A DNA stretch of 64,000 nt. Source: an uncultured Roseburia sp. (GTDB lineage Bacteria; Bacillota; Clostridia; Lachnospirales; Lachnospiraceae). The notes under the pieces were generated by a model. It saw nothing but the letters and a program-made list of their open reading frames with translations. It had not been told where the DNA came from and ran no database searches. The stretch spans positions 1 to 64,000 of the forward strand of contig CANPGM010000006.1 in assembly GCA_947573605.1 (NCBI GenBank). Direction: 5' to 3'. Below, in pieces: positions 1 to 64,000 of the stretch (position 1 is its first letter; each line of letters opens with the position of its first letter). The position numbers and the translations under genes were made by a program.

Positions 1-61
1 TTTTTTGAATTATATCAGAAACAAACTTCCTAAATTCTTGTGTTGTAACAATATTCTTCAT
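1..61 (-). CDS. Partial hypothetical protein, N-terminus only
   Basis: A minus-strand ATG at 61 opens a frame beginning MKNIVTTQEF that leaves the window after 20 codons. GGAG at 71-74 is spaced well as its ribosome binding site. I recognise no family in so short a piece. A second minus-strand frame overlaps it and ends at 30; it reads LEKIDEILPPVVAELEM and also looks protein-like, so this could be a 32-nt gene overlap or decayed coding DNA. The start is better supported than the function. Confidence 0.35.
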   Translation of the reverse strand, partial: MKNIVTTQEFRKFVSDIIQK

Positions 62-384
62 AGTACATCATCTCCAATTCTGCCACCACCGGTGGCAGAA
101 TTTCATCTATCTTTTCCAAATTAGTAAACCATCATAATCCGCCAACAATGTATTGTAAAATTTCGTATTCCAATAATTCTATTTCAATTGATATTCTAGC
201 CTATAACCCAATTTGCCTACACCAACAATTTCCTAAATATCGTCAAACTATTAAAATCAGTATAACATGCTAACCTATTTCATACAACGCATAATAAACA
301 CTATATTCGACTCTATATACCATAAAATAACATACACTTTATCCCAAAATCCCCCTCATCTCTACCCCGGCAGACTATCCCGCC
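62..384. other. AT-rich non-coding or decayed stretch at the left edge
   Basis: This 320-bp gap is visibly more AT-rich than the genes to its right. No intact gene is seen. On the minus strand several short protein-like strings lie in different frames between about 30 and 250 (for example EIVGVGKLGYRLEYQLK, IELLEYEILQYIVGG and LADYDGLLIWKR), each ended by a stop. That is what a frameshifted or degraded gene would leave. The plus-strand reading frame from 267 to 485 runs antisense into the protease gene and has no ribosome binding site, so I do not call it. Confidence 0.4.
76..102. repeat. Perfect 12-bp inverted repeat with 3-nt spacer
   Basis: AATTCTGCCACC (76-87) and GGTGGCAGAATT (91-102) are exact complements around ACC. 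The dyad sits just upstream of the ribosome binding site of the partial minus-strand gene, a position suited to an operator or a leader hairpin. On the plus strand it is followed by a pyrimidine-rich, T-containing tract, so a weak terminator is also possible. It may equally lie inside decayed coding sequence. Confidence 0.5.
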
Positions 385-405
385 TCAAGTCGGAAGACTT
401 GAGGC
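382..405. repeat. 10-bp inverted repeat over the protease stop codon
   Basis: GCCTCAAGTC (382-391) and GACTTGAGGC (396-405) are exact complements with a GGAA loop. The protease stop codon lies within the left arm. No T-run follows on the minus strand, so it is not a canonical terminator. It could be a chance palindrome in the last codons. Confidence 0.4.
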
Positions 406-2199
406 TACACACAGCGCTCCCCAGCCAAGCTGCGGGTTCGGCCACCGCGCCGTTCTCCCTCCTGCGTTTCCGTTCCCGGTCCTGAGCGCTACCGTATTCC
501 GGTTCGCCCCCTTAAGCAGATATGCTTTCAATTTCTCTCCATAGAGATACGGATCGTTTCCGTTCGTAATTCCCCACTCCATCATCAGCGCCGCGCTTCC
601 GCTCACAAACGGCGTCGCCATTGACGTACCGGTTCTTGACGCATAACCGCCTCCGGGGGCGCAGGAAGTAATATCGACACCCGGAGCTACGAGATCCGGT
701 TTTACCAGATTTGTCTCCCGTGTAAATCCTCGCCCGGAGAAAGCTGCGGGCTGATTGTATCGCGCGTCGTAAGCCCCCACCGTAACCGCCTTTGAAGCCG
801 TAGAAGGAATCGTAAGCGTCGTCGTTTCCACCGGCAGCAAAAACGCCGTTCCCTGATTTAAAACGCCGCCTGCCGGAAGCCACATATCATAAGCGCCCGA
901 TACTATTTTCTGAGGCACCAGTTCTATTCTCCATATGCCGCTGTCGATATAGTTCTCAACAGGAATAAAATCAAAATAGATCTCCTGATACGGGCTGTAG
1001 GGAGACGGCGACCCATAGTAAAACAACAGATTCGTATTTTCCATACGGACTCTCTGTGTTTCCTGAAGCTGTAAAAGAGGCCCGATACGAAAACCGCTTG
1101 GGTGCACAATGGAAACAGCCATTTCGTCCGTATAATCCTTCCAGACCTGCAAATTGAGCGCCGTTTCATACTCACTGACCGACAGCTCGATGCTTTCCGT
1201 CTGATTCGCTCTTACGATTCCCGCCGTATGCAGCGCAGACGCACCCTCGTTTCCGCTCCCAATTACAATTGACGTTTTCCAGTAATTCGACATATCGTTA
1301 ATAAATGTCTCAATGAGAGACGTCCCGGAATGCGAACCGTAATTATTACCAAAACTTAAATTTACCGCAACCGGAAGACCGTATTCTCTTCCCTTTCGGA
1401 TACAGTAATCAAGCGCTGACATCAGTTCCGTCGTCCGCGGAAAAGCATTTTCCTCCGGCGTTCCGAGTTTTACAATAAGAAGACTGCTTTCATACGCCAC
1501 GCCCCGGTATTTTCCGGAGGAAGCTCTGCCATTCCCCGCCGCAATTCCTGCCACATGTGTTCCGTGTCCGGAAATATCCCGGCTGGGACAAATCTCGTAC
1601 CGAAGCTGTTCGGTCGGCTGAGAAAGCGCGCTATTGATTACTTCTGCTGAAAATTCAGCCGGAATCGTCTGATCCCATAAGTCCAAAATCCGTGTGGTGC
1701 CGTCCGCATTCCGAAAATCGGGATGCGAGTAGTCAATCCCCGAATCAATTACCGCAACAATTACGTTCTTTCCCGAAAGATTGCTCCTGGATAAAGCGCC
1801 GGAAGCCGTTCCTCCCGTCTGCAGCGGTGTGATGCAGGAGGCGCTTTTCCCGTTATTTACTGCAAAAAACAGCCGTTTCGGCTTTTCCATGTATTCAATC
1901 CGGGACAAATCCGCAACCGCTTCTACATAGGATGCCGGAATCGTCAAAATAGCGTATTCATTTTGAAGGTTCCGTATCAGAATACGTTCGGCAACCGCCT
2001 CCCCAAGTTCCTCCTGAAAGAGTTCCGCCAATTCTTCTTCCGTGCCGAAAAACTTTACAATGACTTCCCATGTATTTTCTTTTTCATCAAATCCCACTTC
2101 CAAATCCAGTGACTTTAAGCGTTCTTCCTCCGTTGCATCCAACGCCAGATTTAACAGATTTTCTATTTTTTCATTATTCACCGCATTCCTCCGCGCCAT
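385..2199 (-). CDS. S8 family subtilisin-like serine protease (Csp-like architecture)
   Basis: Serine endopeptidase of the subtilisin family, 604 aa. The triad is visible: Asp in VIAVIDSGIDYSHPDF (about residue 152), His in GHGTHVAGIAAGNG (about 212) and Ser in GTSMATPFVSG (about 535). About 190 residues between the His and Ser blocks are rich in beta-strand-like sequence and match the jelly-roll insertion of clostridial Csp-type proteases. No signal peptide is seen, so it may act in the cytosol or spore. The first ~100 residues resemble a prodomain. ATG at 2199 has a distant GAGGG; a GTG at 2181 has GGAGG at 6-nt spacing and gives MNNEKIENLLNL, which may be the real start. The C-terminus has an unusual Gly/Arg-rich stretch before NPQLGWGAL. 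Physiological substrate unknown. Confidence 0.88.
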   Translation of the reverse strand: MARRNAVNNEKIENLLNLALDATEEERLKSLDLEVGFDEKENTWEVIVKFFGTEEELAELFQEELGEAVAERILIRNLQNEYAILTIPASYVEAVADLSRIEYMEKPKRLFFAVNNGKSASCITPLQTGGTASGALSRSNLSGKNVIVAVIDSGIDYSHPDFRNADGTTRILDLWDQTIPAEFSAEVINSALSQPTEQLRYEICPSRDISGHGTHVAGIAAGNGRASSGKYRGVAYESSLLIVKLGTPEENAFPRTTELMSALDYCIRKGREYGLPVAVNLSFGNNYGSHSGTSLIETFINDMSNYWKTSIVIGSGNEGASALHTAGIVRANQTESIELSVSEYETALNLQVWKDYTDEMAVSIVHPSGFRIGPLLQLQETQRVRMENTNLLFYYGSPSPYSPYQEIYFDFIPVENYIDSGIWRIELVPQKIVSGAYDMWLPAGGVLNQGTAFLLPVETTTLTIPSTASKAVTVGAYDARYNQPAAFSGRGFTRETNLVKPDLVAPGVDITSCAPGGGYASRTGTSMATPFVSGSAALMMEWGITNGNDPYLYGEKLKAYLLKGANRNTVALRTGNGNAGGRTARWPNPQLGWGALCVASSLPT

Positions 2200-2294
2200 A
2201 TCAGAAATCGCCCTCTTACACCTGTTTTATTCTTTTTTCATGCAAATGGTGCCAAAGACTACAGAAACAATTGAATTTTCAGGCAATAAAATAA

Positions 2295-2314
2295 GGAAGG
2301 AAACGCTTCCTTCC
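2295..2314 (-). terminator. Rho-independent terminator after the FNT transporter
   Basis: GGAAGGAA (2295-2302) pairs with TTCCTTCC (2307-2314) across a 4-nt loop. On the minus strand it is followed by TTATTTTATT. It lies 11 bases beyond the transporter stop codon. Confidence 0.75.
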
Positions 2315-2325
2315 CTAAAAACAGC

Positions 2326-2937
2326 TTATTTTTTTTCCTGCGCGGCAATCCGTTTCATCCCCCAAAAGACTTTAGACCCGATGCCGTTTCCGACTATCAT
2401 CACAACTATGTATAAACACGACTTTAAACTGTACGCCCCCGCCAGGTGAAAATAAAACATATTGGCAATGGAATGTTCAAAACCGGACAAAATAAAAATC
2501 ATAACCGGAGCTATGATAAATACAATATTTCCTGTTTTGTTATAATTATCGATTGCCAGGTACATCATGGCGCCGCACAAAATGGATAGCAGAAAAATAT
2601 GTAAAACGGAATTGTCAAGCTTTTTCTCTGTCAGCGCCGTACTGTCAATATTTAAGCGCGCCAGATTAGACATCAGCGCCACAAAAAAAGTTCCCGTAAA
2701 ATTCCCCGCTATTACAAGAAACATATCCAATAATTCTCTTGCTTTTGTTACAAAACCGATTTTTCCGGTATATAGATAGAACCCCTGTGTGACAATCGTC
2801 ATTAAGCCAAATGAAAACAACAGGGAACCCGCAATTTTATTTTCTACGGATAAGTAAACAATGCCGCCTATTCCTATCATCAAACCAGCATAAACGGACT
2901 TTATAAAGACGCGTATTTTACTCTTGTAATCTACCAT
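2326..2937 (-). CDS. Formate/nitrite transporter (FNT) family protein
   Basis: Integral membrane channel of the FNT family, which moves small monovalent anions such as formate, nitrite or hydrosulfide across the cytoplasmic membrane. At 203 aa it is somewhat shorter than typical members (250-280). Visible family features are the N-terminal glycine-rich GLMIGIGGIVYLS segment, the SGFEHSIANMFYF motif around residue 150 and a GNGIG near the last helix. About six hydrophobic segments can be drawn. It is monocistronic, with its own promoter upstream and terminator downstream. The ribosome binding site is weak (AGG, 12 nt away). The transported anion cannot be assigned from sequence. Confidence 0.85.
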   Translation of the reverse strand: MVDYKSKIRVFIKSVYAGLMIGIGGIVYLSVENKIAGSLLFSFGLMTIVTQGFYLYTGKIGFVTKARELLDMFLVIAGNFTGTFFVALMSNLARLNIDSTALTEKKLDNSVLHIFLLSILCGAMMYLAIDNYNKTGNIVFIIAPVMIFILSGFEHSIANMFYFHLAGAYSLKSCLYIVVMIVGNGIGSKVFWGMKRIAAQEKK

Positions 2938-2974
2938 TTCTGATAAAGCCTGCCTTTCTCACGCTAATAGTTTT

Positions 2975-3003
2975 ATTATAGAATATTTTTAAAAGAAAGA
3001 CAA
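2975..3003 (-). promoter_or_regulatory. Sigma-A-type promoter of the FNT gene
   Basis: Minus strand: -35 TTGTCT (3003-2998), 17-nt spacer, -10 TATAAT (2980-2975). The start would fall about 30 nt upstream of the transporter ATG. Confidence 0.65.
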
Positions 3004-3103
3004 GACCTTCCTTTTTCACACATTCCCTTATCATTACATATACTACAAAAAACAAATATGTCAGAGTACGTATTTTATTGGGATCTGATATCTGGAGCAA
3101 TCT

Positions 3104-4951
3104 ATGTGCGGAATTGCAGGATTTTGTGATTTAAACCGGAATTTAAAAAAAGAAACACCCTACTGGATAAAAATATTAAAGGAGATGCACAGCCGCCTTT
3201 CACACAGGGGGAACGACAGCTATGGCATCTATTTAAAAGAACAGGCGGGCCTTTCTCATGCGCGCTTAAGCATAAGGGATATTTCCGGAGGAAGCCAGCC
3301 GATGGTAAGAAAGCAAAACGATCGGGAATACGCCATTGCCTATAACGGAGAAATCTACAATACGGATGAGCTGGTCTCGGAGCTTCGTAAAGCAGGTTTT
3401 GAATTTCAGACGACTTCTGACACCGAAGTCATTCTTTACGGCTTTATCCATGACGGTCCGGAGTTTGTAAAAAAATTAAACGGCATTTTTTCCTTTGCCA
3501 TTTGGGACGAAACGGAAAAAACTCTTTTCCTCTACAGAGACCGCGTAGGCGTAAAGCCGTTGTTTTACTCTATAAAAAACAACGCCCTTATTTTTGCCTC
3601 CGAGCCAAAGGCGCTCTTCTGCCATCCCGATCTGACGCCCAAACTTACAATGGACGGCCTGCGTGAAATTCTTGCGGTCGGCCCTGCAAGAACGATGGGA
3701 AACGGCGTTTTTGACGGAGTGAACGAGGTTCTGCCCGGACATTTTATGCGTTTTTCCAAAGACGGCTGTACCGACTATGTCTATTGGGATCTTTACAGCA
3801 GGGAACACACGGATGATTATAAAAAGACGGTAGAAACGGTTTCGTTCCTTCTGCGTGATTCCGTAAAACGACAGATGGTCTCCGACGTCCCCGTCTGTAC
3901 TTTTTTATCGGGCGGAATCGATTCCTCTATTGTAACGGCATTGGCGTGCAGGTATATGCTAGAACACGGAGAAACGCTGAATACTTTTTCTTTTGATTTC
4001 AAAGAAAACGACATCTACTTTCAGTCCAACTCCTTTCAGCCCGAACGCGACCTTCCCTATGTCAACATTATGCGGAAGCACTGCCCGACTAACCATACTT
4101 ATCTCGAATGTGATGAAACACAGTTGTTCGACGCGCTCTTCGATGCCGTAGATGCGAAAGATCTTCCTGGAATGACAGATGTAGATGCTTCTCTTCTCTA
4201 TTTCTGTTCACTGGTAAAACAGCATAATAAGGTAGCGCTGACCGGAGAATGCGCCGACGAAATTTTCGGCGGATATCCGTGGTTTTACCGCCCTGAGCTG
4301 ATGAATCGCGACGGTTTCCCCTGGTCGGCGGATATTTCGGCACGGACGTTGTTTTTATCCGACGAATATGTCAACAAACTGGAGCTTTCCGACTATTCGC
4401 ACGACCGCTACGAAACCTCTCTCTCAAAGGCGCCTGTCTTAGAAGGAGAAAACAAAGAGCAAAAGAAGCGGCGGCAGATCGCTTACTTAAACATTAAATG
4501 GTTTATGCAGACTCTTCTCGACCGGATGGATCGTACGAGTATGTATTCCGGTCTGGAAGCGAGAGTGCCGTTTGCCGACCATCGGATTATAGAATATGTA
4601 TTTAACGTTCCGTGGGAAATGAAATACCAGAACGGCGTAGAAAAAGCGCTTCTGCGTGAAGCGGCGAAGGATTTGCTTCCGAAGGAGCTATTACATCGGA
4701 AAAAGAGCCCCTATCCGAAGACCTATCACCCGGGATACGAAAAGCTTCTGGTTCAAAAAATGACTGAAATTCTAAATAATCCTTCCGCTCCGATTGCGCC
4801 GCTTATCGACCGTGAGAAGACCCTTATGTTTATGAAAGCGCCAAAAGAGTATGGAAGACCCTGGTTCGGCCAGTTAATGGCAGGTCCGCAGCTTATGGCC
4901 TATTTTATTCAGATCAATTACTGGATGGAATCCTACCGCCTCTCTCTGTAG
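3104..4951 (+). CDS. asnB: Asparagine synthase, glutamine-hydrolysing
   Basis: Makes asparagine from aspartate, ATP and glutamine in the cytosol; 615 aa, normal for class B enzymes. The protein begins MCGIAGF, so Cys2 is the glutaminase nucleophile after Met removal. The glutaminase domain covers roughly residues 1-210 (AYNGEIYN and TSDTEVILYGF visible). The synthetase domain follows, with the PPi-loop VCTFLSGGIDSSIVTAL near residue 265 and EARVPFADHRIIEY near 485. Start chosen for Cys2 and for GGAG six nt upstream. It is a single gene on the plus strand, convergent with the PAP2 gene and sharing a terminator with it. Confidence 0.95.
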   Translation: MCGIAGFCDLNRNLKKETPYWIKILKEMHSRLSHRGNDSYGIYLKEQAGLSHARLSIRDISGGSQPMVRKQNDREYAIAYNGEIYNTDELVSELRKAGFEFQTTSDTEVILYGFIHDGPEFVKKLNGIFSFAIWDETEKTLFLYRDRVGVKPLFYSIKNNALIFASEPKALFCHPDLTPKLTMDGLREILAVGPARTMGNGVFDGVNEVLPGHFMRFSKDGCTDYVYWDLYSREHTDDYKKTVETVSFLLRDSVKRQMVSDVPVCTFLSGGIDSSIVTALACRYMLEHGETLNTFSFDFKENDIYFQSNSFQPERDLPYVNIMRKHCPTNHTYLECDETQLFDALFDAVDAKDLPGMTDVDASLLYFCSLVKQHNKVALTGECADEIFGGYPWFYRPELMNRDGFPWSADISARTLFLSDEYVNKLELSDYSHDRYETSLSKAPVLEGENKEQKKRRQIAYLNIKWFMQTLLDRMDRTSMYSGLEARVPFADHRIIEYVFNVPWEMKYQNGVEKALLREAAKDLLPKELLHRKKSPYPKTYHPGYEKLLVQKMTEILNNPSAPIAPLIDREKTLMFMKAPKEYGRPWFGQLMAGPQLMAYFIQINYWMESYRLSL

Positions 4952-4972
4952 ACGCCTTTCGGCAATTGCAGG

Positions 4973-5005
4973 AATACCCTGTCCGTGCAAAACAGACAGG
5001 GTATT
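4973..5005. terminator. Bidirectional terminator between asnB and the PAP2 gene
   Basis: AATACCCTGTC (4973-4983) pairs with GACAGGGTATT (4995-5005) over an 11-nt loop. TTTAGTCTCTTT follows on the plus strand. The two flanking genes converge on it, and it abuts the PAP2 stop codon. Confidence 0.8.
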
Positions 5006-5560
5006 TTAGTCTCTTTCACAGTCTTGCCATCCCGGTAGTTTTTTAGAAACAGAACAGACAAAAAAAGCAATTAGCGTTCCGGATATGATTCCTCCCAATA
5101 CGTCCGAAGGATAATGAACGCCGACATACAGACGTGAAAAAGAAATAACAAACGCAAGTATCAGGGCCGGAATCCCGATTTTTTTCGGACAAGTTAAAAA
5201 TATCGTCACACCTGCCGCAAAAGAACAGCCTGCATGACCGGACGGAAAAGAATAGTCCGCCTGTTTTCCGATCAATGCCGCAAGGCCTTCCACTGCGTCG
5301 TAAGGCCGAATCCGCGCAACAAGATTTTTCAAAATTACGTTGTTAATAAAAAACGTTCCTGCCAAAGCGCCCACGGTCAGTATTCCTGCTCTTCTTGTTT
5401 TCGGTACGCACAACAGCAGCAGAGCCGACGCAATCCAGATAAATCCCGCGTCTCCAAGCATCGTAACAAACCGCATCACAGGCGTTAGGAAATCGTTTCT
5501 TATGTACTCCTGTATCCACAATAAAATATCGCCGTCCAATTGAAGCAATGTCTGAAACAT
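5006..5560 (-). CDS. PAP2-family membrane phosphatase
   Basis: Membrane phosphatase of the PAP2 superfamily (lipid phosphate or undecaprenyl pyrophosphate type), 184 aa. The three-part signature is complete: KNLVARIRPYD (about residue 95), YSFPSGHAGCSF (about 118) and SRLYVGVHYPSD (about 155). About five hydrophobic segments surround these. Its ribosome binding site GGAGGAATAAGGG overlaps the last codons and stop of the upstream small gene, so the two are probably translationally coupled. Undecaprenyl diphosphatase (BcrC-like) activity is a reasonable inference, but substrate is not fixed by the motifs. Confidence 0.88.
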   Translation of the reverse strand: MFQTLLQLDGDILLWIQEYIRNDFLTPVMRFVTMLGDAGFIWIASALLLLCVPKTRRAGILTVGALAGTFFINNVILKNLVARIRPYDAVEGLAALIGKQADYSFPSGHAGCSFAAGVTIFLTCPKKIGIPALILAFVISFSRLYVGVHYPSDVLGGIISGTLIAFFVCSVSKKLPGWQDCERD

Positions 5561-5563
5561 CCC

Positions 5564-5997
5564 TTATTCCTCCAGAGACATATAACTGTTGTAGTATATC
5601 TCTTTTCTTTTTCTGTCAAGTATTTCGGCTATTTTCTGCCTGATTTCATCCAAATGAAGCAGACCGCAGATATAACCGCAGTATCTTGTATCTTTCATCC
5701 CGTCAAATTTCGGAAGATACTGCTCCGCCATAGACGCATACCGGCTTCCTTCATTATCATCCAAATGCTCGATAATAATCGTATCAAAAACGGTACAGTA
5801 CTCCAACATGAAAATCGTCTGTTCAATCTCTCCAAGCCGCTGATAATAGCCGAACAGTAGTTTCGCAATACGAAACGCAATCGGAACATCCAAAAATGTA
5901 CTTCGATTCGGAATCGGAACATCCATAAAACCCTTTAACCGTTTGCGTCGAGCTTCTGATATTGATCCAACAATTCTTTGTAAATCCTGTAATCCAT
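5564..5997 (-). CDS. Hypothetical protein with an apparent frameshift near its start
   Basis: No family recognised. The main open frame (5564 up to 6097, nominal 177 aa) has no good ribosome binding site near its first starts. An ATG at 5997 has a strong GGAGAGG seven nt upstream and begins MDYRIYKELLDQYQKLDA, but runs into a stop after 20 codons. One extra A in the CAAAC run near 5940 would join that start to the main frame as ...KLDAKRLKGFMDVPIPNRS. The downstream part is rich in hydrophobic and charged helices and ends YNSYMSLEE. It sits between spoIIP and the PAP2 gene. The shift is either a sequence error, a recent mutation, or real frameshifting. Confidence 0.6.
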
Positions 5998-6100
5998 CGT
6001 ATTTCCTCTCCGCATTCTTCCGTAAGTTCTTCCCTGATATTACCTGGAAATATGTTTTATTATATTCCTGCATACGAAAGAAATCAAGATTTACCACAGA

Positions 6101-7411
6101 CTAATCGCCGGTAACCACTTTGTTTAAAATATCGGCAAGCGGAATCATAGCGTTTTTCGCTTCCTGCAGCGTATTTGTCTGCGCGCCGACTTCGACTAAA
6201 AGCGATTTCGGACAATAATGCAGATTATACCGGTAGCCTCTTAAATAAATGCCTCTTGTAAATCCCGGATAATATTCCGCAGCCGTAAGCTGCATCTGAA
6301 AAGAAAAGGCCAGGTTGTCGGAAAGATTCGGATTATACAGGTAATCTATCTCCCCGGCACTTGTCGTATAACTCAATCCGTTTACAAACATAATTTTCGC
6401 CATTTCGGTACCGTTTATATTTGTAACCAGTCGTGTATTTTCACCAACCCCGTCTCTGTGTAAATCGATGACAACTTCCACTTCCGGATGCTCCGCCAAA
6501 AGCTGTTCCAATGCCGGCCCCGCTCTTGAATAAGCATGATCTCTGTCTCCAACATCATACTCTCCCGTATGATGAATAACATTCAGCCCGTACTGTTCGG
6601 TCAGAATCTCGGTCAGATAGTCAGCCACGCCTACTACGGACATGGACGGATCTCCGGGTACGGAATCTGCATATCCCTCCTGGGAATGGGAATGATAAAT
6701 TAAAATCTGCGGCGAAGAGGCGTCATGCGTCAGCTTCATACTTTTTGAAAGCATATCATTTGCATTCAGCTTGCTTCCGTTGATAGTCGTTGTGTTGTCC
6801 ACCTGGTAAAAGTTTCTGATCAGATAGTCAAAGTCGGCAAGCTTATCCGGCGAATAAGAAACCGCCTTTTGACCGCCCGAAGCAATTACGGGAATGTTCT
6901 CCGTTACGCTTTCTCCCTCTGCAGAAGTATCGGCGGCCGTTTCCGTACCCGAAGACGGTTCCGGCTCCGTCGGCTGTTCTGACGAAATCGGCATCTCTTC
7001 AACAGGTATTTCCGCTACATCCGTATTCCCGATCAGTTCACCGGTCACCGGATCAATGTAATTTTCATCAGCCGCTTCCAACGCTAAAATCATTTCATAG
7101 GAAAGATCACTTTCTATATCTGTCTGATAATCTTCAATCCCGGATGCCTGCCCAAACAGTGGAAAGATTGTCTGTGCAATTTGTTCAATCAAATCTTCCG
7201 GCTCGCCTGCCTTCTCCTGATAGGACAAACAGGGCATATAAAACCCGGTCACACCACTGCACCACGATTTTTTTATTTCCCGGCACATAATGCGGAAAAT
7301 ACTGACATGATCCATAAAAAAGATCACAATGACAAGCGCTCCAATAAAAAGAAGAAGCCATCCGAAATATTTTTCTTTCCAGTTTTGTTTCCTTCTGATA
7401 AACGAATGCAT
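6101..7411 (-). CDS. spoIIP: Stage II sporulation protein P (cell wall amidase/endopeptidase)
   Basis: SpoIIP works with SpoIID and SpoIIM to digest septal peptidoglycan during engulfment, anchored in the mother-cell membrane. It is 436 aa. A membrane anchor (WLLLFIGALVIVIFFMD) lies near residue 18, followed by an acidic low-complexity linker (about residues 110-170) rich in Glu, Ser and Thr. The catalytic domain occupies the last 220 residues, with ILIYHSHSQEGY, VEVVIDLHRDG and KSLLVEVGAQTNT visible. It follows gpr by 27 bases in the same direction, the usual gpr-spoIIP order. Confidence 0.93.
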   Translation of the reverse strand: MHSFIRRKQNWKEKYFGWLLLFIGALVIVIFFMDHVSIFRIMCREIKKSWCSGVTGFYMPCLSYQEKAGEPEDLIEQIAQTIFPLFGQASGIEDYQTDIESDLSYEMILALEAADENYIDPVTGELIGNTDVAEIPVEEMPISSEQPTEPEPSSGTETAADTSAEGESVTENIPVIASGGQKAVSYSPDKLADFDYLIRNFYQVDNTTTINGSKLNANDMLSKSMKLTHDASSPQILIYHSHSQEGYADSVPGDPSMSVVGVADYLTEILTEQYGLNVIHHTGEYDVGDRDHAYSRAGPALEQLLAEHPEVEVVIDLHRDGVGENTRLVTNINGTEMAKIMFVNGLSYTTSAGEIDYLYNPNLSDNLAFSFQMQLTAAEYYPGFTRGIYLRGYRYNLHYCPKSLLVEVGAQTNTLQEAKNAMIPLADILNKVVTGD

Positions 7412-7438
7412 ATTAAATCATATGTCTCCGTCCGGAGT

Positions 7439-8404
7439 TTATGACTGCGTAACCGCTCTTTCGTCAATAAATGCTATGTTTAATCCTTCCGAAACCGTAA
7501 AGCTTAATCTCTTTACCGATTCGTCAATGTCTTTTGGCGTTACAAACATGGTATTGAGATTCGGGGAAAGCAGCTCGCGTATCAGCTCGTATTTTTCCAT
7601 ATCGTTCAGACACTCCAGTGAATTTCCAAGCGTCTGCAATTCCTTGCTCTGATTCATTGCGGAAATCAGATTAAACATAGTGTCATTTACAATTGTCGCA
7701 GCATCTACAACCGTTGGTATCCCGATTGCAATTACCGGAACGCCAAGACTTTTCTCATTTAGCCCATGTCTGTGATTTCCGACGCCGCTGCCTGGATTAA
7801 TACCCGTGTCCGTCACCTGAATCGTACGGTTTAATCTTCTTGTATTTCGTGCCGCCAATGCGTCAATTGCTATTACAAAATCCGGATTTGTTTCCTTGAC
7901 AACGCCGGAAATAATTTCCATTGTTTCCATTCCGGTCTGCGCCATAACACCCGGTACCAGGCTGCTGACCCGATTGACATGATCTCTCCCGAACGCATAT
8001 TTCCCATATTCATTTACAATATGTCTCGTAATATAAAGATTGTCTACGACACGGGGCCCCAATGCGTCCGGTGTAACCGCACGGTTTCCAAGTCCTACCA
8101 CAAGAACGGAAACATCCTCTTTTTTTGTTGGAAGAAGCTGACGCAGTACTTTTGCTAACTGCACCGAAACTTCTCTGTGATAATCTTCGTCTTCTTCGTC
8201 CATATTTCCGGCCTCAATCGTGATATAGGTTCCCTTTGGCTTTCCCATCGTTTTCGCGCCGTTTTCAGTCTCGATCACAACCGTACTGACTGTCAGGTTT
8301 TTGTGAATCCGCTCTTCCGCAAAGCGGACGCCTTTCAGCTCCACATTGTCCTCCTGCATTTTCTCCTGTGTCTCCAAAGCAAGGTCTGTACGAATCTGGT
8401 ACAT
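7439..8404 (-). CDS. gpr: Germination protease GPR
   Basis: Spore protease of family A25 that degrades small acid-soluble proteins at germination; made in the forespore as a zymogen. It is 321 aa. The start MYQIRTDLALE contains the conserved RTDLA where the propeptide is cut, so the propeptide here is only a few residues. Core motifs include VLVVGLGNRAVTPDALGP and FVIAIDALAARNTRRLN, which hold the conserved aspartates, and NPGSGVGNHR. GAGGAG five nt upstream supports the ATG. First gene of a two-gene spore operon with spoIIP. Confidence 0.95.
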   Translation of the reverse strand: MYQIRTDLALETQEKMQEDNVELKGVRFAEERIHKNLTVSTVVIETENGAKTMGKPKGTYITIEAGNMDEEDEDYHREVSVQLAKVLRQLLPTKKEDVSVLVVGLGNRAVTPDALGPRVVDNLYITRHIVNEYGKYAFGRDHVNRVSSLVPGVMAQTGMETMEIISGVVKETNPDFVIAIDALAARNTRRLNRTIQVTDTGINPGSGVGNHRHGLNEKSLGVPVIAIGIPTVVDAATIVNDTMFNLISAMNQSKELQTLGNSLECLNDMEKYELIRELLSPNLNTMFVTPKDIDESVKRLSFTVSEGLNIAFIDERAVTQS

Positions 8405-8532
8405 AGTTCTCCTCTTTTCTATCTGTTTTTCCTATTATTGTTTCAAAAATTCTCCTGTTTATCCATTTCTTCTTCTGTTTCCGAACAAATTTACACCGTC
8501 AGCCGCTGCAGAATTATTTCATGATTTTTCTA
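8405..8532. other. Divergent intergenic region between gpr and rpsT
   Basis: Pyrimidine-rich on the plus strand. It must hold the gpr promoter on the minus strand. TGGATA and CAATAATA resemble forespore sigma elements but are 19 nt apart, too loose for me to call. Confidence 0.2.
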
Positions 8533-8561
8533 TTGACAAGCTGGAAGAAATCCCCTATACT
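8533..8561 (+). promoter_or_regulatory. Strong sigma-A promoter of rpsT
   Basis: -35 TTGACA (8533-8538), 17-nt spacer, -10 TATACT (8556-8561). This is close to consensus, as expected for a ribosomal protein gene, and leaves an untranslated leader of about 80 nt. Confidence 0.85.
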
Positions 8562-8570
8562 TAAATAGTA

Positions 8571-8610
8571 TGTTTACATTGAACTGTCCGTGTCCGGCTT
8601 TAATGTAACA
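8571..8610 (+). other. Stem-loop in the rpsT leader
   Basis: TGTTTACATT (8571-8580) pairs with AATGTAACA (8602-8610) with one bulge, enclosing a short GC-containing segment. It lies between the promoter and the GGAGG of rpsT. It could be an autoregulatory ribosomal-protein leader; that is inference from position only. Confidence 0.35.
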
Positions 8611-8650
8611 ATCCTAAACAATAACAATCGTAAATCGGAGGTGTACAAGG

Positions 8651-8914
8651 TTGGCTAACATTAAATCTGCAAAGAAGAGAATTTTAGTATCTGAAACGAA
8701 AGCTGCAAGAAATAAGTCTATCCGTTCCGAAGTAAAGACCGCAAGCAAAAAGGTAGAGGCCGCTGTTGCCGCTAACAACAGAGAAGCTGCTGATTCCGCA
8801 TTAAAAAATGCTATTTCTACCATCGCAAAGGCTTCATCCAAAGGTGTTTATCACAAGAACAATGCAGCAAGAAAAGTTTCTCGTTTAACAAAGCTTGTAA
8901 ACGCAATGGCATAA
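8651..8914 (+). CDS. rpsT: 30S ribosomal protein S20
   Basis: Small-subunit protein that binds the 5' domain of 16S rRNA. It is 87 aa, the normal size, and strongly basic with a helical Ala/Lys-rich sequence (ANIKSAKKRI at the start, KGVYHKNNAARKVSRL near the end). It starts with TTG at 8651, supported by GGAGG nine nt upstream; no better ATG is in frame. Monocistronic with its own promoter and terminators. The non-ATG start may keep its translation low, as known for S20 in other bacteria. Confidence 0.97.
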   Translation: MANIKSAKKRILVSETKAARNKSIRSEVKTASKKVEAAVAANNREAADSALKNAISTIAKASSKGVYHKNNAARKVSRLTKLVNAMA

Positions 8915-8950
8915 ATGAAATAGATAAAAAAGAGCGCTTCGCACTCTCTG

Positions 8951-8971
8951 CAAGTTCGCAAAGCGAACTTG
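8951..8971 (+). terminator. Terminator hairpin after rpsT
   Basis: CAAGTTCGC (8951-8959) pairs exactly with GCGAACTTG (8963-8971) around AAA, followed by TTTCC. A further small hairpin TGCGCC/GGCGCA lies at 8994-9009. Confidence 0.65.
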
Positions 8972-9012
8972 TTTCCTATAAGGTAAGAAAAAATGCGCCG
9001 TCTGGCGCACTG

Positions 9013-9048
9013 AAAAAATCACCGGTACCGTCATGCCGGTGATTTTTT
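9013..9048. terminator. Bidirectional terminator between rpsT and holA
   Basis: AAAAAATCACCGG (9013-9025) and CCGGTGATTTTTT (9036-9048) are exact complements with a 10-nt loop. An A-run leads and a T-run trails, so it works in both directions for the two convergent genes. Confidence 0.85.
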
Positions 9049-9055
9049 GTCTTAT

Positions 9056-9104
9056 AGGATTCGGGTGTCAAAAGGCAGTCTTTACGTGTTGACACCCGAA
9101 TCCT
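9056..9104. repeat. Perfect 16-bp inverted repeat with 17-nt loop
   Basis: AGGATTCGGGTGTCAA (9056-9071) and its exact complement TTGACACCCGAATCCT (9089-9104) flank a 17-nt loop. It lies 40 nt past the holA stop on the minus strand. No T-run follows on either strand, so this is not needed as a terminator beside the one at 9013-9048. Confidence 0.6.
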
Positions 9105-9142
9105 CCATATGGAAAACTGCGTCGTCACACGCATGGAAGAGA

Positions 9143-10123
9143 TCATTTTGTACTGTACCGAACCAGAAAAAGTTCTACGGCAAGCTGGCCGTCCATTCTT
9201 CCCGTCTTTACCGCTTCCTCAAATTCTGCGCTGTCACGAATTGCCTGTTTTAGGCTTATCGCAGAAAAACCCTTCGCCTGCGTCTGATTCTTACGGACTG
9301 CAAACGGCGGTATTCCTGCCTTCTTTGCAATACTGCCGTTATCAAAGCCTCTTCCCGACATATCTTTGACATGAAAAAGAATCTGAAACTGTCTGGAGAT
9401 CAAATATAAAATCCGCATCGGGGGTTCCTTTAAGGTCAGCAGATCATAGTACAAATCCAGCGCTTTTTTTTGATTATGCTCGGCTACCGCATTTACCATG
9501 TCAAAAATTTTATTTGTAATCTGCTCAGTCGTAACGGCTTCCACATCCTCCGCCTCAATCACAGATTTATCCATTGTATAACAGATCAGCTTTTCCATTT
9601 CTCTGTCGATGTTGCCCATGTCCGAACCGACTTTACTTAAAAAAAGCTGCATTACGTTTCCGGTAATGCTTTTATTCTCCTTTTTTAATCTTCCTAATAT
9701 CCATCTTGTCAACAGTTCTTCGTTTTGTTCCGTAAATTCAACGACTCTCCCAATGTTTTTTACTGCTTTATACATTTTCGACCGTTTATCTACTTCCTCT
9801 TCCGAAAACACAAAACAGGCTGACGGAGCAGCCTCATTCAGATATTCCGCCAATTCTTCGCAGGAATGTTTAAAGAATCCGCTATTTTCTATAAGTATCA
9901 CTCTGCGGTCCGCAAAAAAAGGAAGTGTTTCCGCCAAATCAATGACTTCTTTCGGGTTGATGTTCTTTCCCTCATAAGCCGTAAAATTCATTTGGTCATC
10001 TGACCCGCACAAAGCCTTTTTCAGTTTGTCCTTATACTGTTTTTTCAAATAGGCTTCCGCACCATAGAACAGATATACCTGTTTAAATGCTCCTGTTATA
10101 ATATCCTCGTCGATTGATTTCAT
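9143..10123 (-). CDS. holA: DNA polymerase III subunit delta
   Basis: Clamp-loader subunit that opens the beta clamp at replication forks. The frame could start as far up as 10216, but the family begins at the equivalent of MKSIDEDIITGAFKQVYLFYG, so I place the start at 10123 (326 aa, normal length). The N-terminal AAA-like domain has LFYGAEAYLKKQYKDKL and no true Walker A, as usual for delta. The C-terminal collar domain includes RILYLISRQFQILFHVKDM. It is convergent with rpsT. The extra N-terminal frame overlaps a terminator hairpin and is not coding. Confidence 0.93.
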   Translation of the reverse strand: MKSIDEDIITGAFKQVYLFYGAEAYLKKQYKDKLKKALCGSDDQMNFTAYEGKNINPKEVIDLAETLPFFADRRVILIENSGFFKHSCEELAEYLNEAAPSACFVFSEEEVDKRSKMYKAVKNIGRVVEFTEQNEELLTRWILGRLKKENKSITGNVMQLFLSKVGSDMGNIDREMEKLICYTMDKSVIEAEDVEAVTTEQITNKIFDMVNAVAEHNQKKALDLYYDLLTLKEPPMRILYLISRQFQILFHVKDMSGRGFDNGSIAKKAGIPPFAVRKNQTQAKGFSAISLKQAIRDSAEFEEAVKTGRMDGQLAVELFLVRYSTK

Positions 10124-10162
10124 TGCAACAACCATGCCTTTCCAAATATCCGTAAATTTTAA

Positions 10163-10192
10163 GCCGCAGACGGGCATATACCCGCCTGCGGC
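10163..10192 (-). terminator. Terminator after the cohesin-like gene
   Basis: GCCGCAG-A-CGGG (10163-10174) pairs with CCCG-C-CTGCGGC (10181-10192), with one internal mismatch and loop CATATA. TTAAAATTT follows on the minus strand. It lies between the membrane-anchored gene and holA. A smaller CGGCC/GGCCG hairpin sits just before it. Confidence 0.6.
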
Positions 10193-10236
10193 CCAAAAAC
10201 CGTTATCCGGCCGCATAAAGGCCGCTTAAGCGTTTG

Positions 10237-11133
10237 TTATCTGCGTTTTCCATATTCGCGCTGTTTCCAAACCAATAATGCAGCAGAAACAGCAAAAATA
10301 AGAATTAATACAACAACCGCAAGAACTGCCCATACCTTTGTGGAAGACATATCATTCGTCTCCTGCAGCTTCGGCAAAATCTGCGCGTCATTCAAATCAG
10401 ACGTAAGCTTTCCGCTCTCTATTACTGCAGGCATATCTCCGTCAGTTGTCTTAGGACTTTTTTCCGTAATAACCGAAACCGGATTTCCGCTTGCTGCAGT
10501 ACTTCCGTTTCCGGAAACGGCATTTCCGTTCTGACCGTTACCGCCTGTTCCAGTCGACCCGTCGTTTCCGCTGCCGTCCTGAGAACCGTCCTCTCCGTTG
10601 CCGTCCTGGGAACCGTCGTCATCCGGTTTTGGCGGTTCAGGTTCTTCTATTTCACCGGAACCAATCACAACGGCCTCGGGAAGCGTTAAGCCTTCCGCTC
10701 TTTTCAACTCCGTCCCGTAAACATACCAAAGTGAATCCTCAACCACACGAACGGTCGCCGTAACGCTTTCCCCATTCGCATCAAGCACTGTTACATTTCC
10801 GATTACAAACGTATCCGTATTTTCTTCAAACAGCGCTTCCGTTCCGGCAAGATAAACTGTAAGCACTTTTGTATCTTCATGATAACGCGCTTCTGCAACC
10901 TTTGCATGATTTTCACCGAACTGAAACTCTATTTTGTCTGCATCCTTCGCATCTACCAGCAATTCGAACTGAAGGGAAGATATCCCTTCTCTTGCAGCAT
11001 GGGAAGAAACAAGCGTAACCGTCCCTGTTGTATTCAGCAAAAATTCGTCATTGCCTTCCGCAAAAGCCTGTGTCGGAAGCAAGACAACAAGCATAAGCAT
11101 CATAACTATTATTTTTCCAATATTTTTTCTCAT
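10237..11133 (-). CDS. Membrane-anchored surface protein with a probable cohesin-like domain
   Basis: Exported protein of 298 aa. A signal peptide (KIIVMMLMLVVLLPTQAFA) is followed by a beta-rich domain at about residues 30-150, a Pro/Asp/Gly/Ser/Asn-rich linker at about 150-225, and a C-terminal transmembrane segment (VWAVLAVVVLILIFAVSAALLVW) with a basic tail. The beta domain (GTVTLVSS, SSLQFELLVDAKDADKIEF, VLTVYLAG, TDTFVIGNVTVL) has the strand pattern of cohesins. The gene upstream, 18 bases away, encodes a giant protease with a dockerin. I infer that this protein anchors that enzyme at the cell surface; a generic adhesion domain is the alternative. Confidence 0.6.
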   Translation of the reverse strand: MRKNIGKIIVMMLMLVVLLPTQAFAEGNDEFLLNTTGTVTLVSSHAAREGISSLQFELLVDAKDADKIEFQFGENHAKVAEARYHEDTKVLTVYLAGTEALFEENTDTFVIGNVTVLDANGESVTATVRVVEDSLWYVYGTELKRAEGLTLPEAVVIGSGEIEEPEPPKPDDDGSQDGNGEDGSQDGSGNDGSTGTGGNGQNGNAVSGNGSTAASGNPVSVITEKSPKTTDGDMPAVIESGKLTSDLNDAQILPKLQETNDMSSTKVWAVLAVVVLILIFAVSAALLVWKQREYGKRR

Positions 11134-11151
11134 GTCCTACCTCTTCTACTG

Positions 11152-14100
11152 TTACTGATTTCCACCGCCGGTTAAATGAATCTCCGGCAGCGTTTCCGGC
11201 ATAGTCTTAAACAGCGAATCACTGACAAGTCTCTGTCCTTCATTTGTTAATGCATTGTTCACACGATAAAGTTCCGCACGTACTTTCTTCAAACCGTTAA
11301 TCGTCGTCTGCTGTGTCGGCTCAATCCAGTAAATCCAGGTACCTTCTGAAACATTCTGAATCATTCCGCCGTCCGGTACATCCGCAAGAATAATCTGCTG
11401 TGCTTTCAGAGCACCGTCCGCATCCGTACCTCCGACAATCTTTCCGTCCTGATCATACAGCAGTACTACATTATAAGCCGGATTTCCTTTATAGGAACCG
11501 GTGAATATAATAGAACCGGCCGGAATCACGTCTTCTTTACGATCTCCGTATGAATATGCTTCGGCAAGCACACCGATTGCAGGCGTACCGCCTTCTGTCT
11601 GTCTGAAATCTACATTATCTCCTGTTACGCCAAGTACATCCAGCTCCGCAATCGAAACCTCAGAACCGTTTACCCCTGTAAGGATCAGCTTCACTGCGTC
11701 TGCTTCATAGGTACTTACATATTTTCCGTCTTCATTGGCAAAGAATATTGTCGTAACTTTATCTCCTCCGAAATTACCCTCTGCCACGGTCTCCCATGTG
11801 CTTCCGCTGCGAAGCAGAATTTCATATCCGCCCGCTGCTCGTTCTGCGCCGGCCGTATATTTAAAGCCTGTAACGGTAAGCGTCTTATTGAACTCCATAA
11901 CTACTTCCGGATTTTCACCCGCAATTGCCTTATAAACCGTATTTACATCATGATCAAAGACATGCTTTGCAGGATTTTCGGTTTCCGGCGAGCAGGGCGA
12001 ATCTTCATTGCCCGTACCAGGCTCCGCCGTATCTACTGCCGTAAGGTTCTTCGTATCTACTGTCCAGAAATTTTTAAGAAAACTTCCGTCATGTTCGATC
12101 TTTAAAGCTTCTAATGTCTTTACTGCCGAACGATTCAGATATTTGTCAACTAACGTGATCTCATAATATACCATACGATTATTCATCGTCGAAATCTGAT
12201 CGCTGAAGGTCTCTTCCGTAGCAAAACCAGCCGTCTCACGTACTACTTTTCCGCCTGATATTGTACAGCGGACAATCTCATAACCTAAAATATCTTCTTC
12301 CGGTATATTCTTTGAACCGAGTGTAAAATCGACTTGGTTTGCAGCATTTTCATTGATCACTGCACGAACGTCGTCTGCCACGGCTTCTACCTTGCCATCC
12401 GTTCCAAGTACACTTGTTCCGCCCTGAAGCGTATATACTCTCGAATCGTCGCTGACATAATAAATGGCTCTCGTCTCTTTTGCGAACTGCGCCGCATAAG
12501 CCCTTGTGTCTTCATCCGGCGTCATGCCCCAGCGTTCAAAGAAGGAAAGAATATTCTTCTCCGCGGCCGCACAGGAAAGACGCATCAGATTCTGGTCCGT
12601 ATTAGACAGAGTAAGCGCTACGCCGCCCGGAGCCGGAGCTTTCTTTGTATCCCTTGCATATGTGTCTACTCTTGCATAAAACAGATTTGCAAGCTGCTCG
12701 TTATAATTTTCATAGGTCTTAAAGTTATATCCCTTATCATATGCAAGATGAAGCTGCCAGTACATGCCAAGCTGGGTTGCGCCGTTTGATGCTCTTCCCT
12801 TTGTTCCGCTCGTCACTTTTTCGTAAATATTGCTGTACTGGAAACGCATTCCTGCATTCGTATCTTTCGCCTGCGCAAGCTGTGCGAAATAGTTATTTGT
12901 TACCTCAGCAACCGCATAGGCCCCCTGATTGATACAATGTCCGATTTCATGCGCAACTCCCCAGCCAAAATAACGGCCGCTTACATATCTTCCGTCGCTG
13001 TCCGCAGTAACCGGAACCGCTCCCATCATACCTGCCGTCTCCGGCCATTCAATACCGATATGCGCGCCTGACGCATACATGAACGCCCCGGAAAACATTC
13101 TCTGATAACGAATATTCAAATGACCTTTCGGTATCTGATTCAATGCGCTGTCCGCATTCTGATTCAGTCCCTTATGCTGGTAGAAAAGATACATCATATC
13201 TTCCATCGCATTCATGGAACTTAAAATCCTCTGCGCTTTTTCTTCTGCAGTTCCGCTTCCCGCACCATTTAAAATCTGTGCCGCAGGCAGAGAGAACATC
13301 ATTGTATCAAGCATAATATCGGAAGCGCCCAGAATACAGTTGCGCGCATCGTAATCGTATGCAACCTGTTTATTACCCGAATTTTTATGCAATTCTTCAT
13401 GCAGCGTTTCCATTCCGCCGACATAAGTCTGCAGCTCTTCCACATATGCAACCGTTTTTGCAAGACGTTCGGCTTCATCCGTTACCCGGTATAAATCGAG
13501 TTTCGGAACCGCCGCACCGCCGCTGACGCGTACTGCATAACGATCATTCGCATTATTTCCGGTATACTGAACATAAAGCGCGCCGCCGGATTCAAATCCT
13601 CCGGTCGTCCATATCTTCGGAATCGTTATTTTATTCGCTCCGACTTTGAGCGTTGCAACAGCTTTGAACATCGGGCTGGATTCGGAGTGATACTGCGTCG
13701 CCACAAGCTGGAGATTTGTATTTTCTCCGGTTTTCTTTGTATTATGGCCGACATAGATCATAATCTCTTCTTCCGCGGCCGCCGATACGCCGAGCGGCTG
13801 CCATGCATTGATTCCGCCGAAGCCTCTTCCCACATCGTTTGTGGAAATCGTATTATGAATTTCTACGGAAGCGCCCAGGCCTTCCTCTCTCAGGATTGCC
13901 TCTGCCGTCTGAAGCTCGCGCTCCAGCAGCTCTCTGTCCGGATGATACTCGCCGCTTACCTCGTCAATCGTATTAACCTTTACTCTCAATGCATCGATTG
14001 TCTCCTGCGTTACATCCGATTTCAGTACCGTATGAAGATCATCCTCGTAAAGCGACATGATCTCATCCATTAACGTATCATAATGATAGAAATAAACTTC

Positions 14101-16590
14101 CGTCACCGTAATCGTTCCGGCCGCCAGAGAACGCGCCAGACCGAATTGAATCTTCTTTGCCGTAACCGGTTCCGGAAACTTCAATACATAATACGGCCGT
14201 TCTTCCGCATCCAGCTTTCTTGATACGGAAACATTGCCAAGATCCGTTGCCGTACCGTTTTCGTCCCAGTAGCGAACCTTTGCATAAGCGTAACTATACG
14301 TCTGCGGCGCCAGTTCAAGCAGCGCAATCGTATCCATCTTATACGCCTGATCAAATTCATAAATCAGTCCGTTCTTTCCGAGGTTATTAAAACCGCCGTC
14401 GTCCCAGGTATTTTTAAAATAATAAGACAGAGGATCGTTGTCTACTGTTCCCCATGCGGTACCGGAAGCGGTATCAAGCGGACTGTCTTTCATTTCACCG
14501 CCCGCAGATGCACTGATGATATGTGCCGCTGCCTCTCCTTTTACACCTGTATTAATCAGGTTATATTTCGTTACAACCGCCGGATTCAAATCTGCAGTCG
14601 AAACGATACAGGAAAGAGACGGACCGCTTTCGCCCAGTTCGTTTACTCCCGTTACATAAAGCGTATATTCGGTCACATCCTTCAAATCAGAAATGGTATA
14701 GCTGTTTTCCTCTATTTTCTCAATCTTCTGGTATGTTTCCTCTCCGCTTTCCTTATAGTAGAGATTGTAATACAAGGTATCTTTCATTTTCTTCCAGGAT
14801 ACGGCTATACTCTTATATTTTCCAACCGCCGATACGTTATCCGGTTTATCCGGTTTCTTGGAAGGTTTCGGCACCGCTGTCACTTCATCGCCGTAGCCGC
14901 TGCGCCACGTTCCGTTTACAGACTGCACACGAATCTGATATTCTTTATAGTTCTCCAGTTCCTTTTCGCCAAAAGAAGTAACTTCATACGCATTTTTAGC
15001 AACAAGAACCGTTTCCTGCAAATCACCCTGCTTGATTAAAACCTCATAACCTGTAACATTGACACACGGATCCCAGGAAAGGCTGATCAGTTTGCTGCCA
15101 GCCTCGGCAATTAAATTCTGCGGAATATCCATTTCCGGTTCGGGAATCCGCTCTTCCATTCCGTTGACAAATTCCACTTCGGATATCTCAGCCAGATTAT
15201 TGTTATTCTGCATTCCTGTAATGGTAATCGTAACCTTCTTCACGGCAACCTGAGAGCCCAGATGAATCTCGATACTTCCGTCGTCATCCTGCTCTACTCT
15301 TACCTCTTCGGAATTTTTCAGCAGATACTGTACCTCATCAACAGGAATTCCAATCTCTCTGTCAACGCCGTTTTCGTCCGTATAAGCAACCGTTACAACC
15401 GCACGGCTTACGGGATTGTCTCCGCCCGTTTCAAAACGGATTCCGTCAATCGAAGTCGTCTCTTCCATATCGGAAAAATTAAATTCTATCGACACCGGAT
15501 TGCTTTCCGAAATTTCTCCGTTTTCAGGCATAAGTTTTACGCTCGAACGATTTCTCAAAAGCTCCGATAAATCGCCTTCCACTTTCGTTCCGTCCGACGT
15601 TGTCGCCGAGATCACTGCAGCCGGAACGAATTTCTCAATCTTTGCAAGCGTATCTCTTGTTTCCTGGTAGCCTTTGGTAAAATACTCCAGATCAACAAGA
15701 TTTACTGCGCCGTCTCCGTTTAAATCCGCTGTTTCGGAGTCACTGTTTCCGTCTACCGCATCCACTAACGCCGCACGATCCGAATCGTCGACTGCGCCGT
15801 CTCCGTTCACATCGCCGATCAGCAGAACGCCCGGATGCAGTCCGCCCGGTTCGTAGGTAATTCCGCCCAGAAAACCTGTCATTAGTTTTACGGCGTACGC
15901 TTTTTTCTCTACTTTTATACTCTGTGTATAATCGGCAAATCCTGCGGCCTTCAAAGTCAGCGTATACTCGCCCTCCTTCAGCCCTTCAAAACTCGCTCTG
16001 CCTTCTTCTGCGCTTGTTCCGCCAATCGTTATCGTCTCCGACCGGTCTGTTCCGGCTCCGTCGCTAAGAACAACCGAAAATGCAACCGGTTTTTCCAGGA
16101 TCAGCGCAGCGCCAAGTATTACGTCAACCTGACCCACATCAGAGAGACTTTCCTGTCCGTTCGAAAAATTGTCTTCCGGTGTGCCCGTACCTTCTGTATC
16201 TAAAATAAGATCCGTACGGGAACTCGTTACCGGCGTACCTTCACTGTTGTGTACGCTGTCGGCATCCGGCATTACATCCCGTCCCGGGATTACGCCTTCT
16301 CCCCATACGATGTCTTCTTCCCCGGAACCCGTGGTTTCCGTAGAGTCTGTCGACTCCGGCGGATTCTCTGTTTCCGTGGAAATCTCTTCTTCTGTAGAAG
16401 CATCCGCTTCCGTTCCTGCCTCCGGTAGATCATTCTCCGTCGGCATACTGCCGTCTTCCTCCGGCCGCGTCTCTTCCTCGTCCAAAAACGACCAAATCTG
16501 TCCGGGATCGTCAGAATTTGCGGCATAGGTGGAAAGGCTTACACTGAAGGCCAGCACGACCGCCAGTATAGCTGAAATTTTTCTTTTCAT
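11152..16590 (-). CDS. Giant secreted M60-like zinc metalloprotease with dockerin, FN3 and discoidin-like domains
   Basis: Secreted multidomain protein of 1,812 aa from the ATG at 16590, chosen because GGAGG lies eight nt upstream and MKRKISAILAVVLAFSVSLSTYAA is a clean signal peptide. Order: acidic Ser/Thr/Glu linker (about 30-160); carboxypeptidase-regulatory-like beta domain (about 165-245); dockerin type I at about 258-308 with two Ca-binding loops (DVNGDGAVDDSDRAAL and DLNGDGAVNLVDLEYF); two FN3 domains (about 485-665); a discoidin-like region (about 680-830); an M60/enhancin-like peptidase with HEIGH near 1213 and a following Glu; a second discoidin-like region (about 1510-1640). M60 enzymes commonly cut mucin-type glycoproteins. 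Co-transcribed with the cohesin-like anchor. Confidence 0.85.
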   Translation of the reverse strand: MKRKISAILAVVLAFSVSLSTYAANSDDPGQIWSFLDEEETRPEEDGSMPTENDLPEAGTEADASTEEEISTETENPPESTDSTETTGSGEEDIVWGEGVIPGRDVMPDADSVHNSEGTPVTSSRTDLILDTEGTGTPEDNFSNGQESLSDVGQVDVILGAALILEKPVAFSVVLSDGAGTDRSETITIGGTSAEEGRASFEGLKEGEYTLTLKAAGFADYTQSIKVEKKAYAVKLMTGFLGGITYEPGGLHPGVLLIGDVNGDGAVDDSDRAALVDAVDGNSDSETADLNGDGAVNLVDLEYFTKGYQETRDTLAKIEKFVPAAVISATTSDGTKVEGDLSELLRNRSSVKLMPENGEISESNPVSIEFNFSDMEETTSIDGIRFETGGDNPVSRAVVTVAYTDENGVDREIGIPVDEVQYLLKNSEEVRVEQDDDGSIEIHLGSQVAVKKVTITITGMQNNNNLAEISEVEFVNGMEERIPEPEMDIPQNLIAEAGSKLISLSWDPCVNVTGYEVLIKQGDLQETVLVAKNAYEVTSFGEKELENYKEYQIRVQSVNGTWRSGYGDEVTAVPKPSKKPDKPDNVSAVGKYKSIAVSWKKMKDTLYYNLYYKESGEETYQKIEKIEENSYTISDLKDVTEYTLYVTGVNELGESGPSLSCIVSTADLNPAVVTKYNLINTGVKGEAAAHIISASAGGEMKDSPLDTASGTAWGTVDNDPLSYYFKNTWDDGGFNNLGKNGLIYEFDQAYKMDTIALLELAPQTYSYAYAKVRYWDENGTATDLGNVSVSRKLDAEERPYYVLKFPEPVTAKKIQFGLARSLAAGTITVTEVYFYHYDTLMDEIMSLYEDDLHTVLKSDVTQETIDALRVKVNTIDEVSGEYHPDRELLERELQTAEAILREEGLGASVEIHNTISTNDVGRGFGGINAWQPLGVSAAAEEEIMIYVGHNTKKTGENTNLQLVATQYHSESSPMFKAVATLKVGANKITIPKIWTTGGFESGGALYVQYTGNNANDRYAVRVSGGAAVPKLDLYRVTDEAERLAKTVAYVEELQTYVGGMETLHEELHKNSGNKQVAYDYDARNCILGASDIMLDTMMFSLPAAQILNGAGSGTAEEKAQRILSSMNAMEDMMYLFYQHKGLNQNADSALNQIPKGHLNIRYQRMFSGAFMYASGAHIGIEWPETAGMMGAVPVTADSDGRYVSGRYFGWGVAHEIGHCINQGAYAVAEVTNNYFAQLAQAKDTNAGMRFQYSNIYEKVTSGTKGRASNGATQLGMYWQLHLAYDKGYNFKTYENYNEQLANLFYARVDTYARDTKKAPAPGGVALTLSNTDQNLMRLSCAAAEKNILSFFERWGMTPDEDTRAYAAQFAKETRAIYYVSDDSRVYTLQGGTSVLGTDGKVEAVADDVRAVINENAANQVDFTLGSKNIPEEDILGYEIVRCTISGGKVVRETAGFATEETFSDQISTMNNRMVYYEITLVDKYLNRSAVKTLEALKIEHDGSFLKNFWTVDTKNLTAVDTAEPGTGNEDSPCSPETENPAKHVFDHDVNTVYKAIAGENPEVVMEFNKTLTVTGFKYTAGAERAAGGYEILLRSGSTWETVAEGNFGGDKVTTIFFANEDGKYVSTYEADAVKLILTGVNGSEVSIAELDVLGVTGDNVDFRQTEGGTPAIGVLAEAYSYGDRKEDVIPAGSIIFTGSYKGNPAYNVVLLYDQDGKIVGGTDADGALKAQQIILADVPDGGMIQNVSEGTWIYWIEPTQQTTINGLKKVRAELYRVNNALTNEGQRLVSDSLFKTMPETLPEIHLTGGGNQ

Positions 16591-16666
16591 TCCCATGTCC
16601 TCCCTGTCTGGCAGGCCTGAAAGAGTTTTGGGCAGACCCGCCTGTTTCTTAAGTGTCTTATTTCGG

Positions 16667-16695
16667 ATTATACTATACAAAATATTTCCATGCAA
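16667..16695 (-). promoter_or_regulatory. Promoter of the M60 protease operon
   Basis: Minus strand: -35 TTGCAT (16695-16690), 17-nt spacer, -10 TATAAT (16672-16667). The leader to the ATG at 16590 is about 70 nt and has modest self-complementarity (GTCTG with CAGAC). It does not match a riboswitch class I know. Confidence 0.6.
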
Positions 16696-16855
16696 GGATT
16701 CATTTTCCAAAAAAATTCTTACTTCTTTTGTCTTCTAAAATTTTCGTAATATTTTGTTTTCCAACAAAAATAACGGTAAACCGATTGATAAAACAGAAAA
16801 AATATCCTTTTTATTACGTAATATTTAAAAGTTTTAATGTAAATTTAAAATCTAA

Positions 16856-19234
16856 TTAATAGTTTTGCTGTTTTCCAATCTGTGTAACAATCAAATCTTC
16901 GCCTTTCCCTTTTCTGATTTTAATCTGTCCATACTTCATTGTATAATAAATACTCCCCCCGCTCTCTTCCATTCGTTTCACCGCCTCTGCTCCAGGATGT
17001 CCGTAAGCGTTTTCTGCCGCGCAGGAAACGGCAATAATCCGAGGCCTTACTTTAAAAAGCAGCTCCGATGAATTAGACCCGTTGGAACCGTGGTGAGAAG
17101 CCTTGATAAAATCCGTTTCCGTACAAAAATCTGATTCCGCCAGCCTTTTTTCCTCCGCCAGACCGATATCTCCGGTAAATATTCCGGTAAACCCCCTCTC
17201 TTTGTATGCGACAACCAGCGATCTTGCATTTTTATCCGCGCCGCTATCACCCGGCTCAGGTGAAAGACAAATCAGCGCGCCTCTGTTTAAACGCAGACAG
17301 TCCCCCTGATTCAAAAAAATGAGTTCTGTTTGTAAGCCGCGAGCTAACTCGGCCAATTCTTCGTATTTTTCATCTTTTTCCATGTGTGCGGAAAATACAA
17401 GGGCTCCGATTGGAAATTCTGCCTTTAACAATTCCAAAAGTCCTGATATATGATCGGAATCAGTATGCGAAATAATCCAATAGTCAATTTTTCTCACACC
17501 CTTTGCCTTTAAAAAGGGAAGGATACGATACGTTCCGACTCCTTTTATATCCGAGCTCCCTCCGTCAATAAAAAAACGGATTCCGTTTTCTGTTTGAAGG
17601 TAGCAGCCGTCGCCCTGCCCCACATCCAGCACGTCCAGTTCAAAACCGCTCACGGGAGAAAGAAGCAAAAGGCTTAAAATCAATAGTCCCGCAGGTACAA
17701 TGCCTTTTCTTCTCTTTTTTAGAAACACCCAAAGCGTCAGCAAAAAAAGCAGCAGATAGATGAGAATCAGTCGAAACAGTCCGGGTTTTCCGGTAACAAT
17801 CGACGCATAGGGCAGGCTGCCGCCCCATTTTAAAACCCATGCAAAAAAGGAAAGAATCAAACGGCAGGGCAGAAAAAGCAGCTTCGCTGCAGGCAGACAA
17901 AACATGCCTGTGATCCCCCCGCATATCCCCAAAAACAACAGAACTCCCACAAACGGAAGAATCAGTAAATTCAAAAAAACAGCGTAAAGCGGAATTTCAA
18001 AGTAATACCACGCCGTCAGCGGAAGTATTACAATCTGTATGCAAAAACTCAGAAGAAACGTTTCCTTCCATTTTGACATCCATTTTTCTGACTTCCGCTG
18101 TTCCTGTGCATTTTTCCTCTCTTCTTTTCCGTCCGCATCTTCCTCTCTTTTTTGTACCCCTGCATCTGAAACCGCCTTCCCCAGTACAACTACACCAAGT
18201 ACGGCCGTATATGAAAAAAGAAATCCCGCATAGCCGATCAGAAATGGATTTTCCCATAGAATCAGTATTGCAGACGCACTCAAAGCAGACAGCGAATCAT
18301 AACTTCTCCCGATTGCCTGTCCCAAAAGCATAATTAGAAACATAATAATTGCCCGCTTTGCCGACGTTCCGAATCCGGAGAAAATTCCGTAGCCTGTCAT
18401 AAAGATTCCGGACAGCACGCCCGCCTGGTAATCAGACAATCGTATTTTTCGAAGAAGCCGAAACAAAGACATCCCAATGACGGAAATGTGCAGACCGGAA
18501 ATTGCCAGAATATGAGAAACTCCTGTCTTCTGATACAGTTCTTTTGTTTCCCTGTCAAGAAGCGTGGTATCCCCCAACGTAATCGCAGCCATAATTCCGC
18601 TCTTTTCTTCCGAAAAGCATTGCTCATACACCTGTCTCATCCTCTCTCTAAGCACAGACAGCCGCTCCTTCCAAAAATCTGCTTCTCCATACGCAGCGAT
18701 GATTTCGGTTCTTTTTAATTGAAAAGAAACCATCCGTGACTCATAATAAGCCTGTTCGTCAAAGTTACCTTCGTTAGCTGCTGTTCTCCAGTTCTCTGTT
18801 TTTCCTTTTACAATAAGGGTTTTACCGATTGCGTCTGTATCCGCATCCGAATACGCTATGATTTGATTACAGGGAAGGATTCCCTTAGAAAAAACTGCGT
18901 GACAGTTTTTCAGATAATAAAGATATTGATTATTTTTTTCTTCTTTTTTTGCGAGTTCGCCCGAAACCGTAAGGGACATCCCATCCGTAAGTAAGGCCCG
19001 AAAGGCTTCCCTCTTTTGTATTTCCGTCTGGGAACGCGCTCCTCCCAACAGAAAAAAAGCCAAAAACAAAACCATACATAAGGCGTTCCTCCGAAATCTC
19101 CTGTTTCCGAAAAACACCGCCGATAATGTTCCCGTTAAAACGGCTGCGGCGAGAAAAACAAGATTTCCTGCCGCAGCAGCTAAAATTCCGAGCACAAAAC
19201 CCGCCGCCATTCCACATAACGGCCGCTTCTGCAA
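16856..19234 (-). CDS. comEC: Competence protein ComEC/Rec2, DNA uptake channel
   Basis: Membrane channel that carries single-stranded DNA into the cytoplasm during transformation; 792 aa, full length. Hydrophobic segments open the protein (residues 1-60) and recur at about 230-510 in the competence domain (GVSHILAISGLHISVIGM, RAIIMFLIMLLGQAIGR). The C-terminal 270 residues are a metallo-beta-lactamase-fold domain with LDVGQGDGCYLQT, FIDGGSSD, ISHTDSDHISG and ASHHGSNGSNS, all metal-site-like motifs kept. It starts with TTG at 19234, with GGAGGGG six nt upstream and the gerMN stop inside that region. Last gene of the comEA-TCS-gerMN-comEC operon. Confidence 0.93.
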   Translation of the reverse strand: MQKRPLCGMAAGFVLGILAAAAGNLVFLAAAVLTGTLSAVFFGNRRFRRNALCMVLFLAFFLLGGARSQTEIQKREAFRALLTDGMSLTVSGELAKKEEKNNQYLYYLKNCHAVFSKGILPCNQIIAYSDADTDAIGKTLIVKGKTENWRTAANEGNFDEQAYYESRMVSFQLKRTEIIAAYGEADFWKERLSVLRERMRQVYEQCFSEEKSGIMAAITLGDTTLLDRETKELYQKTGVSHILAISGLHISVIGMSLFRLLRKIRLSDYQAGVLSGIFMTGYGIFSGFGTSAKRAIIMFLIMLLGQAIGRSYDSLSALSASAILILWENPFLIGYAGFLFSYTAVLGVVVLGKAVSDAGVQKREEDADGKEERKNAQEQRKSEKWMSKWKETFLLSFCIQIVILPLTAWYYFEIPLYAVFLNLLILPFVGVLLFLGICGGITGMFCLPAAKLLFLPCRLILSFFAWVLKWGGSLPYASIVTGKPGLFRLILIYLLLFLLTLWVFLKKRRKGIVPAGLLILSLLLLSPVSGFELDVLDVGQGDGCYLQTENGIRFFIDGGSSDIKGVGTYRILPFLKAKGVRKIDYWIISHTDSDHISGLLELLKAEFPIGALVFSAHMEKDEKYEELAELARGLQTELIFLNQGDCLRLNRGALICLSPEPGDSGADKNARSLVVAYKERGFTGIFTGDIGLAEEKRLAESDFCTETDFIKASHHGSNGSNSSELLFKVRPRIIAVSCAAENAYGHPGAEAVKRMEESGGSIYYTMKYGQIKIRKGKGEDLIVTQIGKQQNY

Positions 19235-19237
19235 ACA

Positions 19238-20197
19238 CTACCCCTCCGTTCCTTTCTGTGAGTCGGTTTTCTCCCCGTCTTCTTCTTCGGGAACCGCCAC
19301 ATAATCCAGATTTCGTTCGTACATATCGCTTAACTTAAAATTATCCCGGTAAACTCCGTTTGTATTCCCGTTTACGGAAATCTGCACGCGGCCGATTGCC
19401 GGAAGCTCCGAAAGAGAATCCACAATAGAATAGATTACGATTGCTTCATTTACGTTATAATCCTGATTTTTAAAACCCTCGTCCAGATTTACATAACAGA
19501 TTCCGTCAACTACCGACACCGATATCAGCTTTGTGCCGGAAGGAATCGCCGATTTTGTCCCGGAGTCTTCCGGACCGCTTAACAACTGTTCCATAATCAG
19601 CTTTTCAATTGAAATATTGCTGCTGTAATGCACCTTTCTGCTTTCCGTTATCAGGCCGTCTCCCGCTTCATTTGAAAAATAAAGAGTCAGCGTTGTATTC
19701 TGAATCGAATTTATCTGTTCTCCCGGATTCTCCACAAAACTATCCGCATACATCGTTCCTATCAGCACGCCTTGTCTGTTTGTCAGAGGCGTATTTCCCA
19801 CATAAAAAGTTACGCAGTCGACTCCTTCTATCTGCGTCATAGTTCGAACAACGGCCGCACGGCAGAGCACCTCCTCTACCTCGGTCATTTCACTGTAATC
19901 TTCGTCAAACCAAATCGAAAGCAGCACGCCCTCCAGAGTATAATTTGTAATCTCTACGTTGTTCGGAATCGGTTTTTTATACTCGACATTATCCGAATCG
20001 GAACTTAACATTCTCAGGAAATCTCCGATTAATACATTTGTATCCGCCGTTTCCGGTTCATAGGGAACCTTCACAATTCCCGTTTTCTCCTTATTCAAAT
20101 ATTCGATATAATATCCGTCCGCTTCTCCGGTACTGTCACATCCCGTAAGCAAAAGAGCCGCAAGCAGACAGATAAACGATACTGCGATTCGCTTCAT
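19238..20197 (-). CDS. GerMN-domain lipoprotein
   Basis: Membrane lipoprotein of 319 aa. The lipobox LLLTGC puts the lipidated cysteine at residue 20. Two GerMN domains follow, at about residues 45-140 and 170-280; the second has LIMEQLLSGPEDSGTKSAIPSGTK and CYVNLDEGFKNQ, the typical signature. GerM-type proteins act in sporulation and spore cortex assembly and stabilise SpoIIIAG-type channels in the family's best-known case. The acidic C-terminal tail is poorly conserved. GGGAGGATGAG precedes the ATG. It sits between the histidine kinase and comEC, with gaps of 4-19 bases. Confidence 0.85.
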   Translation of the reverse strand: MKRIAVSFICLLAALLLTGCDSTGEADGYYIEYLNKEKTGIVKVPYEPETADTNVLIGDFLRMLSSDSDNVEYKKPIPNNVEITNYTLEGVLLSIWFDEDYSEMTEVEEVLCRAAVVRTMTQIEGVDCVTFYVGNTPLTNRQGVLIGTMYADSFVENPGEQINSIQNTTLTLYFSNEAGDGLITESRKVHYSSNISIEKLIMEQLLSGPEDSGTKSAIPSGTKLISVSVVDGICYVNLDEGFKNQDYNVNEAIVIYSIVDSLSELPAIGRVQISVNGNTNGVYRDNFKLSDMYERNLDYVAVPEEEDGEKTDSQKGTEG

Positions 20198-20215
20198 CTC
20201 ATCCTCCCTATTCTG

Positions 20216-21658
20216 TCAGGAAATATAATTCAGCGGTATTCGGACATTAAAGGTTGTCCCCTCTCCTTCCGTACTGAATACTTTTATTGCTCCGCGATGC
20301 ATTAAAACTGCATTTCTCGTGATTGCAAGCCCAAGCCCCGTACCGCCGATTTCCCTTGAATGGGATTTGTCGACACGATAAAATCTCTCATAGATGTGCT
20401 CTAAGGACTCTTCCGGAATACCAACTCCGTTGTCTTCTACCTTTAAATAAAAATACTGATGATCGGCGTTTAACGAGACATGGACCCATCCGTTTTCTTT
20501 GTTGTATTTTATACCGTTCTCAATCAGATTTGTAAATGCAAGTGTAATTTTGACCTCATCCACATCCGCAGATACCGGACGAAAACTCTCCAAAACCAGT
20601 TCCACTTTCTGCCTGTCCGCAATCGGGCGGAGTCTCTTTAAGATCTGTTCAAGCAGTTCATTAATATTCATATTTGTTATATTCAAGTCGGCCGCTGATT
20701 TATCCATTTTCACCAGCGACAATAAATCATTGATGATTTTGGTTTCACGCTCAATCTCATTTCCGATATCGCCCATAAATTCCTTATAGAGATCAACCGG
20801 CGCATCCTCCATACTGTTAATGGAATCGGCAAGCACTTTCATGGACGTCAGCGGCGTCTTTAATTCATGCGAGACGTTAGATACAAACTCCTGTCTGGAC
20901 TGATCCAAAAGCTTCATTCTCCCAAGCATTTCATTGAACTTCTTACAGATCTGACTTGTTTCCGTATAATTGTCCACCGTCAGATCATTATCCCCGTATC
21001 CGGTCTGTATTTCCTCAATCTGCCTTGACATCTGATGAAACGGCCTCACGATGCGCGAAGCGGCGATTCCTGCAAGAAACAGAACAGTAAAGCCGCAAAT
21101 CAGCATAATGACCAAAAAATTTCTTGACAGATATTCCAGATTCAGGCTGATACTGTCTGTGGATACGCTGACCAGCATCACGCCGAGAGACCCCCGCTCC
21201 CCTGTTTCCTCATTCACATAGCTAAGCGGTACCGCCAGTTCGATATAACGGCTCTCAGAATCATATTTTTTGATTTCCGCACCGTTAAAGCTTAGAATCA
21301 CTTCTTCCGATATTATGGTTCTGCCCGTATCCAGGTCGTAAGTATCCTTGATAATATGAAAACTGTTGTCCACAATCAGAATACGCCCGTCATAGATATT
21401 GGAAAGCTGGCTTAATTCCGCATTTATAATCGTAGAATTGGAATTGTTCAGATAATCATTGGAAACAATCTGATTTGCCAGAATTTTTACCTGGCTTAGA
21501 ATTTCGCTTGTTCTGATAGAAACGGCACGCTGCTCATAGGTTCTTAGAATACCCGCCCATAAAATCAGTCCGGGAACAATCCCTATAAGTGAAAGCAGAA
21601 CAATCAGCCTGAATCTCAGGCTCCTGATAAAATCGGTAATTTTTTTGAACTTCGACAT
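20216..21658 (-). CDS. Sensor histidine kinase, WalK/PhoR-like
   Basis: Membrane sensor kinase of 480 aa, partner of the response regulator encoded 22 bases upstream. Two transmembrane segments (LIVLLSLIGIVPGLILWAGI near 20; FLVIMLICGFTVLFLAGIAA near 185) flank an extracellular sensor of about 145 residues. HAMP follows (about 205-255), then HisKA with FVSNVSHELKTPLTSMKVL (His near 264), and HATPase_c with N box NLIENGIKYNKENG, G boxes VEDNGVGIPEE and GGTGLGLAI. AAAGGGAAATC precedes the ATG. Wall or envelope stress sensing is an inference from family and neighbours. Confidence 0.92.
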   Translation of the reverse strand: MSKFKKITDFIRSLRFRLIVLLSLIGIVPGLILWAGILRTYEQRAVSIRTSEILSQVKILANQIVSNDYLNNSNSTIINAELSQLSNIYDGRILIVDNSFHIIKDTYDLDTGRTIISEEVILSFNGAEIKKYDSESRYIELAVPLSYVNEETGERGSLGVMLVSVSTDSISLNLEYLSRNFLVIMLICGFTVLFLAGIAASRIVRPFHQMSRQIEEIQTGYGDNDLTVDNYTETSQICKKFNEMLGRMKLLDQSRQEFVSNVSHELKTPLTSMKVLADSINSMEDAPVDLYKEFMGDIGNEIERETKIINDLLSLVKMDKSAADLNITNMNINELLEQILKRLRPIADRQKVELVLESFRPVSADVDEVKITLAFTNLIENGIKYNKENGWVHVSLNADHQYFYLKVEDNGVGIPEESLEHIYERFYRVDKSHSREIGGTGLGLAITRNAVLMHRGAIKVFSTEGEGTTFNVRIPLNYIS

Positions 21659-21679
21659 GATTTCCCTTTAATACCCTGA

Positions 21680-22372
21680 TTAATTCTGGTTATAGTAATA
21701 TCCGACGCCCCATTTCGTGTGTACGTATCTCGGCTCGCTTGGATTCGCTTCGATTTTTTCACGAAGTCTCCGCACATGAACATCAACCGTGCGCACGTCT
21801 CCCGGATATTCATAGCCCCATACCAAATTCAACAGGTTCTCTCTGCTGTAAATTTTATTCGGATTATTTACCAAAAGCTCAAGTAAGTCAAATTCTTTTG
21901 CGGTCAGATTCGTTTCTTTGCCGGAAATAAAAAGTCTCCTGCTCTCACAGTCCAACTTTAAATCCCCCGACACAAGCATTTTCGGATTTTCCTGCTTTGG
22001 CCTTCCGGACGAAGTCCTCCGCATAATCGCCTTAATCCTCGCTTTTACCTCAAGAATATTAAACGGCTTTGTAATATAGTCGTCCGCGCCGTACTCAAGC
22101 CCCAGGATCTTATCCATATCGTCGCCTTTTGCCGTAAGCATAACAATCGGCATATTGGAAAATTCTCTGATATGTTGACATACTTCAAACCCGTCCATTT
22201 TTGGCAGCATAATATCAAGTAGAATCATATCGTACGCGTTTTCCGTCGCCATCTTTAACGCTTCTTCGCCGTCATACGCGCAGTCTACCTCCATTCCGTC
22301 CTGCTCAAGGCTGAAACGGATTCCTTTTACGATTAACTTTTCATCATCTACAACAAGCACTTTTTTTGCCAT
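21680..22372 (-). CDS. OmpR/WalR-family response regulator
   Basis: DNA-binding response regulator, 230 aa. The receiver domain (1-115) has the acidic pair in VVDDE, the phosphoacceptor in ILLDIMLPKMDGFE, the switch Thr in IVMLTAKG and Lys in DDYITKPF. The winged helix (about 130-228) ends with RTVDVHVRRLREKIE and the WGVGYYYN strand typical of WalR/PhoP types. I use the ATG at 22372 with AAAGG seven nt upstream; a GTG two codons earlier is also in frame. Paired with the downstream kinase; first described neighbours are comEA upstream and comEC downstream. Confidence 0.93.
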   Translation of the reverse strand: MAKKVLVVDDEKLIVKGIRFSLEQDGMEVDCAYDGEEALKMATENAYDMILLDIMLPKMDGFEVCQHIREFSNMPIVMLTAKGDDMDKILGLEYGADDYITKPFNILEVKARIKAIMRRTSSGRPKQENPKMLVSGDLKLDCESRRLFISGKETNLTAKEFDLLELLVNNPNKIYSRENLLNLVWGYEYPGDVRTVDVHVRRLREKIEANPSEPRYVHTKWGVGYYYNQN

Positions 22373-22385
22373 ATCCACACCTTTT

Positions 22386-22964
22386 TCAGTTCACTTTTAT
22401 ATAATCCCTCATGCGGTTAAAAACACCTTCTTTAATTCCCGCTACGTTCATCAAATCCTCCGCCGAAGAAAAAGCGCCGTGTTCTTCCCTGTATGCAATG
22501 ATCGAATCCGCCTTTGCTTTTCCGACCCCCGGAATCGTCATAAGCTCTTCCGCCGTCGCCGTATTGATATTAATACGTCCGTCCGAAGCCTCTGCTGCCG
22601 CATATTCCGTTTCCCCCACAGTCGGAACATACAGGAGCTGTCCGTCCGTAACGGCCTCAGCCTGATTTACGGCGGCGCACTGCGCTTCTTCCGTTAAGCC
22701 TCCCGCCATTTCAATTGCTTCGTATACTCTGCTGTTCTCAGAAAGAACGTAGACTCCAGGTTTTGCCACAGCGCCGCATACATAGACATAACACAAACCG
22801 CCAGATACCTGCTCTGTCGGTTCTTCTTCTCCGTTCCCTGCAACGGCCTCTGACGGCTTTTCTTCTACAAATGTATCCAGATATGTGTCATTCCTGTTTC
22901 CGCACCCTGCGATAGAAGCTATCCAAAGAACGGTAAACAGGAATCCTTTCCATTTTTCTATCAT
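22386..22964 (-). CDS. comEA: ComEA-like lipoprotein, DNA-binding competence protein
   Basis: Surface DNA receptor for transformation, 192 aa. A short hydrophobic N-terminus ends in IASIAGC, a plausible lipobox at Cys 21. An SLBB domain (about 57-118: CYVYVCGAVAKPGVYVL, AIEMAGGLTEEA) is followed by a helix-hairpin-helix domain (about 130-190: ININTATAEELMTIPGVG and AFSSAEDLMNVAGI), which binds DNA without sequence preference. This SLBB plus HhH order is the normal ComEA layout. First gene of the operon that ends in comEC. Its ribosome binding site can be hidden in a hairpin (22971-22994). Confidence 0.92.
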   Translation of the reverse strand: MIEKWKGFLFTVLWIASIAGCGNRNDTYLDTFVEEKPSEAVAGNGEEEPTEQVSGGLCYVYVCGAVAKPGVYVLSENSRVYEAIEMAGGLTEEAQCAAVNQAEAVTDGQLLYVPTVGETEYAAAEASDGRININTATAEELMTIPGVGKAKADSIIAYREEHGAFSSAEDLMNVAGIKEGVFNRMRDYIKVN

Positions 22965-22970
22965 AAGCCT

Positions 22971-22994
22971 CTCCTTCCTCTGTCTGCGAAGGAG
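22971..22994 (-). promoter_or_regulatory. Hairpin that would hide the comEA ribosome binding site
   Basis: On the minus strand CTCCTTC (22994-22988) can pair with GAAGGAG (22977-22971). The second arm is the comEA Shine-Dalgarno sequence itself. Seven base pairs, mostly G-C, with a 10-nt loop. Confidence 0.5.
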
Positions 22995-23015
22995 TCCTCA
23001 ATGCCCGATATTTAC

Positions 23016-23044
23016 ATTCTAACGAAATTTTTAAGATAAAACAA
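23016..23044 (-). promoter_or_regulatory. Promoter of the comEA operon
   Basis: Minus strand: -35 TTGTTT (23044-23039), 17-nt spacer, -10 TAGAAT (23021-23016). The -35 lies immediately after the stop codon of the preceding gene. Confidence 0.6.
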
Positions 23045-23049
23045 GTCCT

Positions 23050-24234
23050 TTAAAAAAATTCTGCCACTTTTTCCTTAAGCGCAACCCAAAATTCCAAAGC
23101 ATCGGAAGAGGCCGGCGCCAATACTGCATGTTCGTATGCAGAAAACGCTGTCCGTTCCAGCGCATCCGGCTGTTCCGACATTCGGATCGGGTAATGATCT
23201 GTGGCTCCGTATAAAGCCGGAAGCATATCGTCTGTCAGATATACGGCAAATTTCTCCGCCTCTTCCGCCTCTTTCGTAAAATCATTCACAATAACCATAT
23301 CTGTCAGAGCAGCGGAAACCGCTTCAAGCGTATCGTTTAAACGCGGCATTTCCGTAAACGAATAACCACAGTCTCTAAGGCTTCCAAGCGAATCCGAATC
23401 AATAATGGCGCATAGCGTTGCGCCTTCCAGAAGATCGTTTCTTACGGATTCCTCCGATATCGTTTCCATATCGATGGAAAACGATTCCAGACTCGTCTCT
23501 AAAAACGCCAGTTCCTCCGTATAAAGCGCTTCGTTATACTGCACCTGAAATCCCTCTCCCGTCTTTTCCGAAAACGAAACGCCTTCGGATACAAACGGAA
23601 AATCATAGAACGGATCGTTCACATCCCACTCCAGGAGATATTTTACATTTTCCGGCGGTTCGTTTTCATTTGAAAAGTCAATTACATCCTGAATCGAGGC
23701 CGGAACAGATTCAAAATATACATTATGATATGCAAACAAACACACATTATAACTGAGCGGATATCCGATCATCTTATCCCGAAAAGAAGAGGCGGAAACA
23801 GCGTTCTGCGTAAGAACACTCCGATAGTAATCCGCTTCTTTATTTTCTTTTGCCAGCCCAAGCAGATATGCCTCTTCCAACTGTTCGCCCGATAGCAGAT
23901 ACAAATCCGGACATTCCTCTTCCTGTATGGTTCCCTGATAAATATCACCTAAATAATCAAGTGAATCCCGATAGCGAACGGCTACGGCCGTTCCGCTTTT
24001 TTCATAATACGATTTTGCGGCGGAAAGAAAAAATGCTTCATAAGACTTTTCGTCGTACCAGAATATCAGATCGGCTTCCTTTGAAACCGCTTCCTCATAT
24101 GATTCTTGTTCCGCCGTTTCTTCCTGTTCACCGGTATGCAGCAATGTATTGAAATAATTGTTTTTTACCGCGACGGCGGCTCCTGCTGCCAGCAATAGGC
24201 AAACTGCGCCGACCGCAATCAATCTTTTATTCAT
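23050..24234 (-). CDS. Extracellular solute-binding protein (family 1-like)
   Basis: Membrane-anchored, periplasmic-binding-protein-like protein of about 394 aa. A single N-terminal hydrophobic segment (LIAVGAVCLLLAAGAAVAV) is followed by an acidic linker and a two-lobed domain with DLIFWYDEKSYEAFFLSAA and MIGYPLSYNVCLFAYHNVY, the pattern of sugar-type ABC binding proteins. No lipobox cysteine is seen. I use the ATG at 24234; one three codons earlier is also in frame. It overlaps the argD 3' end, so it is translated with argD. No ABC permease lies nearby, so either permeases are elsewhere or it has a sensing role. Ligand unknown. Confidence 0.7.
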   Translation of the reverse strand: MNKRLIAVGAVCLLLAAGAAVAVKNNYFNTLLHTGEQEETAEQESYEEAVSKEADLIFWYDEKSYEAFFLSAAKSYYEKSGTAVAVRYRDSLDYLGDIYQGTIQEEECPDLYLLSGEQLEEAYLLGLAKENKEADYYRSVLTQNAVSASSFRDKMIGYPLSYNVCLFAYHNVYFESVPASIQDVIDFSNENEPPENVKYLLEWDVNDPFYDFPFVSEGVSFSEKTGEGFQVQYNEALYTEELAFLETSLESFSIDMETISEESVRNDLLEGATLCAIIDSDSLGSLRDCGYSFTEMPRLNDTLEAVSAALTDMVIVNDFTKEAEEAEKFAVYLTDDMLPALYGATDHYPIRMSEQPDALERTAFSAYEHAVLAPASSDALEFWVALKEKVAEFF

Positions 24235-25426
24235 TGTATTCATCCAAAACTCTCTCTAACTTTTCTATCATTTCATCGACATGTTTCTTTTCAATGATAA
24301 GCGGCGGTACAAACCGAAGCACGTTTGTTCCTGCGGTAATCACAAGCAGCCCCTGACAAATCGCTGCTGCAGCAATTTCCGATACCGGTTTCTCGCATAC
24401 AAGGCCCTGTATCAGTCCAAGTCCGCGACGGGCAGTCAGAAACGCATACTTTTCTACAAGAGCGTCAAGTCTTTTTTCCAGATACGGTGCGACTTCCTTT
24501 ACATGACCTGTAATATTCTCCCGCTCCATGATTTCAAAAACTTTCGAAACAGCGGCTCCTGCAAACGGGTTTCCTCCGTAGGTCGTTCCATGATCTCCCG
24601 GCTGCAGCGATTTTTCCGCAACGCGTTCGGTCATAAAAAACGCTCCGACCGGAACGCCGCAGCCAAGCGCTTTCGCGCACGCCATAAGATCAGGCTTTAC
24701 GCCGTAATGCTGCCATGCAAACATTTCGCCCGTCCTTCCCATGCCGCACTGAATTTCATCCAGGATCAAAAGAATATCGTGCTCGTCACAGAGCTTTCTT
24801 ATCCCGCAAAGAAATTCTTCCGATGCCGGATAAATCCCTCCCTCGCCCTGTACGGTTTCCAGCAGCACCGCGCATGTTCTTTCACTAATCAGCTCTTCTA
24901 CGCTTTCAAGGCAGTTAAATTCCGCAAACGATACCCCTGGCATCAGCGGCCCGAACGGTTCTCTATAGTGTTCGTTTCCTGTTACGGACAGGGCGCCTAA
25001 ACTTCTTCCGTGAAACGAACGGTTCATCGCAATAATCTCATGCCCCGCATGGCCGTCTCTGGTATATGCGTACTTCTTTGCCGCTTTGATCGCTCCTTCA
25101 ATTGCCTCCGTGCCGCTGTTCGTAAAGAAAATACGGTCCATTCCGCTTGCAGTCAGCGCTCTGTTCGCCGCTTCAATAATCGGAACATTGTAATAAAGGT
25201 TGGACGTATGCAGCACCCGGTCTACCTGATTTTTTAACGCCTCATTATATTCTCTGTTGCAGTAGCCCAACGCCTGCACTGCGATTCCCGCTGCGAAGTC
25301 AAGGTATTCTTTTCCGTTCGTATCATACAGATAAACGCCTTTGCCATGATCAATCACAAGTCCATAACGATTATAGGTATGCACCAGGGCCGCTTCCGCC
25401 TCTTCCATATATTCGTTTTTATTCAT
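24227..25426 (-). CDS. argD: Acetylornithine aminotransferase
   Basis: Class III PLP aminotransferase that converts N-acetylglutamate semialdehyde to N-acetylornithine; 399 aa. Visible motifs: [51 protein letters not shown], and [12 protein letters not shown]. The PLP lysine is in [16 protein letters not shown]. The start at 25426 overlaps the argB stop in AATGAATAA, and the same junction sequence ends argD, so all three genes look translationally coupled. The upstream in-frame GTG at 25450 lies within argB. Part of the argCJBD operon. Confidence 0.95.
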
Positions 25427-26318
25427 TGTAAAATTTTGTCTCCTTTTCACCTAAAATCGCCGTTCCGATTCCTTTATTCGTAAATATTTCAAGAAGCAGA
25501 CAATGTGCAATCCGCCCGTCAAGAATATGAACTCTTGATACGCCGTTTTCAATTGCATCAATACAATTACTTAATTTCGGAAGCATACCGCCTCCGATAA
25601 ATCCTTCTTCAATCAGCTTGCGCGCCTCCGAAACCGGCAATTCGGAAATCAGTGTCGATTTGTCGTCCGGATCTTTGTACACGCCTTCAATATCAGTAAG
25701 AAACGCCAGCTTTTCCGCGCTCACGGCCTTCGCAATCGCACAGGCCGCATCGTCGGCGTTAATGTTATAGCTGTTATATGCGTTGTCCATACCGACCGGA
25801 CAAACAATCGGTAAAAAGTCCTTTTCCAGAAGATCGTATAAAATCTTGGGCCGGACTTCGGTAATCTCTCCGACAAAACCGATATCCTGCCCGCCCGAAT
25901 ATTTCTTTTCCACTTTTAACAGGCCCCCGTCTTTGCCGCTGATTCCCGCTGCGTTGACACCGAGTTCCTGTACCAGTTTTACGAGCGATTTATTCACTTT
26001 ATTTAAAACCATTTCGGCGATTTCCATTGTCGCTTCATCGGTTTTTCGCAGTCCGTTTACAAATTCCGGTTCCATTCCGACTTTTCCTACCCAACGGCTG
26101 ATCTCCTTTCCGCCGCCGTGTACAATAATCGGCTTAAACCCAACCAGCTTTAACAGCGTGACGTCCTGTATCACCTGATGTTTTAAAGTCTCGTCCGCCA
26201 TTGCGCTTCCGCCGTATTTAACTACAATTATCTTACGATTAAAACGCTGAATATAGGGAAGCGCTTCAATCAGCACTTCCGCCTTTCCTAATATTTCCCG
26301 CATATTTTTTTCGTCCAT
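25419..26318 (-). CDS. argB: Acetylglutamate kinase
   Basis: Phosphorylates N-acetylglutamate with ATP, the second step of arginine synthesis; 299 aa, normal. Motifs: [12 protein letters not shown] (phosphate loop), [11 protein letters not shown], and [15 protein letters not shown]. It keeps an N-terminal extension of about 20 residues ([21 protein letters not shown]), the helix found in arginine-inhibited hexameric enzymes, so feedback inhibition is likely. GGGAGGAAGTT precedes the ATG. Between argJ and argD on the minus strand. Confidence 0.96.
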
Positions 26319-26351
26319 AACTTCCTCCCGGTAATAGATCTTAGCTCCTGC

Positions 26352-27572
26352 TTAGGAACGGTAATCCGCGTTGATTTTAATATAATCAAAAGTCAGATCG
26401 CAGCCCCAGGCCACCGCCTGTTCTTTTCCCATTTTAAGATCTGCCGTTGCGGTAACAATCGGCTCCGACAGAATCTTAGCGGCCTCTTCTTCGCTGTAAT
26501 CCGCAGCCTGTCCGTTCTCTACGATTTTCAACTTTCCGGCGGAACTTTCAAAATACAGATCCACCTTTTCCGGGTCAAACTCCGCCCCGGAATATCCCAT
26601 CGCGCATAAAATTCTGCCCCAATTAGCATCATGTCCGTAAATCGCCGCTTTTGTCAGGTTTGAAGTAACTACGGCTCTGCTTAGCCGTCTGGCCTGCTCC
26701 TTAGTCTCTGCTCCTTCCACCTTTACTTCAAACAGCGCCGTCGCACCCTCGCCGTCGCCCGCCATTTCTTTTGCAAGCGTTTCGTTTACAAAATTAAGCG
26801 CGCGTTTAAACGTTTCGTAGTCTTCATTTTTTTCAGTAATTTCCACATTTTCCGCTTTACCGTTTGCCAGAAGCAGACACGTATCGTTCGTAGAAGTATC
26901 TCCGTCTACCGAAATCATATTATAGGTGTCTTTCACATCCTCGCGCAGCGCTTCCTGCAAAAGCTCGCCGGAAATAGACACATCCGTAGTTACAAAACTG
27001 AGCATGGTGCACATATTCGGATGAATCATGCCGGAACCTTTGCACATACCGCCCACTGTAACTGTCTGCCCGCCGATTCGTACCTCAACCGCCACTTCTT
27101 TTTCGTGCGTATCGGTCGTCATAATTGCAAGCGCCGCCTCATGGCCGCTGTCCGCGTCTTCTCCGAGCGCGGGAACCATCGCGTCAATTCCTTTTAAGAT
27201 ACGCTCCATCGGAAGCGGCATACCGATCACTCCGGTTGACGCGACAAGCACCCGGTCTGCTGAAATATGCAGCGCCGCCCCCGCGTGCTCCGCCGTCTGT
27301 CTGCAAAACTCCATTCCTTCCCTGCCTGTACAGGCATTCGCAATGCCTGCATTGACGACAACAGCCTGCGCAAACCCGCCTGCTACGATATCGCGGTCCC
27401 ACAATACCGGAGCAGCTTTTACTATATTTGAAGTGAATGTTCCCGCCGCCTTACAGGGAACCTCACTGTAAAGCAAAGCCATATCTTTTCTGTCTTTATA
27501 TTTAATTTCCGCAGCCGTGCTTGCCGCAAAAAAACCTTTCGCAGCCGTTACGCCTCCTCTTACCTGCTTCAT
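26352..27572 (-). CDS. argJ: Ornithine acetyltransferase ArgJ
   Basis: Transfers acetyl from N-acetylornithine to glutamate, recycling the acetyl group; many family members also make acetylglutamate from acetyl-CoA. It is 406 aa from the ATG at 27572 (GAGGG upstream; the longer frame begins with TTG and adds residues absent in the family). The self-cleavage site is KGSGMIHPNMCTMLSF, with Thr of CTML as nucleophile after cleavage near residue 186. GHDANWGRILCAMGYSG marks the C-terminal half. Middle gene of the arg operon. A short hairpin lies just before its ribosome binding site. Confidence 0.96.
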   Translation of the reverse strand: MKQVRGGVTAAKGFFAASTAAEIKYKDRKDMALLYSEVPCKAAGTFTSNIVKAAPVLWDRDIVAGGFAQAVVVNAGIANACTGREGMEFCRQTAEHAGAALHISADRVLVASTGVIGMPLPMERILKGIDAMVPALGEDADSGHEAALAIMTTDTHEKEVAVEVRIGGQTVTVGGMCKGSGMIHPNMCTMLSFVTTDVSISGELLQEALREDVKDTYNMISVDGDTSTNDTCLLLANGKAENVEITEKNEDYETFKRALNFVNETLAKEMAGDGEGATALFEVKVEGAETKEQARRLSRAVVTSNLTKAAIYGHDANWGRILCAMGYSGAEFDPEKVDLYFESSAGKLKIVENGQAADYSEEEAAKILSEPIVTATADLKMGKEQAVAWGCDLTFDYIKINADYRS

Positions 27573-27587
27573 ATTACCCTCATTTCC

Positions 27588-27601
27588 GCCGCTCAAACGG
27601 C
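27588..27601 (-). repeat. Small intergenic hairpin before argJ (recurring motif, site 1)
   Basis: Minus strand AAAAAGCCG-TTTGAG-CGGC followed directly by GGAAATGAGGG, which contains the argJ ribosome binding site. Similar hairpin-plus-GGAAATGAGG units lie at 33164-33177 and 43157-43170. Confidence 0.45.
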
Positions 27602-27618
27602 TTTTTATTCTCTTTGGT

Positions 27619-28080
27619 TCATGGAATACAGCGATTCGTATTGTTCTCGTTCAGCACGCATTCATAATAATTCACGTCTTCACGAAACGTCCAGTTTAGC
27701 CCCCTCCAGAACCGGTTTCCGATTTCATTTTTTTGGAAAGCAATCAGATTAACCTTATTGATCCCCTCTTTTTTTAAAGCCTCCAGGCAGGCATTAACCA
27801 GGCGCTGTCCGATTCCGTTTTTGCGAAAGCCTTCCTCAACGCATACATGATAAAGACACCCTCTTCTTCCGTCGTGCCCGCAAAGGATGGCGCCGATTAA
27901 CCTGCCGCCGCATACGGCAGCCATACTGGTACCTGGATTTCGATCCAGAAACCGTCTGATCCCTTCTTTTGAATCGTCAAGGCTTCGAATTACAAACCCA
28001 TGAATCCCCGTCCAGAGACGGTACAATTCCTCATAATCATCAATGGTTAAAACACGGATTGCCGTTTCCGTTTCTTTCAT
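27619..28080 (-). CDS. GNAT family N-acetyltransferase in the arg operon
   Basis: Acetyl-CoA-dependent N-acetyltransferase, 153 aa. Motif A is clear: YHVCVEEGFRKNGIGQRLV, with the R/Q-x-x-G-x-G/A type acetyl-CoA loop as RKNGIG. Strand 4 (AAVCGGRLIGAILCG) and the C-terminal FWRGLNW motif are also present. It lies between argC and argJ, 30 bases from argC and 22 from the argJ stop-to-start interval. Its place suggests it may make acetylglutamate (an ArgA role) or act on a pathway intermediate, but general GNATs of the YpeA type also look like this, so substrate is open. Confidence 0.85.
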   Translation of the reverse strand: MKETETAIRVLTIDDYEELYRLWTGIHGFVIRSLDDSKEGIRRFLDRNPGTSMAAVCGGRLIGAILCGHDGRRGCLYHVCVEEGFRKNGIGQRLVNACLEALKKEGINKVNLIAFQKNEIGNRFWRGLNWTFREDVNYYECVLNENNTNRCIP

Positions 28081-28110
28081 ATCTAAGCCTCTCTTTCCTG
28101 CCCGAATCTT

Positions 28111-29166
28111 TTACGGAAAAATCGGTACCAGACGAAGTCCTTCTGTCTCGTCCAGCCCGAACAGCAGGTTCATATTCTGTACGGCCTGTCCTGCCGCTCC
28201 CTTTACAAGATTGTCCAACGCACCCATCATCACCACGCGCCCGGTCCGTTCGTCAATCATAAAATTAACGTCCACATAGTTACTGCCCTCCACCCATTTC
28301 GTTTCGGGACAGACATCTTTTTCCAAAACACGGACAAATGTTTCGTTTTTATAGTATTTATCATAAACTGCTTTCAGTTCTTCATAGCTCGGAAGGGAAC
28401 CGTCCGGTTTCTTCTTAAGAGAAGCATATTCGGTAACAAGAATCCCCCGGTTCATCGGAACCAGATGCGGCGTAAAATTTAGAACAATCTCTTTTCCTGC
28501 CGCATAACCCAACTGCTCTTCTATTTCCGGCGTATGTCTGTGATTCGTTACGCCGTATGCCTTAATATTTTCGTTGACCTCGCAAAACAGATTCGCAAGC
28601 TTTGCACCGCGTCCGGCTCCCGAAGTCCCCGACTTTGCGTCGATAATCAATGTATCCGGATCGATCAGCCCTTCTTTTACAAGCGGATACGCCGTTAAAA
28701 TGGAACATGTGGTATAACAGCCCGGATTTGCAATCAGTCTCGCTCCTTTGATGTGCTCCCTGTTTACCTCGCAGAGGCCGTAAACGGCTTCCTCAATAAA
28801 CTGAGGGCTTTTGTGCTCTATTTTATACCACTTCTCATAAACATTTACATTTTTGATCCGGAAGTCTGCGCTTAAATCAATGATTTTTGTCTTTCCTAAC
28901 ATCTCTTCCGTCAACACGCCCGCCAAAAATCCCTGCGGCGTCGCCGTAAAAATCACGTCTGCCTCGGATATCAGCTCCTCCATATGATCACCGCGGCAGA
29001 ACTCGTCCGTAATCTCAAACAGATTGCGGTAAATATCGGCATACCGCGCATCCGCATAGCTGCGGGAACCGTACCATATGATCCGAACCTCTTTATGCCC
29101 CGTTAAAAGCCTTACGAGTTCGTTGCCCGCATAACCGGTCGCTCCGATAATTCCTACATTTATCAT
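28111..29166 (-). CDS. argC: N-acetyl-gamma-glutamyl-phosphate reductase
   Basis: NADPH-dependent reduction of N-acetylglutamyl phosphate to the semialdehyde; 351 aa from the ATG at 29166. The protein opens with MINVGIIGATGYAGNELVRLL, the Rossmann motif, and any longer start adds residues before it. The catalytic cysteine is in LIANPGCYTTC (about residue 149), and GVTNHRHTPEIEEQL holds the conserved histidine. First gene of the arg operon and divergent from argG. The promoter upstream overlaps ARG-box-like sites. Confidence 0.96.
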   Translation of the reverse strand: MINVGIIGATGYAGNELVRLLTGHKEVRIIWYGSRSYADARYADIYRNLFEITDEFCRGDHMEELISEADVIFTATPQGFLAGVLTEEMLGKTKIIDLSADFRIKNVNVYEKWYKIEHKSPQFIEEAVYGLCEVNREHIKGARLIANPGCYTTCSILTAYPLVKEGLIDPDTLIIDAKSGTSGAGRGAKLANLFCEVNENIKAYGVTNHRHTPEIEEQLGYAAGKEIVLNFTPHLVPMNRGILVTEYASLKKKPDGSLPSYEELKAVYDKYYKNETFVRVLEKDVCPETKWVEGSNYVDVNFMIDERTGRVVMMGALDNLVKGAAGQAVQNMNLLFGLDETEGLRLVPIFP

Positions 29167-29292
29167 AACCGTAACCAATTCCTTCCCTGTTTCTGTTTTA
29201 CCCGTCAAACCGGGTGTTTCGTTCCATAGCTACTATATTATTATAAGCAGCTCCGTTCGTAAAGTCATTTCTGAAACTCTTTTTATTTCGAT

Positions 29293-29327
29293 TGAATAAT
29301 TATACATACTCTTGTTTATTTATGCAA
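29293..29327 (-). promoter_or_regulatory. argC promoter overlapped by two ARG-box-like sites
   Basis: Minus strand: -35 TTGCAT (29327-29322), 17-nt spacer, -10 TATAAT (29304-29299). The plus-strand 14-mers TGAATAATTATACA (29293-29306) and TGTTTATTTATGCA (29313-29326) both resemble the ArgR/AhrC box TGAATAATTATTCA and cover the -10 and -35 respectively. Bound ArgR would block polymerase, the usual arginine repression. A further palindrome TTTATGCATAAA lies at 29363-29374, between here and the argG promoter. Confidence 0.7.
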
Positions 29328-29401
29328 CCCTGTTTCTTTTGTTTTTCTTTCTTTCATAAAGATTTATGCATAAATATAATTTTTTCTGTATATTTTTTCA
29401 C

Positions 29402-29430
29402 TTGCAATCGAAAGCGGTCTGTTATATATT
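29402..29430 (+). promoter_or_regulatory. argG promoter
   Basis: -35 TTGCAA (29402-29407), 17-nt spacer, -10 TATATT (29425-29430). A small dyad TTCCGTA/TACGGAA (29445-29461) follows in the leader. The leader to the ATG at 29523 is about 85 nt. Confidence 0.65.
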
Positions 29431-29522
29431 GTTAAATAAGTGAATTCCGTATCATACGGAAGCTTGCATGTTTTTAAAAGGGTTGCTAAAATTTTATTTA
29501 TCTTATGGAAAGGATCAAAATC

Positions 29523-30737
29523 ATGAAGGAAAAAGTTGTACTGGCTTACTCCGGCGGACTTGATACTACCGCCATCATTCCCTGGCTAAAAGAAAACTAC
29601 GATTATGAGGTCATCTGCTGCTGTATTGACTGCGGCCAGGAGGAAGAGCTTAACGGATTAGAAGAACGCGCAAAGCTTTCCGGCGCTTCAAAATTGTACA
29701 TTGAAGACATCGTAGACGAATTCTGCGACGATTATATTATACCGTGCGTGCAGGCAAACGCCGTTTACGAAAATAAATATCTGCTCGGCACTTCTATGGC
29801 GCGCCCCGGCATAGCGAAAAAGCTGGTTGAAATCGCAAGAAAAGAAGGGGCTACCGCGATCTGCCACGGCGCAACCGGAAAAGGAAACGATCAGATCCGT
29901 TTTGAGCTCGGCATTAAAGCCCTTGCACCCGATCTTAAGATTATCGCGGCATGGCGCGACGATAAATGGACCATGCAGTCCCGTGAAGATGAAATCGCCT
30001 ACTGTAAAGCACACGGAATTGATCTTCCGTTCTCCGCCGATTCCAGCTACAGCCGCGACCGCAATCTCTGGCATATCAGTCACGAAGGACTTGAGCTGGA
30101 GGACCCTGCCTGCGAACCGAACTACGATCATCTTCTGGTACTTGGCGTTTCGCCCGAAAAAGCGCCGGAAGAAGGCGAATATGTAACAATGACCTTTGAA
30201 AAAGGCATTCCGACATCCGTAAACGGAAAACAAATGAAAGTATCGGATATTATCCGCGAGTTAAACCGTCTCGGCGGTAAACATGGAATCGGTATTGTCG
30301 ACATTGTAGAAAACCGCGTAGTAGGTATGAAATCACGAGGCGTCTATGAAACGCCGGGCGGAACGATTCTGATGGAAGCGCACCAGCAGCTTGAGGAACT
30401 TGTATTAGACCGCGCTACAATGGATGTGAAAAAGGACATGGGAAACAAGCTCGCCCAGATTGTGTATGAAGGAAAATGGTTTACGCCGCTGTGCGACGCG
30501 GTTAAGGCTTTTGTGACGTCTACGCAGGAATATGTGACCGGAGAAGTAAAATTTAAATTATATAAAGGGAATATCATTAAGGCAGGAACGGTTTCCCCAT
30601 ATTCTCTTTACAGTGAATCGCTTGCCAGCTTCACAACCGGCGACCTTTACGACCATCACGACGCGGAAGGCTTTATCACGCTGTTCGGTCTCCCATTAAA
30701 AGTTCGTGCAATGAAGATGCAGGAATCGGAAAAATAA
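29523..30737 (+). CDS. argG: Argininosuccinate synthase
   Basis: Joins citrulline and aspartate with ATP to form argininosuccinate; 404 aa, normal. The ATP loop is [14 protein letters not shown] at the N-terminus. Other family blocks include [12 protein letters not shown] and [13 protein letters not shown] start at 29523 (AAAGGA eight nt upstream), because the family begins just before the ATP loop; an upstream in-frame ATG at 29505 adds six residues. Single gene, divergent from the argC operon. No argH is seen in the window. Confidence 0.96.
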
Positions 30738-30792
30738 AAGCATTTTCCAAATATATCATCTCGTTTTTATTTTTTTGTTACTTACTTTCGGA

Positions 30793-30837
30793 CAGAGCCG
30801 CTCAGATACCGGGGTGCGTTCCGGTATCCGGCCTCTG
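30793..30837. terminator. Compound hairpin between argG and the MocR gene
   Basis: GATACCGG (30805-30812) pairs with CCGGTATC (30821-30828); outer arms CAGAG and CTCTG (30793-30797, 30833-30837) extend it. An AAAGAAAG/CTTTCTTT element with a T-rich tail follows at 30838-30862. The flanking genes converge here. Confidence 0.65.
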
Positions 30838-30861
30838 AAAGAAAGTGCTTTTCTTTCTTTA

Positions 30862-32280
30862 TTATAATTGATATTTCAGGATATCATCCAAAATATTTAA
30901 TCCTCTCTTTATTTCTTCCTCGTCCGGTTTGCCATATCCGAGCAGCAGAACCGGTTCCGGTTGTTTTTGTACGGGTTCGATATAATGCTGTGAGATTCCC
31001 ACTACCCTTACTCCCGCTTCCAGCGCCTGTTTACACAATGCGGATTCGTTTATTCCGGATGCGATTCTGACCGGAAGATGGAGCCCTGCATGATCCCCTC
31101 CGATTTCCGCTACCCATGCTTTTTTCCTTAATTCCCCTATTATAAAATCATGTTTTGATTTATATACTGCACGCATCCGGTTAAGATGTCTTCCGAAATG
31201 TCCTCCCTTCATAAATTCCCGTAAAACTTCCTGCTGGATTCTGGGAACAGTGGTGGAATAAAAGCCGCATTTTTTCCGATACACTTCCATTAATCTTTCC
31301 GGCAGAACCATATAACTGATACGTAATGAAGGCGCAATACTTTTCGAGAAAGTGCCCATATAAATTACGCTTCCGCTCTGGTCGATACTCTGCAATGACG
31401 GTATTGGCTTTCCCCTGTAACGGTATTCGCTGTCATGATCGTCCTCAATCAGAAAACGGCTTTCCTCCTCGGACGCCCAGTTTAACAGCTCCAGTCTCCT
31501 TTTAAACGTCATAACGGTTCCGAGCGGAAACTGATGCGACGGCATAACATAAACAATATCCGGTTTTCCGGTACGTATATTTAAAACCGCCGTCTCTTCT
31601 TTTATTACCGGCGCAGTCCATACCTCATAGCCCAGATTACAAAAAGTATGATAGGCCTGCAGATAGGTTGGATCGTCCATCAGAACCTTTTTTCCGCCTC
31701 CTAATATCTGTGCCAGTATTAGCTCTAAATATTCGTTTCCCGCGCCGATAATGAGCTCAGACGGGGTACAGTTGACGCCTCTCGCCTGGTGCAGATAATC
31801 CGCAATCACACATCGAAGTCCGTAATCGCCCTGACCGTCGCCGGGCAAAAGCAGTTCTTCTCTGTCCTCCGCCAATACGCCTCTGTAAATTTTTCTCCAG
31901 ATATTATAGGGAAAGTGCGCAGTATCCACCGCGTCAGGAGAAAAATCAACAGATACTTCTTTTAATACCTCTGCTTTCTCCTGTTTTACCGCTCTGTTTT
32001 TTGTCTCTCTCTGATTTAGCTGATACAACCCCCGGATATCACATACAAAAAAGCCCCTGCAGGCTTCGGATAGAATATATCCCTCTGCCAGGAGCTGTTC
32101 GTACGCCATTTCTACGGTACTTCTGCTTACCGTAAGCTGCTTTGCAAGCAATCTCGTGGAAGGCAGCTTTTCGCCCTCCGATATTCTTCCGCTGCAGATT
32201 TCATGTTTCAGATGTCTGTATATTTTTTCATAAAGGGGCGCTTTCGCGCCCCCCTGCAAGTCAATCATGATTTCATTCAT
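30862..32280 (-). CDS. MocR/GntR-family regulator with aminotransferase-like domain
   Basis: Transcription factor of the MocR subgroup, 472 aa. An N-terminal GntR winged helix (residues 1-75: KLPSTRLLAKQLTVSRSTVEMAYEQL) is joined by a linker to a fold-type I aminotransferase domain. The PLP lysine is in YMGTFSKSIAPSLR, and LIEDDHDSEYRYRG is typical. Such proteins usually sense PLP or amino acid derivatives (PdxR, GabR). It follows the DUF2225 gene by 15 bases and has no obvious ribosome binding site. No pdx or gab genes lie nearby, so the target is unknown. Confidence 0.9.
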   Translation of the reverse strand: MNEIMIDLQGGAKAPLYEKIYRHLKHEICSGRISEGEKLPSTRLLAKQLTVSRSTVEMAYEQLLAEGYILSEACRGFFVCDIRGLYQLNQRETKNRAVKQEKAEVLKEVSVDFSPDAVDTAHFPYNIWRKIYRGVLAEDREELLLPGDGQGDYGLRCVIADYLHQARGVNCTPSELIIGAGNEYLELILAQILGGGKKVLMDDPTYLQAYHTFCNLGYEVWTAPVIKEETAVLNIRTGKPDIVYVMPSHQFPLGTVMTFKRRLELLNWASEEESRFLIEDDHDSEYRYRGKPIPSLQSIDQSGSVIYMGTFSKSIAPSLRISYMVLPERLMEVYRKKCGFYSTTVPRIQQEVLREFMKGGHFGRHLNRMRAVYKSKHDFIIGELRKKAWVAEIGGDHAGLHLPVRIASGINESALCKQALEAGVRVVGISQHYIEPVQKQPEPVLLLGYGKPDEEEIKRGLNILDDILKYQL

Positions 32281-32295
32281 ATTTTTGCCAAACGT

Positions 32296-33147
32296 TTAAT
32301 TCCCGTTTCTGATTTCCGATACCACCTGTTCTTTTAAATCATACGCAAATTCTTTCATTTTCTTAGATGCAGAAACCGAAGTCAGGACTCTTGAAATACA
32401 CTTTGAAGCAATATCGTACTTTTTAAAATGCGCTGCCATTACGCCGAGCAGATAATCTAACGTATCCTGATCCATTCCGCACATCGGGAACATCTCGGAG
32501 GAAACCGCTTTCATAAATCCCTCGAACGCCTGACCGTAGAATAACTCCTGCTGTTCCGCCGCTTCTTTTCTCGCCGCCTCAGACGCAGGATCTTTCGGAT
32601 CTAACGTCTCCTGTTTTCCTCGGTACAGCCATGCGATTTTTAAACAGGTATACGCCATCTCGCTGTTTTTTCCCTTTTTCACCATTGTATTGTAAAGAGA
32701 CATTTTATAGCGTCCAATTGCCGTATCATAATCGCACACAGACGTCTGCACACTCTTCTCCGGCTTAAAATTTGCACTGACCTGTTCCTTTATCAGCTTA
32801 ATCTGCAACGAAGAAAGATGCTCAAAGTAACGAAGCATCGCCGTGTAACCGCAATGCGGGCAGGAAGCAACATCATACTTAATCGGATCAATGTACTGAA
32901 ACCGCGGACGCAGATCCTTATCCGGCTCTAAGCGCTTTGCTCTTCCGCTTTTAATTACCTTTGACTTAAAGCTCTGATCGCATACCGTACACCGGAAAGT
33001 CTTATCCAAAAGAAACGTATCCTCCGCCGGTATCTCTTCTTTCACTTCTTTACTGCCTGCTTTTTCTTCCTTCTTTTCTTCCTCAAAAAGGTTATCCGTA
33101 TCCTTTGCCTTCAAACCAAACTTTTCCAATCCCTCAAATAAATTCAT
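32296..33147 (-). CDS. DUF2225 zinc-ribbon protein
   Basis: Protein of 283 aa with the DUF2225 signature. Two CxxC pairs, in FRCTVCDQSF (about residue 52) and ASCPHCGYTAML (about 93), should bind one zinc ion. The rest is helical with repeat-like character (MAYTCLKIAWLYRGKQ), which suggests a TPR-like scaffold. The N-terminal 45 residues are Lys/Glu-rich. Function is not known; the family is common in Firmicutes. GAGAGGGCG precedes the ATG. It lies between glnS and MocR, all on the minus strand. Confidence 0.85.
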   Translation of the reverse strand: MNLFEGLEKFGLKAKDTDNLFEEEKKEEKAGSKEVKEEIPAEDTFLLDKTFRCTVCDQSFKSKVIKSGRAKRLEPDKDLRPRFQYIDPIKYDVASCPHCGYTAMLRYFEHLSSLQIKLIKEQVSANFKPEKSVQTSVCDYDTAIGRYKMSLYNTMVKKGKNSEMAYTCLKIAWLYRGKQETLDPKDPASEAARKEAAEQQELFYGQAFEGFMKAVSSEMFPMCGMDQDTLDYLLGVMAAHFKKYDIASKCISRVLTSVSASKKMKEFAYDLKEQVVSEIRNGN

Positions 33148-33163
33148 ATCGCCCTCTCATTCC

Positions 33164-33177
33164 GCCGCCTCTGCGGC
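33164..33177 (-). repeat. Small intergenic hairpin before the DUF2225 gene (recurring motif, site 2)
   Basis: Minus strand AGCCGC-AGAG-GCGGC (sharing bases at the loop) followed by GGAATGAGAGGGC, which includes the ribosome binding site. Compare 27588-27601 and 43157-43170. Confidence 0.45.
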
Positions 33178-33193
33178 TGTTTTCCCTTATGTT

Positions 33194-34864
33194 TTAATTG
33201 CCAAGCGGCAGCTTAAAGGAGCTTTTTAACGAAACAATTCGGTTAAATACCGGATGTTCCGGCGTGGAATCCTTTGCGTCTGCGCAGAAAAAGCCCTGTC
33301 TGACAAACTGGAAACTTTCGTAAGCTTTTACTCCCGCAAGATTCGATTCTACAATACAGTTTCTACATACGGTAAGTGAATTGGGGTTTAAGTTCAGACT
33401 GCCGTCCTCATTATAAACACCCTTTTCCTCATCTACAATATTCTCATAAAGACGAACTTCTGCAGGAATGCCGTGTTCGGCGGAAACCCATTGGATCGTC
33501 CCTTTTACCTTTCTGCCGTCCGGACTGTTGCCGCCGTACGACACCGGATCGTAAGTGCAGTGTATCTCCGTAACCTTTCCGCTTTCATCTTTTACAAAAC
33601 TGTTACAGGTTACAAAATACGCATTCATCAAACGCACTTCATTTCCCGGAAACATACGAAAATATTTTTTCGGCGGCTCTTCCATAAAGTCCTCACGATC
33701 GATATAAAGCTCCCTCGTAAACGGTATCTTTCGGCTGCCCAGCGATTCGTTTTCCAGATTGTTTACAACGTCTAAATATTCTGTCTTCCCCTTCGGGTAA
33801 TTGTCAATAATCACTTTAACCGGGTCAAGCACCGCCATCATACGCGGTTTTTTCAGCTTCAGATCCTCTCGAATACAATATTCCAACATCGCATAATCCA
33901 CAGAACTGTTCGCTTTTGCAACGCCGCACAGTTCCACAAACATCCGAATGGATTCCGGCGTAAAACCTCTTCTCCTGAGCGCCGAAATCGAAACAAGACG
34001 CGGATCATCCCACCCGTCAACCGTACCGTCCTCTACCAGACGCTTAATATAGCGTTTTCCGGTAACTACACTTGTAAGATACAATTTGGCAAACTCTATC
34101 TGTTTTGGCGGCTGCTCATATTCCAGCTCACGCACTACCCAGTCATACAACGGCCTGTGATCCTCAAACTCCAGCGTACAGATAGAATGCGTAATGCCTT
34201 CGATCGCATCCTCAATCGGATGCGCGAAATCATACATCGGATATATGCACCATTTATCTCCCGTTCTATGATGAGTCATATGCGCCACGCGGTAAATAAC
34301 CGGATCACGCATATTGATATTCGAAGACGTCATATCGATTTTCGCACGAAGTACTTTTTCCCCATCCGCATATCTGCCTTCTTTCATTTCCTCAAAGAGC
34401 TTTAAATTCTCTTCGACGCTGCGGTTTGAAAAAGGATCCTGTTTTCCCGGTTCGGTAAGCGTTCCGCGGTACTCCCTGATCTCTTCTGCTGATAAATCGG
34501 AAACATAAGCCTTCCCCTTTTTTATCAGCTTTACAGCCGCATCATACATCTGGTCGAAATAGTCGGAAGCAAAGAAAAGTCTGTCTTCCCAGTCGGCGCC
34601 AAGCCATTTAATATCCTCAATAATCGCCTCGACAAATTCTGATTTTTCTTTTGTCGGATTTGTATCGTCAAAACGGAGGTTGAATTTTCCGTTGTATTTC
34701 TGTGCAAGACCATAATTTAACAGCACGGACTTTGCATGACCGATATGGAGACAGCCGTTCGGTTCCGGCGGAAATCTGGTACGGACTTCTTCACAGTGCC
34801 CCTCTTCTATATCCTTATCAATAATCTGCTCGATAAAGTTTTTTGAAACATTTTCATTTTCCAT
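33194..34864 (-). CDS. glnS: Glutamine-tRNA ligase
   Basis: Class I synthetase that charges tRNA-Gln directly; 556 aa from the ATG at 34864, chosen because [18 protein letters not shown] is the family N-terminus and GGAGG lies upstream. The HIGH motif is in [16 protein letters not shown]. The KMSKS position reads [11 protein letters not shown], which departs from the proteobacterial MSKRKL form but keeps the active-site Lys-Arg pair. The C-terminal anticodon-binding beta barrels are complete. No T-box leader is seen upstream. Its presence suggests this organism need not make Gln-tRNA by amidation alone. Confidence 0.94.
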
Positions 34865-35068
34865 CTGATGCTCTTCCTCCTCATAGCGCGCTGTTTTCTT
34901 TTGCACAACAGATATCCGAAAGCCGTTCTGTTCCGCCGCCCCGGTTTTCTCAAATACAGAGCCGGCATAAAAGAAAAACAGTTCATTATCTATCATACAT
35001 GATACGGAGGAAACGTTCAAGTAGAAAGTGTAAATTGCATATATCTGACGCCAGTATCCTGCATTAAG
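34865..35068. other. Leader region upstream of glnS
   Basis: About 200 bases between glnS and the rhomboid-like gene's terminator. The frame open here on the minus strand is not coding. I looked for the T-box signature AGGGTGGNACCGCG on the minus strand and did not find it. Confidence 0.3.
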
Positions 35069-35096
35069 AAAAAGCGCCGCCCTTGCGACGCTTTCC
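35069..35096 (-). terminator. Terminator after the rhomboid-like gene
   Basis: Minus strand: AAAGCG-TCGC / GCGG-CGCTTT stem followed by TTTTTCTT. AAAGCG at 35071-35076 and CGCTTT at 35089-35094 are the outer arms. It lies about 10 bases past the stop. Confidence 0.75.
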
Positions 35097-35104
35097 AAAT
35101 CTTT

Positions 35105-36013
35105 TCAGCTTCTCCTGATATGCTGGTGCGTAAACAGATGATGCTGGCAATATTCATAATTCCCTTCACACTTGGAACAAAAACGAAACTCTAAGGTCGG
35201 ATCGTCCAATTCCGTTCTGCCGCAGACTGCGCATTTATGCTTCGTAATGCCCGAACCCGGCCTCGGCGCTCTCGTCTGCTGCTTATACTGTTGTCTTCGG
35301 TGAAGCTCATGCGGGGTAAATCGCTGTACATTTCTGGATGAAAGAAAGAAGATCAGAAAATTAAACAGCGACAATACAATCGTCACACACATAATGACGG
35401 TAACCCAAACGGCAGTTCCTATTCCATAACCGATAAAACCGTTAAACGCATTGATTATATTCACTGCAAGCAGCACAACATATACAATCGCCATCCACTT
35501 CATTTTAATCGGTATAATAAAATACAGCATCACCTGCATTTCCGGAAACATTGCCGCAAACGCAAGAAAAATCGACATATTGATATAATACGTGCTGATA
35601 ATCCCGCCCATCAGAACACTCGCCGTATATGCCATATCCAACCCGAATATCATATAAATCACCAGGTAAAACAGCAAGGAACCTACAATCGTAAAAATCA
35701 TACCGCCTATCAGATAGGCATTAAAGCGAAAGGTCCCCCAGGCCCGCTCAAGCGCCTGCCCAAGCTGATAATAAAAGAGCATCATAATCAGCAAAAACAA
35801 GACATTGCTGTCCGTAGGCTGAAAAATCCATGTTACAAGCCGCCAGACCTGCCCGTGAAAAATCAGATGCGGCTGAAAACTCAAATACCCTACAGCCGTT
35901 GGATAGATCATATTTAAAACAAATCCGATACAATATGCCCCAATTAACCAGATAATCAGATTCGGAATTGCAAACCTCCCTATTTTTCGTTCTAATTTAT
36001 TTAACCAGTTCAT
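35105..36013 (-). CDS. Rhomboid-like membrane protein with C-terminal zinc ribbon, catalytic serine missing
   Basis: Integral membrane protein of 302 aa with about six hydrophobic segments in the rhomboid order (WRLVTWIFQPTDSNVLFLLIM is the conserved L1-loop-like region). The GxSG catalytic motif expected in helix 4 is replaced by TASVLMGGIIS, so it is probably a pseudoprotease. The cytosolic tail (about 235-302) is basic and ends in a zinc-ribbon-like unit, CAVCGRTELDDP then FCSKCEGNYEYCQHHLF, with four or more Cys and His. GGAAAGGAATTAT precedes the ATG. Monocistronic. Role unknown; quality control or folding roles are known for other inactive rhomboids. Confidence 0.75.
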   Translation of the reverse strand: MNWLNKLERKIGRFAIPNLIIWLIGAYCIGFVLNMIYPTAVGYLSFQPHLIFHGQVWRLVTWIFQPTDSNVLFLLIMMLFYYQLGQALERAWGTFRFNAYLIGGMIFTIVGSLLFYLVIYMIFGLDMAYTASVLMGGIISTYYINMSIFLAFAAMFPEMQVMLYFIIPIKMKWMAIVYVVLLAVNIINAFNGFIGYGIGTAVWVTVIMCVTIVLSLFNFLIFFLSSRNVQRFTPHELHRRQQYKQQTRAPRPGSGITKHKCAVCGRTELDDPTLEFRFCSKCEGNYEYCQHHLFTHQHIRRS

Positions 36014-36134
36014 ATAATTCCTTTCCAGAGTATTGTCCCAATCTCTTTTGTTTCAAGTATAGCTTTCAGGTGATTCTTTGTCAATGAAACAGACTTTCTT
36101 CATAAAAAGTTTATACTTTCCGAAAAATTCCGGA

Positions 36135-36163
36135 TTGTGTTTTGTAAAAACCTGTCGTATAAT
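36135..36163 (+). promoter_or_regulatory. Likely promoter of the activase gene
   Basis: -35 TTGTGT (36135-36140), 17-nt spacer, -10 TATAAT (36158-36163). This leaves an unusually long leader of about 220 nt. A second TATAAT lies at 36245-36250 but lacks a -35. Confidence 0.5.
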
Positions 36164-36321
36164 GTACGTTGTCGCAGTTTCGGCCGCGACGCATAAAATA
36201 AGAAGAAACTGCCATCTTTTTCCTTACGGAACAAAACGGCAGCATATAATGTCGAAAAAAAAGCAAGAAACGATTGCATATACTCCGCTCCTGTGAAATT
36301 CTCACCTGCGGATGAAGCGAA

Positions 36322-36350
36322 CCGATGTGAATGCGCGGCGCACGCATCGG
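36322..36350 (+). other. Strong GC-rich hairpin in the activase leader
   Basis: CCGATGTG (36322-36329) pairs with CGCATCGG (36343-36350, one G-U), with an inner TGCGC/GCGCA segment. It stands 38 nt before the start codon in a leader that also has GTCGC/GCGAC and CTGCC/GGCAG hairpins. The 36014-36387 gap has no credible gene. Confidence 0.5.
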
Positions 36351-36387
36351 CCCCGATACAGACAGCCGCGCAGAAATGAGGTAAACC

Positions 36388-39300
36388 ATGCGAAACAATG
36401 CAATTTATAAACTTGGAATCGATATCGGTTCCACAACGGTTAAGGTTGCACTTTTAGACAGTCATGACACCTTACTGTTTTCCGATTATGAAAGACACTT
36501 CGCCAATATCCGGGAAACGCTGGCTTCGCTTATTGAAAAAGCCTGCAGCAAATTCGGCGACATTTCCGTTGCCCCTATGATTACCGGTTCCGGCGGCCTT
36601 ACGTTAGCAAAGCATCTGGAAATTCCTTTTATACAGGAAGTCATTTCCGTAGCGTCCGCATTAAAGCATTACGCTCCGCAGACAGACGTTGCAATTGAAT
36701 TAGGCGGCGAAGACGCAAAAATCATCTATTTCGAGGGAGGCAATGTCGAACAGCGCATGAACGGAATCTGCGCCGGAGGCACGGGTTCCTTTATCGACCA
36801 GATGGCATCTCTGATTCAGACTGATGCTTCCGGTTTAAATGAATACGCTAAAAATTATAAGGCGATTTACCCGATTGCCGCGCGCTGCGGCGTTTTTGCA
36901 AAAACCGACATCCAGCCCTTAATTAACGAAGGCGCTACAAGAGAAGATTTATCCGCCTCTATTTTTCAGGCGGTTGTCAACCAGACCATCAGCGGTCTCG
37001 CATGCGGAAAACCGATTCGCGGACATGTCGCTTTTTTAGGCGGCCCGCTTCACTTTTTATCCGAATTGAAAACGGCTTTTATCCGTACCCTGCATCTCGA
37101 CAGCGAACATGCGATTACACCGGAAAATTCTCATCTGTTTGCGGCAATTGGTTCTGCGTTGAACTATAAGCAGGAAAACGTTACTTCTCTTGCCGTTCTG
37201 CAAAAGAAGCTGCAGTCCGAAATACATATGGAATTTGAAGTTGCGCGTATGGAACCGCTTTTTTGCAGTGAAACCGAATATCATGAATTTTTATTACGCC
37301 ACAACGGACACCATGTAAAGTCCGCCGAGTTAAGCAGCTATGAAGGAAACTGCTATCTCGGAATTGACGGAGGTTCTACCACTACTAAAATAGCGCTCGT
37401 AGGTGAAGACGGCTCCCTTCTCTATTCTTTCTACGGCAGCAATAACGGGAGTCTGCTGGCTACCACTGTAAACGCCATAAAAGAACTTTTCGGTAAACTT
37501 CCGGACAAAGCAAGGATTGTACACTCCTGTGCCACCGGTTATGGAGAGGCATTATTAAAGGCTGCTTTAATGTTAGACGAAGGCGAAGTAGAAACGGTTG
37601 CCCACTATTACGCCGCCGCCTTCTTTAATCCAAAAGTAGACTGCATTTTAGATATCGGCGGTCAGGATATGAAATGCATAAAAATCAAAAATCAGACCGT
37701 CGATTCCGTACAGTTAAACGAAGCATGCTCCTCCGGCTGCGGCTCCTTTATCGAAACGTTCGCCAAGTCTTTGAATTATTCCGTAGAGGATTTTGCAAAA
37801 GAGGCTCTCTTTGCCAAAAATCCGATTGATCTTGGAACCCGCTGTACCGTATTTATGAATTCAAAGGTCAAGCAGGCGCAGAAAGAAGGCGCTTCCGTAG
37901 CGGATATTTCTTCCGGTCTTGCGTATTCCGTTATTAAAAACGCGCTTTTTAAAGTAATAAAGCTTTCCGACGCAAAGGATTTAGGAAGCAATATTGTCGT
38001 TCAGGGCGGAACGTTTTATAATGACGCCGTATTACGCAGCTTTGAGAAAATATCGGGCTGCGAATGTGTCCGGCCCGATATTGCAGGTATTATGGGCGCG
38101 TTTGGAGCGGCTTTGATTGCAAAGGAACGGTATGCGGATAATCCGTTTTCTTCCATGCTGACTTTTGACCAGATAAGCGGTCTGACCTTCGACACGAAAC
38201 TTACCAGATGTCAGGGCTGTACCAATCACTGTCTGTTAACGGTGAATCGTTTTTCTGACAAACGCCAGTATATTACCGGCAATCGTTGTGAACGCGGCAT
38301 CGGAAAGGAGAAAAACAAAGAAAACATTCCGAATCTCTACGACTACAAAAACAAACGGATTTTTGATTATGAACCGCTTCCGATAAAGGAAGCCAGACGC
38401 GGTTCCGTCGGTATTCCGCGGGTTCTAAACTTGTATGAAAATTATCCTTTTTGGGCTGTTTTCTTTAAAAAGCTGGGATTTTCCGTTGTTCTTTCGCCAT
38501 CCTCAACGCGAAAAATCTATGAACTCGGGATCGATTCCATTCCTTCCGAATCCGAGTGCTATCCGGCAAAACTGGCTCACGGACATGTAACATGGCTGAT
38601 TCATCAAAACGTGGATTTTATATTTTATCCGTGTATTCCTTACGAGAGAAATGAGTTTCCGGATTCAAATAACCACTATAACTGCCCGATTGTTACTTCA
38701 TATGCCGAAAATATTAAAAATAATGTAGAGGAAATCACCTCCGGAAAAGTTCGTTTTTTAAATCCGTTTATGTCTTTTGCAGACGAAGAGGTTCTTTCCC
38801 GGCAATTGGTCAGAGTTTTTGTTAATTCTGAATTTAATATTACAGAAGCAGAGGTACGCGACGCGGTGTCCGAAGGATTTAAAGAACTTGCCGTCTGCCG
38901 CATGGAAATACGGCAAAAAGGAGAAGAAGTTCTTCGATATATGGAAAAAAACGGAAAACGCGGCATTGTCTTAGCCGGACGCCCTTACCACGTAGACCCC
39001 GAAATCAATCATGGTATTCCCGAACTGATTACTTCTTATGGCATTGCCGTATTGACCGAAGACTCCGTTTCCCATTTAAAGGAAGTCGAACGCCCTTTAA
39101 TTGTAATGGATCAGTGGATGTATCATTCGCGTCTTTATGCTGCCGCAAACTACGTAAAAACCAGAGACGACCTGGATTTAATTCAGCTCAATTCCTTCGG
39201 CTGCGGTCTTGATGCAGTCACTACAGATGCAGTAAACGATATTCTTGCGAAATCGGGTAAAATTTACACCTGTTTAAAAATCGACGAAGTAAATAACCTC

Positions 39301-40710
39301 GGCGCAGCAAGAATCCGTATCCGTTCTCTGCTCGCCGCAATCCGCGTCCGGGAGAAAAAGAAAACAACGCGCACTGTAATGCCGTCATCCTATGAACGTG
39401 TCGTATTTACCGAAGAAATGCGGAAAAATTACACGATTCTCTGTCCGCAGATGTCGCCGATACATTTTGATTTATTGGAACCGGCTTTTCGGACCGCCGG
39501 TTATAATCTTGTAATACCAAGTATCCCGGCAAGAGAATGTGTTGATGTCGGGCTTAAATATGTAAATAACGACGCCTGTTACCCATCGCTGATTGTCGTC
39601 GGCCAGCTAATGGCCGCCATCAGCTCCGGCAATTTTGATATGAATCAAACGGCAATCCTGATCTCGCAGACAGGCGGAGGATGCCGCGCAAGCAATTACA
39701 TCGGTTTTATCCGCCGTGCACTGGAAAAAGCAGGTTACCCGAATGTCCCCGTTATTTCCATTAATTTAAGCGGACTGGAATCCAATCCCGGATTTCGGTT
39801 AAATCTGAAGCTTCTTCAGCATGGACTGTATGCGCTTGTATTCGGCGATATTTTTATGCGCTGTCTTTACGCGACGCGTCCGTATGAAGCAAAACCCGGA
39901 CTGGCAAACGAAACGCACGAAAAGTGGAAAAAGAAAGTGATTGCTTTTATCGGTCAAAACAAACTGCTTTCACACAGCAAATTCAAAAAAATCTGTCGTG
40001 AAATCATACGGGACTTTGACAATCTGCCGCGGCTTTCCGTCAATAAACCGCGTGTCGGCATTGTCGGTGAAATTCTGGTAAAATTTCATCCGGCCGCCAA
40101 TAACTATCTGGTTGAACTTTTAGAGGCGGAGGGGGCGGAAGCAGTTGTGCCCGATCTAACGGATTTCCTGCTCTACTGCTTTTATAATACTGGTTTTCGA
40201 ACCGATCATCTTGGCAGCAGTAAGAAATCAAAAAGAGCTGGCAGACTTGGTATCCGCTTTCTCGAATGGTTAAGGAGCGCTGCCTGCGATGAATTCAAAA
40301 AAAGCAGACACTTTACGGCGCCTGCCCATATTGACGATTTAGCCGTCTATGCCAGAGATATTGTATCGGAAGGCAATCAGACCGGAGAAGGATGGTTTTT
40401 AACGGGAGAAATGCTGGAACTCATCCACACCGGGACGCCGAACATTGTCTGCACACAGCCATTTGCCTGCCTTCCGAATCATGTGGTCGGCAAAGGCGTA
40501 ATCAAAGAGCTGCGCCGCCGCCATCCCGAATCCAATATCGTAGCGATTGATTACGACCCGGGCGCAAGCGAGGTGAACCAGCTTAACCGTATTAAACTTA
40601 TGCTGTCTACCGCAGCGAAAAACATGAATGGCGCGCTGGAGGACAGTAACTTACAGGAACAGAAAGAGAAAGAAATCAAGATAGAGGCGCAGGAAACGCT
40701 GCAATCATAA
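36388..40710 (+). CDS. Two-headed acyl-CoA dehydratase activase (BadF/BcrA ATPase plus DUF2229/HgdB-like)
   Basis: Large ATP-dependent reductive activase-type protein, 1,440 aa. Two ASKHA ATPase domains are present: [17 protein letters not shown] (from residue 8) and [17 protein letters not shown] (from about 326). Each has its own iron-sulfur cysteine region: [14 protein letters not shown] with [10 protein letters not shown], and [14 protein letters not shown] with [15 protein letters not shown] cysteine cluster [10 protein letters not shown] follows near 609, then a DUF2229 domain and HgdB-like domain ([35 protein letters not shown]). Family members pass electrons at low potential to 2-hydroxyacyl-CoA dehydratases; stand-alone versions like this one are widespread in Clostridia and their substrates are unknown. 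GAGGTAAACC precedes the ATG. Confidence 0.9.
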
Positions 40711-40725
40711 ATCGTATTTAAAAGC

Positions 40726-40760
40726 AAAAGAAAGAGCTGATGCAGACAGCTCTTTCTTTT
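40726..40760. terminator. Bidirectional terminator after the activase
   Basis: AAAAGAAAGAGCTG (40726-40739) pairs exactly with CAGCTCTTTCTTTT (40747-40760) over a 7-nt loop. It serves the activase on the plus strand and the FliD-like gene on the minus strand. Confidence 0.85.
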
Positions 40761-40815
40761 ATACGCTACTGTTAAAAATAATAGACGAAAACCGCCGATT
40801 ATCCGGCTTAGTCTC

Positions 40816-41598
40816 TTATCCCCGGCTGTTATAACCCTTTCCGAGTATGTCATAGATTTCCTGCAATACGCCGCTGCTGTTATAACCGTAACTGCTTTCT
40901 GCCGAAGAATCCTCTATACTGGAAAGATTCTTTGTCGCATTGCTCTCAATATATTTTGCCTTATCGGCTACTTTTTCCGCCATACAGTTTTTCTCTCCGA
41001 ACAACGATTTGATGTCCTTTAACGCTGCATTTTCAAGCTTTTTCTCGTTTACGGACAGTCTTCCGTCGCTTCCTATTGAAATACCGACGGCGGCAAGTGA
41101 AACCTTATTCATAGAAACATAAGATTTTACCTGCTTAAGATACATATTATTTGTTGTATCCCCTACTTTTGTCATATTGTAAATCATGGTATTATACTCG
41201 TCTACCCATTCATTTACCTTATCCGTAACGGCCTGCTTTTCTTTTGTGCTGCCTTCCTCCGCATTCGCAGCCGCCGAAAACAGAGAATCCTCTCCGTCCG
41301 CAAGTAAGTCCTTCGTATGCTTCTGCAGATTTTCAGAGCTGTTTTCGATTGACGTATGGTAGCCCTTCAGCTGCTTTAATGTATAATACTGCGTAGCGTT
41401 TGTGCTTCCCGTACCTTTGTTTAATTTCTCTAAAAGAGCCGCCAATCCTGTACTTTTTGTACTTTTATTACGTCTGGAAACGGAACCTGCAGAACTGCGC
41501 TGCATACTGCTGTAATGCTTCTGAGACGTCATTTTTCTTGTCGCCTGTCTTAAGCTTCTGGACCTCGCCAGTGAATCACCGATACTATTTAATCTCAT
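40816..41598 (-). CDS. FliD-like (flagellar cap C-terminal) protein
   Basis: Hypothetical protein of about 260 aa (ATG at 41598, AAAGG nine nt upstream; a TTG three codons earlier is also possible). The C-terminal half has the FliD/HAP2 C-domain pattern: KVNEWVDEYNTMIYNMTKV, then VGISIGSDGRLSVNEKKLENAALKDIKSLFG. The N-terminal 60 residues are basic and rich in Ser and Arg. True FliD is longer and has an N-terminal D0/D1 half that is missing here. It follows the 231-aa gene by 33 bases. It may be a short flagellar-filament-associated protein or a relic of one. No other flagellar gene is in the window. Confidence 0.6.
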   Translation of the reverse strand: MRLNSIGDSLARSRSLRQATRKMTSQKHYSSMQRSSAGSVSRRNKSTKSTGLAALLEKLNKGTGSTNATQYYTLKQLKGYHTSIENSSENLQKHTKDLLADGEDSLFSAAANAEEGSTKEKQAVTDKVNEWVDEYNTMIYNMTKVGDTTNNMYLKQVKSYVSMNKVSLAAVGISIGSDGRLSVNEKKLENAALKDIKSLFGEKNCMAEKVADKAKYIESNATKNLSSIEDSSAESSYGYNSSGVLQEIYDILGKGYNSRG

Positions 41599-41631
41599 CT
41601 TCCTCAACCTTTCCGCATTTATCTTAACTGC

Positions 41632-42327
41632 TTAAGAAGCCTCTGTCCGTTCCTTCGTGTCCCTGTCCTGAAACAAAAGGATAACCTTATCAAGCGACGG
41701 CGCTTCGTCTTCTTCTTCAAACATTGTATCAGCGGATTCGTCTGTATGCTCTGTTTCATTGGCATTGCCCGAAACCGCGGCATCCGCGCTTTCCCCAAGA
41801 CTGTTTTTTTCTTCGTCAATTTCGTGTTTCATCTGCTGAATTTTCGTATCCAGTGAAATCGCCTGCAGAATACGTTTAATATCTTCCGGCGAAAACATCG
41901 TAATTGCTTTTGAAAGCTGACCGATACAATTTCTGTTTACTTTCAGGCAGCCGCCCTCAGACAAAGGAATCCGGATTACATCGTCCGGATTTGTCATATC
42001 TCCCAGACAAATCGCATTTTCTCTTTCGTCGCAGACAAACACTACTCCATTGTATTCGATTACGCCGTCCTTTGCCAAAAAGCCATACGGCACATTCGGA
42101 CACCCTGAAGAAATCTGGCTCTTGATGTCATAATCCGCGCGACTGCTTTCACTCATTTCGGCGCGCGTTTGCATTTCTTCCTTCGGGTTTTGGCTATTCC
42201 GCTGTGTCACAAAACTCCGCTGTTCTTCTCTCGCGGCCGATTCACTGCTTTGTTTCCTATCCGTATTTCTCAATCCGGAAGGAGCGCGATTTTCTGCATA
42301 CATCGACATAATTCCACTTACACCCAT
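41632..42327 (-). CDS. Hypothetical protein upstream of the FliD-like gene
   Basis: Not recognised; 231 aa. Residues 1-65 are Ser/Arg/Glu-rich and probably disordered. A compact middle part (about 70-155) holds CPNVPYGFLAKDGVIEYNGV, VVFVCDERENAICLGD and IRIPLSEGGCLKVNRNCIGQL. The tail is strongly acidic with a coiled-coil-like helix (QMKHEIDEEKNSLG). No signal peptide or membrane segment. GGAGAG supports the ATG. First gene of a pair with the FliD-like protein, behind a sigma-28-like promoter and a leader hairpin, so a motility-linked role is possible but not shown. Confidence 0.65.
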   Translation of the reverse strand: MGVSGIMSMYAENRAPSGLRNTDRKQSSESAAREEQRSFVTQRNSQNPKEEMQTRAEMSESSRADYDIKSQISSGCPNVPYGFLAKDGVIEYNGVVFVCDERENAICLGDMTNPDDVIRIPLSEGGCLKVNRNCIGQLSKAITMFSPEDIKRILQAISLDTKIQQMKHEIDEEKNSLGESADAAVSGNANETEHTDESADTMFEEEDEAPSLDKVILLFQDRDTKERTEAS

Positions 42328-42338
42328 GAAAACTCTCC

Positions 42339-42391
42339 TTTCAAAAACATTTTTTCGTTATTTCACGTCTTCATCCTGAATGTTTTTGAAA
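42339..42391 (-). promoter_or_regulatory. 13-bp inverted repeat in the leader, abutting the ribosome binding site
   Basis: TTTCAAAAACATT (42339-42351) and AATGTTTTTGAAA (42379-42391) are exact complements with a 27-nt loop. On the minus strand the 3' arm runs straight into GGAGAG, the ribosome binding site of the 231-aa gene. An A-U-rich stem next to the site could act as a temperature- or ribosome-sensitive switch. Confidence 0.5.
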
Positions 42392-42415
42392 ATCCGTTTC
42401 CCGTGATTATAATAT

Positions 42416-42440
42416 ATATCGGCAGTTTCCTGATAATTTA
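42416..42440 (-). promoter_or_regulatory. Sigma-28 (SigD)-like promoter
   Basis: Minus strand: -10 GCCGATAT (42423-42416) is an exact match to the SigD -10. TAAA at 42440-42437 is the -35 candidate, but the spacing is 13 nt against the usual 15. The downstream genes include a FliD-like protein, which is normally under sigma-28. Confidence 0.4.
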
Positions 42441-42453
42441 TTACACGAAAAAA

Positions 42454-43140
42454 CTACTCTGTCCGATCTGTAATCGAAACGATCTGTCCGTCCGAGATCG
42501 TGATAATCCGATCCGCCTGCTCGGCCGCTTCCATATCATGCGTAACGAGAATCATCGTCTGTCCAAACTCTTTTGCAGACTTTTTTAACAGAGCCATAAC
42601 CTCTTTGCTCGTCTTATCATCAAGGTTTCCGGTCGGTTCGTCCGCCAATAGGATTGCAGGCTTAGACGCAAGCGCCCGTGCAATCGCAACACGCTGCCTC
42701 TGCCCTCCGGAGAGTTCATCGGGATAATAGGAAAGCTTTTCCCGAATCCCAAGCGCATTGATTACCTGATCAACATATTCCATATCCGGCTTCGTACCGT
42801 CCAAATCTACCGGGAGCAAAATATTATCCAAAACCGTATGCTCATCCAGCAGATTAAAAGACTGAAATACAAACCCAATCCGGCGGCGGCGCAAAAGAGC
42901 CAGCTCCCGTTCCTTCATATCGGATACCTTTTTCCCCTCCAGATAAATATCCCCGCCGGTCGGTTTGTCCAATCCGCCTAATATATGAAGTAGCGTCGAC
43001 TTTCCTGATCCGCTCTTACCGATTATTGCGTAAAAAAAGCCGTCTTCGATTTCCAAATTGACGTCCCGCAGCGCATGTACGCTAAGCTCTCCGCTGCCAT
43101 ATACTTTTTCCAGATGTTCTGTTTTTAAAACCGCATTCAT
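42454..43140 (-). CDS. ABC transporter ATP-binding protein, MacB/LolD type
   Basis: ATPase of a type VII (MacB-like) ABC system; 228 aa. Walker A is GKSGSGKSTLLHILGG, the Q-loop is in FVFQSFNLL, the signature is LSGGQRQRVAIARAL, Walker B is AILLADEPTGNLD and the switch His is in ILVTHDMEAAEQAD. I start at 43140 with GAGGAGAAAA upstream. It is the second gene after the large permease, 38 bases away, and the pair forms one transporter. Such systems act as mechanotransmitters for peptide or antibiotic resistance rather than importers. Confidence 0.95.
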   Translation of the reverse strand: MNAVLKTEHLEKVYGSGELSVHALRDVNLEIEDGFFYAIIGKSGSGKSTLLHILGGLDKPTGGDIYLEGKKVSDMKERELALLRRRRIGFVFQSFNLLDEHTVLDNILLPVDLDGTKPDMEYVDQVINALGIREKLSYYPDELSGGQRQRVAIARALASKPAILLADEPTGNLDDKTSKEVMALLKKSAKEFGQTMILVTHDMEAAEQADRIITISDGQIVSITDRTE

Positions 43141-43156
43141 TTTTCTCCTCATTTCC

Positions 43157-43170
43157 GCCGCTGCAGCGGC
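43157..43170 (-). repeat. Small intergenic hairpin before the ABC ATPase gene (recurring motif, site 3)
   Basis: GCCGCTGCAGCGGC is a perfect 14-bp palindrome. On the minus strand it is followed by GGAAATGAGGAG, which includes the ribosome binding site. Compare 27588-27601 and 33164-33177. Confidence 0.5.
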
Positions 43171-43178
43171 TTTCTCGC

Positions 43179-46100
43179 TTAAGCCATAATATTTTCATTC
43201 GGCGCATATTTTTTCAACATACGAATCGGCCCGCATCCGACTGCAATCAACAGCAGAACATAAATTACTGCAAGAATACCGTGAACCATCCACGGATAAT
43301 CTATCATACTCGGTACGCCTCGCTGGCTGATAAAAAGTATCGCCGTAAAAACGGAATGTGCAAAAATCATCGAAAAAATGCCGGTTTTTATTCCGCTTTT
43401 CAGATAATTTCGGTTAAATTCCCGGTTTGTAACGCCGATGGCCTGTAATACGCCGATCCGGTTCCGCTCCTGTTCAAATGCCGACATATGAATGTTCCAC
43501 AAAATCAGCATTGCAATCACAACGGCAGTTCCTCCGAATATACAAAGTATCAGCGTTAAATTCAGAGCACGATAATACAGATTCCAATTTTCCTCATTAT
43601 AATTCGTAAAGCTCATCCCAATCGTTTTACCGAACTGTACAAGTGCTGACGCCTGTTCTACCGCATTCGCCCCATCCCCGGTTGACAAATTAATATAAGT
43701 CTCTCCGTATCTGGTCGGGCACTGGCTTAATGCAAATGCAAACTGCTGCTCCGATTCCGCAAATTCCGCTCCTGTCGCTACCGGATTACTGGTCGCCGAC
43801 CGGGAAATCTTGCCCAAAAGTCCGGTCGAACCGATAATAAAATAACCGTTTTGACCCAGGAAAAACGGATATTGTACGTCGTTTGGCGTATAATAAATTA
43901 TTCCTGCAACTTCTGCATCATAAGAATCATAATACACATATTTGGGGCCTTCCGTTATTTCTTCACCCTCTTTTGATAAAAAAATCTTATCCCCCGGATG
44001 GATTGACGTATCCATAAGATATTCGTTCTTATCCGACGCATCGTAGGAAAGATCGTAGCCGCCTGCCTCCGTCAGAACATAGGAAAAGATTTCTTCATCC
44101 GAAAGCTTTTCCGGAATCGTTTCCACAACCGCCTGGTTTTTTGATTTCTGATACATCGGAATGGCCAATATAACACTGGATCCGGAGATAAAAGAGTTGA
44201 CGTCCACTTCTCCGACCGTTACCGCATCCGCAAACCAGTCGTATAGCTCCCCCGGCGCTTCCACGGCATATAAAGTGGTTTTTATACTTCCCAGAATTGC
44301 AGGATCTAACGCATCAAGATAAATAATCTCTCCGTTTCTGTCCGTCATGGCTCTTTTCGCCAATCTGTCTTCCGGCGGCATTGTCACAAAAAAATCCTCA
44401 AAACGGCTCTCCGGCATCAAATTGCGAAAATCGGAAATCAGGGGGCTGTCTTCCATTCCGTCATACATAAGGCAGACCTTGTTCAACTTCTGATAATAAG
44501 TTACATCCTTCCCGCCGTAGTCTTCAATAAGTTCCAATCCGAATTTCTTAATCTCATGCGCCTGATAGCCATGTACGGCGCTTAAGATATATTCCGGACG
44601 ATTTTGCCGTACCACCGTCTCCCGATACGGTTCAAACGACAGATACGCCAGATAGACGGAAGAGAACAGAATTACGGCGGTAACGCCGCTGATTACACGA
44701 ATCAGCACCGTACCCTTAAAATTCAGCCTGGCATGAGATTTGCTGACTGCGGCAAAAGACAGCGGCTTCCTTTTTGCATCCCCAGAGTCCACAGCTTTTT
44801 CCCGTATCCGCCTTTTTTTCTTTGGGGTAACGCTGATTGTCCCGATTAACGGAACATGCAGCGCTTTGATCATCGGAACCGCCATACCGGCAATCAGTGC
44901 GAGACATCCGAGCAAAACGCCTCCAAGCAGCAAAAGCGGATGAAAATAAAAGACAAGCTCCATGCCCGCAGCCGTATTCAACAGCCAGACCCCAAAATAT
45001 CCTGCCGCAAGCCCGACCGCCGTACCAATCGGCATACTGCCGATTAACAGGTAAACTCCTTCCCAAAACAATATGAAAAACACCTGACGATTCGTGGCTC
45101 CAATCGACTTTAACAAAGCAATTTTTCGTATCCGCCGCTTCATCTGGGTCAGAAAGATCTGCAGTACCGCACAGAAGGACACGATAAAAATTACAATTAT
45201 TACAAGTATCGTAATCAAATAGCCATTATCCGCACTGACACCGGGATAGGCATATGTATTTTTCCGGAAGGCTCTCAAGCTGTCCGCCGTATTCGGCGTC
45301 TCACTCTCATAATCCTCCTTCAGCTCCATATACAGCCGTTCTCTGCTTCTTTCCGCATATAAAAAAACATCATTGGGAAACGTAAAGTCAGATAAATCTT
45401 TTAATGTACACTGACGGATCGCATTTTCTATCTCCTGCGCGCCCGGTTCCGCCAAAAACAAACCCGGAAGCTGAAATCCTCCGACATCCCAGAATCCGGA
45501 ATAAGACTGAATTACACCGCAGATTTTAAAAGTTCCGTTGACTTCAATCTTCTGATCATACAAAAGTCCGTTTTCCTGAATTGCCTCCGGCGTGCTGGTA
45601 TCTCCGGCATTCCCCTGCATGACATATTTGCTGTTTAAATTCAGCATATAATTGCCGATCCATTCTTTTTCCGCTAGCTGTCGTTTATACGTTCCGGCCC
45701 AACCGTTCATGCTGTTTTGTTCCGCCAGATAAGCTCCCATATCCTCTGCAGCAAGCGTATTTCCAATAACAAGCGTAATCTCGCTGCCGACCGGATCTGC
45801 AAAGCCGAGCTCGTCCGCAACGCTTGCTTCAATTAAAAGCTCGTCTGCCTGCTCCGGAAGCTTTCCTTCCTTTAGAACCAGATTTCCAAGCTGCATCAGC
45901 TCTTCATTTACGGTTCCTATCGTTCCCGCATTTTCGTCCCTGCCGATTATTTCCGATACTGCGGCCTTTGTTACAGACGGTTCATTTTGCAGTCTTTCCG
46001 CCGTCTCGCCGTCCGCCTCCAGATATGCGGCATGCCACAGGCCGTAGAGTTTTTCTCTCTGATTCTGTCTGGTTTTATCCATACTGTTTTCTAACAATAT

Positions 46101-46205
46101 AGAAGCCGCGATAAAGAGGAATGTGAAAATAAGTACGATCATTAACAATAGCGTTGTTTTTTTCCGCCCCCGCATTCCGCTTAGAGCTATCTTTCTCGTA
46201 ATCAA
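43179..46205 (-). CDS. FtsX-like ABC transporter permease
   Basis: Permease of 1,008 aa. A first membrane helix (TTLLLMIVLIFTFLFIAASIL near residue 15) is followed by a large extracellular domain, three helices at about 325-450 (LITILVIIVIFIVSFCAVLQIFL visible), a cytosolic loop, another helix near 510, a second large extracellular domain, and three C-terminal helices at about 880-1000 (LTLILCIFGGTAVVIAMLILW). Two FtsX modules of this kind are typical of Gram-positive MacB-type permeases. It starts with TTG at 46205, with GGAGA eight nt upstream. Cotranscribed with the ATPase. Divergent from the GntR operon. Confidence 0.92.
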   Translation of the reverse strand: MITRKIALSGMRGRKKTTLLLMIVLIFTFLFIAASILLENSMDKTRQNQREKLYGLWHAAYLEADGETAERLQNEPSVTKAAVSEIIGRDENAGTIGTVNEELMQLGNLVLKEGKLPEQADELLIEASVADELGFADPVGSEITLVIGNTLAAEDMGAYLAEQNSMNGWAGTYKRQLAEKEWIGNYMLNLNSKYVMQGNAGDTSTPEAIQENGLLYDQKIEVNGTFKICGVIQSYSGFWDVGGFQLPGLFLAEPGAQEIENAIRQCTLKDLSDFTFPNDVFLYAERSRERLYMELKEDYESETPNTADSLRAFRKNTYAYPGVSADNGYLITILVIIVIFIVSFCAVLQIFLTQMKRRIRKIALLKSIGATNRQVFFILFWEGVYLLIGSMPIGTAVGLAAGYFGVWLLNTAAGMELVFYFHPLLLLGGVLLGCLALIAGMAVPMIKALHVPLIGTISVTPKKKRRIREKAVDSGDAKRKPLSFAAVSKSHARLNFKGTVLIRVISGVTAVILFSSVYLAYLSFEPYRETVVRQNRPEYILSAVHGYQAHEIKKFGLELIEDYGGKDVTYYQKLNKVCLMYDGMEDSPLISDFRNLMPESRFEDFFVTMPPEDRLAKRAMTDRNGEIIYLDALDPAILGSIKTTLYAVEAPGELYDWFADAVTVGEVDVNSFISGSSVILAIPMYQKSKNQAVVETIPEKLSDEEIFSYVLTEAGGYDLSYDASDKNEYLMDTSIHPGDKIFLSKEGEEITEGPKYVYYDSYDAEVAGIIYYTPNDVQYPFFLGQNGYFIIGSTGLLGKISRSATSNPVATGAEFAESEQQFAFALSQCPTRYGETYINLSTGDGANAVEQASALVQFGKTIGMSFTNYNEENWNLYYRALNLTLILCIFGGTAVVIAMLILWNIHMSAFEQERNRIGVLQAIGVTNREFNRNYLKSGIKTGIFSMIFAHSVFTAILFISQRGVPSMIDYPWMVHGILAVIYVLLLIAVGCGPIRMLKKYAPNENIMA

Positions 46206-46267
46206 CTAAACTCTCTCCTATCTTAATAAGCAGCAGACTTAAGTGATGGTCTGTACTGCGTTATTTT

Positions 46268-46356
46268 ATTATCCTCTCCTGACATATGCATACACGGTCG
46301 GAAAAGAATAAATCTTGTGTCCTGCGGCGTGTATGCCCTTGTCAGGAGAAGATAAT
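46268..46356. repeat. Long imperfect inverted repeat in a divergent intergenic region
   Basis: ATTATC-C-TCTCCTGACA-TAT-GCATACACG (46268-46296) and its complement at 46328-46356 match at 25 of 29 positions across a 31-nt loop. It sits between the permease start (minus) and the GntR promoter (plus). It could be a regulator dyad or a structured RNA. Confidence 0.5.
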
Positions 46357-46398
46357 ATCAGTATAAACATTATGTCACTTTAAATCAATAAAAAAAGA

Positions 46399-46427
46399 TT
46401 GACTTTTCTTTTGTATTGTTGTATTAT
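46399..46427 (+). promoter_or_regulatory. Promoter of the GntR/ABC operon
   Basis: -35 TTGACT (46399-46404), 17-nt spacer, -10 TATTAT (46422-46427). CAACTAGTAC follows directly and could be part of an operator for the GntR protein, as YtrA represses its own operon. Confidence 0.7.
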
Positions 46428-46481
46428 TCAACTAGTACAGTAAGTTATATTTCATATTTAGAAGAAAGAGAGGTGAAGCAT

Positions 46482-46889
46482 ATGGCATGGAGTCTGGATT
46501 CCGACCGTCCGATTTTTCTGCAGATTATAGAACGGATTCAGACGGAGATTATTTCCGGCAGGTACGCGCCGGGAAATAAGCTGCCATCCGTCAGGGAACT
46601 CGCAGCAGAAGCAGCGGTGAATCCGAATACGATGCAGAAAGCATTCGGAGAACTGGAGCGGTCCGGTCTTGTTTATTCACAACGGACGAGCGGACGTTTT
46701 ATTACGGAGGATTTGGTAATGATAGAGGATTTAAAGCAAAAGATCGCCAGAGAAAAAATCGAAACTTTTTTAAACGGGATGAAGGAAATGGGCTTTCAGA
46801 ATGAGGAAATTCTCTCCCTGATGAAAGAAACCCTGCATCAGCAAAGCAGCCATTCCGACTCAAACACGAACGGAGGTAAAAATATATAA
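46482..46889 (+). CDS. GntR-family regulator, YtrA type
   Basis: Transcriptional repressor of the YtrA subgroup, 135 aa. The winged helix occupies residues 10-75 (PIFLQIIERIQTEIISGRY and KLPSVRELAAEAAVNPNTMQKAFGELE). The short C-terminal helical arm is the dimerisation part; no ligand domain. I start at 46482 with GAGAGG eight nt upstream; the 22 residues ahead of it in the longer frame are not part of the family. It is the first gene of an operon with an ABC ATPase and permease, the standard ytr-like layout, and probably represses this operon until cell-envelope antibiotics are sensed. Confidence 0.93.
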   Translation: MAWSLDSDRPIFLQIIERIQTEIISGRYAPGNKLPSVRELAAEAAVNPNTMQKAFGELERSGLVYSQRTSGRFITEDLVMIEDLKQKIAREKIETFLNGMKEMGFQNEEILSLMKETLHQQSSHSDSNTNGGKNI

Positions 46890-46890
46890 C

Positions 46891-47598
46891 ATGAGCACCT
46901 TAATGGAATGCAATAACTTAACAAAAAAATACGGGGCCAAAACAGCAGTTGACAATATTAGTCTTTCAATTGAAAGCGGGCATATTATCGGTCTTCTTGG
47001 TCCGAATGGAAGCGGGAAAACAACGCTTATTAAAATGATAAACGGCCTTCTCATTCCTACATCAGGCACATTATCTGTATTAGGACATCGTATCGGCGTA
47101 GAAAGTAAAAAGGTGATTTCTTATCTCCCCGATCACACCTGGCTGAATATGAATCAGAAGGTTAAGGATCTCATCGTTTTTTTCAAGGACTTCTTTGCGG
47201 ATTTTGAAGAGGAACGGGCTTACGATATGCTGCAGAAATTAAATATCAGTCCGAACGACCGCATAAAAAACATGTCAAAAGGCACAAAGGAAAAAGTTCA
47301 GTTAATTCTGACTATGAGCCGCAGAGCAAAGCTCTATGTCCTCGACGAACCGATCGCCGGCGTAGACCCCGCCGCAAGAGATTATATACTGGATGTAATT
47401 CTCTCCAACTATGATCCGGAGGCGACGCTTCTGATTTCCACACACTTAATTGCGGATATCGAAAACATACTGGATGAGGTTCTTTTTCTGAAAAACGGGA
47501 GTCTCTGTCTCGCTTCTTCCGTCGACGATATACGAAGTAAGCATGGGAAATCTATTGATATGCTATTCAGGGAGGTATTCAAATGTCAGGTAAATTGA
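46891..47598 (+). CDS. ABC transporter ATP-binding protein, YtrB-like
   Basis: ATPase of 235 aa. Walker A is GLLGPNGSGKTTLIKMI, signature MSKGTKEKVQLIL (a variant, as usual in this group), Walker B LYVLDEPIAGVDPAARD and switch His LLISTHLIADIE. GGAGG lies 13 nt upstream, a long spacing; it starts one base after the GntR stop. Its 3' end overlaps the permease by 16 bases, so ATPase and permease are coupled. Export or sensing of envelope-active peptides is inferred from the regulator. Confidence 0.93.
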   Translation: MSTLMECNNLTKKYGAKTAVDNISLSIESGHIIGLLGPNGSGKTTLIKMINGLLIPTSGTLSVLGHRIGVESKKVISYLPDHTWLNMNQKVKDLIVFFKDFFADFEEERAYDMLQKLNISPNDRIKNMSKGTKEKVQLILTMSRRAKLYVLDEPIAGVDPAARDYILDVILSNYDPEATLLISTHLIADIENILDEVLFLKNGSLCLASSVDDIRSKHGKSIDMLFREVFKCQVN

Positions 47599-48395
47599 TG
47601 AAACACGAGTTTAAAAGTACGGCTAAAGTAATGTCCGCTGTCTATCTGGTGACAATAGCCGTCACTCTGCTTGAAATGATCGTAGTCTCTTTCGATATCT
47701 TAAAAAGCGGAGAACATATTATCGGTTCCTTTCTAATCGTTACGTCAACCATATTTTATATACTTTCAATCGTGGGAACATATATGGTAACCTGCATTTT
47801 TCTGACGATTCGTTTTTACAAAACCATGTATTCCCTGCAAGGCTATCTGACACATACGCTGCCTGTATCACCCGTAGCAACTTTTCATATAAAGCTTTTC
47901 GTATCGCTGATTTGGATGCTGCTTACAATCATTGTTTGCATTTTATCCGTATTCAGCGTTCTATGCGCCGCGGGAGGTTCCGAATTTATCGGCCAGCTTG
48001 CAAGCTATACCTGGCATGACATTGAAAGTGCGTTCCAATTTACAGGTTTTTCTACAGGAGGCGGGATCTCGCTGCTGATTCTATATACCATCGCCTGCTG
48101 TCTGAGCTTCCTTCTGTTCGTATTTACGAGCTGCTCCATCGGACAGTTGTTCGGACAGTATAAAATTGCCGCTTCCGTTGTCGCCGGAATCGTTCTGAAT
48201 TTTTTACAGGGAATAATAAGTTCGTTAAGTATCCTGCCGGTATTTTTCTATGTCGACTTTTCCGGGAAAATAGAAGCCTCAAAAACAGCAATTCAGATAA
48301 GCCTTTGTTCTGTTCTCGGAATATTTGCAATCATAATCATAGCTTACTATATCACAAATATCATAATTGTTCGAAAGCATATTAATCTGGACTGA
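47583..48395 (+). CDS. ABC transporter permease
   Basis: Membrane subunit of 270 aa with six hydrophobic segments (first VMSAVYLVTIAVTLLEMIVV; last ILGIFAIIIIAYYITNIIIV-like region near the C-terminus). No sequence motif gives the substrate. It overlaps the ATPase gene by 16 bases and ends the operon before a strong hairpin. A cytosolic basic tail (VRKHINLD) fits the usual orientation. Confidence 0.85.
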   Translation: MSGKLMKHEFKSTAKVMSAVYLVTIAVTLLEMIVVSFDILKSGEHIIGSFLIVTSTIFYILSIVGTYMVTCIFLTIRFYKTMYSLQGYLTHTLPVSPVATFHIKLFVSLIWMLLTIIVCILSVFSVLCAAGGSEFIGQLASYTWHDIESAFQFTGFSTGGGISLLILYTIACCLSFLLFVFTSCSIGQLFGQYKIAASVVAGIVLNFLQGIISSLSILPVFFYVDFSGKIEASKTAIQISLCSVLGIFAIIIIAYYITNIIIVRKHINLD

Positions 48396-48419
48396 TTCGT
48401 TTCCGGATCACAGACAGTT

Positions 48420-48454
48420 GCGGCAGGATGCTCTTAAAAAGCACATCCTGCCGC
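48420..48454 (+). terminator. Terminator hairpin after the GntR/ABC operon
   Basis: GCGGCAGGATG (48420-48430) pairs exactly with CATCCTGCCGC (48444-48454) around a 13-nt A-rich loop. The tail TTGTCTC is only weakly T-rich. Confidence 0.65.
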
Positions 48455-48557
48455 TTGTCTCAAAACGTCTCGGTCAAAAGCGGATCAGCCGTTTCTATGC
48501 AAATATTTCATTTTTACATTCATTCTCCCATATAATAATAAAAAAACGTTTGAATCT

Positions 48558-48846
48558 ATGAAAATGAATTTATCGAAAAAAAATGTAACGAAAGCCTGCC
48601 TTCTCTGCCTGCTTCTTACCGCTTCCTTTTTCCTCGGACGCGGTTCCGCCGCAATGGTGCAGGAATGTATCGGAACCTTTTCCGTCTCCGGCCAGGTCGA
48701 TAACTGGGGACTCGGCTTCGGCGAATCCGGCTCCGAAACACAGCCTACCGGAAATGTTTCGGCAGAAGAACTGAAAAAAAACAATGCCTATTATATCGGC
48801 GGAAAAGAAGAAAAAGTAATTTATCTGACTTTTGACTGCGGATATG
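48558..48846 (+). pseudogene. pdaA: 5' fragment of a pdaA-like polysaccharide deacetylase
   Basis: PdaA-type enzymes remove acetyl groups from muramic acid and so start delta-lactam formation in spore cortex. Only the N-terminal ~96 residues remain: signal peptide (ACLLCLLLTASFFLGRG), then QVDNWGLGFGESG, EELKKNNAYYIGG and VIYLTFDCGY, the beginning of the NodB catalytic domain. After FDCGY the frame leaves the family and ends as VKVKTRRHYSDRNV. The zinc-binding and catalytic residues are gone, so it cannot be active. The break at about 48846 marks an old insertion or deletion. Confidence 0.8.
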
Positions 48847-49063
48847 TAAAGGTAAAAACGCGACGGCATTACTCTGATAGAAATGTATAAATTCCTGATT
48901 TGGTTATTGAATTAAATAATGATCTCAAAACGGGTTTCCTCATAGGTAATCAATCATTTCTTTCTATAAGGAAGATGAAGGCCTGTCCTCTGGCGTTCAT
49001 CTATATTCATAGTAACATCATTATTTCTCTTTTGCAACCCATTTTTTTCTTTTTCCTATAATT
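48847..49063. other. Unassigned scar sequence between gene fragments
   Basis: About 217 bases with stops in all frames. It contains no recognisable gene or repeat and separates the pdaA fragment from the antitoxin fragment. Confidence 0.5.
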
Positions 49064-49240
49064 GCAATCAATCTTTTTGTAAAAGCAGTTTTACGCGAAA
49101 ACCGTATTCCTTTTGAGATTACCCAAATTTCCGACCCAATCTACTCTGAAGCAAACATGGCCTATGTAAAGAAATCCGTTCACGAATTAAAAACTGGAAA
49201 AGGCGTTGCCCATGAATTAATTGAGGTAGACAATGAGTGA
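49064..49240 (+). pseudogene. 3' fragment of a RelB/DinJ-family antitoxin
   Basis: A plus-strand frame of 58 codons reads AINLFVKAVLRENRIPFEIT at its start, the DinJ/RelB core that normally follows the ribbon-helix-helix N-terminus, and ends with KTGKGVAHELIEVDNE and a stop. The N-terminal DNA-binding part is missing: similarity stops abruptly at 49064. Its stop overlaps the toxin ATG in AATGAGTGA, the usual antitoxin-toxin coupling. Too truncated to repress. Confidence 0.75.
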
Positions 49241-49289
49241 AAAAATATGGTCTGACGATGCTTGGGAGGATTACCTTTACTGGCAAACA
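49233..49289 (+). pseudogene. 5' fragment of a YoeB-family toxin, cut by the element boundary
   Basis: The first 19 codons read MSEKIWSDDAWEDYLYWQT, the characteristic YoeB mRNA-interferase start. At 49290 the frame runs into sequence that is the antisense of the serine recombinase C-terminus. The catalytic residues (Glu, Arg, His) are all downstream and missing. This is the clearest mark of where the element inserted. Confidence 0.8.
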
Positions 49290-49296
49290 TATCTAA
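49284..49296. other. Probable attachment junction
   Basis: Similarity to yoeB ends near 49289 and the recombinase stop codon is at 49293. The crossover dinucleotide of the serine recombinase should lie in or beside this interval. The matching right junction would carry the rest of yoeB. Confidence 0.35.
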
Positions 49297-50876
49297 TTTT
49301 CCTGATCCGGTTTTTTAAATCGGAATACGATTTCTATCCGGTTATCCTCGTAGACATTGATTCTTTCTATCAGGTTAACGACGACTTCCCGCGACAGCTC
49401 CGTGATCTCCCTGTATTCCAGAAAATGGTCCAGCCATCTCTGATATTCGGTCATATACTGCGCAGTATTCTCTTTTCTCTTCTGCAGCTCGTTGATCCGT
49501 AAATTGATCTGGTTCTTTTTCTTTTCATACTCCGTTTTAAAAATGCTGAAATCTTCTTCGTCTATCACGCCCGTAGAAAGGTTTACCACCATTTTTTTAT
49601 AACTGTTTAACAGGCTGCCAAGCTGCGTCATAAGCTTTGATTTCTCAGCGTTAATCTGATCCGTCTCTCTCTTCCTGCTTAATTTCTGCAGATCCATATT
49701 TTTCAGCGCATCCGATACGTTGTCCTGGATTGCCGCAAGAACCAATTCTTCCAGTTCGCGCTCCCATACCAGATGTTGCGTGCAGTAATTTACGCCTATC
49801 CTGGCGTAGGTAGAGCAGCGTAAAATTCTTCCGGCCTTTCTTTTGGAACGCGTCAGCCCTCTCCCGCATTCTCCGCAGAAAACCATTCCCGCAAACACGT
49901 TAAGATTTTTGCTGCAGTCCATCGGCTTGTATCGCATTTTGATGAACCGCTGTACCAGCTCATAATCTTCTATTGTAATAATCGGTTCATGCGTATGCTC
50001 GCAGCGAATCCATTCCTCTTTCGGAACCGCCACGTATTTGTCCATATTATACGCCAGCTTCTCCGTCCGGTGCTGCACCATATTTCCGATATACGCCTCG
50101 TTTTCGTTGACCAATATCTTTTTTACGGTACTGTAAGTCCAATAATCCGTTTTGTCCAGCTTATTATTATTGCTGTAATTACAGCCTTCCGCCCTTTTGT
50201 ATACGGACGGGCACGGGATATGTTCCTGATTCAGCATATGTACGATTTGCATGACATTTTTTCCGCCGATAAATTCAGCGTAGATCCGCCTGACTACGTC
50301 CGCGGCAACCGGGTCTATCACAAGCCTGCTCTTATCTTTTTCGTCTTTTTTATAGCCGTATGGAGCAAACGAACCGATAAACTCTCCCCTGTCCGCTTTT
50401 ACCTTAAATGCAGCGCGTATATTTTTTGAGGTCTCCATTGAGTAGTTGTCGTTCATTACAACCTTTAAAGGGATTTCCATCGATGAAATCATCCCGTTAA
50501 AATCGATATGATCGACCACCGCAATATACCGAAGATGTTTTATTACGAACGTCTCCTTGAACAGTTTGATTGTTTCCGCGTGTTCCCTGCCCAGCCTGGC
50601 AAGGCTTTTTGTAATAATGCAGTCAATCAGCCCTCTGTCCACATCTTCCATCATCTGAATGTATCCGTCGCGCTTGTAATTAAGGCCTGTATGTCCGTCG
50701 TCGATATATACCTCGGCCTCCGTCAGGTCATTGCTCTCACTGATATACTTTCTGCAGATTGCAAGCTGGTTTTCTATGCTTTCCGACACTTCCCTCTTTT
50801 TCGTATAGTCCTCATCCGAAAGCCGGCAGTAAATTGCCGTCCTGTATCTGTCAAGTCTCCTGGCATTCATATTCAA
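49293..50876 (-). CDS. Large serine recombinase (site-specific integrase)
   Basis: Phage- or ICE-type serine integrase, 527 aa. The resolvase domain (about 10-155) has AIYCRLSDED with the nucleophilic Ser, IDDGHTGLNYKRDGYIQMM, and ITKSLARLGREH. The recombinase domain follows (about 175-290), then a zinc ribbon with FCGECGRGLTRSKRK and CSTYARIGVNYC, and a coiled coil (about 390-480). All parts are complete, so it is probably active. It lies at the left edge of the element, reading toward the junction. Confidence 0.93.
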   Translation of the reverse strand: MNMNARRLDRYRTAIYCRLSDEDYTKKREVSESIENQLAICRKYISESNDLTEAEVYIDDGHTGLNYKRDGYIQMMEDVDRGLIDCIITKSLARLGREHAETIKLFKETFVIKHLRYIAVVDHIDFNGMISSMEIPLKVVMNDNYSMETSKNIRAAFKVKADRGEFIGSFAPYGYKKDEKDKSRLVIDPVAADVVRRIYAEFIGGKNVMQIVHMLNQEHIPCPSVYKRAEGCNYSNNNKLDKTDYWTYSTVKKILVNENEAYIGNMVQHRTEKLAYNMDKYVAVPKEEWIRCEHTHEPIITIEDYELVQRFIKMRYKPMDCSKNLNVFAGMVFCGECGRGLTRSKRKAGRILRCSTYARIGVNYCTQHLVWERELEELVLAAIQDNVSDALKNMDLQKLSRKRETDQINAEKSKLMTQLGSLLNSYKKMVVNLSTGVIDEEDFSIFKTEYEKKKNQINLRINELQKRKENTAQYMTEYQRWLDHFLEYREITELSREVVVNLIERINVYEDNRIEIVFRFKKPDQEN

Positions 50877-50891
50877 TCCTCCCCGTAACTA

Positions 50892-51053
50892 TTATAATAA
50901 ATCCTTTGGAGAATTACATGCTTCCAGCTCTAAACTTTTTTTCTTTGTTTCAGCCATTCTTTCAATACACACTTTTAAGTCCTCATTGCCATATTGAATC
51001 ACAACATGGTATTCAGACTGCAGCGCCATCTGTTTTTTTCTTCCTTCTCCCAT
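50892..51053 (-). CDS. Small protein upstream of the serine recombinase
   Basis: About 53 aa from the ATG at 51053, which has AGGA six nt upstream; a longer frame to 51164 starts with no support. The sequence includes ALQSEYHVVIQYGNEDLKV and a Lys/Glu-rich end. Not recognised. It ends 15 bases before the recombinase start, so the two are likely co-transcribed; it may be a directionality or regulatory factor, but nothing in the sequence proves this. Confidence 0.5.
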   Translation of the reverse strand: MGEGRKKQMALQSEYHVVIQYGNEDLKVCIERMAETKKKSLELEACNSPKDLL

Positions 51054-51155
51054 AATGTTTCCTGGAACCTCCGGTTCTTCCCGCCTTTCCTGATTTTTTA
51101 TAACGTAAAATATTAACAGAAGAAAATGATATCCGGACAATGGCCATTCTGCGTA

Positions 51156-51184
51156 TTGACACACAGCTTTTCAAATGCTATGCT
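51156..51184 (+). promoter_or_regulatory. Consensus-like promoter of a small RNA
   Basis: -35 TTGACA (51156-51161, exact), 17-nt spacer, -10 TATGCT (51179-51184). No gene follows on this strand, only a terminator 43-93 bases on. Confidence 0.65.
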
Positions 51185-51190
51185 TTATAC

Positions 51191-51277
51191 GCACCGGCCC
51201 CTTGTTGGTCCGTGTATGTTATCAAGAGAAAGCAGCCTTCAAAGGGTCCAAGCTTAGCTGGCTGCTTTCTTTTTTTG
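51191..51277 (+). ncRNA. Candidate small RNA of about 87 nt, divergent from the recombinase operon
   Basis: A near-consensus promoter and a textbook terminator bracket a segment with no credible ORF (only 13 codons without ribosome binding site). The 5' part contains CCCCTTGTTGGTCC and the terminator loop contains AAAGGGTCCAAG, so the RNA has short self-complementary pieces (CCCTT with AAGGG). It reads away from the recombinase leader and toward the 3' end of the DUF3791/DUF3990 operon, where it could act antisense in trans or cis. Confidence 0.5.
51227..51277 (+). terminator. Strong terminator of the small RNA
   Basis: AGAAAGCAGCC (51227-51237) pairs exactly with GGCTGCTTTCT (51260-51270) and is followed by TTTTTTG. 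The T-run is on the plus strand; on the minus strand the tail is much weaker, though it may also stop the operon ending at 51337. Confidence 0.8.
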
Positions 51278-51336
51278 TTCTTTCTTAACTATAATACAGA
51301 TTCTACATGTTATATACTATTATACTCGGCTGATAT

Positions 51337-51576
51337 TCATTCCCCCTTTGTCTCCTGCATACCGCTATTTTTGCCCGAATATTCCATCTGAAGCTCATCT
51401 GCCAGCCAGGCGTCGCTCATACAATGCATATCGGATACGCCTTCGCTGACCAAACGGTAAACCTCAGAGTGATAGAATAGTTTCAACGCCGTATCCAGTG
51501 TGATTCCGGTTTTTTTTGCAAATTCCCCAATTACACGGGAATACTTTTTCTGCAGCAAAATTGGGTTGGCATTCAT
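51337..51576 (-). CDS. DUF3791-type small protein (downstream partner)
   Basis: 79 aa; the best-conserved part is KYSRVIGEFAKKTGITLDTALKLFYHSEVY followed by EGVSDMHCMSDAWLADELQ. I know this as a small partner regularly found beside DUF3990 proteins in Lachnospiraceae. No signal peptide or membrane helix; probably all-helical. Its ATG overlaps the DUF3990 stop by four bases (ATGA type), so the two are coupled. Last gene of the seven-gene minus-strand operon. Confidence 0.7.
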   Translation of the reverse strand: MNANPILLQKKYSRVIGEFAKKTGITLDTALKLFYHSEVYRLVSEGVSDMHCMSDAWLADELQMEYSGKNSGMQETKGE

Positions 51577-52043
51577 ATACGCTCGCTCCCTTCAAAGTTC
51601 AGCTTCTCCAGCGCTGCTTCCGTTCGGAAACAAAACTGCATGTTTGGTCTTTCATAGCGCAATCGATTAATGGCTTCTATCTTGTTGATCAAACCATCGA
51701 AATAAAGTTCAACTGTATTAAATACTTTATCATTGGCGACGCCACCTGTTACAATATCATAATCTGAAGTGTCGTTCCCACTACGACAGATTAAAATGAA
51801 ATTTAACCAATCCTCAGAATAGGAATCAAACTTTAAGACCTTAAGCTCATTGCAACAGCTTTGATCAAAGTTATACCGGGAAATAATTCCTTCTTTGCCC
51901 CGTCGTGTAAATCTGCCACACCATTTTTCCGCTTGTTCACGAATAGGCGTAGTGTAAAATCCTCTTCCAAAGTCTACATTTGGGCGGGAATGTACAATGT
52001 CAGGCTTAACAATTTCCAAAAAAGAACTGTGATATAATATCAT
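51573..52043 (-). CDS. DUF3990 protein, probable ADP-ribosyltransferase-fold
   Basis: 156 aa. The N-terminus ILYHSSFLEIVKPDI, then NVDFGRGFYTTPIREQAEKW, is the DUF3990 signature; DUF3990 has been linked to the ADP-ribosyltransferase fold, with His in the first strand, Tyr in FYTT and a Glu in NTVELYFDGL as possible H-Y-E residues. If active it would modify a protein, RNA or DNA target in the cytosol. It overlaps the genes on both sides by four bases. The two small flanking proteins are candidates for antitoxin or chaperone. Function is inferred. Confidence 0.7.
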   Translation of the reverse strand: MILYHSSFLEIVKPDIVHSRPNVDFGRGFYTTPIREQAEKWCGRFTRRGKEGIISRYNFDQSCCNELKVLKFDSYSEDWLNFILICRSGNDTSDYDIVTGGVANDKVFNTVELYFDGLINKIEAINRLRYERPNMQFCFRTEAALEKLNFEGSERI

Positions 52044-52279
52044 ACTTCCACACCTCTTTCTTTCATTACTTCCAGAATATCATCCATAATATAATCCTTG
52101 CTTTGGGTGTGTAAAACCTCATACTCAGGGACAATATAACCATACAGGATATCGCTTTTCTCTGCCAATGCTTCATAAACACGTTCTGCATTCACATTAA
52201 GCCTCCGGGCGATATTTTCAATACAAAATACGGAAAATTCCAATTCCACGGCATTTCTGATTTTTCCGTCATTGGACAT
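52040..52279 (-). CDS. DUF3791-type small protein (upstream partner)
   Basis: 79 aa. EFSVFCIENIARRLNVNAERVYEAL is followed by YIVPEYEVLHTQSKDYIMDDI, the DUF3791 signature. GAGGAGGCATAAAAC precedes the ATG. Its stop overlaps the DUF3990 start by four bases. Acidic and helical, which fits an inhibitor of the DUF3990 product; no experiment is known to me for this. Confidence 0.7.
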   Translation of the reverse strand: MSNDGKIRNAVELEFSVFCIENIARRLNVNAERVYEALAEKSDILYGYIVPEYEVLHTQSKDYIMDDILEVMKERGVEV

Positions 52280-52303
52280 GTTTTATGCCTCCTCACTTTA
52301 TTT

Positions 52304-52552
52304 TTAATCAGGGCTTTCAGGATTATTGCTCCCCTTTGTCTCGTCATAAGCAAAAAGGAAAGAGTTTTCAATAATCTTTCGGTATTCCATATTCCTGACT
52401 TCCAGCAGCAATTTTCTCTCCTCCGCCTTCAGCCCGGCGTACTGCTCGTCCTGCTCCGCCGCATCCAGATCATAATCCATCTCGCGCAGTATCTCCCCTG
52501 TCTTTTCCGCAATTTCAATCAGTCTCAGGTAAATCTCATCTTTCCGCTCCAT
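52304..52552 (-). CDS. Small acidic coiled-coil protein after the kinase
   Basis: Not recognised; 82 aa, acidic, helical: MERKDEIYLRLIEIAEKTGE then KAEERKLLLEVRNMEYRKII. It starts three bases after the HipA-like kinase stop, and its ribosome binding site (GGAG) lies in the kinase's last codons, within the 39-bp repeat. The short ORF beginning MERRYMEDEGF after the Fic gene has the same first codons, so this gene's start was probably duplicated when the kinase unit was inserted. Possible antitoxin by size and place. Confidence 0.65.
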   Translation of the reverse strand: MERKDEIYLRLIEIAEKTGEILREMDYDLDAAEQDEQYAGLKAEERKLLLEVRNMEYRKIIENSFLFAYDETKGSNNPESPD

Positions 52553-52581
52553 CCCTTACTCCAGTTCCGCTTCCCAGTCCG
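52543..52581. repeat. 39-bp direct repeat, copy A (end of the HipA-like kinase gene)
   Basis: Exact copy of 53552-53590, 1,009 bp away. It encodes the last residues DWEAELE, the stop, and the GGAG plus ATGGAGCGGA start region of the next gene. Confidence 0.9.
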
Positions 52582-53539
52582 TGGAAATACATGATTTTTC
52601 ATGCTGCATAAGCGCAGGCTCTAAAAGGTACTTCTGTCTTAATTCCATTCCTTTCAGATAAAACAGCTTCCTGTCCCGGCTGCAGACGGAAACATCTCCA
52701 TACGTCTCCGGTATTTGTTCTATAAATTCTTTTATCAACGGCATGTTTTTCCTGATAAGAGGCACATTTTTCTTTAGCGCACGTTTTAAATCCGGATTTT
52801 TTACCTTCAGGAGCTTTTCTGCTGAAAGAATTTTATCGCCCAGCTTATACACTGTGCCCGTCCTTACAGAACTCATCTGCATCCTTTCGCCGTCGCTCAT
52901 TATTTCCCTGATTTTTTCATCGCTGTACTTATTTGAAAAAGCGGCTCCATTGTCATACACCGGCGCCATTCTGTACCGTTGGTTCTCATAAAGCAGTCCC
53001 CAGTTTCCGTTATTTCTGTCATTATTGTTGATTAAGATATCAACAACCGCGCAATTCCAGAAATGCTCCTTCAAATCAGGTATCCTTGACAGGATTGGAT
53101 TGTAACGGAACTGAATCATCAGTTCTTCCAAATCAACCGTGTAGGACGAGGTAGAATGCAGGCTTGTTTCAAGCTGCCTTGACAGCTCTTCATTATATAT
53201 ATTTTTAAGCGTCCTGATTTCGCGTAACGCGCCTTCTTTTCTGCAAAAATCCCTGCAGGCTACTACCAGCTTGCGGTTCCTTATACCAAGCCTCGTTTCG
53301 TGCGCGTCGTACCCCAGAATAGAATAAATGTGGCTGCCGATGTACTCGGATAAAGGCGACGTCATATAAGATGCAAGCTCTCCCCTCATTCCTTTTGTAC
53401 TTTTCGGATACTTGATAATCCAATTTTCCCCTTCAAAAGAAATCCCTTCCTTATCGCCTGCAAGACCGCCATAGGTACCGTTCCTTTCATTTGTCCTGCA
53501 GACATCAAAATCATATATTTTTACCGGCAAATCCTTCAT
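52556..53539 (-). CDS. HipA/CtkA-like Ser/Thr kinase
   Basis: Protein kinase-like effector of 327 aa. I start at 53539 because MKDLPVKIYDFDVCRTNERN is the family start and the longer frame is out-of-frame Fic sequence. Visible: glycine-rich GTYGGLAGDKEGI, the ATP lysine in WIIKYPKSTKG, catalytic INNNDRNNGNWGLL (Asp and Asn about 210-216), and metal-binding MAPVYDNGAAFSN. This matches the CtkA branch of HipA-like kinases, known in one case as a secreted pro-inflammatory kinase; HipA itself phosphorylates GltX. The C-terminus ends in DWEAELE, identical to the Fic protein. No HipB-like DNA-binding partner is nearby. Confidence 0.8.
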   Translation of the reverse strand: MKDLPVKIYDFDVCRTNERNGTYGGLAGDKEGISFEGENWIIKYPKSTKGMRGELASYMTSPLSEYIGSHIYSILGYDAHETRLGIRNRKLVVACRDFCRKEGALREIRTLKNIYNEELSRQLETSLHSTSSYTVDLEELMIQFRYNPILSRIPDLKEHFWNCAVVDILINNNDRNNGNWGLLYENQRYRMAPVYDNGAAFSNKYSDEKIREIMSDGERMQMSSVRTGTVYKLGDKILSAEKLLKVKNPDLKRALKKNVPLIRKNMPLIKEFIEQIPETYGDVSVCSRDRKLFYLKGMELRQKYLLEPALMQHEKSCISTDWEAELE

Positions 53540-53547
53540 CCTCCATA
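53528..53547. repeat. 20-bp direct repeat, copy at the kinase start
   Basis: Exact copy of 54360-54379. On the minus strand it covers TATGGAGGATGAAGGATTTG, that is the ribosome binding site, ATG and codons for MKDL. Confidence 0.85.
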
Positions 53548-53551
53548 TATC

Positions 53552-53590
53552 TCCGCTCCATCCCTTACTCCAGTTCCGCTTCCCAGTCCG
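53552..53590. repeat. 39-bp direct repeat, copy B (end of the Fic gene)
   Basis: Exact copy of 52543-52581. Encodes DWEAELE, the stop and the following GGAG/ATGGAGCGGA. Confidence 0.9.
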
Positions 53591-54371
53591 GATAACTTTG
53601 AAATTTCCGTTCCTCGCCAATAAGAAAATCCAGCTCCTTTTCTTCAAGACCTGCCACAATCTCCTTAAAATCCGCATCATTTCCCGTCGTATGAAAGTTT
53701 TCTAATGCAGAAATATAATCATTCCTCATTTCAACAGGGATACTGATCGGCGCATAACCATGTTTCATGAGCTGGTAGTTCATAATCATGCGGCTTGTCC
53801 TGCCATTCCCATCCATGAAAGGATGAAGCGAAACAAACCTCAGATGCGTCCAACAGGCCAGTTCAATTGCATTTACCCCGCTCTCCGGCATATTACAGAT
53901 ATTTTTTTTTTCAGACAGATCTTCATAAAATTCTTTCATCAGTCCCGGCAGCCTTAAAGGATCAGGACATTCATGGGCGGAACCCTGAATATATACCTGG
54001 CGTTCCCTGTAAGTCCCGCCCGGTAAGATGCGTTCCATCAGTATTTTATGAATCCCCAGAATGATCTTTTCATTGAGATCGCTTCCATTCCTGATCTGGT
54101 GCACGGCATATTCAAACGCTTTTTTATGGTTAATCTGTTCGTATATCTCCCTCAGGTTTTTATTCGCAGGCGTCGTATTCCGGAGCAGCAGATTCCCTGT
54201 TTCTTCTAATGTCAGGGAGTTTCCTTCAATTGAAGTAGAATCATAGGTGTACCTGACAATAAAACGCTCTTCATAACTGCTGACAAATTCCGGGTTCTGT
54301 TTTAAAAATTTCCGGTTCTTCAGATACTGCTTTTTTTTTCGTTCCAACTGTTCCGAATACAAATCCTTCAT
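53565..54371 (-). CDS. Fic-domain protein (AMPylase-like), self-inhibited type
   Basis: Transfers AMP or another nucleotide part to Ser/Thr/Tyr of a target protein; 268 aa from the ATG at 54371. The active-site loop is HPFMDGNGRTSR (His near residue 184), fully conserved. An N-terminal inhibitory motif S-x-x-x-E-G is present in STSIEGN (about residues 45-51), which marks class II Fic proteins that block their own ATP site, so a separate antitoxin is not strictly needed. FLKQNPEFVSSYEERFIVRY is the helical N-terminus. The start overlaps the upstream 80-aa gene by four bases. The end DWEAELE is shared with the kinase. Confidence 0.92.
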   Translation of the reverse strand: MKDLYSEQLERKKKQYLKNRKFLKQNPEFVSSYEERFIVRYTYDSTSIEGNSLTLEETGNLLLRNTTPANKNLREIYEQINHKKAFEYAVHQIRNGSDLNEKIILGIHKILMERILPGGTYRERQVYIQGSAHECPDPLRLPGLMKEFYEDLSEKKNICNMPESGVNAIELACWTHLRFVSLHPFMDGNGRTSRMIMNYQLMKHGYAPISIPVEMRNDYISALENFHTTGNDADFKEIVAGLEEKELDFLIGEERKFQSYPDWEAELE

Positions 54372-54379
54372 CCTCCATA
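54360..54379. repeat. 20-bp direct repeat, copy at the Fic start
   Basis: Exact copy of 53528-53547. Here it also encodes the last residues of the 80-aa protein in another frame. Confidence 0.85.
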
Positions 54380-54610
54380 ATAGCGCATACACAATCTGTC
54401 AAACTGCTCTTTTGTGATAATTCCCTCCGGTACAAGAAATTTTGCTATATTTTCCAGAGAGTCGCAAAGATTTGTATAGCCCCAGTCCTCCTCGGCGTCG
54501 GCGCGCTCCAAATCGTCTATGATATTTTTTACAAGCTGCGGCAGACAATCGTAAAAATCGTCAATTTTTACGCTGTTATCCGTCCAGCGGTAACTTTCCA
54601 GTGTTTTCAC
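54368..54610 (-). CDS. Small protein upstream of Fic
   Basis: About 80 aa from a GTG at 54610 (AGGAGG ten nt upstream); the longer frame to 54646 has no such site. The sequence has KIDDFYDCLPQLVKNIIDDL, then EDWGYTNLCDSLENIAKFLVPEGIITKEQFDRLC. Acidic and helical, not recognised as a named family. It overlaps the Fic start by four bases and opens the operon, so it may be a partner or regulator. Confidence 0.65.
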   Translation of the reverse strand: MKTLESYRWTDNSVKIDDFYDCLPQLVKNIIDDLERADAEEDWGYTNLCDSLENIAKFLVPEGIITKEQFDRLCMRYYGG

Positions 54611-54785
54611 AGGGCAATGCCTCCTATCTCCTTTAACCAGACGCATTCGTTCCGGCCTGAACCGTCAGATATTTCCTGACAGATTCTATCTTATCACAGA
54701 AACGGCATTTTATATATCCTGTTTTTTATTATTATTTCTATATCATATTTACCCTGTGCATTCTATACTGCTTTTCCTACATGTC
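54611..54785. other. Upstream region of the Fic operon
   Basis: AT-rich. A small dyad GTCAG/CTGAC lies near 54661-54680. No clear promoter; TAAGAT and TAGAAT on the minus strand near 54690 are weak -10 candidates. Confidence 0.3.
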
Positions 54786-54926
54786 ATGAGTATCGAAACA
54801 TACGAAACAATGGCAGAGACTGCCGCAACAGACGCTGCGATTTCTGAATCAGAGGCAGAGTTCGCACAGGACGGAAAACTCTACGACGTGCGGGAAGCTC
54901 TTGCTTCTATAAGGAGAAAATTATAA
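54786..54926 (+). pseudogene. Antitoxin-like C-terminal fragment
   Basis: A plus-strand frame of 46 codons opposite to all neighbours. It starts MSIETYETMAETAATDAAIS and ends DGKLYDVREALASIRRKL, which resembles the C-terminal part of RelB/Phd-like antitoxins. No ribosome binding site is seen, and the DNA-binding N-terminus is missing. No toxin gene follows. Confidence 0.4.
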
Positions 54927-54965
54927 AACGGCCGCTTTTACCCTGCCCTGAGAGTTCTTTTTACA

Positions 54966-57900
54966 TCACCGCATAAACCTGTCATAGAACCTCTGCAGCG
55001 CGTCCGCGCTCCTCGTATTTCCGATTCCGTTCACCCGGATAAATTCCTGCATTTCAAGTACTTCCTCATGCGTGAACGTAAACACTGCCTCCGGCGTATG
55101 ATTCCTTAAGTTCTCAAACGCGTCCTCCAGTACCGCCCGGTATTCAGGGTCTTTCTTCCAGATGGAGTTCTCCTCCAGCCCTCCCTTTTCATAAGGCAGG
55201 TTATAATATTTCTCATTGATAAAACGCGTCGTTCCCGGACGGTCCGTCCGGTCTGAGGTCGTCTGGATGATTTTCGGCGACGTATCTACGATATGCACCG
55301 TGATTTGTTTCTCCGAGCTGTTCCCGCCGCTGTCAACCGCTTTGTATGTCTCCGTCACGTTCCCGCTGTGCCGGAACTGGGTAAAATCGGTTTCCTGATA
55401 GTCCGTTACATAAAACGAGTTTTCCGCCCGTTTCCCCGGCGCGATTTCTCCGTCCTCAAGGTCAAACGCCGCCGCTTCGCTTAACAGCTCCTCCTCCGTC
55501 ACAAACCCGCTCTGCGCCTGCTCCAGCGTATAGTACAGGTCCTTTGCTTTAATTCCCGGGCAGTCGTCCCATACCGCGTAAAGCGTAATGACGGCCCCGT
55601 CTTCTTCCGACAGGTTTAAGATTTCCTCCTCATCCTGATACGCGGCCTCCGTGTCGTCCGCGGAAGTTCCCCAGCCTTTGAACGCGCTGTCCCCGTATTC
55701 GTTTTCCCTGCGGTATTCATTCGGCGGAAGCGGAAGCTCCTGTCCGTAATAAACCGTAATTTCCGGCATGTCCCCTTCCGTGGCCCCGTTCCTGTCAAAC
55801 CGGACGGTGTAGCGGTTCCTTGCATAATAAAGGTTTATGGCAAGCGTCCCGTCCGCGCGTATCGCCGCTTCCTCCGCCGCGGCTCCGTCCGCTTCTCCAT
55901 GAGAATAAGTAAACCCGGTCCAGCTTTTCTTTATATCTGCAAACTTCACTGTGCTGCCGACAAGTCCGTTCCCGGTTCCGGTCTCTTCCAGCGTATAGCC
56001 GGTTCCGTCCACATTCATCCGGTAGTGGCTGACCGTATAGCCCGCCGCATCCGGCTCCCACTGCGCGTAAAGCGTAACCTTCCCGCCGTCCTCCGCAGTC
56101 AGATTCTTTACGGACGCGCCGTCCGCATAGGACGTCCCGCTTCCGTCCGCCGCCGTGTTCCAACCGGTAAACCGTTCGCCCTGCTTTCCGTAAGTGTTGT
56201 CTGTCAGGTTATACTCCGTGTCATACCGGCATTCCATGTCCTCCATGCTTCCGGTATCTGCCCCGTTCCCGTCGAACCCGATCCGGTAGCTGACAGGTTC
56301 CGCCCATGCAGTCACAGCAACGTCCTCCTCCGGCATAGTAAAGACAAGCGGCAGCTCCTCCGATTCCCGGTCTCCGGTCCATTTCCACCATTTGTAGCCC
56401 GTTTCCGTCTCTAATTCCGCTCCAAGCGTGACGGTATCCCCGGCATAATATTCCCCGGCCCCGTCGACAGAGGAAATTCCTTTTTCTTTTACCACGCTTA
56501 CAGTATATGTATCCCCTTCCGCGGCGTTCGCCGTCAGCGTCAGGTTCCCCGCAGGCATGGGAAATGTGTAGGTCTTCTCCGCCGTATAAACAAGCTGGAA
56601 CCTTCCCGCGGGCTTCGTCCAGTTGATCCATCGGTAATGCGCCATGACCGCGGCGTCAATCGTGACTTCCTCCCCTGCATAATAGCTCCCGGCCCCGCTG
56701 ACCGACGAAATACCTGTTCCTGCCTTCAGCGTCAGCGTATATTTTGAGACCGCCTTCCACTGTGCGTAAAGCGTAATCGTTTCCCCCGCTTTTACCGTGG
56801 AATTGAACTTCGTAAATTCGTAGCGGTCCGGATAGGAAATCCCGCTTCCATCCGCCTTTGTGTTCCAGCCGGTAAATTCATACCCGTTCCGGGAATAAGT
56901 ATTCGCGGGCAGCCGGTACGGGGCCTCCGGCTTTAACAGGTACCCACGCTCCTCCATGCTACCGTCCGCGCCGTTTCCGTCAAACCTTATGCTGTAGTCC
57001 TGTTCCTTCCAGACCGCATACATGATATAGTCCGTGCCCCCGGAAGGGTCCGGGTCGCCCCAGACGTTCTCTTTCCCGTACTGGAACGTCCACGACCAGT
57101 TGAAGATATACGTCTTTGTCGGATAATAAAGCGCCCAGTTTTCCTTTGTATTCGCCTCTGTTCCGCCCCACGGCTGCCAGTTCGGGGAATACATCGTAAT
57201 CCGCTTGTCATCCGAAAGCCGCCTTACCGTATACCCGACAAACGCGTAGCCCTTCCTGGTAAAGCCGCAGTCCGTCGGCGTCATGGCGTCCAGAAAGGTA
57301 AACGTCTCCGGCTCCATACTCCCCGTTACTGAAAACGATTCCGTCTCTTCCTTCCCGCGGTACTCGATGTGGTATTCCTTCGGCTTCCACTGCGCGTACA
57401 GTGTGAAGGAATCCGAAAAGCTTCCGTTGGTAAACCAGCTTTTGTCAATCATATAGCTTTTATCCGGATAATACTTCTTCCACTTTTCTTTGTCCATCCC
57501 GGCCTCGCCGGCAGCCGGCTGCCAGCCGTCTGTCGTGTAAATCATGCGGTCCGAGTTGCGGACCAGCGTATAGCCGTCGAAGGTAAAGCCCTTATAGGTA
57601 AAGGCGCATTCCTTCGGGCGGAACGTCCGGCTGAACCGGATCTGCTGCGGCTCCATGCTGCCGGAGGTAATCTCCCCTGTGGCCGCAATATAGCCGGAAG
57701 GAATGGTAACGTTGCTGTTATAGGAAATCGTACTGTATGCGCCTGCCGCCGGAGCGTCCACGGTAAAGGTACAGGTGTGCTTCTCCGTTGACGCTGTGTT
57801 CCGTGTGTAAAGAAAACGCATGGTATCCACGTCCACTTCGGGACGTCCGTCCAATGTATTCTCTTTCATTTTTCCCTCGATAAGATAATTTTTGTTCATC

Positions 57901-58736
57901 CATTCCATACAGTCCCGGTCGCCCTCGGATCCGGCAATGGCGCGGATAGTGTCAAACATTCCCCTGTTTATCATGTACTTCCTGGGCTGGAAATCATTAA
58001 TTTCTTTTGATGTGTTATCCTCTTTATTCGTCCTTACATACCGCTGATACCAGCTCTCCACTTCGCTGGCGGACGGGTTTCTGCCCGATAAAAACCGGAA
58101 CGCGTCGCAGATCATCTGACGCGGGTTGTTCTCCGTCCCGACTGTTGGATAATACGTATAGGACGTCCCGTCCTCGTTCCAGTTTTTCAGGTATTCGTCG
58201 CTGATAATGAGCTTCATGGCAAGATACGACGGCTCGCCAAAATATTCGCCGCCTACCGAATCCGCCCATTCCTGCAGCCTTGCCGGATAGGAATGGCTGA
58301 TAATAAGATTCGAATAGCTGCTGATTTCCGCCGCCGTTGCCGCCCTGTGGTAAAACGCCTGAAAAAGGTTGTCTATCAGCAGGTTTATACTTTTCATATT
58401 TACCGTCACTTCACAACGGAACTGCACGCCCTCAATGTCTGAAGTTTTGACGGTATAGGTGGAACTTCTTTCTCTGTATATCTCCTCCCACTCACTTCCG
58501 TTGTATTGATACCACTTATATTTTGGGATATCACCGGAAACCTCCGGATCCAGCGTACAGGTAAACGTGGTGTAAGCCCCGTTTTCCTCCGCAGTAATAG
58601 TCGCCGTATGATGCGGGCAGCTTCCCTCCGCTGCATAAACCGCATTTCCGGGCAGAATCCCCGCTGCAAGCAGCACAGCCGCAGTTAAGAATAAAATCTT
58701 ATTCCATATTCTTTTGTGAAATTTCTGTATAATCAA
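54966..58736 (-). CDS. Large InlB-repeat surface protein
   Basis: Secreted protein of 1,256 aa. Start is TTG at 58736 with GGGAGG six nt upstream. The signal peptide (ILFLTAAVLLAAGILPGNAVYAA) is followed by an immunoglobulin-like unit (about 35-105), a DUF4214-like helical region (about 105-245: AFYHRAATAAEISSYS, AFRFLSGRNPSASEVESWY), and a long array of InlB B-repeat/Listeria-Bacteroides modules (about 330-1010) with recurring FDGNGADGSMEE, GWNTKADGSG and ITLYAQW. A Cys-poor C-terminal domain closes it. No LPXTG or membrane anchor. High GC in synonymous positions. Follows the CWB2 protein by 17 bases; adhesion is likely. Confidence 0.85.
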   Translation of the reverse strand: MIIQKFHKRIWNKILFLTAAVLLAAGILPGNAVYAAEGSCPHHTATITAEENGAYTTFTCTLDPEVSGDIPKYKWYQYNGSEWEEIYRERSSTYTVKTSDIEGVQFRCEVTVNMKSINLLIDNLFQAFYHRAATAAEISSYSNLIISHSYPARLQEWADSVGGEYFGEPSYLAMKLIISDEYLKNWNEDGTSYTYYPTVGTENNPRQMICDAFRFLSGRNPSASEVESWYQRYVRTNKEDNTSKEINDFQPRKYMINRGMFDTIRAIAGSEGDRDCMEWMNKNYLIEGKMKENTLDGRPEVDVDTMRFLYTRNTASTEKHTCTFTVDAPAAGAYSTISYNSNVTIPSGYIAATGEITSGSMEPQQIRFSRTFRPKECAFTYKGFTFDGYTLVRNSDRMIYTTDGWQPAAGEAGMDKEKWKKYYPDKSYMIDKSWFTNGSFSDSFTLYAQWKPKEYHIEYRGKEETESFSVTGSMEPETFTFLDAMTPTDCGFTRKGYAFVGYTVRRLSDDKRITMYSPNWQPWGGTEANTKENWALYYPTKTYIFNWSWTFQYGKENVWGDPDPSGGTDYIMYAVWKEQDYSIRFDGNGADGSMEERGYLLKPEAPYRLPANTYSRNGYEFTGWNTKADGSGISYPDRYEFTKFNSTVKAGETITLYAQWKAVSKYTLTLKAGTGISSVSGAGSYYAGEEVTIDAAVMAHYRWINWTKPAGRFQLVYTAEKTYTFPMPAGNLTLTANAAEGDTYTVSVVKEKGISSVDGAGEYYAGDTVTLGAELETETGYKWWKWTGDRESEELPLVFTMPEEDVAVTAWAEPVSYRIGFDGNGADTGSMEDMECRYDTEYNLTDNTYGKQGERFTGWNTAADGSGTSYADGASVKNLTAEDGGKVTLYAQWEPDAAGYTVSHYRMNVDGTGYTLEETGTGNGLVGSTVKFADIKKSWTGFTYSHGEADGAAAEEAAIRADGTLAINLYYARNRYTVRFDRNGATEGDMPEITVYYGQELPLPPNEYRRENEYGDSAFKGWGTSADDTEAAYQDEEEILNLSEEDGAVITLYAVWDDCPGIKAKDLYYTLEQAQSGFVTEEELLSEAAAFDLEDGEIAPGKRAENSFYVTDYQETDFTQFRHSGNVTETYKAVDSGGNSSEKQITVHIVDTSPKIIQTTSDRTDRPGTTRFINEKYYNLPYEKGGLEENSIWKKDPEYRAVLEDAFENLRNHTPEAVFTFTHEEVLEMQEFIRVNGIGNTRSADALQRFYDRFMR

Positions 58737-58753
58737 TTATATCCTCCCGTCTT

Positions 58754-60301
58754 TCATTCCTGTTTGATTGTTGTATAATAAACGGCTCCCCTTGCCCCTT
58801 CTTCCGCAAGAAAAGTCTCCCCCTGTGCGCTGGTTGTCGTTTCATCATAGGTGAAACGTTTCACCGGATCAATCAGGATGCCTCTCGGATAACGGTGTTT
58901 CGCTTCATACCAGTATTCTCCGTCCAGATAAACATCTATATATACGGTTACATATTCCGCAGTGATATATACCTGCTTCCTTGTCCAGTCATCCTCAGCA
59001 GACGCAGTAAAGACTTCCCCCTCAATCGTTGCATAGGGGCTTTCAATAAAGTCAGCAAGATGTCTCGTATCAAAGGATGCCGTGTCAACCACCGTGCCAG
59101 GCTCAACCTTATACTGCATATTACTCCAGTAAGGTTCTTCCCCTCCGTTTAAATAATAGTCAATTACTATTGTGATACGGTTATCCGGCTCTTCCTCCTT
59201 TTCACCTAGCCCTGCAAGGTGCGCCATCGTCTCGTCCGAGACTGCGGACGTCCCGCCCATGACATAGGTTTCCTCTACCATGTATTCCTTTATATACGCT
59301 TCCTGCGCTTCATAGCTGGAGTTCGACACCAGAATCACCGGGGCATAAAGGCTCCCCGCCAGCACGCCCCCGGTCAGACCGTCCGGAAAGTTCCCGCCGT
59401 ATGCAAACACGGCGTTTCGGATACCGGGATAAGGGTTAAAGTATTCCGCAATCGCAAGCGACGTCGCGTAGCGGTCCGCGCCCGCAATCCGCTCCACCGT
59501 ACCGCAAAGCTCTTTTGCCTGCGCCTCGACGGTCTCATTGACGGCCCCGGTCCCGCCGATCAGATAAATCTCCGACGGAGCAATCTTCCGTATCGTTTCC
59601 ACGGCTTCCTCCGTCAGGGAATCCCCCGCAAGGATAATCGGTATATATTCCGCTGCGGAAACGGTGGAAACGGACAGGCTGTCCGCATAGCTCTTTCCGC
59701 TGGCAATGATCACGCGCTCCGGCTTCACAGGCACTTCATTGACAATCGCAAGATTGGTCTCATACCGCGACGTCCCGGCCAGACGCACAACACGGTCCCT
59801 CCAGATGCCTTCTCCCCTGTAGCCGGAATCCAGCAGCTCCTGCTCCACATACTCCGGCACAGCCCCGGTTCCGCCGAGCAGGTATACGATTCCGCCCTTC
59901 GATACATGCCGGTCGATATAGTCTAACGTCTTCCGCGTGCCCGCCTCCGACTTCCCCGCCAGCAGGATCGGCGCGTCGTACCATCCGGCCAGATAGGAAC
60001 CCGCAAGGGCGTCCGGGAAATTGTCCGCGCTGGCAATCACAACGTCTTCAAACGTCCCGTCCCCGCGCATAAGCTCCGCGCACTGAATCGCCGTCTCATA
60101 CCGGTCGTTCCCCGCAACGCGCGTCACATGCTCCGGCATACCTGCGCTTTCCGCATACGGTATGTTCTCCTGTTCCGCCGCTTCCACCGGAGCTGCCTCC
60201 AACCCTGCGCCATGCTCTGCGCGCGCTTCCATGCTTCCTCCGAATGCAGATACAGCCGTAATCATCAGTGACATTCCAAGCAACATCAGATTCTTTTTCA
60301 T
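58754..60301 (-). CDS. Cell wall-binding protein with three CWB2 repeats
   Basis: Exported protein of 515 aa. Signal peptide (LMLLGMSLMITAVSAFGGS) is followed by three CWB2 modules at about 57-150, 160-250 and 260-355 (VTRVAGNDRYETAIQCAELM, VVRLAGTSRYETNLAIVNE, VERIAGADRYATSLAIAEYF), which anchor S-layer-type proteins to wall polymers. The C-terminal 145 residues form beta-rich repeats (ITIVIDYYLNGGEEPYWSN; VTVYIDVYLDGEYWYEA). The ATG is one base from the helicase stop, and GGAGG lies within the helicase's last codons, so its translation depends on the helicase message. Confidence 0.9.
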   Translation of the reverse strand: MKKNLMLLGMSLMITAVSAFGGSMEARAEHGAGLEAAPVEAAEQENIPYAESAGMPEHVTRVAGNDRYETAIQCAELMRGDGTFEDVVIASADNFPDALAGSYLAGWYDAPILLAGKSEAGTRKTLDYIDRHVSKGGIVYLLGGTGAVPEYVEQELLDSGYRGEGIWRDRVVRLAGTSRYETNLAIVNEVPVKPERVIIASGKSYADSLSVSTVSAAEYIPIILAGDSLTEEAVETIRKIAPSEIYLIGGTGAVNETVEAQAKELCGTVERIAGADRYATSLAIAEYFNPYPGIRNAVFAYGGNFPDGLTGGVLAGSLYAPVILVSNSSYEAQEAYIKEYMVEETYVMGGTSAVSDETMAHLAGLGEKEEEPDNRITIVIDYYLNGGEEPYWSNMQYKVEPGTVVDTASFDTRHLADFIESPYATIEGEVFTASAEDDWTRKQVYITAEYVTVYIDVYLDGEYWYEAKHRYPRGILIDPVKRFTYDETTTSAQGETFLAEEGARGAVYYTTIKQE

Positions 60302-60302
60302 A

Positions 60303-63300
60303 CTATATATCCTCCGCTTCTGCCGTTTTTATAAAATCCTTGCCGTCTTTTACTGGCAGCTTTTCAATTAATTTCTCTACATATTTTGATTTTTCCCATG
60401 TCTCTTTATCTCCGACAACATAAATCCGGTATTTTGCCCTTGTCACTGCTACGTTTACAATGTTTGCATTTACCCATCCTACCGCGCCTTTTGCCCGGTC
60501 TTCTTTGTCGCAGCCCAGGAGGAAAATTACTTCATCCGCTTCTTTTCCCTGAAAAGTATGGACTGTTCCTATTTTTCCGGCCATTTTCTTCTTCCAGTCA
60601 TCCGATAACAGGCTGCTTCCTTCAATCATAGATTCCATGCTCTTTATCACAGTTTTAAACGGGCTGATAATAAACAGGCTGGGGTAATTGTTCTTTTTAA
60701 AAACTTCATTAAGCAGTTCAATTACAACTTCCCCCTGCTCCTTTACAAAATGATTTTTACCGCCTGCTTCTTTTCCCACCACATTTATCCAGCAGGATTT
60801 ATCCATGCAGAACAATTTCTTTTTTTCTTCGCTTGGCAAATCTGTCTTCTGTTTCATCATCTTGTTATAGGATATTTCGTTGGAAATATCAAACATCGGG
60901 GAAATGCATCTCCGATGCACAACCAAAGGACAGCCAACCCATTCTTCATCCTCTTTTCCCCGGTTTAACCACGTTCCATACGGATTCATAAAATCCGCAA
61001 AATGCTGTACCGAAAAATCTTTCCGCCTGTAAGCGCGGTATATATCATTCCGGAACGCATCCCTTAAGATGTCCAAATCCTCAGTAACTACTGGTTCGAT
61101 CTGTTTTGGATCCCCTACAATAATTGCCTTTCTGGAACGGTACAAAGCCCCGACAGCCATCTGAGGGGATGCCTGGCCTGCCTCGTCAATTATCAGCGTC
61201 CCTATAGTCCCCGGCCCGGACTCCTTCAAAAAGCTATTTACAGAGGCAAATGTTGTAGAAACAACAGGTACCAGAAGAAAGAGCGTCTGGAGCCACGGCT
61301 GTATTGCCGCATTTATATCATCGCTTTTATAAACAATGCGCTTTCCATTTTTATCTTTTAACTCGCCTAACATCTGAAAATATCCGATCAGGTTCTGCCG
61401 GCAGGAATTCGATGCAGTAATAAAAGCTTCGTGAAGTTTCATGGCATAATAAAAAAGCTTTTCCCGTTCCAAGTCATACTTCTGTGTAAACCAGGGGTTA
61501 TCCGCATGTGCCTGCGTACTTTTCTCTGTATCCTCACCTAATAACTCTTCCATAAAATTTATGTCGAGCCTCGTACCTGTTTTTTCACTGCATAGAGCCT
61601 CATTTAAGAACTGTTCGCACTCTTTTATTTTCTGATTTTCCTGATATATATCATTTTTAATAGCTGCTGCATAATTGCTGAATTTCATTTTTTCCTGATG
61701 AAAGGCATATTGCGTCGCCTCTACCTTATGATGGAAGTCCGAACACCTCATTTCTTTCTCCCGCACAGAGTTTAAATATTCAGGCAGGATTCTTTCTATT
61801 TCTGCTCTTCTGTTCTCCAGCTTCCTGTATTCCATACGGTACATTTCCTGAAGATGCATAGCGTCCACTGTCTTGTTTGTCTTAAACAGCTTTCCCAAAA
61901 AAGTAATGTCCCTGTTCAGTCCCACAATGTTCTGCTGCAGTTCAAACATCCCCTGTTCCGCATTAAAGTACTCTCCCTTTAACCTTTCATAGTCTGTCCC
62001 CGCCTCCCTGTACGCTGCATCCAGCGCTTCCATTTGGGGTGACAGGCTTTGGAGCTCTTTGGAATAAAGTTCTTCTCTCTTCCGATAATCATTACTGGAA
62101 ATGGTTTCTTTCTTTTCTAGTTCCTTAATCTTACTTTCACATTCCACTTTTGCGCTCAGTTTGTCTCGAATCTCGCTTACATGTTTTAACTGGGTTTCAA
62201 AATTCTTTTTGGCGATCCGATAATTTTCCGTATCTTTCCTATTTTGAAATTCTTTCTTCTGGTCATTGTTTTCCTCCAAATCATACATAGCATAACGATA
62301 AAAGGTTTGAATGTTGCTTCTTTTTCCCAATGGCGCCGATATAAGCCCCCAAACTTTCTTTTCTTTTTTCTTCGCTTTATCTTTTCCACTATTATTTTTA
62401 ACTTTTTCCTTATAATCTTTGTTCTTTTGTATCGGCTTTGTCCTATTCAGCAAAGAGGCTGCATATTGGGTAAAATAAATATTGAAAGATTTCCCTTTTT
62501 CTATTGTTTCCCCCATTTTAAGGAACGATTCACTGACACTTGACGATAATGGAAGCTCTTTTGTAATATTTTCAACAGCTCCGTTATTGCAGGAAGCAAC
62601 AAGCATACCATAGTCGTTGATCCGGTCATTTTTCAATCGATAATAATGCTGAGCCTCATCAGAATACGAATTTAAGGTATTATTCCCCTGCTGGAAGTCC
62701 ATTTCTTCAAATGCATCATCCGGATCAGAATACTCCGCCAGAAGCTTTGCCCGTTCTACTATATTATTTGCTATAATCTCTTTTAAAAGCGTTGTTTTCC
62801 CGGTTCCCGGAGGCCCGTTTACGGAAAATATTTTGTTACAGGCTTTGGAGTTATAACCTTCAATAGCAAGATTTACCGCTGTCTGCTGCATAAATGACGG
62901 ACGGAATCCCGACGGCCATTTCCCAAGCGGGGACTTTCTGATATCCAGCTTTTCTAAATAGAAATCTGTCAGTATTTCTATATTCTCTTTTGAAGGGTTC
63001 AATAAATCAGTCCGCTCCATAATGTCATTTTGGTAACCGTCCCTGTATTGATATCCGCTGTAAATATAGTCAAAAAGCCATTTTTGCAGGTATGCTCCTG
63101 ATTCCAGTTGATTAACTTTATCCATTACTGTTTTTATATCTTTTAAAAAATATGTTTTGCTTAAGCCCGTAAATTCCTTTTCACTGTTCCATTTCCTGTA
63201 TTCTTCTATTGTTTCGTCATCCAGAAAAAGCTGAAAAGAAACATAACATTTATCCTCAATATCTTTATCATTTGTAGGTTGTATCTTTCCCATAATATAA

Positions 63301-64000
63301 TTATTATAAATACTGTCTATCGTTTTTTTATACCATCCTGCATCAATCGGGAACGCAGATTTTCTGATATAACCATCTTCCGTAAAATATTCTGTTGAAC
63401 CACTGCTCTCCTCATCGAATTCCTCTGATATACCTTCTTTTGCTGTCCCTTCCCCAGCAATTCTTAAAAGTTCGGTATTATAATTTGCATTTACAGCGTC
63501 ATAACCACCCTTACTCAATACAGTTTTGTCATCGTACTCCCCATTCTGTTCGGACAGATGGTTTATTGCCCATAATACTGGTGAAAAAGAAAAGGTATTT
63601 TCCATATATTCCCCGTTAGCGCTGGTCTGCAGGCTTGCCCATGCAATTCTGTCTATATTCATTTCCGGGCGGTCGTCATCTTCTTCTCTCAGTATCTTTG
63701 CCAGTTCTCTGATACATGGCTCCCGCGTTATTTTTCCAATATAGACAGTCAGGTCGCCCCATCGTTTCATGCCATAATATCTGGCCATTTCCATTGCGGT
63801 TTCATAAGGATCCTTTTCCTTACCCATCTCACAAAAAATGCGTATTTTTCTTTCCTTACGTATTTTAGTGTCATACTCATTTTTCGACAGCAGAGCTTCT
63901 TTTTTTTCCTCATGTGCTTTATCTGCTTTTCTTTTATCCGAATCACTCCACTTTGGTATGTTATCCTGATTCAAAAACTCCATTGTATGCCAGTAATTCA
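60303..64000 (-). CDS. UPF1-like superfamily 1 helicase, N-terminus beyond the window
   Basis: ATP-driven helicase; the visible 1,232 codons are not the whole gene. An ATG lies at 63983, but the frame stays open to the edge and reads NYWHTMEFLNQD, a conserved helicase lead-in, so the real start is outside. Walker A is VNGPPGTGKTTLLKEI (about 394 from that ATG), Walker B LIIDEAGQASPQMAVGA (about 930), with FIISPFKTV, TVHTFQGKEADEVIFLLG and NVAVTRAKYRIYVVGD as motifs IV-VI. A coiled coil of about 200 residues is inserted at 590-810. Proteins of this type occur in defence islands. It is coupled to the CWB2 gene. Confidence 0.88.
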   Translation of the reverse strand, partial: NYWHTMEFLNQDNIPKWSDSDKRKADKAHEEKKEALLSKNEYDTKIRKERKIRIFCEMGKEKDPYETAMEMARYYGMKRWGDLTVYIGKITREPCIRELAKILREEDDDRPEMNIDRIAWASLQTSANGEYMENTFSFSPVLWAINHLSEQNGEYDDKTVLSKGGYDAVNANYNTELLRIAGEGTAKEGISEEFDEESSGSTEYFTEDGYIRKSAFPIDAGWYKKTIDSIYNNYIMGKIQPTNDKDIEDKCYVSFQLFLDDETIEEYRKWNSEKEFTGLSKTYFLKDIKTVMDKVNQLESGAYLQKWLFDYIYSGYQYRDGYQNDIMERTDLLNPSKENIEILTDFYLEKLDIRKSPLGKWPSGFRPSFMQQTAVNLAIEGYNSKACNKIFSVNGPPGTGKTTLLKEIIANNIVERAKLLAEYSDPDDAFEEMDFQQGNNTLNSYSDEAQHYYRLKNDRINDYGMLVASCNNGAVENITKELPLSSSVSESFLKMGETIEKGKSFNIYFTQYAASLLNRTKPIQKNKDYKEKVKNNSGKDKAKKKEKKVWGLISAPLGKRSNIQTFYRYAMYDLEENNDQKKEFQNRKDTENYRIAKKNFETQLKHVSEIRDKLSAKVECESKIKELEKKETISSNDYRKREELYSKELQSLSPQMEALDAAYREAGTDYERLKGEYFNAEQGMFELQQNIVGLNRDITFLGKLFKTNKTVDAMHLQEMYRMEYRKLENRRAEIERILPEYLNSVREKEMRCSDFHHKVEATQYAFHQEKMKFSNYAAAIKNDIYQENQKIKECEQFLNEALCSEKTGTRLDINFMEELLGEDTEKSTQAHADNPWFTQKYDLEREKLFYYAMKLHEAFITASNSCRQNLIGYFQMLGELKDKNGKRIVYKSDDINAAIQPWLQTLFLLVPVVSTTFASVNSFLKESGPGTIGTLIIDEAGQASPQMAVGALYRSRKAIIVGDPKQIEPVVTEDLDILRDAFRNDIYRAYRRKDFSVQHFADFMNPYGTWLNRGKEDEEWVGCPLVVHRRCISPMFDISNEISYNKMMKQKTDLPSEEKKKLFCMDKSCWINVVGKEAGGKNHFVKEQGEVVIELLNEVFKKNNYPSLFIISPFKTVIKSMESMIEGSSLLSDDWKKKMAGKIGTVHTFQGKEADEVIFLLGCDKEDRAKGAVGWVNANIVNVAVTRAKYRIYVVGDKETWEKSKYVEKLIEKLPVKDGKDFIKTAEAEDI

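Follow-up and report, generated by a model that had tools for sequence, protein, structure and literature searches.

Identical ends on a Fic gene and a CtkA/HipA-like kinase gene in a Roseburia mobile element suggest that Fic entered the kinase's slot by duplicative capture

The closest described counterpart of the locus reported here is tfs3, an integrative conjugative element (ICE) of H. pylori, in which CtkA, Fic and PZ39, proteins that are not obviously related, have 27 C-terminal residues in common (PMC5536186). The genes vary by strain: where some carry ctkA, others have pz39 or, rarely, fic (PMC5536186). Over the 27 residues CtkA matches PZ39 at 66.7% and Fic at 77.8%, and the tail has a basic terminal cluster; according to the same account it is absent or divergent in relatives elsewhere, and CtkA lacking its last 23 residues loses its IL-8 effect (PMC5536186). 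The tail has been debated both as a secretion signal and as a recombination site (PMC5536186; PMC5785829). A second group of counterparts is formed by the HipA-family kinase toxin-antitoxin operons (HipT, HipI, HipJ, HipM and others; PMC8262856), which combine a short kinase with an adjacent small gene. CtkA is not named in the main text of that survey, and we found no paper joining CtkA, HipA and kinase in the portion of the literature searched.

The locus lies within a 64-kb stretch of a contig from an uncultured Roseburia sp. (hereafter, the window) and is read on the minus strand, as are all features given below. The operon runs in the order 92-aa gene, repeat A, Fic gene, repeat B, GATA, repeat A, kinase gene, repeat B, 82-aa gene, DUF3791, DUF3990 and DUF3791-like gene. 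As in tfs3, a CtkA-type kinase and a Fic protein are encoded on an ICE, near a recombinase gene, and have a C-terminus in common that is missing from their relatives. Unlike in tfs3, the two genes stand in tandem in one operon, the common tail is acidic and comprises seven residues, the identity is exact at the DNA level, and the start region is common as well. When the features typical of tfs3 were looked for, ICE transfer genes, a CtkA-type kinase, Fic and a shared tail were all found; a basic C-terminal cluster was not. The pairing of a short kinase with a small neighbour, as in the HipA-family operons, recurs among the relatives of the window's kinase, whereas in the window itself the 92-aa partner matches no known family and the pair is split by Fic.

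A large serine recombinase gene adjoins the operon (49293..50876; Recombinase, Resolvase, Zn_ribbon_recom and DUF4368 domains), and the same contig encodes, at 68-86 kb, TrbL, a TraG/VirB4-like P-loop protein, a T2SSE ATPase, a topoisomerase, SSB and ArdC. Judged from this gene content, recombinase plus transfer genes, the operon appears to be located on an ICE; the 5.5-kb locus has no near match among plasmids. Its last three genes, DUF3791 (52040..52279; PDC-M13A) and DUF3990 (51573..52043; PDC-M13B), both with domain and PADLOC matches, and the DUF3791-like gene (51337..51576; PDC-M13C), with a PADLOC match and a Pfam score under the cut-off, have the same order as PADLOC candidate PDC-M13 (A, B, C), from which the window differs in that the trio belongs to one tight operon with the Fic-kinase group. 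By name, the PADLOC-matched Fic, kinase and downstream genes would count as candidate defence families. The 82-aa gene (52304..52552), which precedes the trio, is an orphan: a search of 62 genus and 397 family genomes returned its own match only, and its product matched nothing in phages. Single-sequence modelling with AF2 gave a two-helix hairpin (pLDDT 83, pTM 0.63) as the best of five models, the other four having pLDDT values of 53-67.

The Fic gene (53565..54362 when read from a TTG codon; the alternative ATG is at 54371) was identified by a Fic domain (PF02661, E 8.5e-21), by a match to PADLOC candidate PDC-S04 (E 1.2e-45) and by FICD matches when its profile was compared with the PDB. 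Its product carries HPFMDGNGRTSR and an N-terminal STSIEG, the motif region being conserved in the alignment of homologues. Both motifs that we take to characterize class II Fic proteins, HxFx[DE]GNGRxxR and an N-terminal [ST]xxxE[GN], are thus present; the protein has the Fic core and STSIEG in common with that class and departs from it in being capped by the start signal and tail of another gene. The kinase gene (52556..53530 from TTG; ATG at 53539) matches HipA_C (PF07804, E 5.3e-9; bit score 36.5, cut-off 30.5) and PADLOC candidate PDC-M03A, and its profile retrieves CtkA from the PDB (3akj, E 1.7e-66) as the closest solved relative by sequence. Among 13 aligned sequences 28 columns are invariant, including N172, D174, R175, N179 and D196, and the product is predicted to be a CtkA/HipA-like Ser/Thr kinase. 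As a single query it found no relative among viral contigs; the profile found two matches there. The premise of the initial annotation that the two enzymes are unrelated was borne out, both families being confirmed and none being common to the two.

Repeat B is 39 bp long and exact (CGGACTGGGAAGCGGAACTGGAGTAAGGGATGGAGCGGA on the minus strand), with copies at 53552..53590 and 52543..52581, spaced 1009 bp apart. The first copy comprises the final seven Fic codons, the stop codon, a ribosome site (SD) and the first 10 bp of the 82-aa gene; the second comprises the final seven kinase codons, stop, SD and the actual start of the 82-aa gene. Repeat A (TATGGAGGATGAAGGATTTG) is an exact 20-bp sequence with copies at 54360..54379 and 53528..53547, spaced 832 bp apart. 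Copy 1 holds the end of the 92-aa gene together with an SD and a TTG start for Fic, and copy 2 the SD and TTG start of the kinase; the four bases GATA (53548..53551) join the first B to the second A, as read from the sequence. A and B are the only exact direct repeats of at least 18 bp in the 64-kb window, and within 5 kb the next in length reaches 17 bp. The copies show no mismatch at any of the 59 repeat bases, which suggests a recent event. These data uphold the earlier description of a 39-bp element, comprising DWEAELE, stop and the start of the next gene, whose copies lie 1009 bp apart and bound the kinase unit exactly. The accompanying proposal that the start of the 82-aa gene is duplicated behind Fic as a 16-codon remnant holds for 10 bp only (ATGGAGCGGA). 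The 16-codon ORF 3' of Fic (MERRYMEDEGFAGKNI) crosses A copy 2, continues into the kinase gene and is not a remnant of the 82-aa gene.

For comparison, 108 other loci were scanned at distances of 100-3000, and seven of them hold exact repeats of at least 18 bp; of 18 longer loci, scanned at distances of 150-4000 and in part overlapping with the 108-locus set, ten do. Many lie within one repetitive gene, between similar genes or in short intergenic stretches. Two resemble those of the window: a start-region duplication in a gene array of another family genome (G362) and a gene start encoding MKHIIEA in the same ICE.

The initial annotation had read the 20-bp repeat as a common start encoding MKDL. 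The repeat is exact, but the alignments speak against this N-terminus. When Fic is read from ATG, its N-terminus exceeds that of all 11 aligned homologues by three residues; with the TTG inside repeat A as start codon this gap disappears in 11/11, a two-residue gap further along the alignment persisting. Repeat A is therefore best taken to consist of the last part of the 92-aa gene with an SD (GGAGG), nine nucleotides and a TTG start codon, and MKDL is probably not a common N-terminus of Fic and kinase. A kinase start at the same TTG is compatible with the relatives, and it is indecisive because their own starts vary.

At the other end, DWEAELE forms the C-terminus of both Fic and kinase. Among 1431 ORF pairs in the window, one pair besides Fic and kinase has three C-terminal residues in common and none has more than three; among 5799 ORF pairs from 104 other loci, two have four (both in the G362 array) and none has five. 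DWEAELE is missing from the relatives (0/11 Fic, 0/12 kinase), whose tails vary in length from 1 to 40 residues in the kinases and from 5 to 18 in the Fic proteins, and it occurs in no further ORF of the contig. The possibility that the motif is an ancestral family tail, which had been named beforehand as an objection to an exchangeable cassette, is rejected on these counts. The tail is acidic (net -5 across the last 22 residues), and in two other proteins of the ICE, neither carrying DWEAELE, the end is no less acidic (net -5 and -6).

Evidence as to which enzyme came later was obtained from the 92-aa gene (54368..54646), a conserved small partner and putative antitoxin gene. A single-sequence search (E<=0.001) across 396 other family genomes detected homologues in four of them, each lying directly upstream of a kinase homologue, suggesting that Fic split an older pair and is the likely newcomer. 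A kinase at E<=1e-40 occurs in 11 other family genomes, of which eight have a partner ORF directly upstream of it and one has it downstream, none being found in the other two; the partner profile was built including nine of these 11 genomes, so the upstream and downstream counts are partly circular. The partner is also upstream of a 45% identical homologue in Treponema plasmid pTB1, and downstream of the kinase in four loci (L091, L003, from the genus, L106 and L107), including two viral-collection contigs, so that its place is not fixed. Of the reciprocal comparisons, the kinase profile has no match in 13 Fic loci (48 kb), and the partner profile has one marginal match (E 0.033) within a 307-aa ORF. 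The 92-aa protein matches nothing in Pfam, NCBIfam, PADLOC or PHROG, and its structure model is poor (pLDDT 60). As regards a HipBST-type set, with a HipS-like partner and HipB, the partner profile found nothing better than E 0.069 in the PDB, and no helix-turn-helix family was detected (E<=0.001) among the operon's eight small and large proteins. A conserved adjacent small gene, the hallmark of a kinase-partner toxin-antitoxin pair, is thus found in 4/4 genomes, and the pair is split in the window. By gene neighbourhood, the 92-aa gene and the kinase gene would be an old pair, with the 92-aa protein the probable antitoxin.

The ends were then sought elsewhere. An exact degenerate scan for DWEAELE followed by a stop gave no hit in viral contigs and eight DNA stretches in 84,980 genomes, all from distant taxa as judged by record title: Natronomonas (two), Actinomycetota, Acidimicrobiales, Planctomycetota (two), Vibrionales and Verrucomicrobium. 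A 37-bp part of the B end, with up to three mismatches, matched only the window's own genome among 62 genus genomes. With up to two mismatches allowed, eight of the 61 other genus genomes hold the 20-bp element, at eight places in all (one mismatch at one of them, two at the other seven), against one place for a backwards control pattern. A widespread cassette with these ends is rejected, the 39-bp end having been found in no other genome searched; absence of the repeats elsewhere, which had been anticipated as evidence against exchange, is thus what we observed at the DNA level within those genomes, and no dedicated toxin-swapping system with these ends was found there. Between 50500 and 56500 there are 11 inverted-repeat pairs of at least 14 bp, none at the A or B copies except a 14-bp, 86% pair that touches one B copy and has its other arm 2.4 kb away. 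An integron gene cassette is rejected since the A/B ends are without an attC-like inverted repeat, as is insertion of a transposon or IS, the repeat-bounded units consisting of the Fic or kinase gene only and having no terminal inverted repeats.

To see whether unrelated neighbours have tails in common in other elements, the kinase tail was compared with the other ORFs at 11 kinase loci, ten in family genomes and one on pTB1, a twelfth locus on a 4-kb contig being omitted. A common C-terminal motif was noted at two, pTB1 and the G362 array; at the remaining nine nothing was judged comparable, with best scores of 20-37 against 46 for pTB1. In pTB1, where the kinase and an ArdC-like protein rank fourth of 3655 C-terminal pairs, KGRK occurs within the last eight residues of 4 of 86 ORFs (kinase, ArdC-like, RadC-like and a 629-aa protein) and at no other position among the 86; 2000 shuffles gave a mean of 0.014 and at most 2. 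The bodies of these proteins are not clearly related: the lowest E value, with filters off, is 0.001 (ArdC-like against RadC-like), and the kinase scores at least 0.1 against the others. In G362, [LIV]x[VA]F ends 7 of 35 ORFs (shuffle mean 0.05, maximum 2, 5000 shuffles) and none of 368 ORFs in 17 other loci. The seven fall into four homology groups, HipA-like kinases (four ORFs), Fic, HEPN and an unknown; the array's 320-aa protein has no homologue in 60 relatives. The narrower pattern [LV][NDK][AV]F occurs nine times in the 35 ORFs, seven times at the extreme C-terminus and twice in the first 12 residues. Codons differ between the DVF and AF forms, a sign of selection at the level of the protein motif. 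On contig G362:C162 a Fic gene (Pfam E 2e-16) is followed by a 68-bp copy of a kinase start region, MNT and HEPN genes, and then the full HipA-like kinase gene, the copy being 96% identical to that gene's start region; the kinase is under the Pfam cut-offs and matches the kinase profile at E 1e-12. Since the motifs were picked post hoc and nine loci have no comparable tails, tail sharing is a lead and not proof. No further shared-tail case came up among the paper titles and abstract openings screened.

Taken together, these observations lead us to favour, on balance and with modest confidence, a capture event, with duplication, that placed Fic in the kinase's slot and left stacked toxin-antitoxin-like modules in a seven-gene operon beside the ICE recombinase. 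The old core would have been the 92-aa gene, encoding the probable antitoxin, and the CtkA/HipA-like kinase gene. Fic would then have entered between the two in a homology-poor, duplicative event: the A-kinase-B unit would have been duplicated in tandem and the interior of its first kinase exchanged for Fic, or else a template switch would have occurred. Fic would thereby have acquired the kinase's shell, the ribosome site and TTG in front and, behind, seven kinase codons, the stop and the start of the next gene, to give 92aa-A-Fic-B-GATA-A-kinase-B-82aa with every reading frame open. The related product in G362:C162 counts for this course of events. Counted against it are the absence of intermediate states (neither 92aa-kinase-82aa nor 92aa-Fic-82aa was seen, at one genome per species), the downstream place of the partner in some kinase loci, the lack of homologues of the 82-aa gene that might show which effector first preceded it, and the three novel junctions (A-Fic, Fic-B and B-A) needed by any route. 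Tandem duplication with replacement, template switching and unequal crossing-over would each yield the sequence observed here, where one genome represents the species. Direction and route are inferences, and so is a toxin-antitoxin or defence function of the proteins. Under Fic capture the DWEAELE tail may additionally serve as a tag specific to the element, and the tfs3 case and the two tail-sharing cases suggest that tails may be selected rather than by-products.

Effector exchange at the kinase's slot is possible too, and in its fuller form, which we regard as rather unlikely, A and B would enclose the kinase in some ICE alleles and Fic in others, an A-Fic-B allele would have been fused with an A-kinase-B allele by unequal crossing-over, and DWEAELE would be a functional, element-specific tag, such as a signal for secretion by the ICE transfer machinery, a binding motif or a degradation motif. 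Such exchange has its precedent in tfs3, with ctkA, pz39 and fic at one position and common C-termini (PMC5536186), and its parallels in the KGRK and [LIV]x[VA]F termini; yet these motifs were chosen after inspection, tails were common at only 2 of the 11 kinase loci, DWEAELE is acidic where KRRR and KGRK are basic, the equally acidic ICE proteins and all other contig ORFs are without it, and the ends are absent from every other genome searched. The initial annotation had instead seen the kinase unit as a cassette placed between Fic and the 82-aa gene, duplicating a 39-bp target. The 39-bp copies do delimit that unit exactly, and the G362 insertion is likewise flanked by a duplication, of 68 bp, of a downstream gene's start; but the 20-bp repeat is left unexplained and the conserved 92-aa partner ends up beyond Fic. 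With the partner on the wrong side, the kinase is rejected as the insert and we consider this version improbable; what survives of the cassette proposal is that unrelated enzymes gained common ends by rearrangement. Chance, a shared leader or an assembly artefact is very improbable. The ICE does have another common 20-bp gene start, in two genes beginning MKHIIEA, probably a shared leader, but an exact match of 39 bp, against 17 bp for the next repeat, far exceeds chance, and the repeats are shorter than ordinary reads, so that the B-GATA-A junction must presumably exist in some molecule.

Fic capture, if correct, means that identical ends on unrelated toxin-like enzymes show how operons in mobile elements can gain genes without closing reading frames. 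Should the tails be functional, elements would be tagging effectors of diverse kinds so that a single machine can handle them, along the lines argued for CtkA of H. pylori. The published precedent and the two new parallels, pTB1 and G362, keep alive, as a lead, the idea that tagged effectors accumulate. In its general form, which we put forward as a speculation less likely to be right than wrong by a wide measure, mobile elements in distant bacteria would mark unrelated intracellular enzymes (CtkA-like kinases, Fic, HEPN, ArdC-like and others) with an element-specific terminal motif, and newcomers would gain start signal and tail by recombination within the operon and so be directed to one machine, be it a transfer channel, a protease or a common partner. 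The set of marks may then comprise KGRK in pTB1, [LIV]x[VA]F in G362, DWEAELE in the window and the KRRR-ending tail of H. pylori tfs3. Additional, independent test cases for the function of such tails are available in the G362 array and in plasmid pTB1.

Two genes of the ICE that carries the window operon, both beginning MKHIIEA, share an exact 20-bp start (L116, a locus on this element, 2416-2435 and 3196-3215), which is probably a conserved leader. Near the serine recombinase, an ORF at window positions 48558-48890 runs through VIYLTFDCGY, which we take to be a polysaccharide deacetylase motif, and then into unrelated-looking sequence. The ORF has no Pfam match; it looks like a deacetylase gene cut by the element. 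Scanning the contig crudely for motifs turned up no other half of this putative gene. Short reading frames at 49100-49300, also near the recombinase, resemble fragments of a YefM-YoeB toxin-antitoxin pair and are candidates for such.

Shared tails are found on pTB1, the Treponema bryantii plasmid carrying a homologue of the window kinase (loci L118/L119). This CtkA-like kinase, an ArdC-like, a RadC-like and a 629-aa protein all have a KGRK tail (record positions 26630-27757, 29407-31296, 31297-33807 and 65807-66808). The same plasmid carries type IV secretion genes, with TraG/VirB4 downstream of the kinase gene and two small genes between them. Basic C-terminal tails also occur in kinase relatives at L085 4198-5244, L089 3928-4899 and L065 3001-3999 (net +5, +6 and +4, respectively), whose genes adjoin relaxase or MobC genes or lie on a type IV secretion plasmid; tails of other relatives are neutral or short.

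A gene array in G362, another Lachnospiraceae genome (L133/L134, G362:C162:1-28018), comprises 35 ORFs (for example, L133 4642-5604, 5649-6107, 7449-8390, 9344-10426, 10475-11614 and 14174-14989). Seven end in [LIV]x[VA]F; by homology these form four groups, namely HipA-like kinases, Fic, HEPN and an unknown. Two further ORFs have LNAF close to the N-terminus. The motif has the appearance of a terminal tag. Downstream of the Fic gene, an MNT-HEPN pair lies between two copies of a 68-bp repeat (96%; L133 13200-13267 and 14104-14171) comprising the start region of a HipA-like kinase gene, an arrangement we read as an insertion that would have duplicated the next gene's start.
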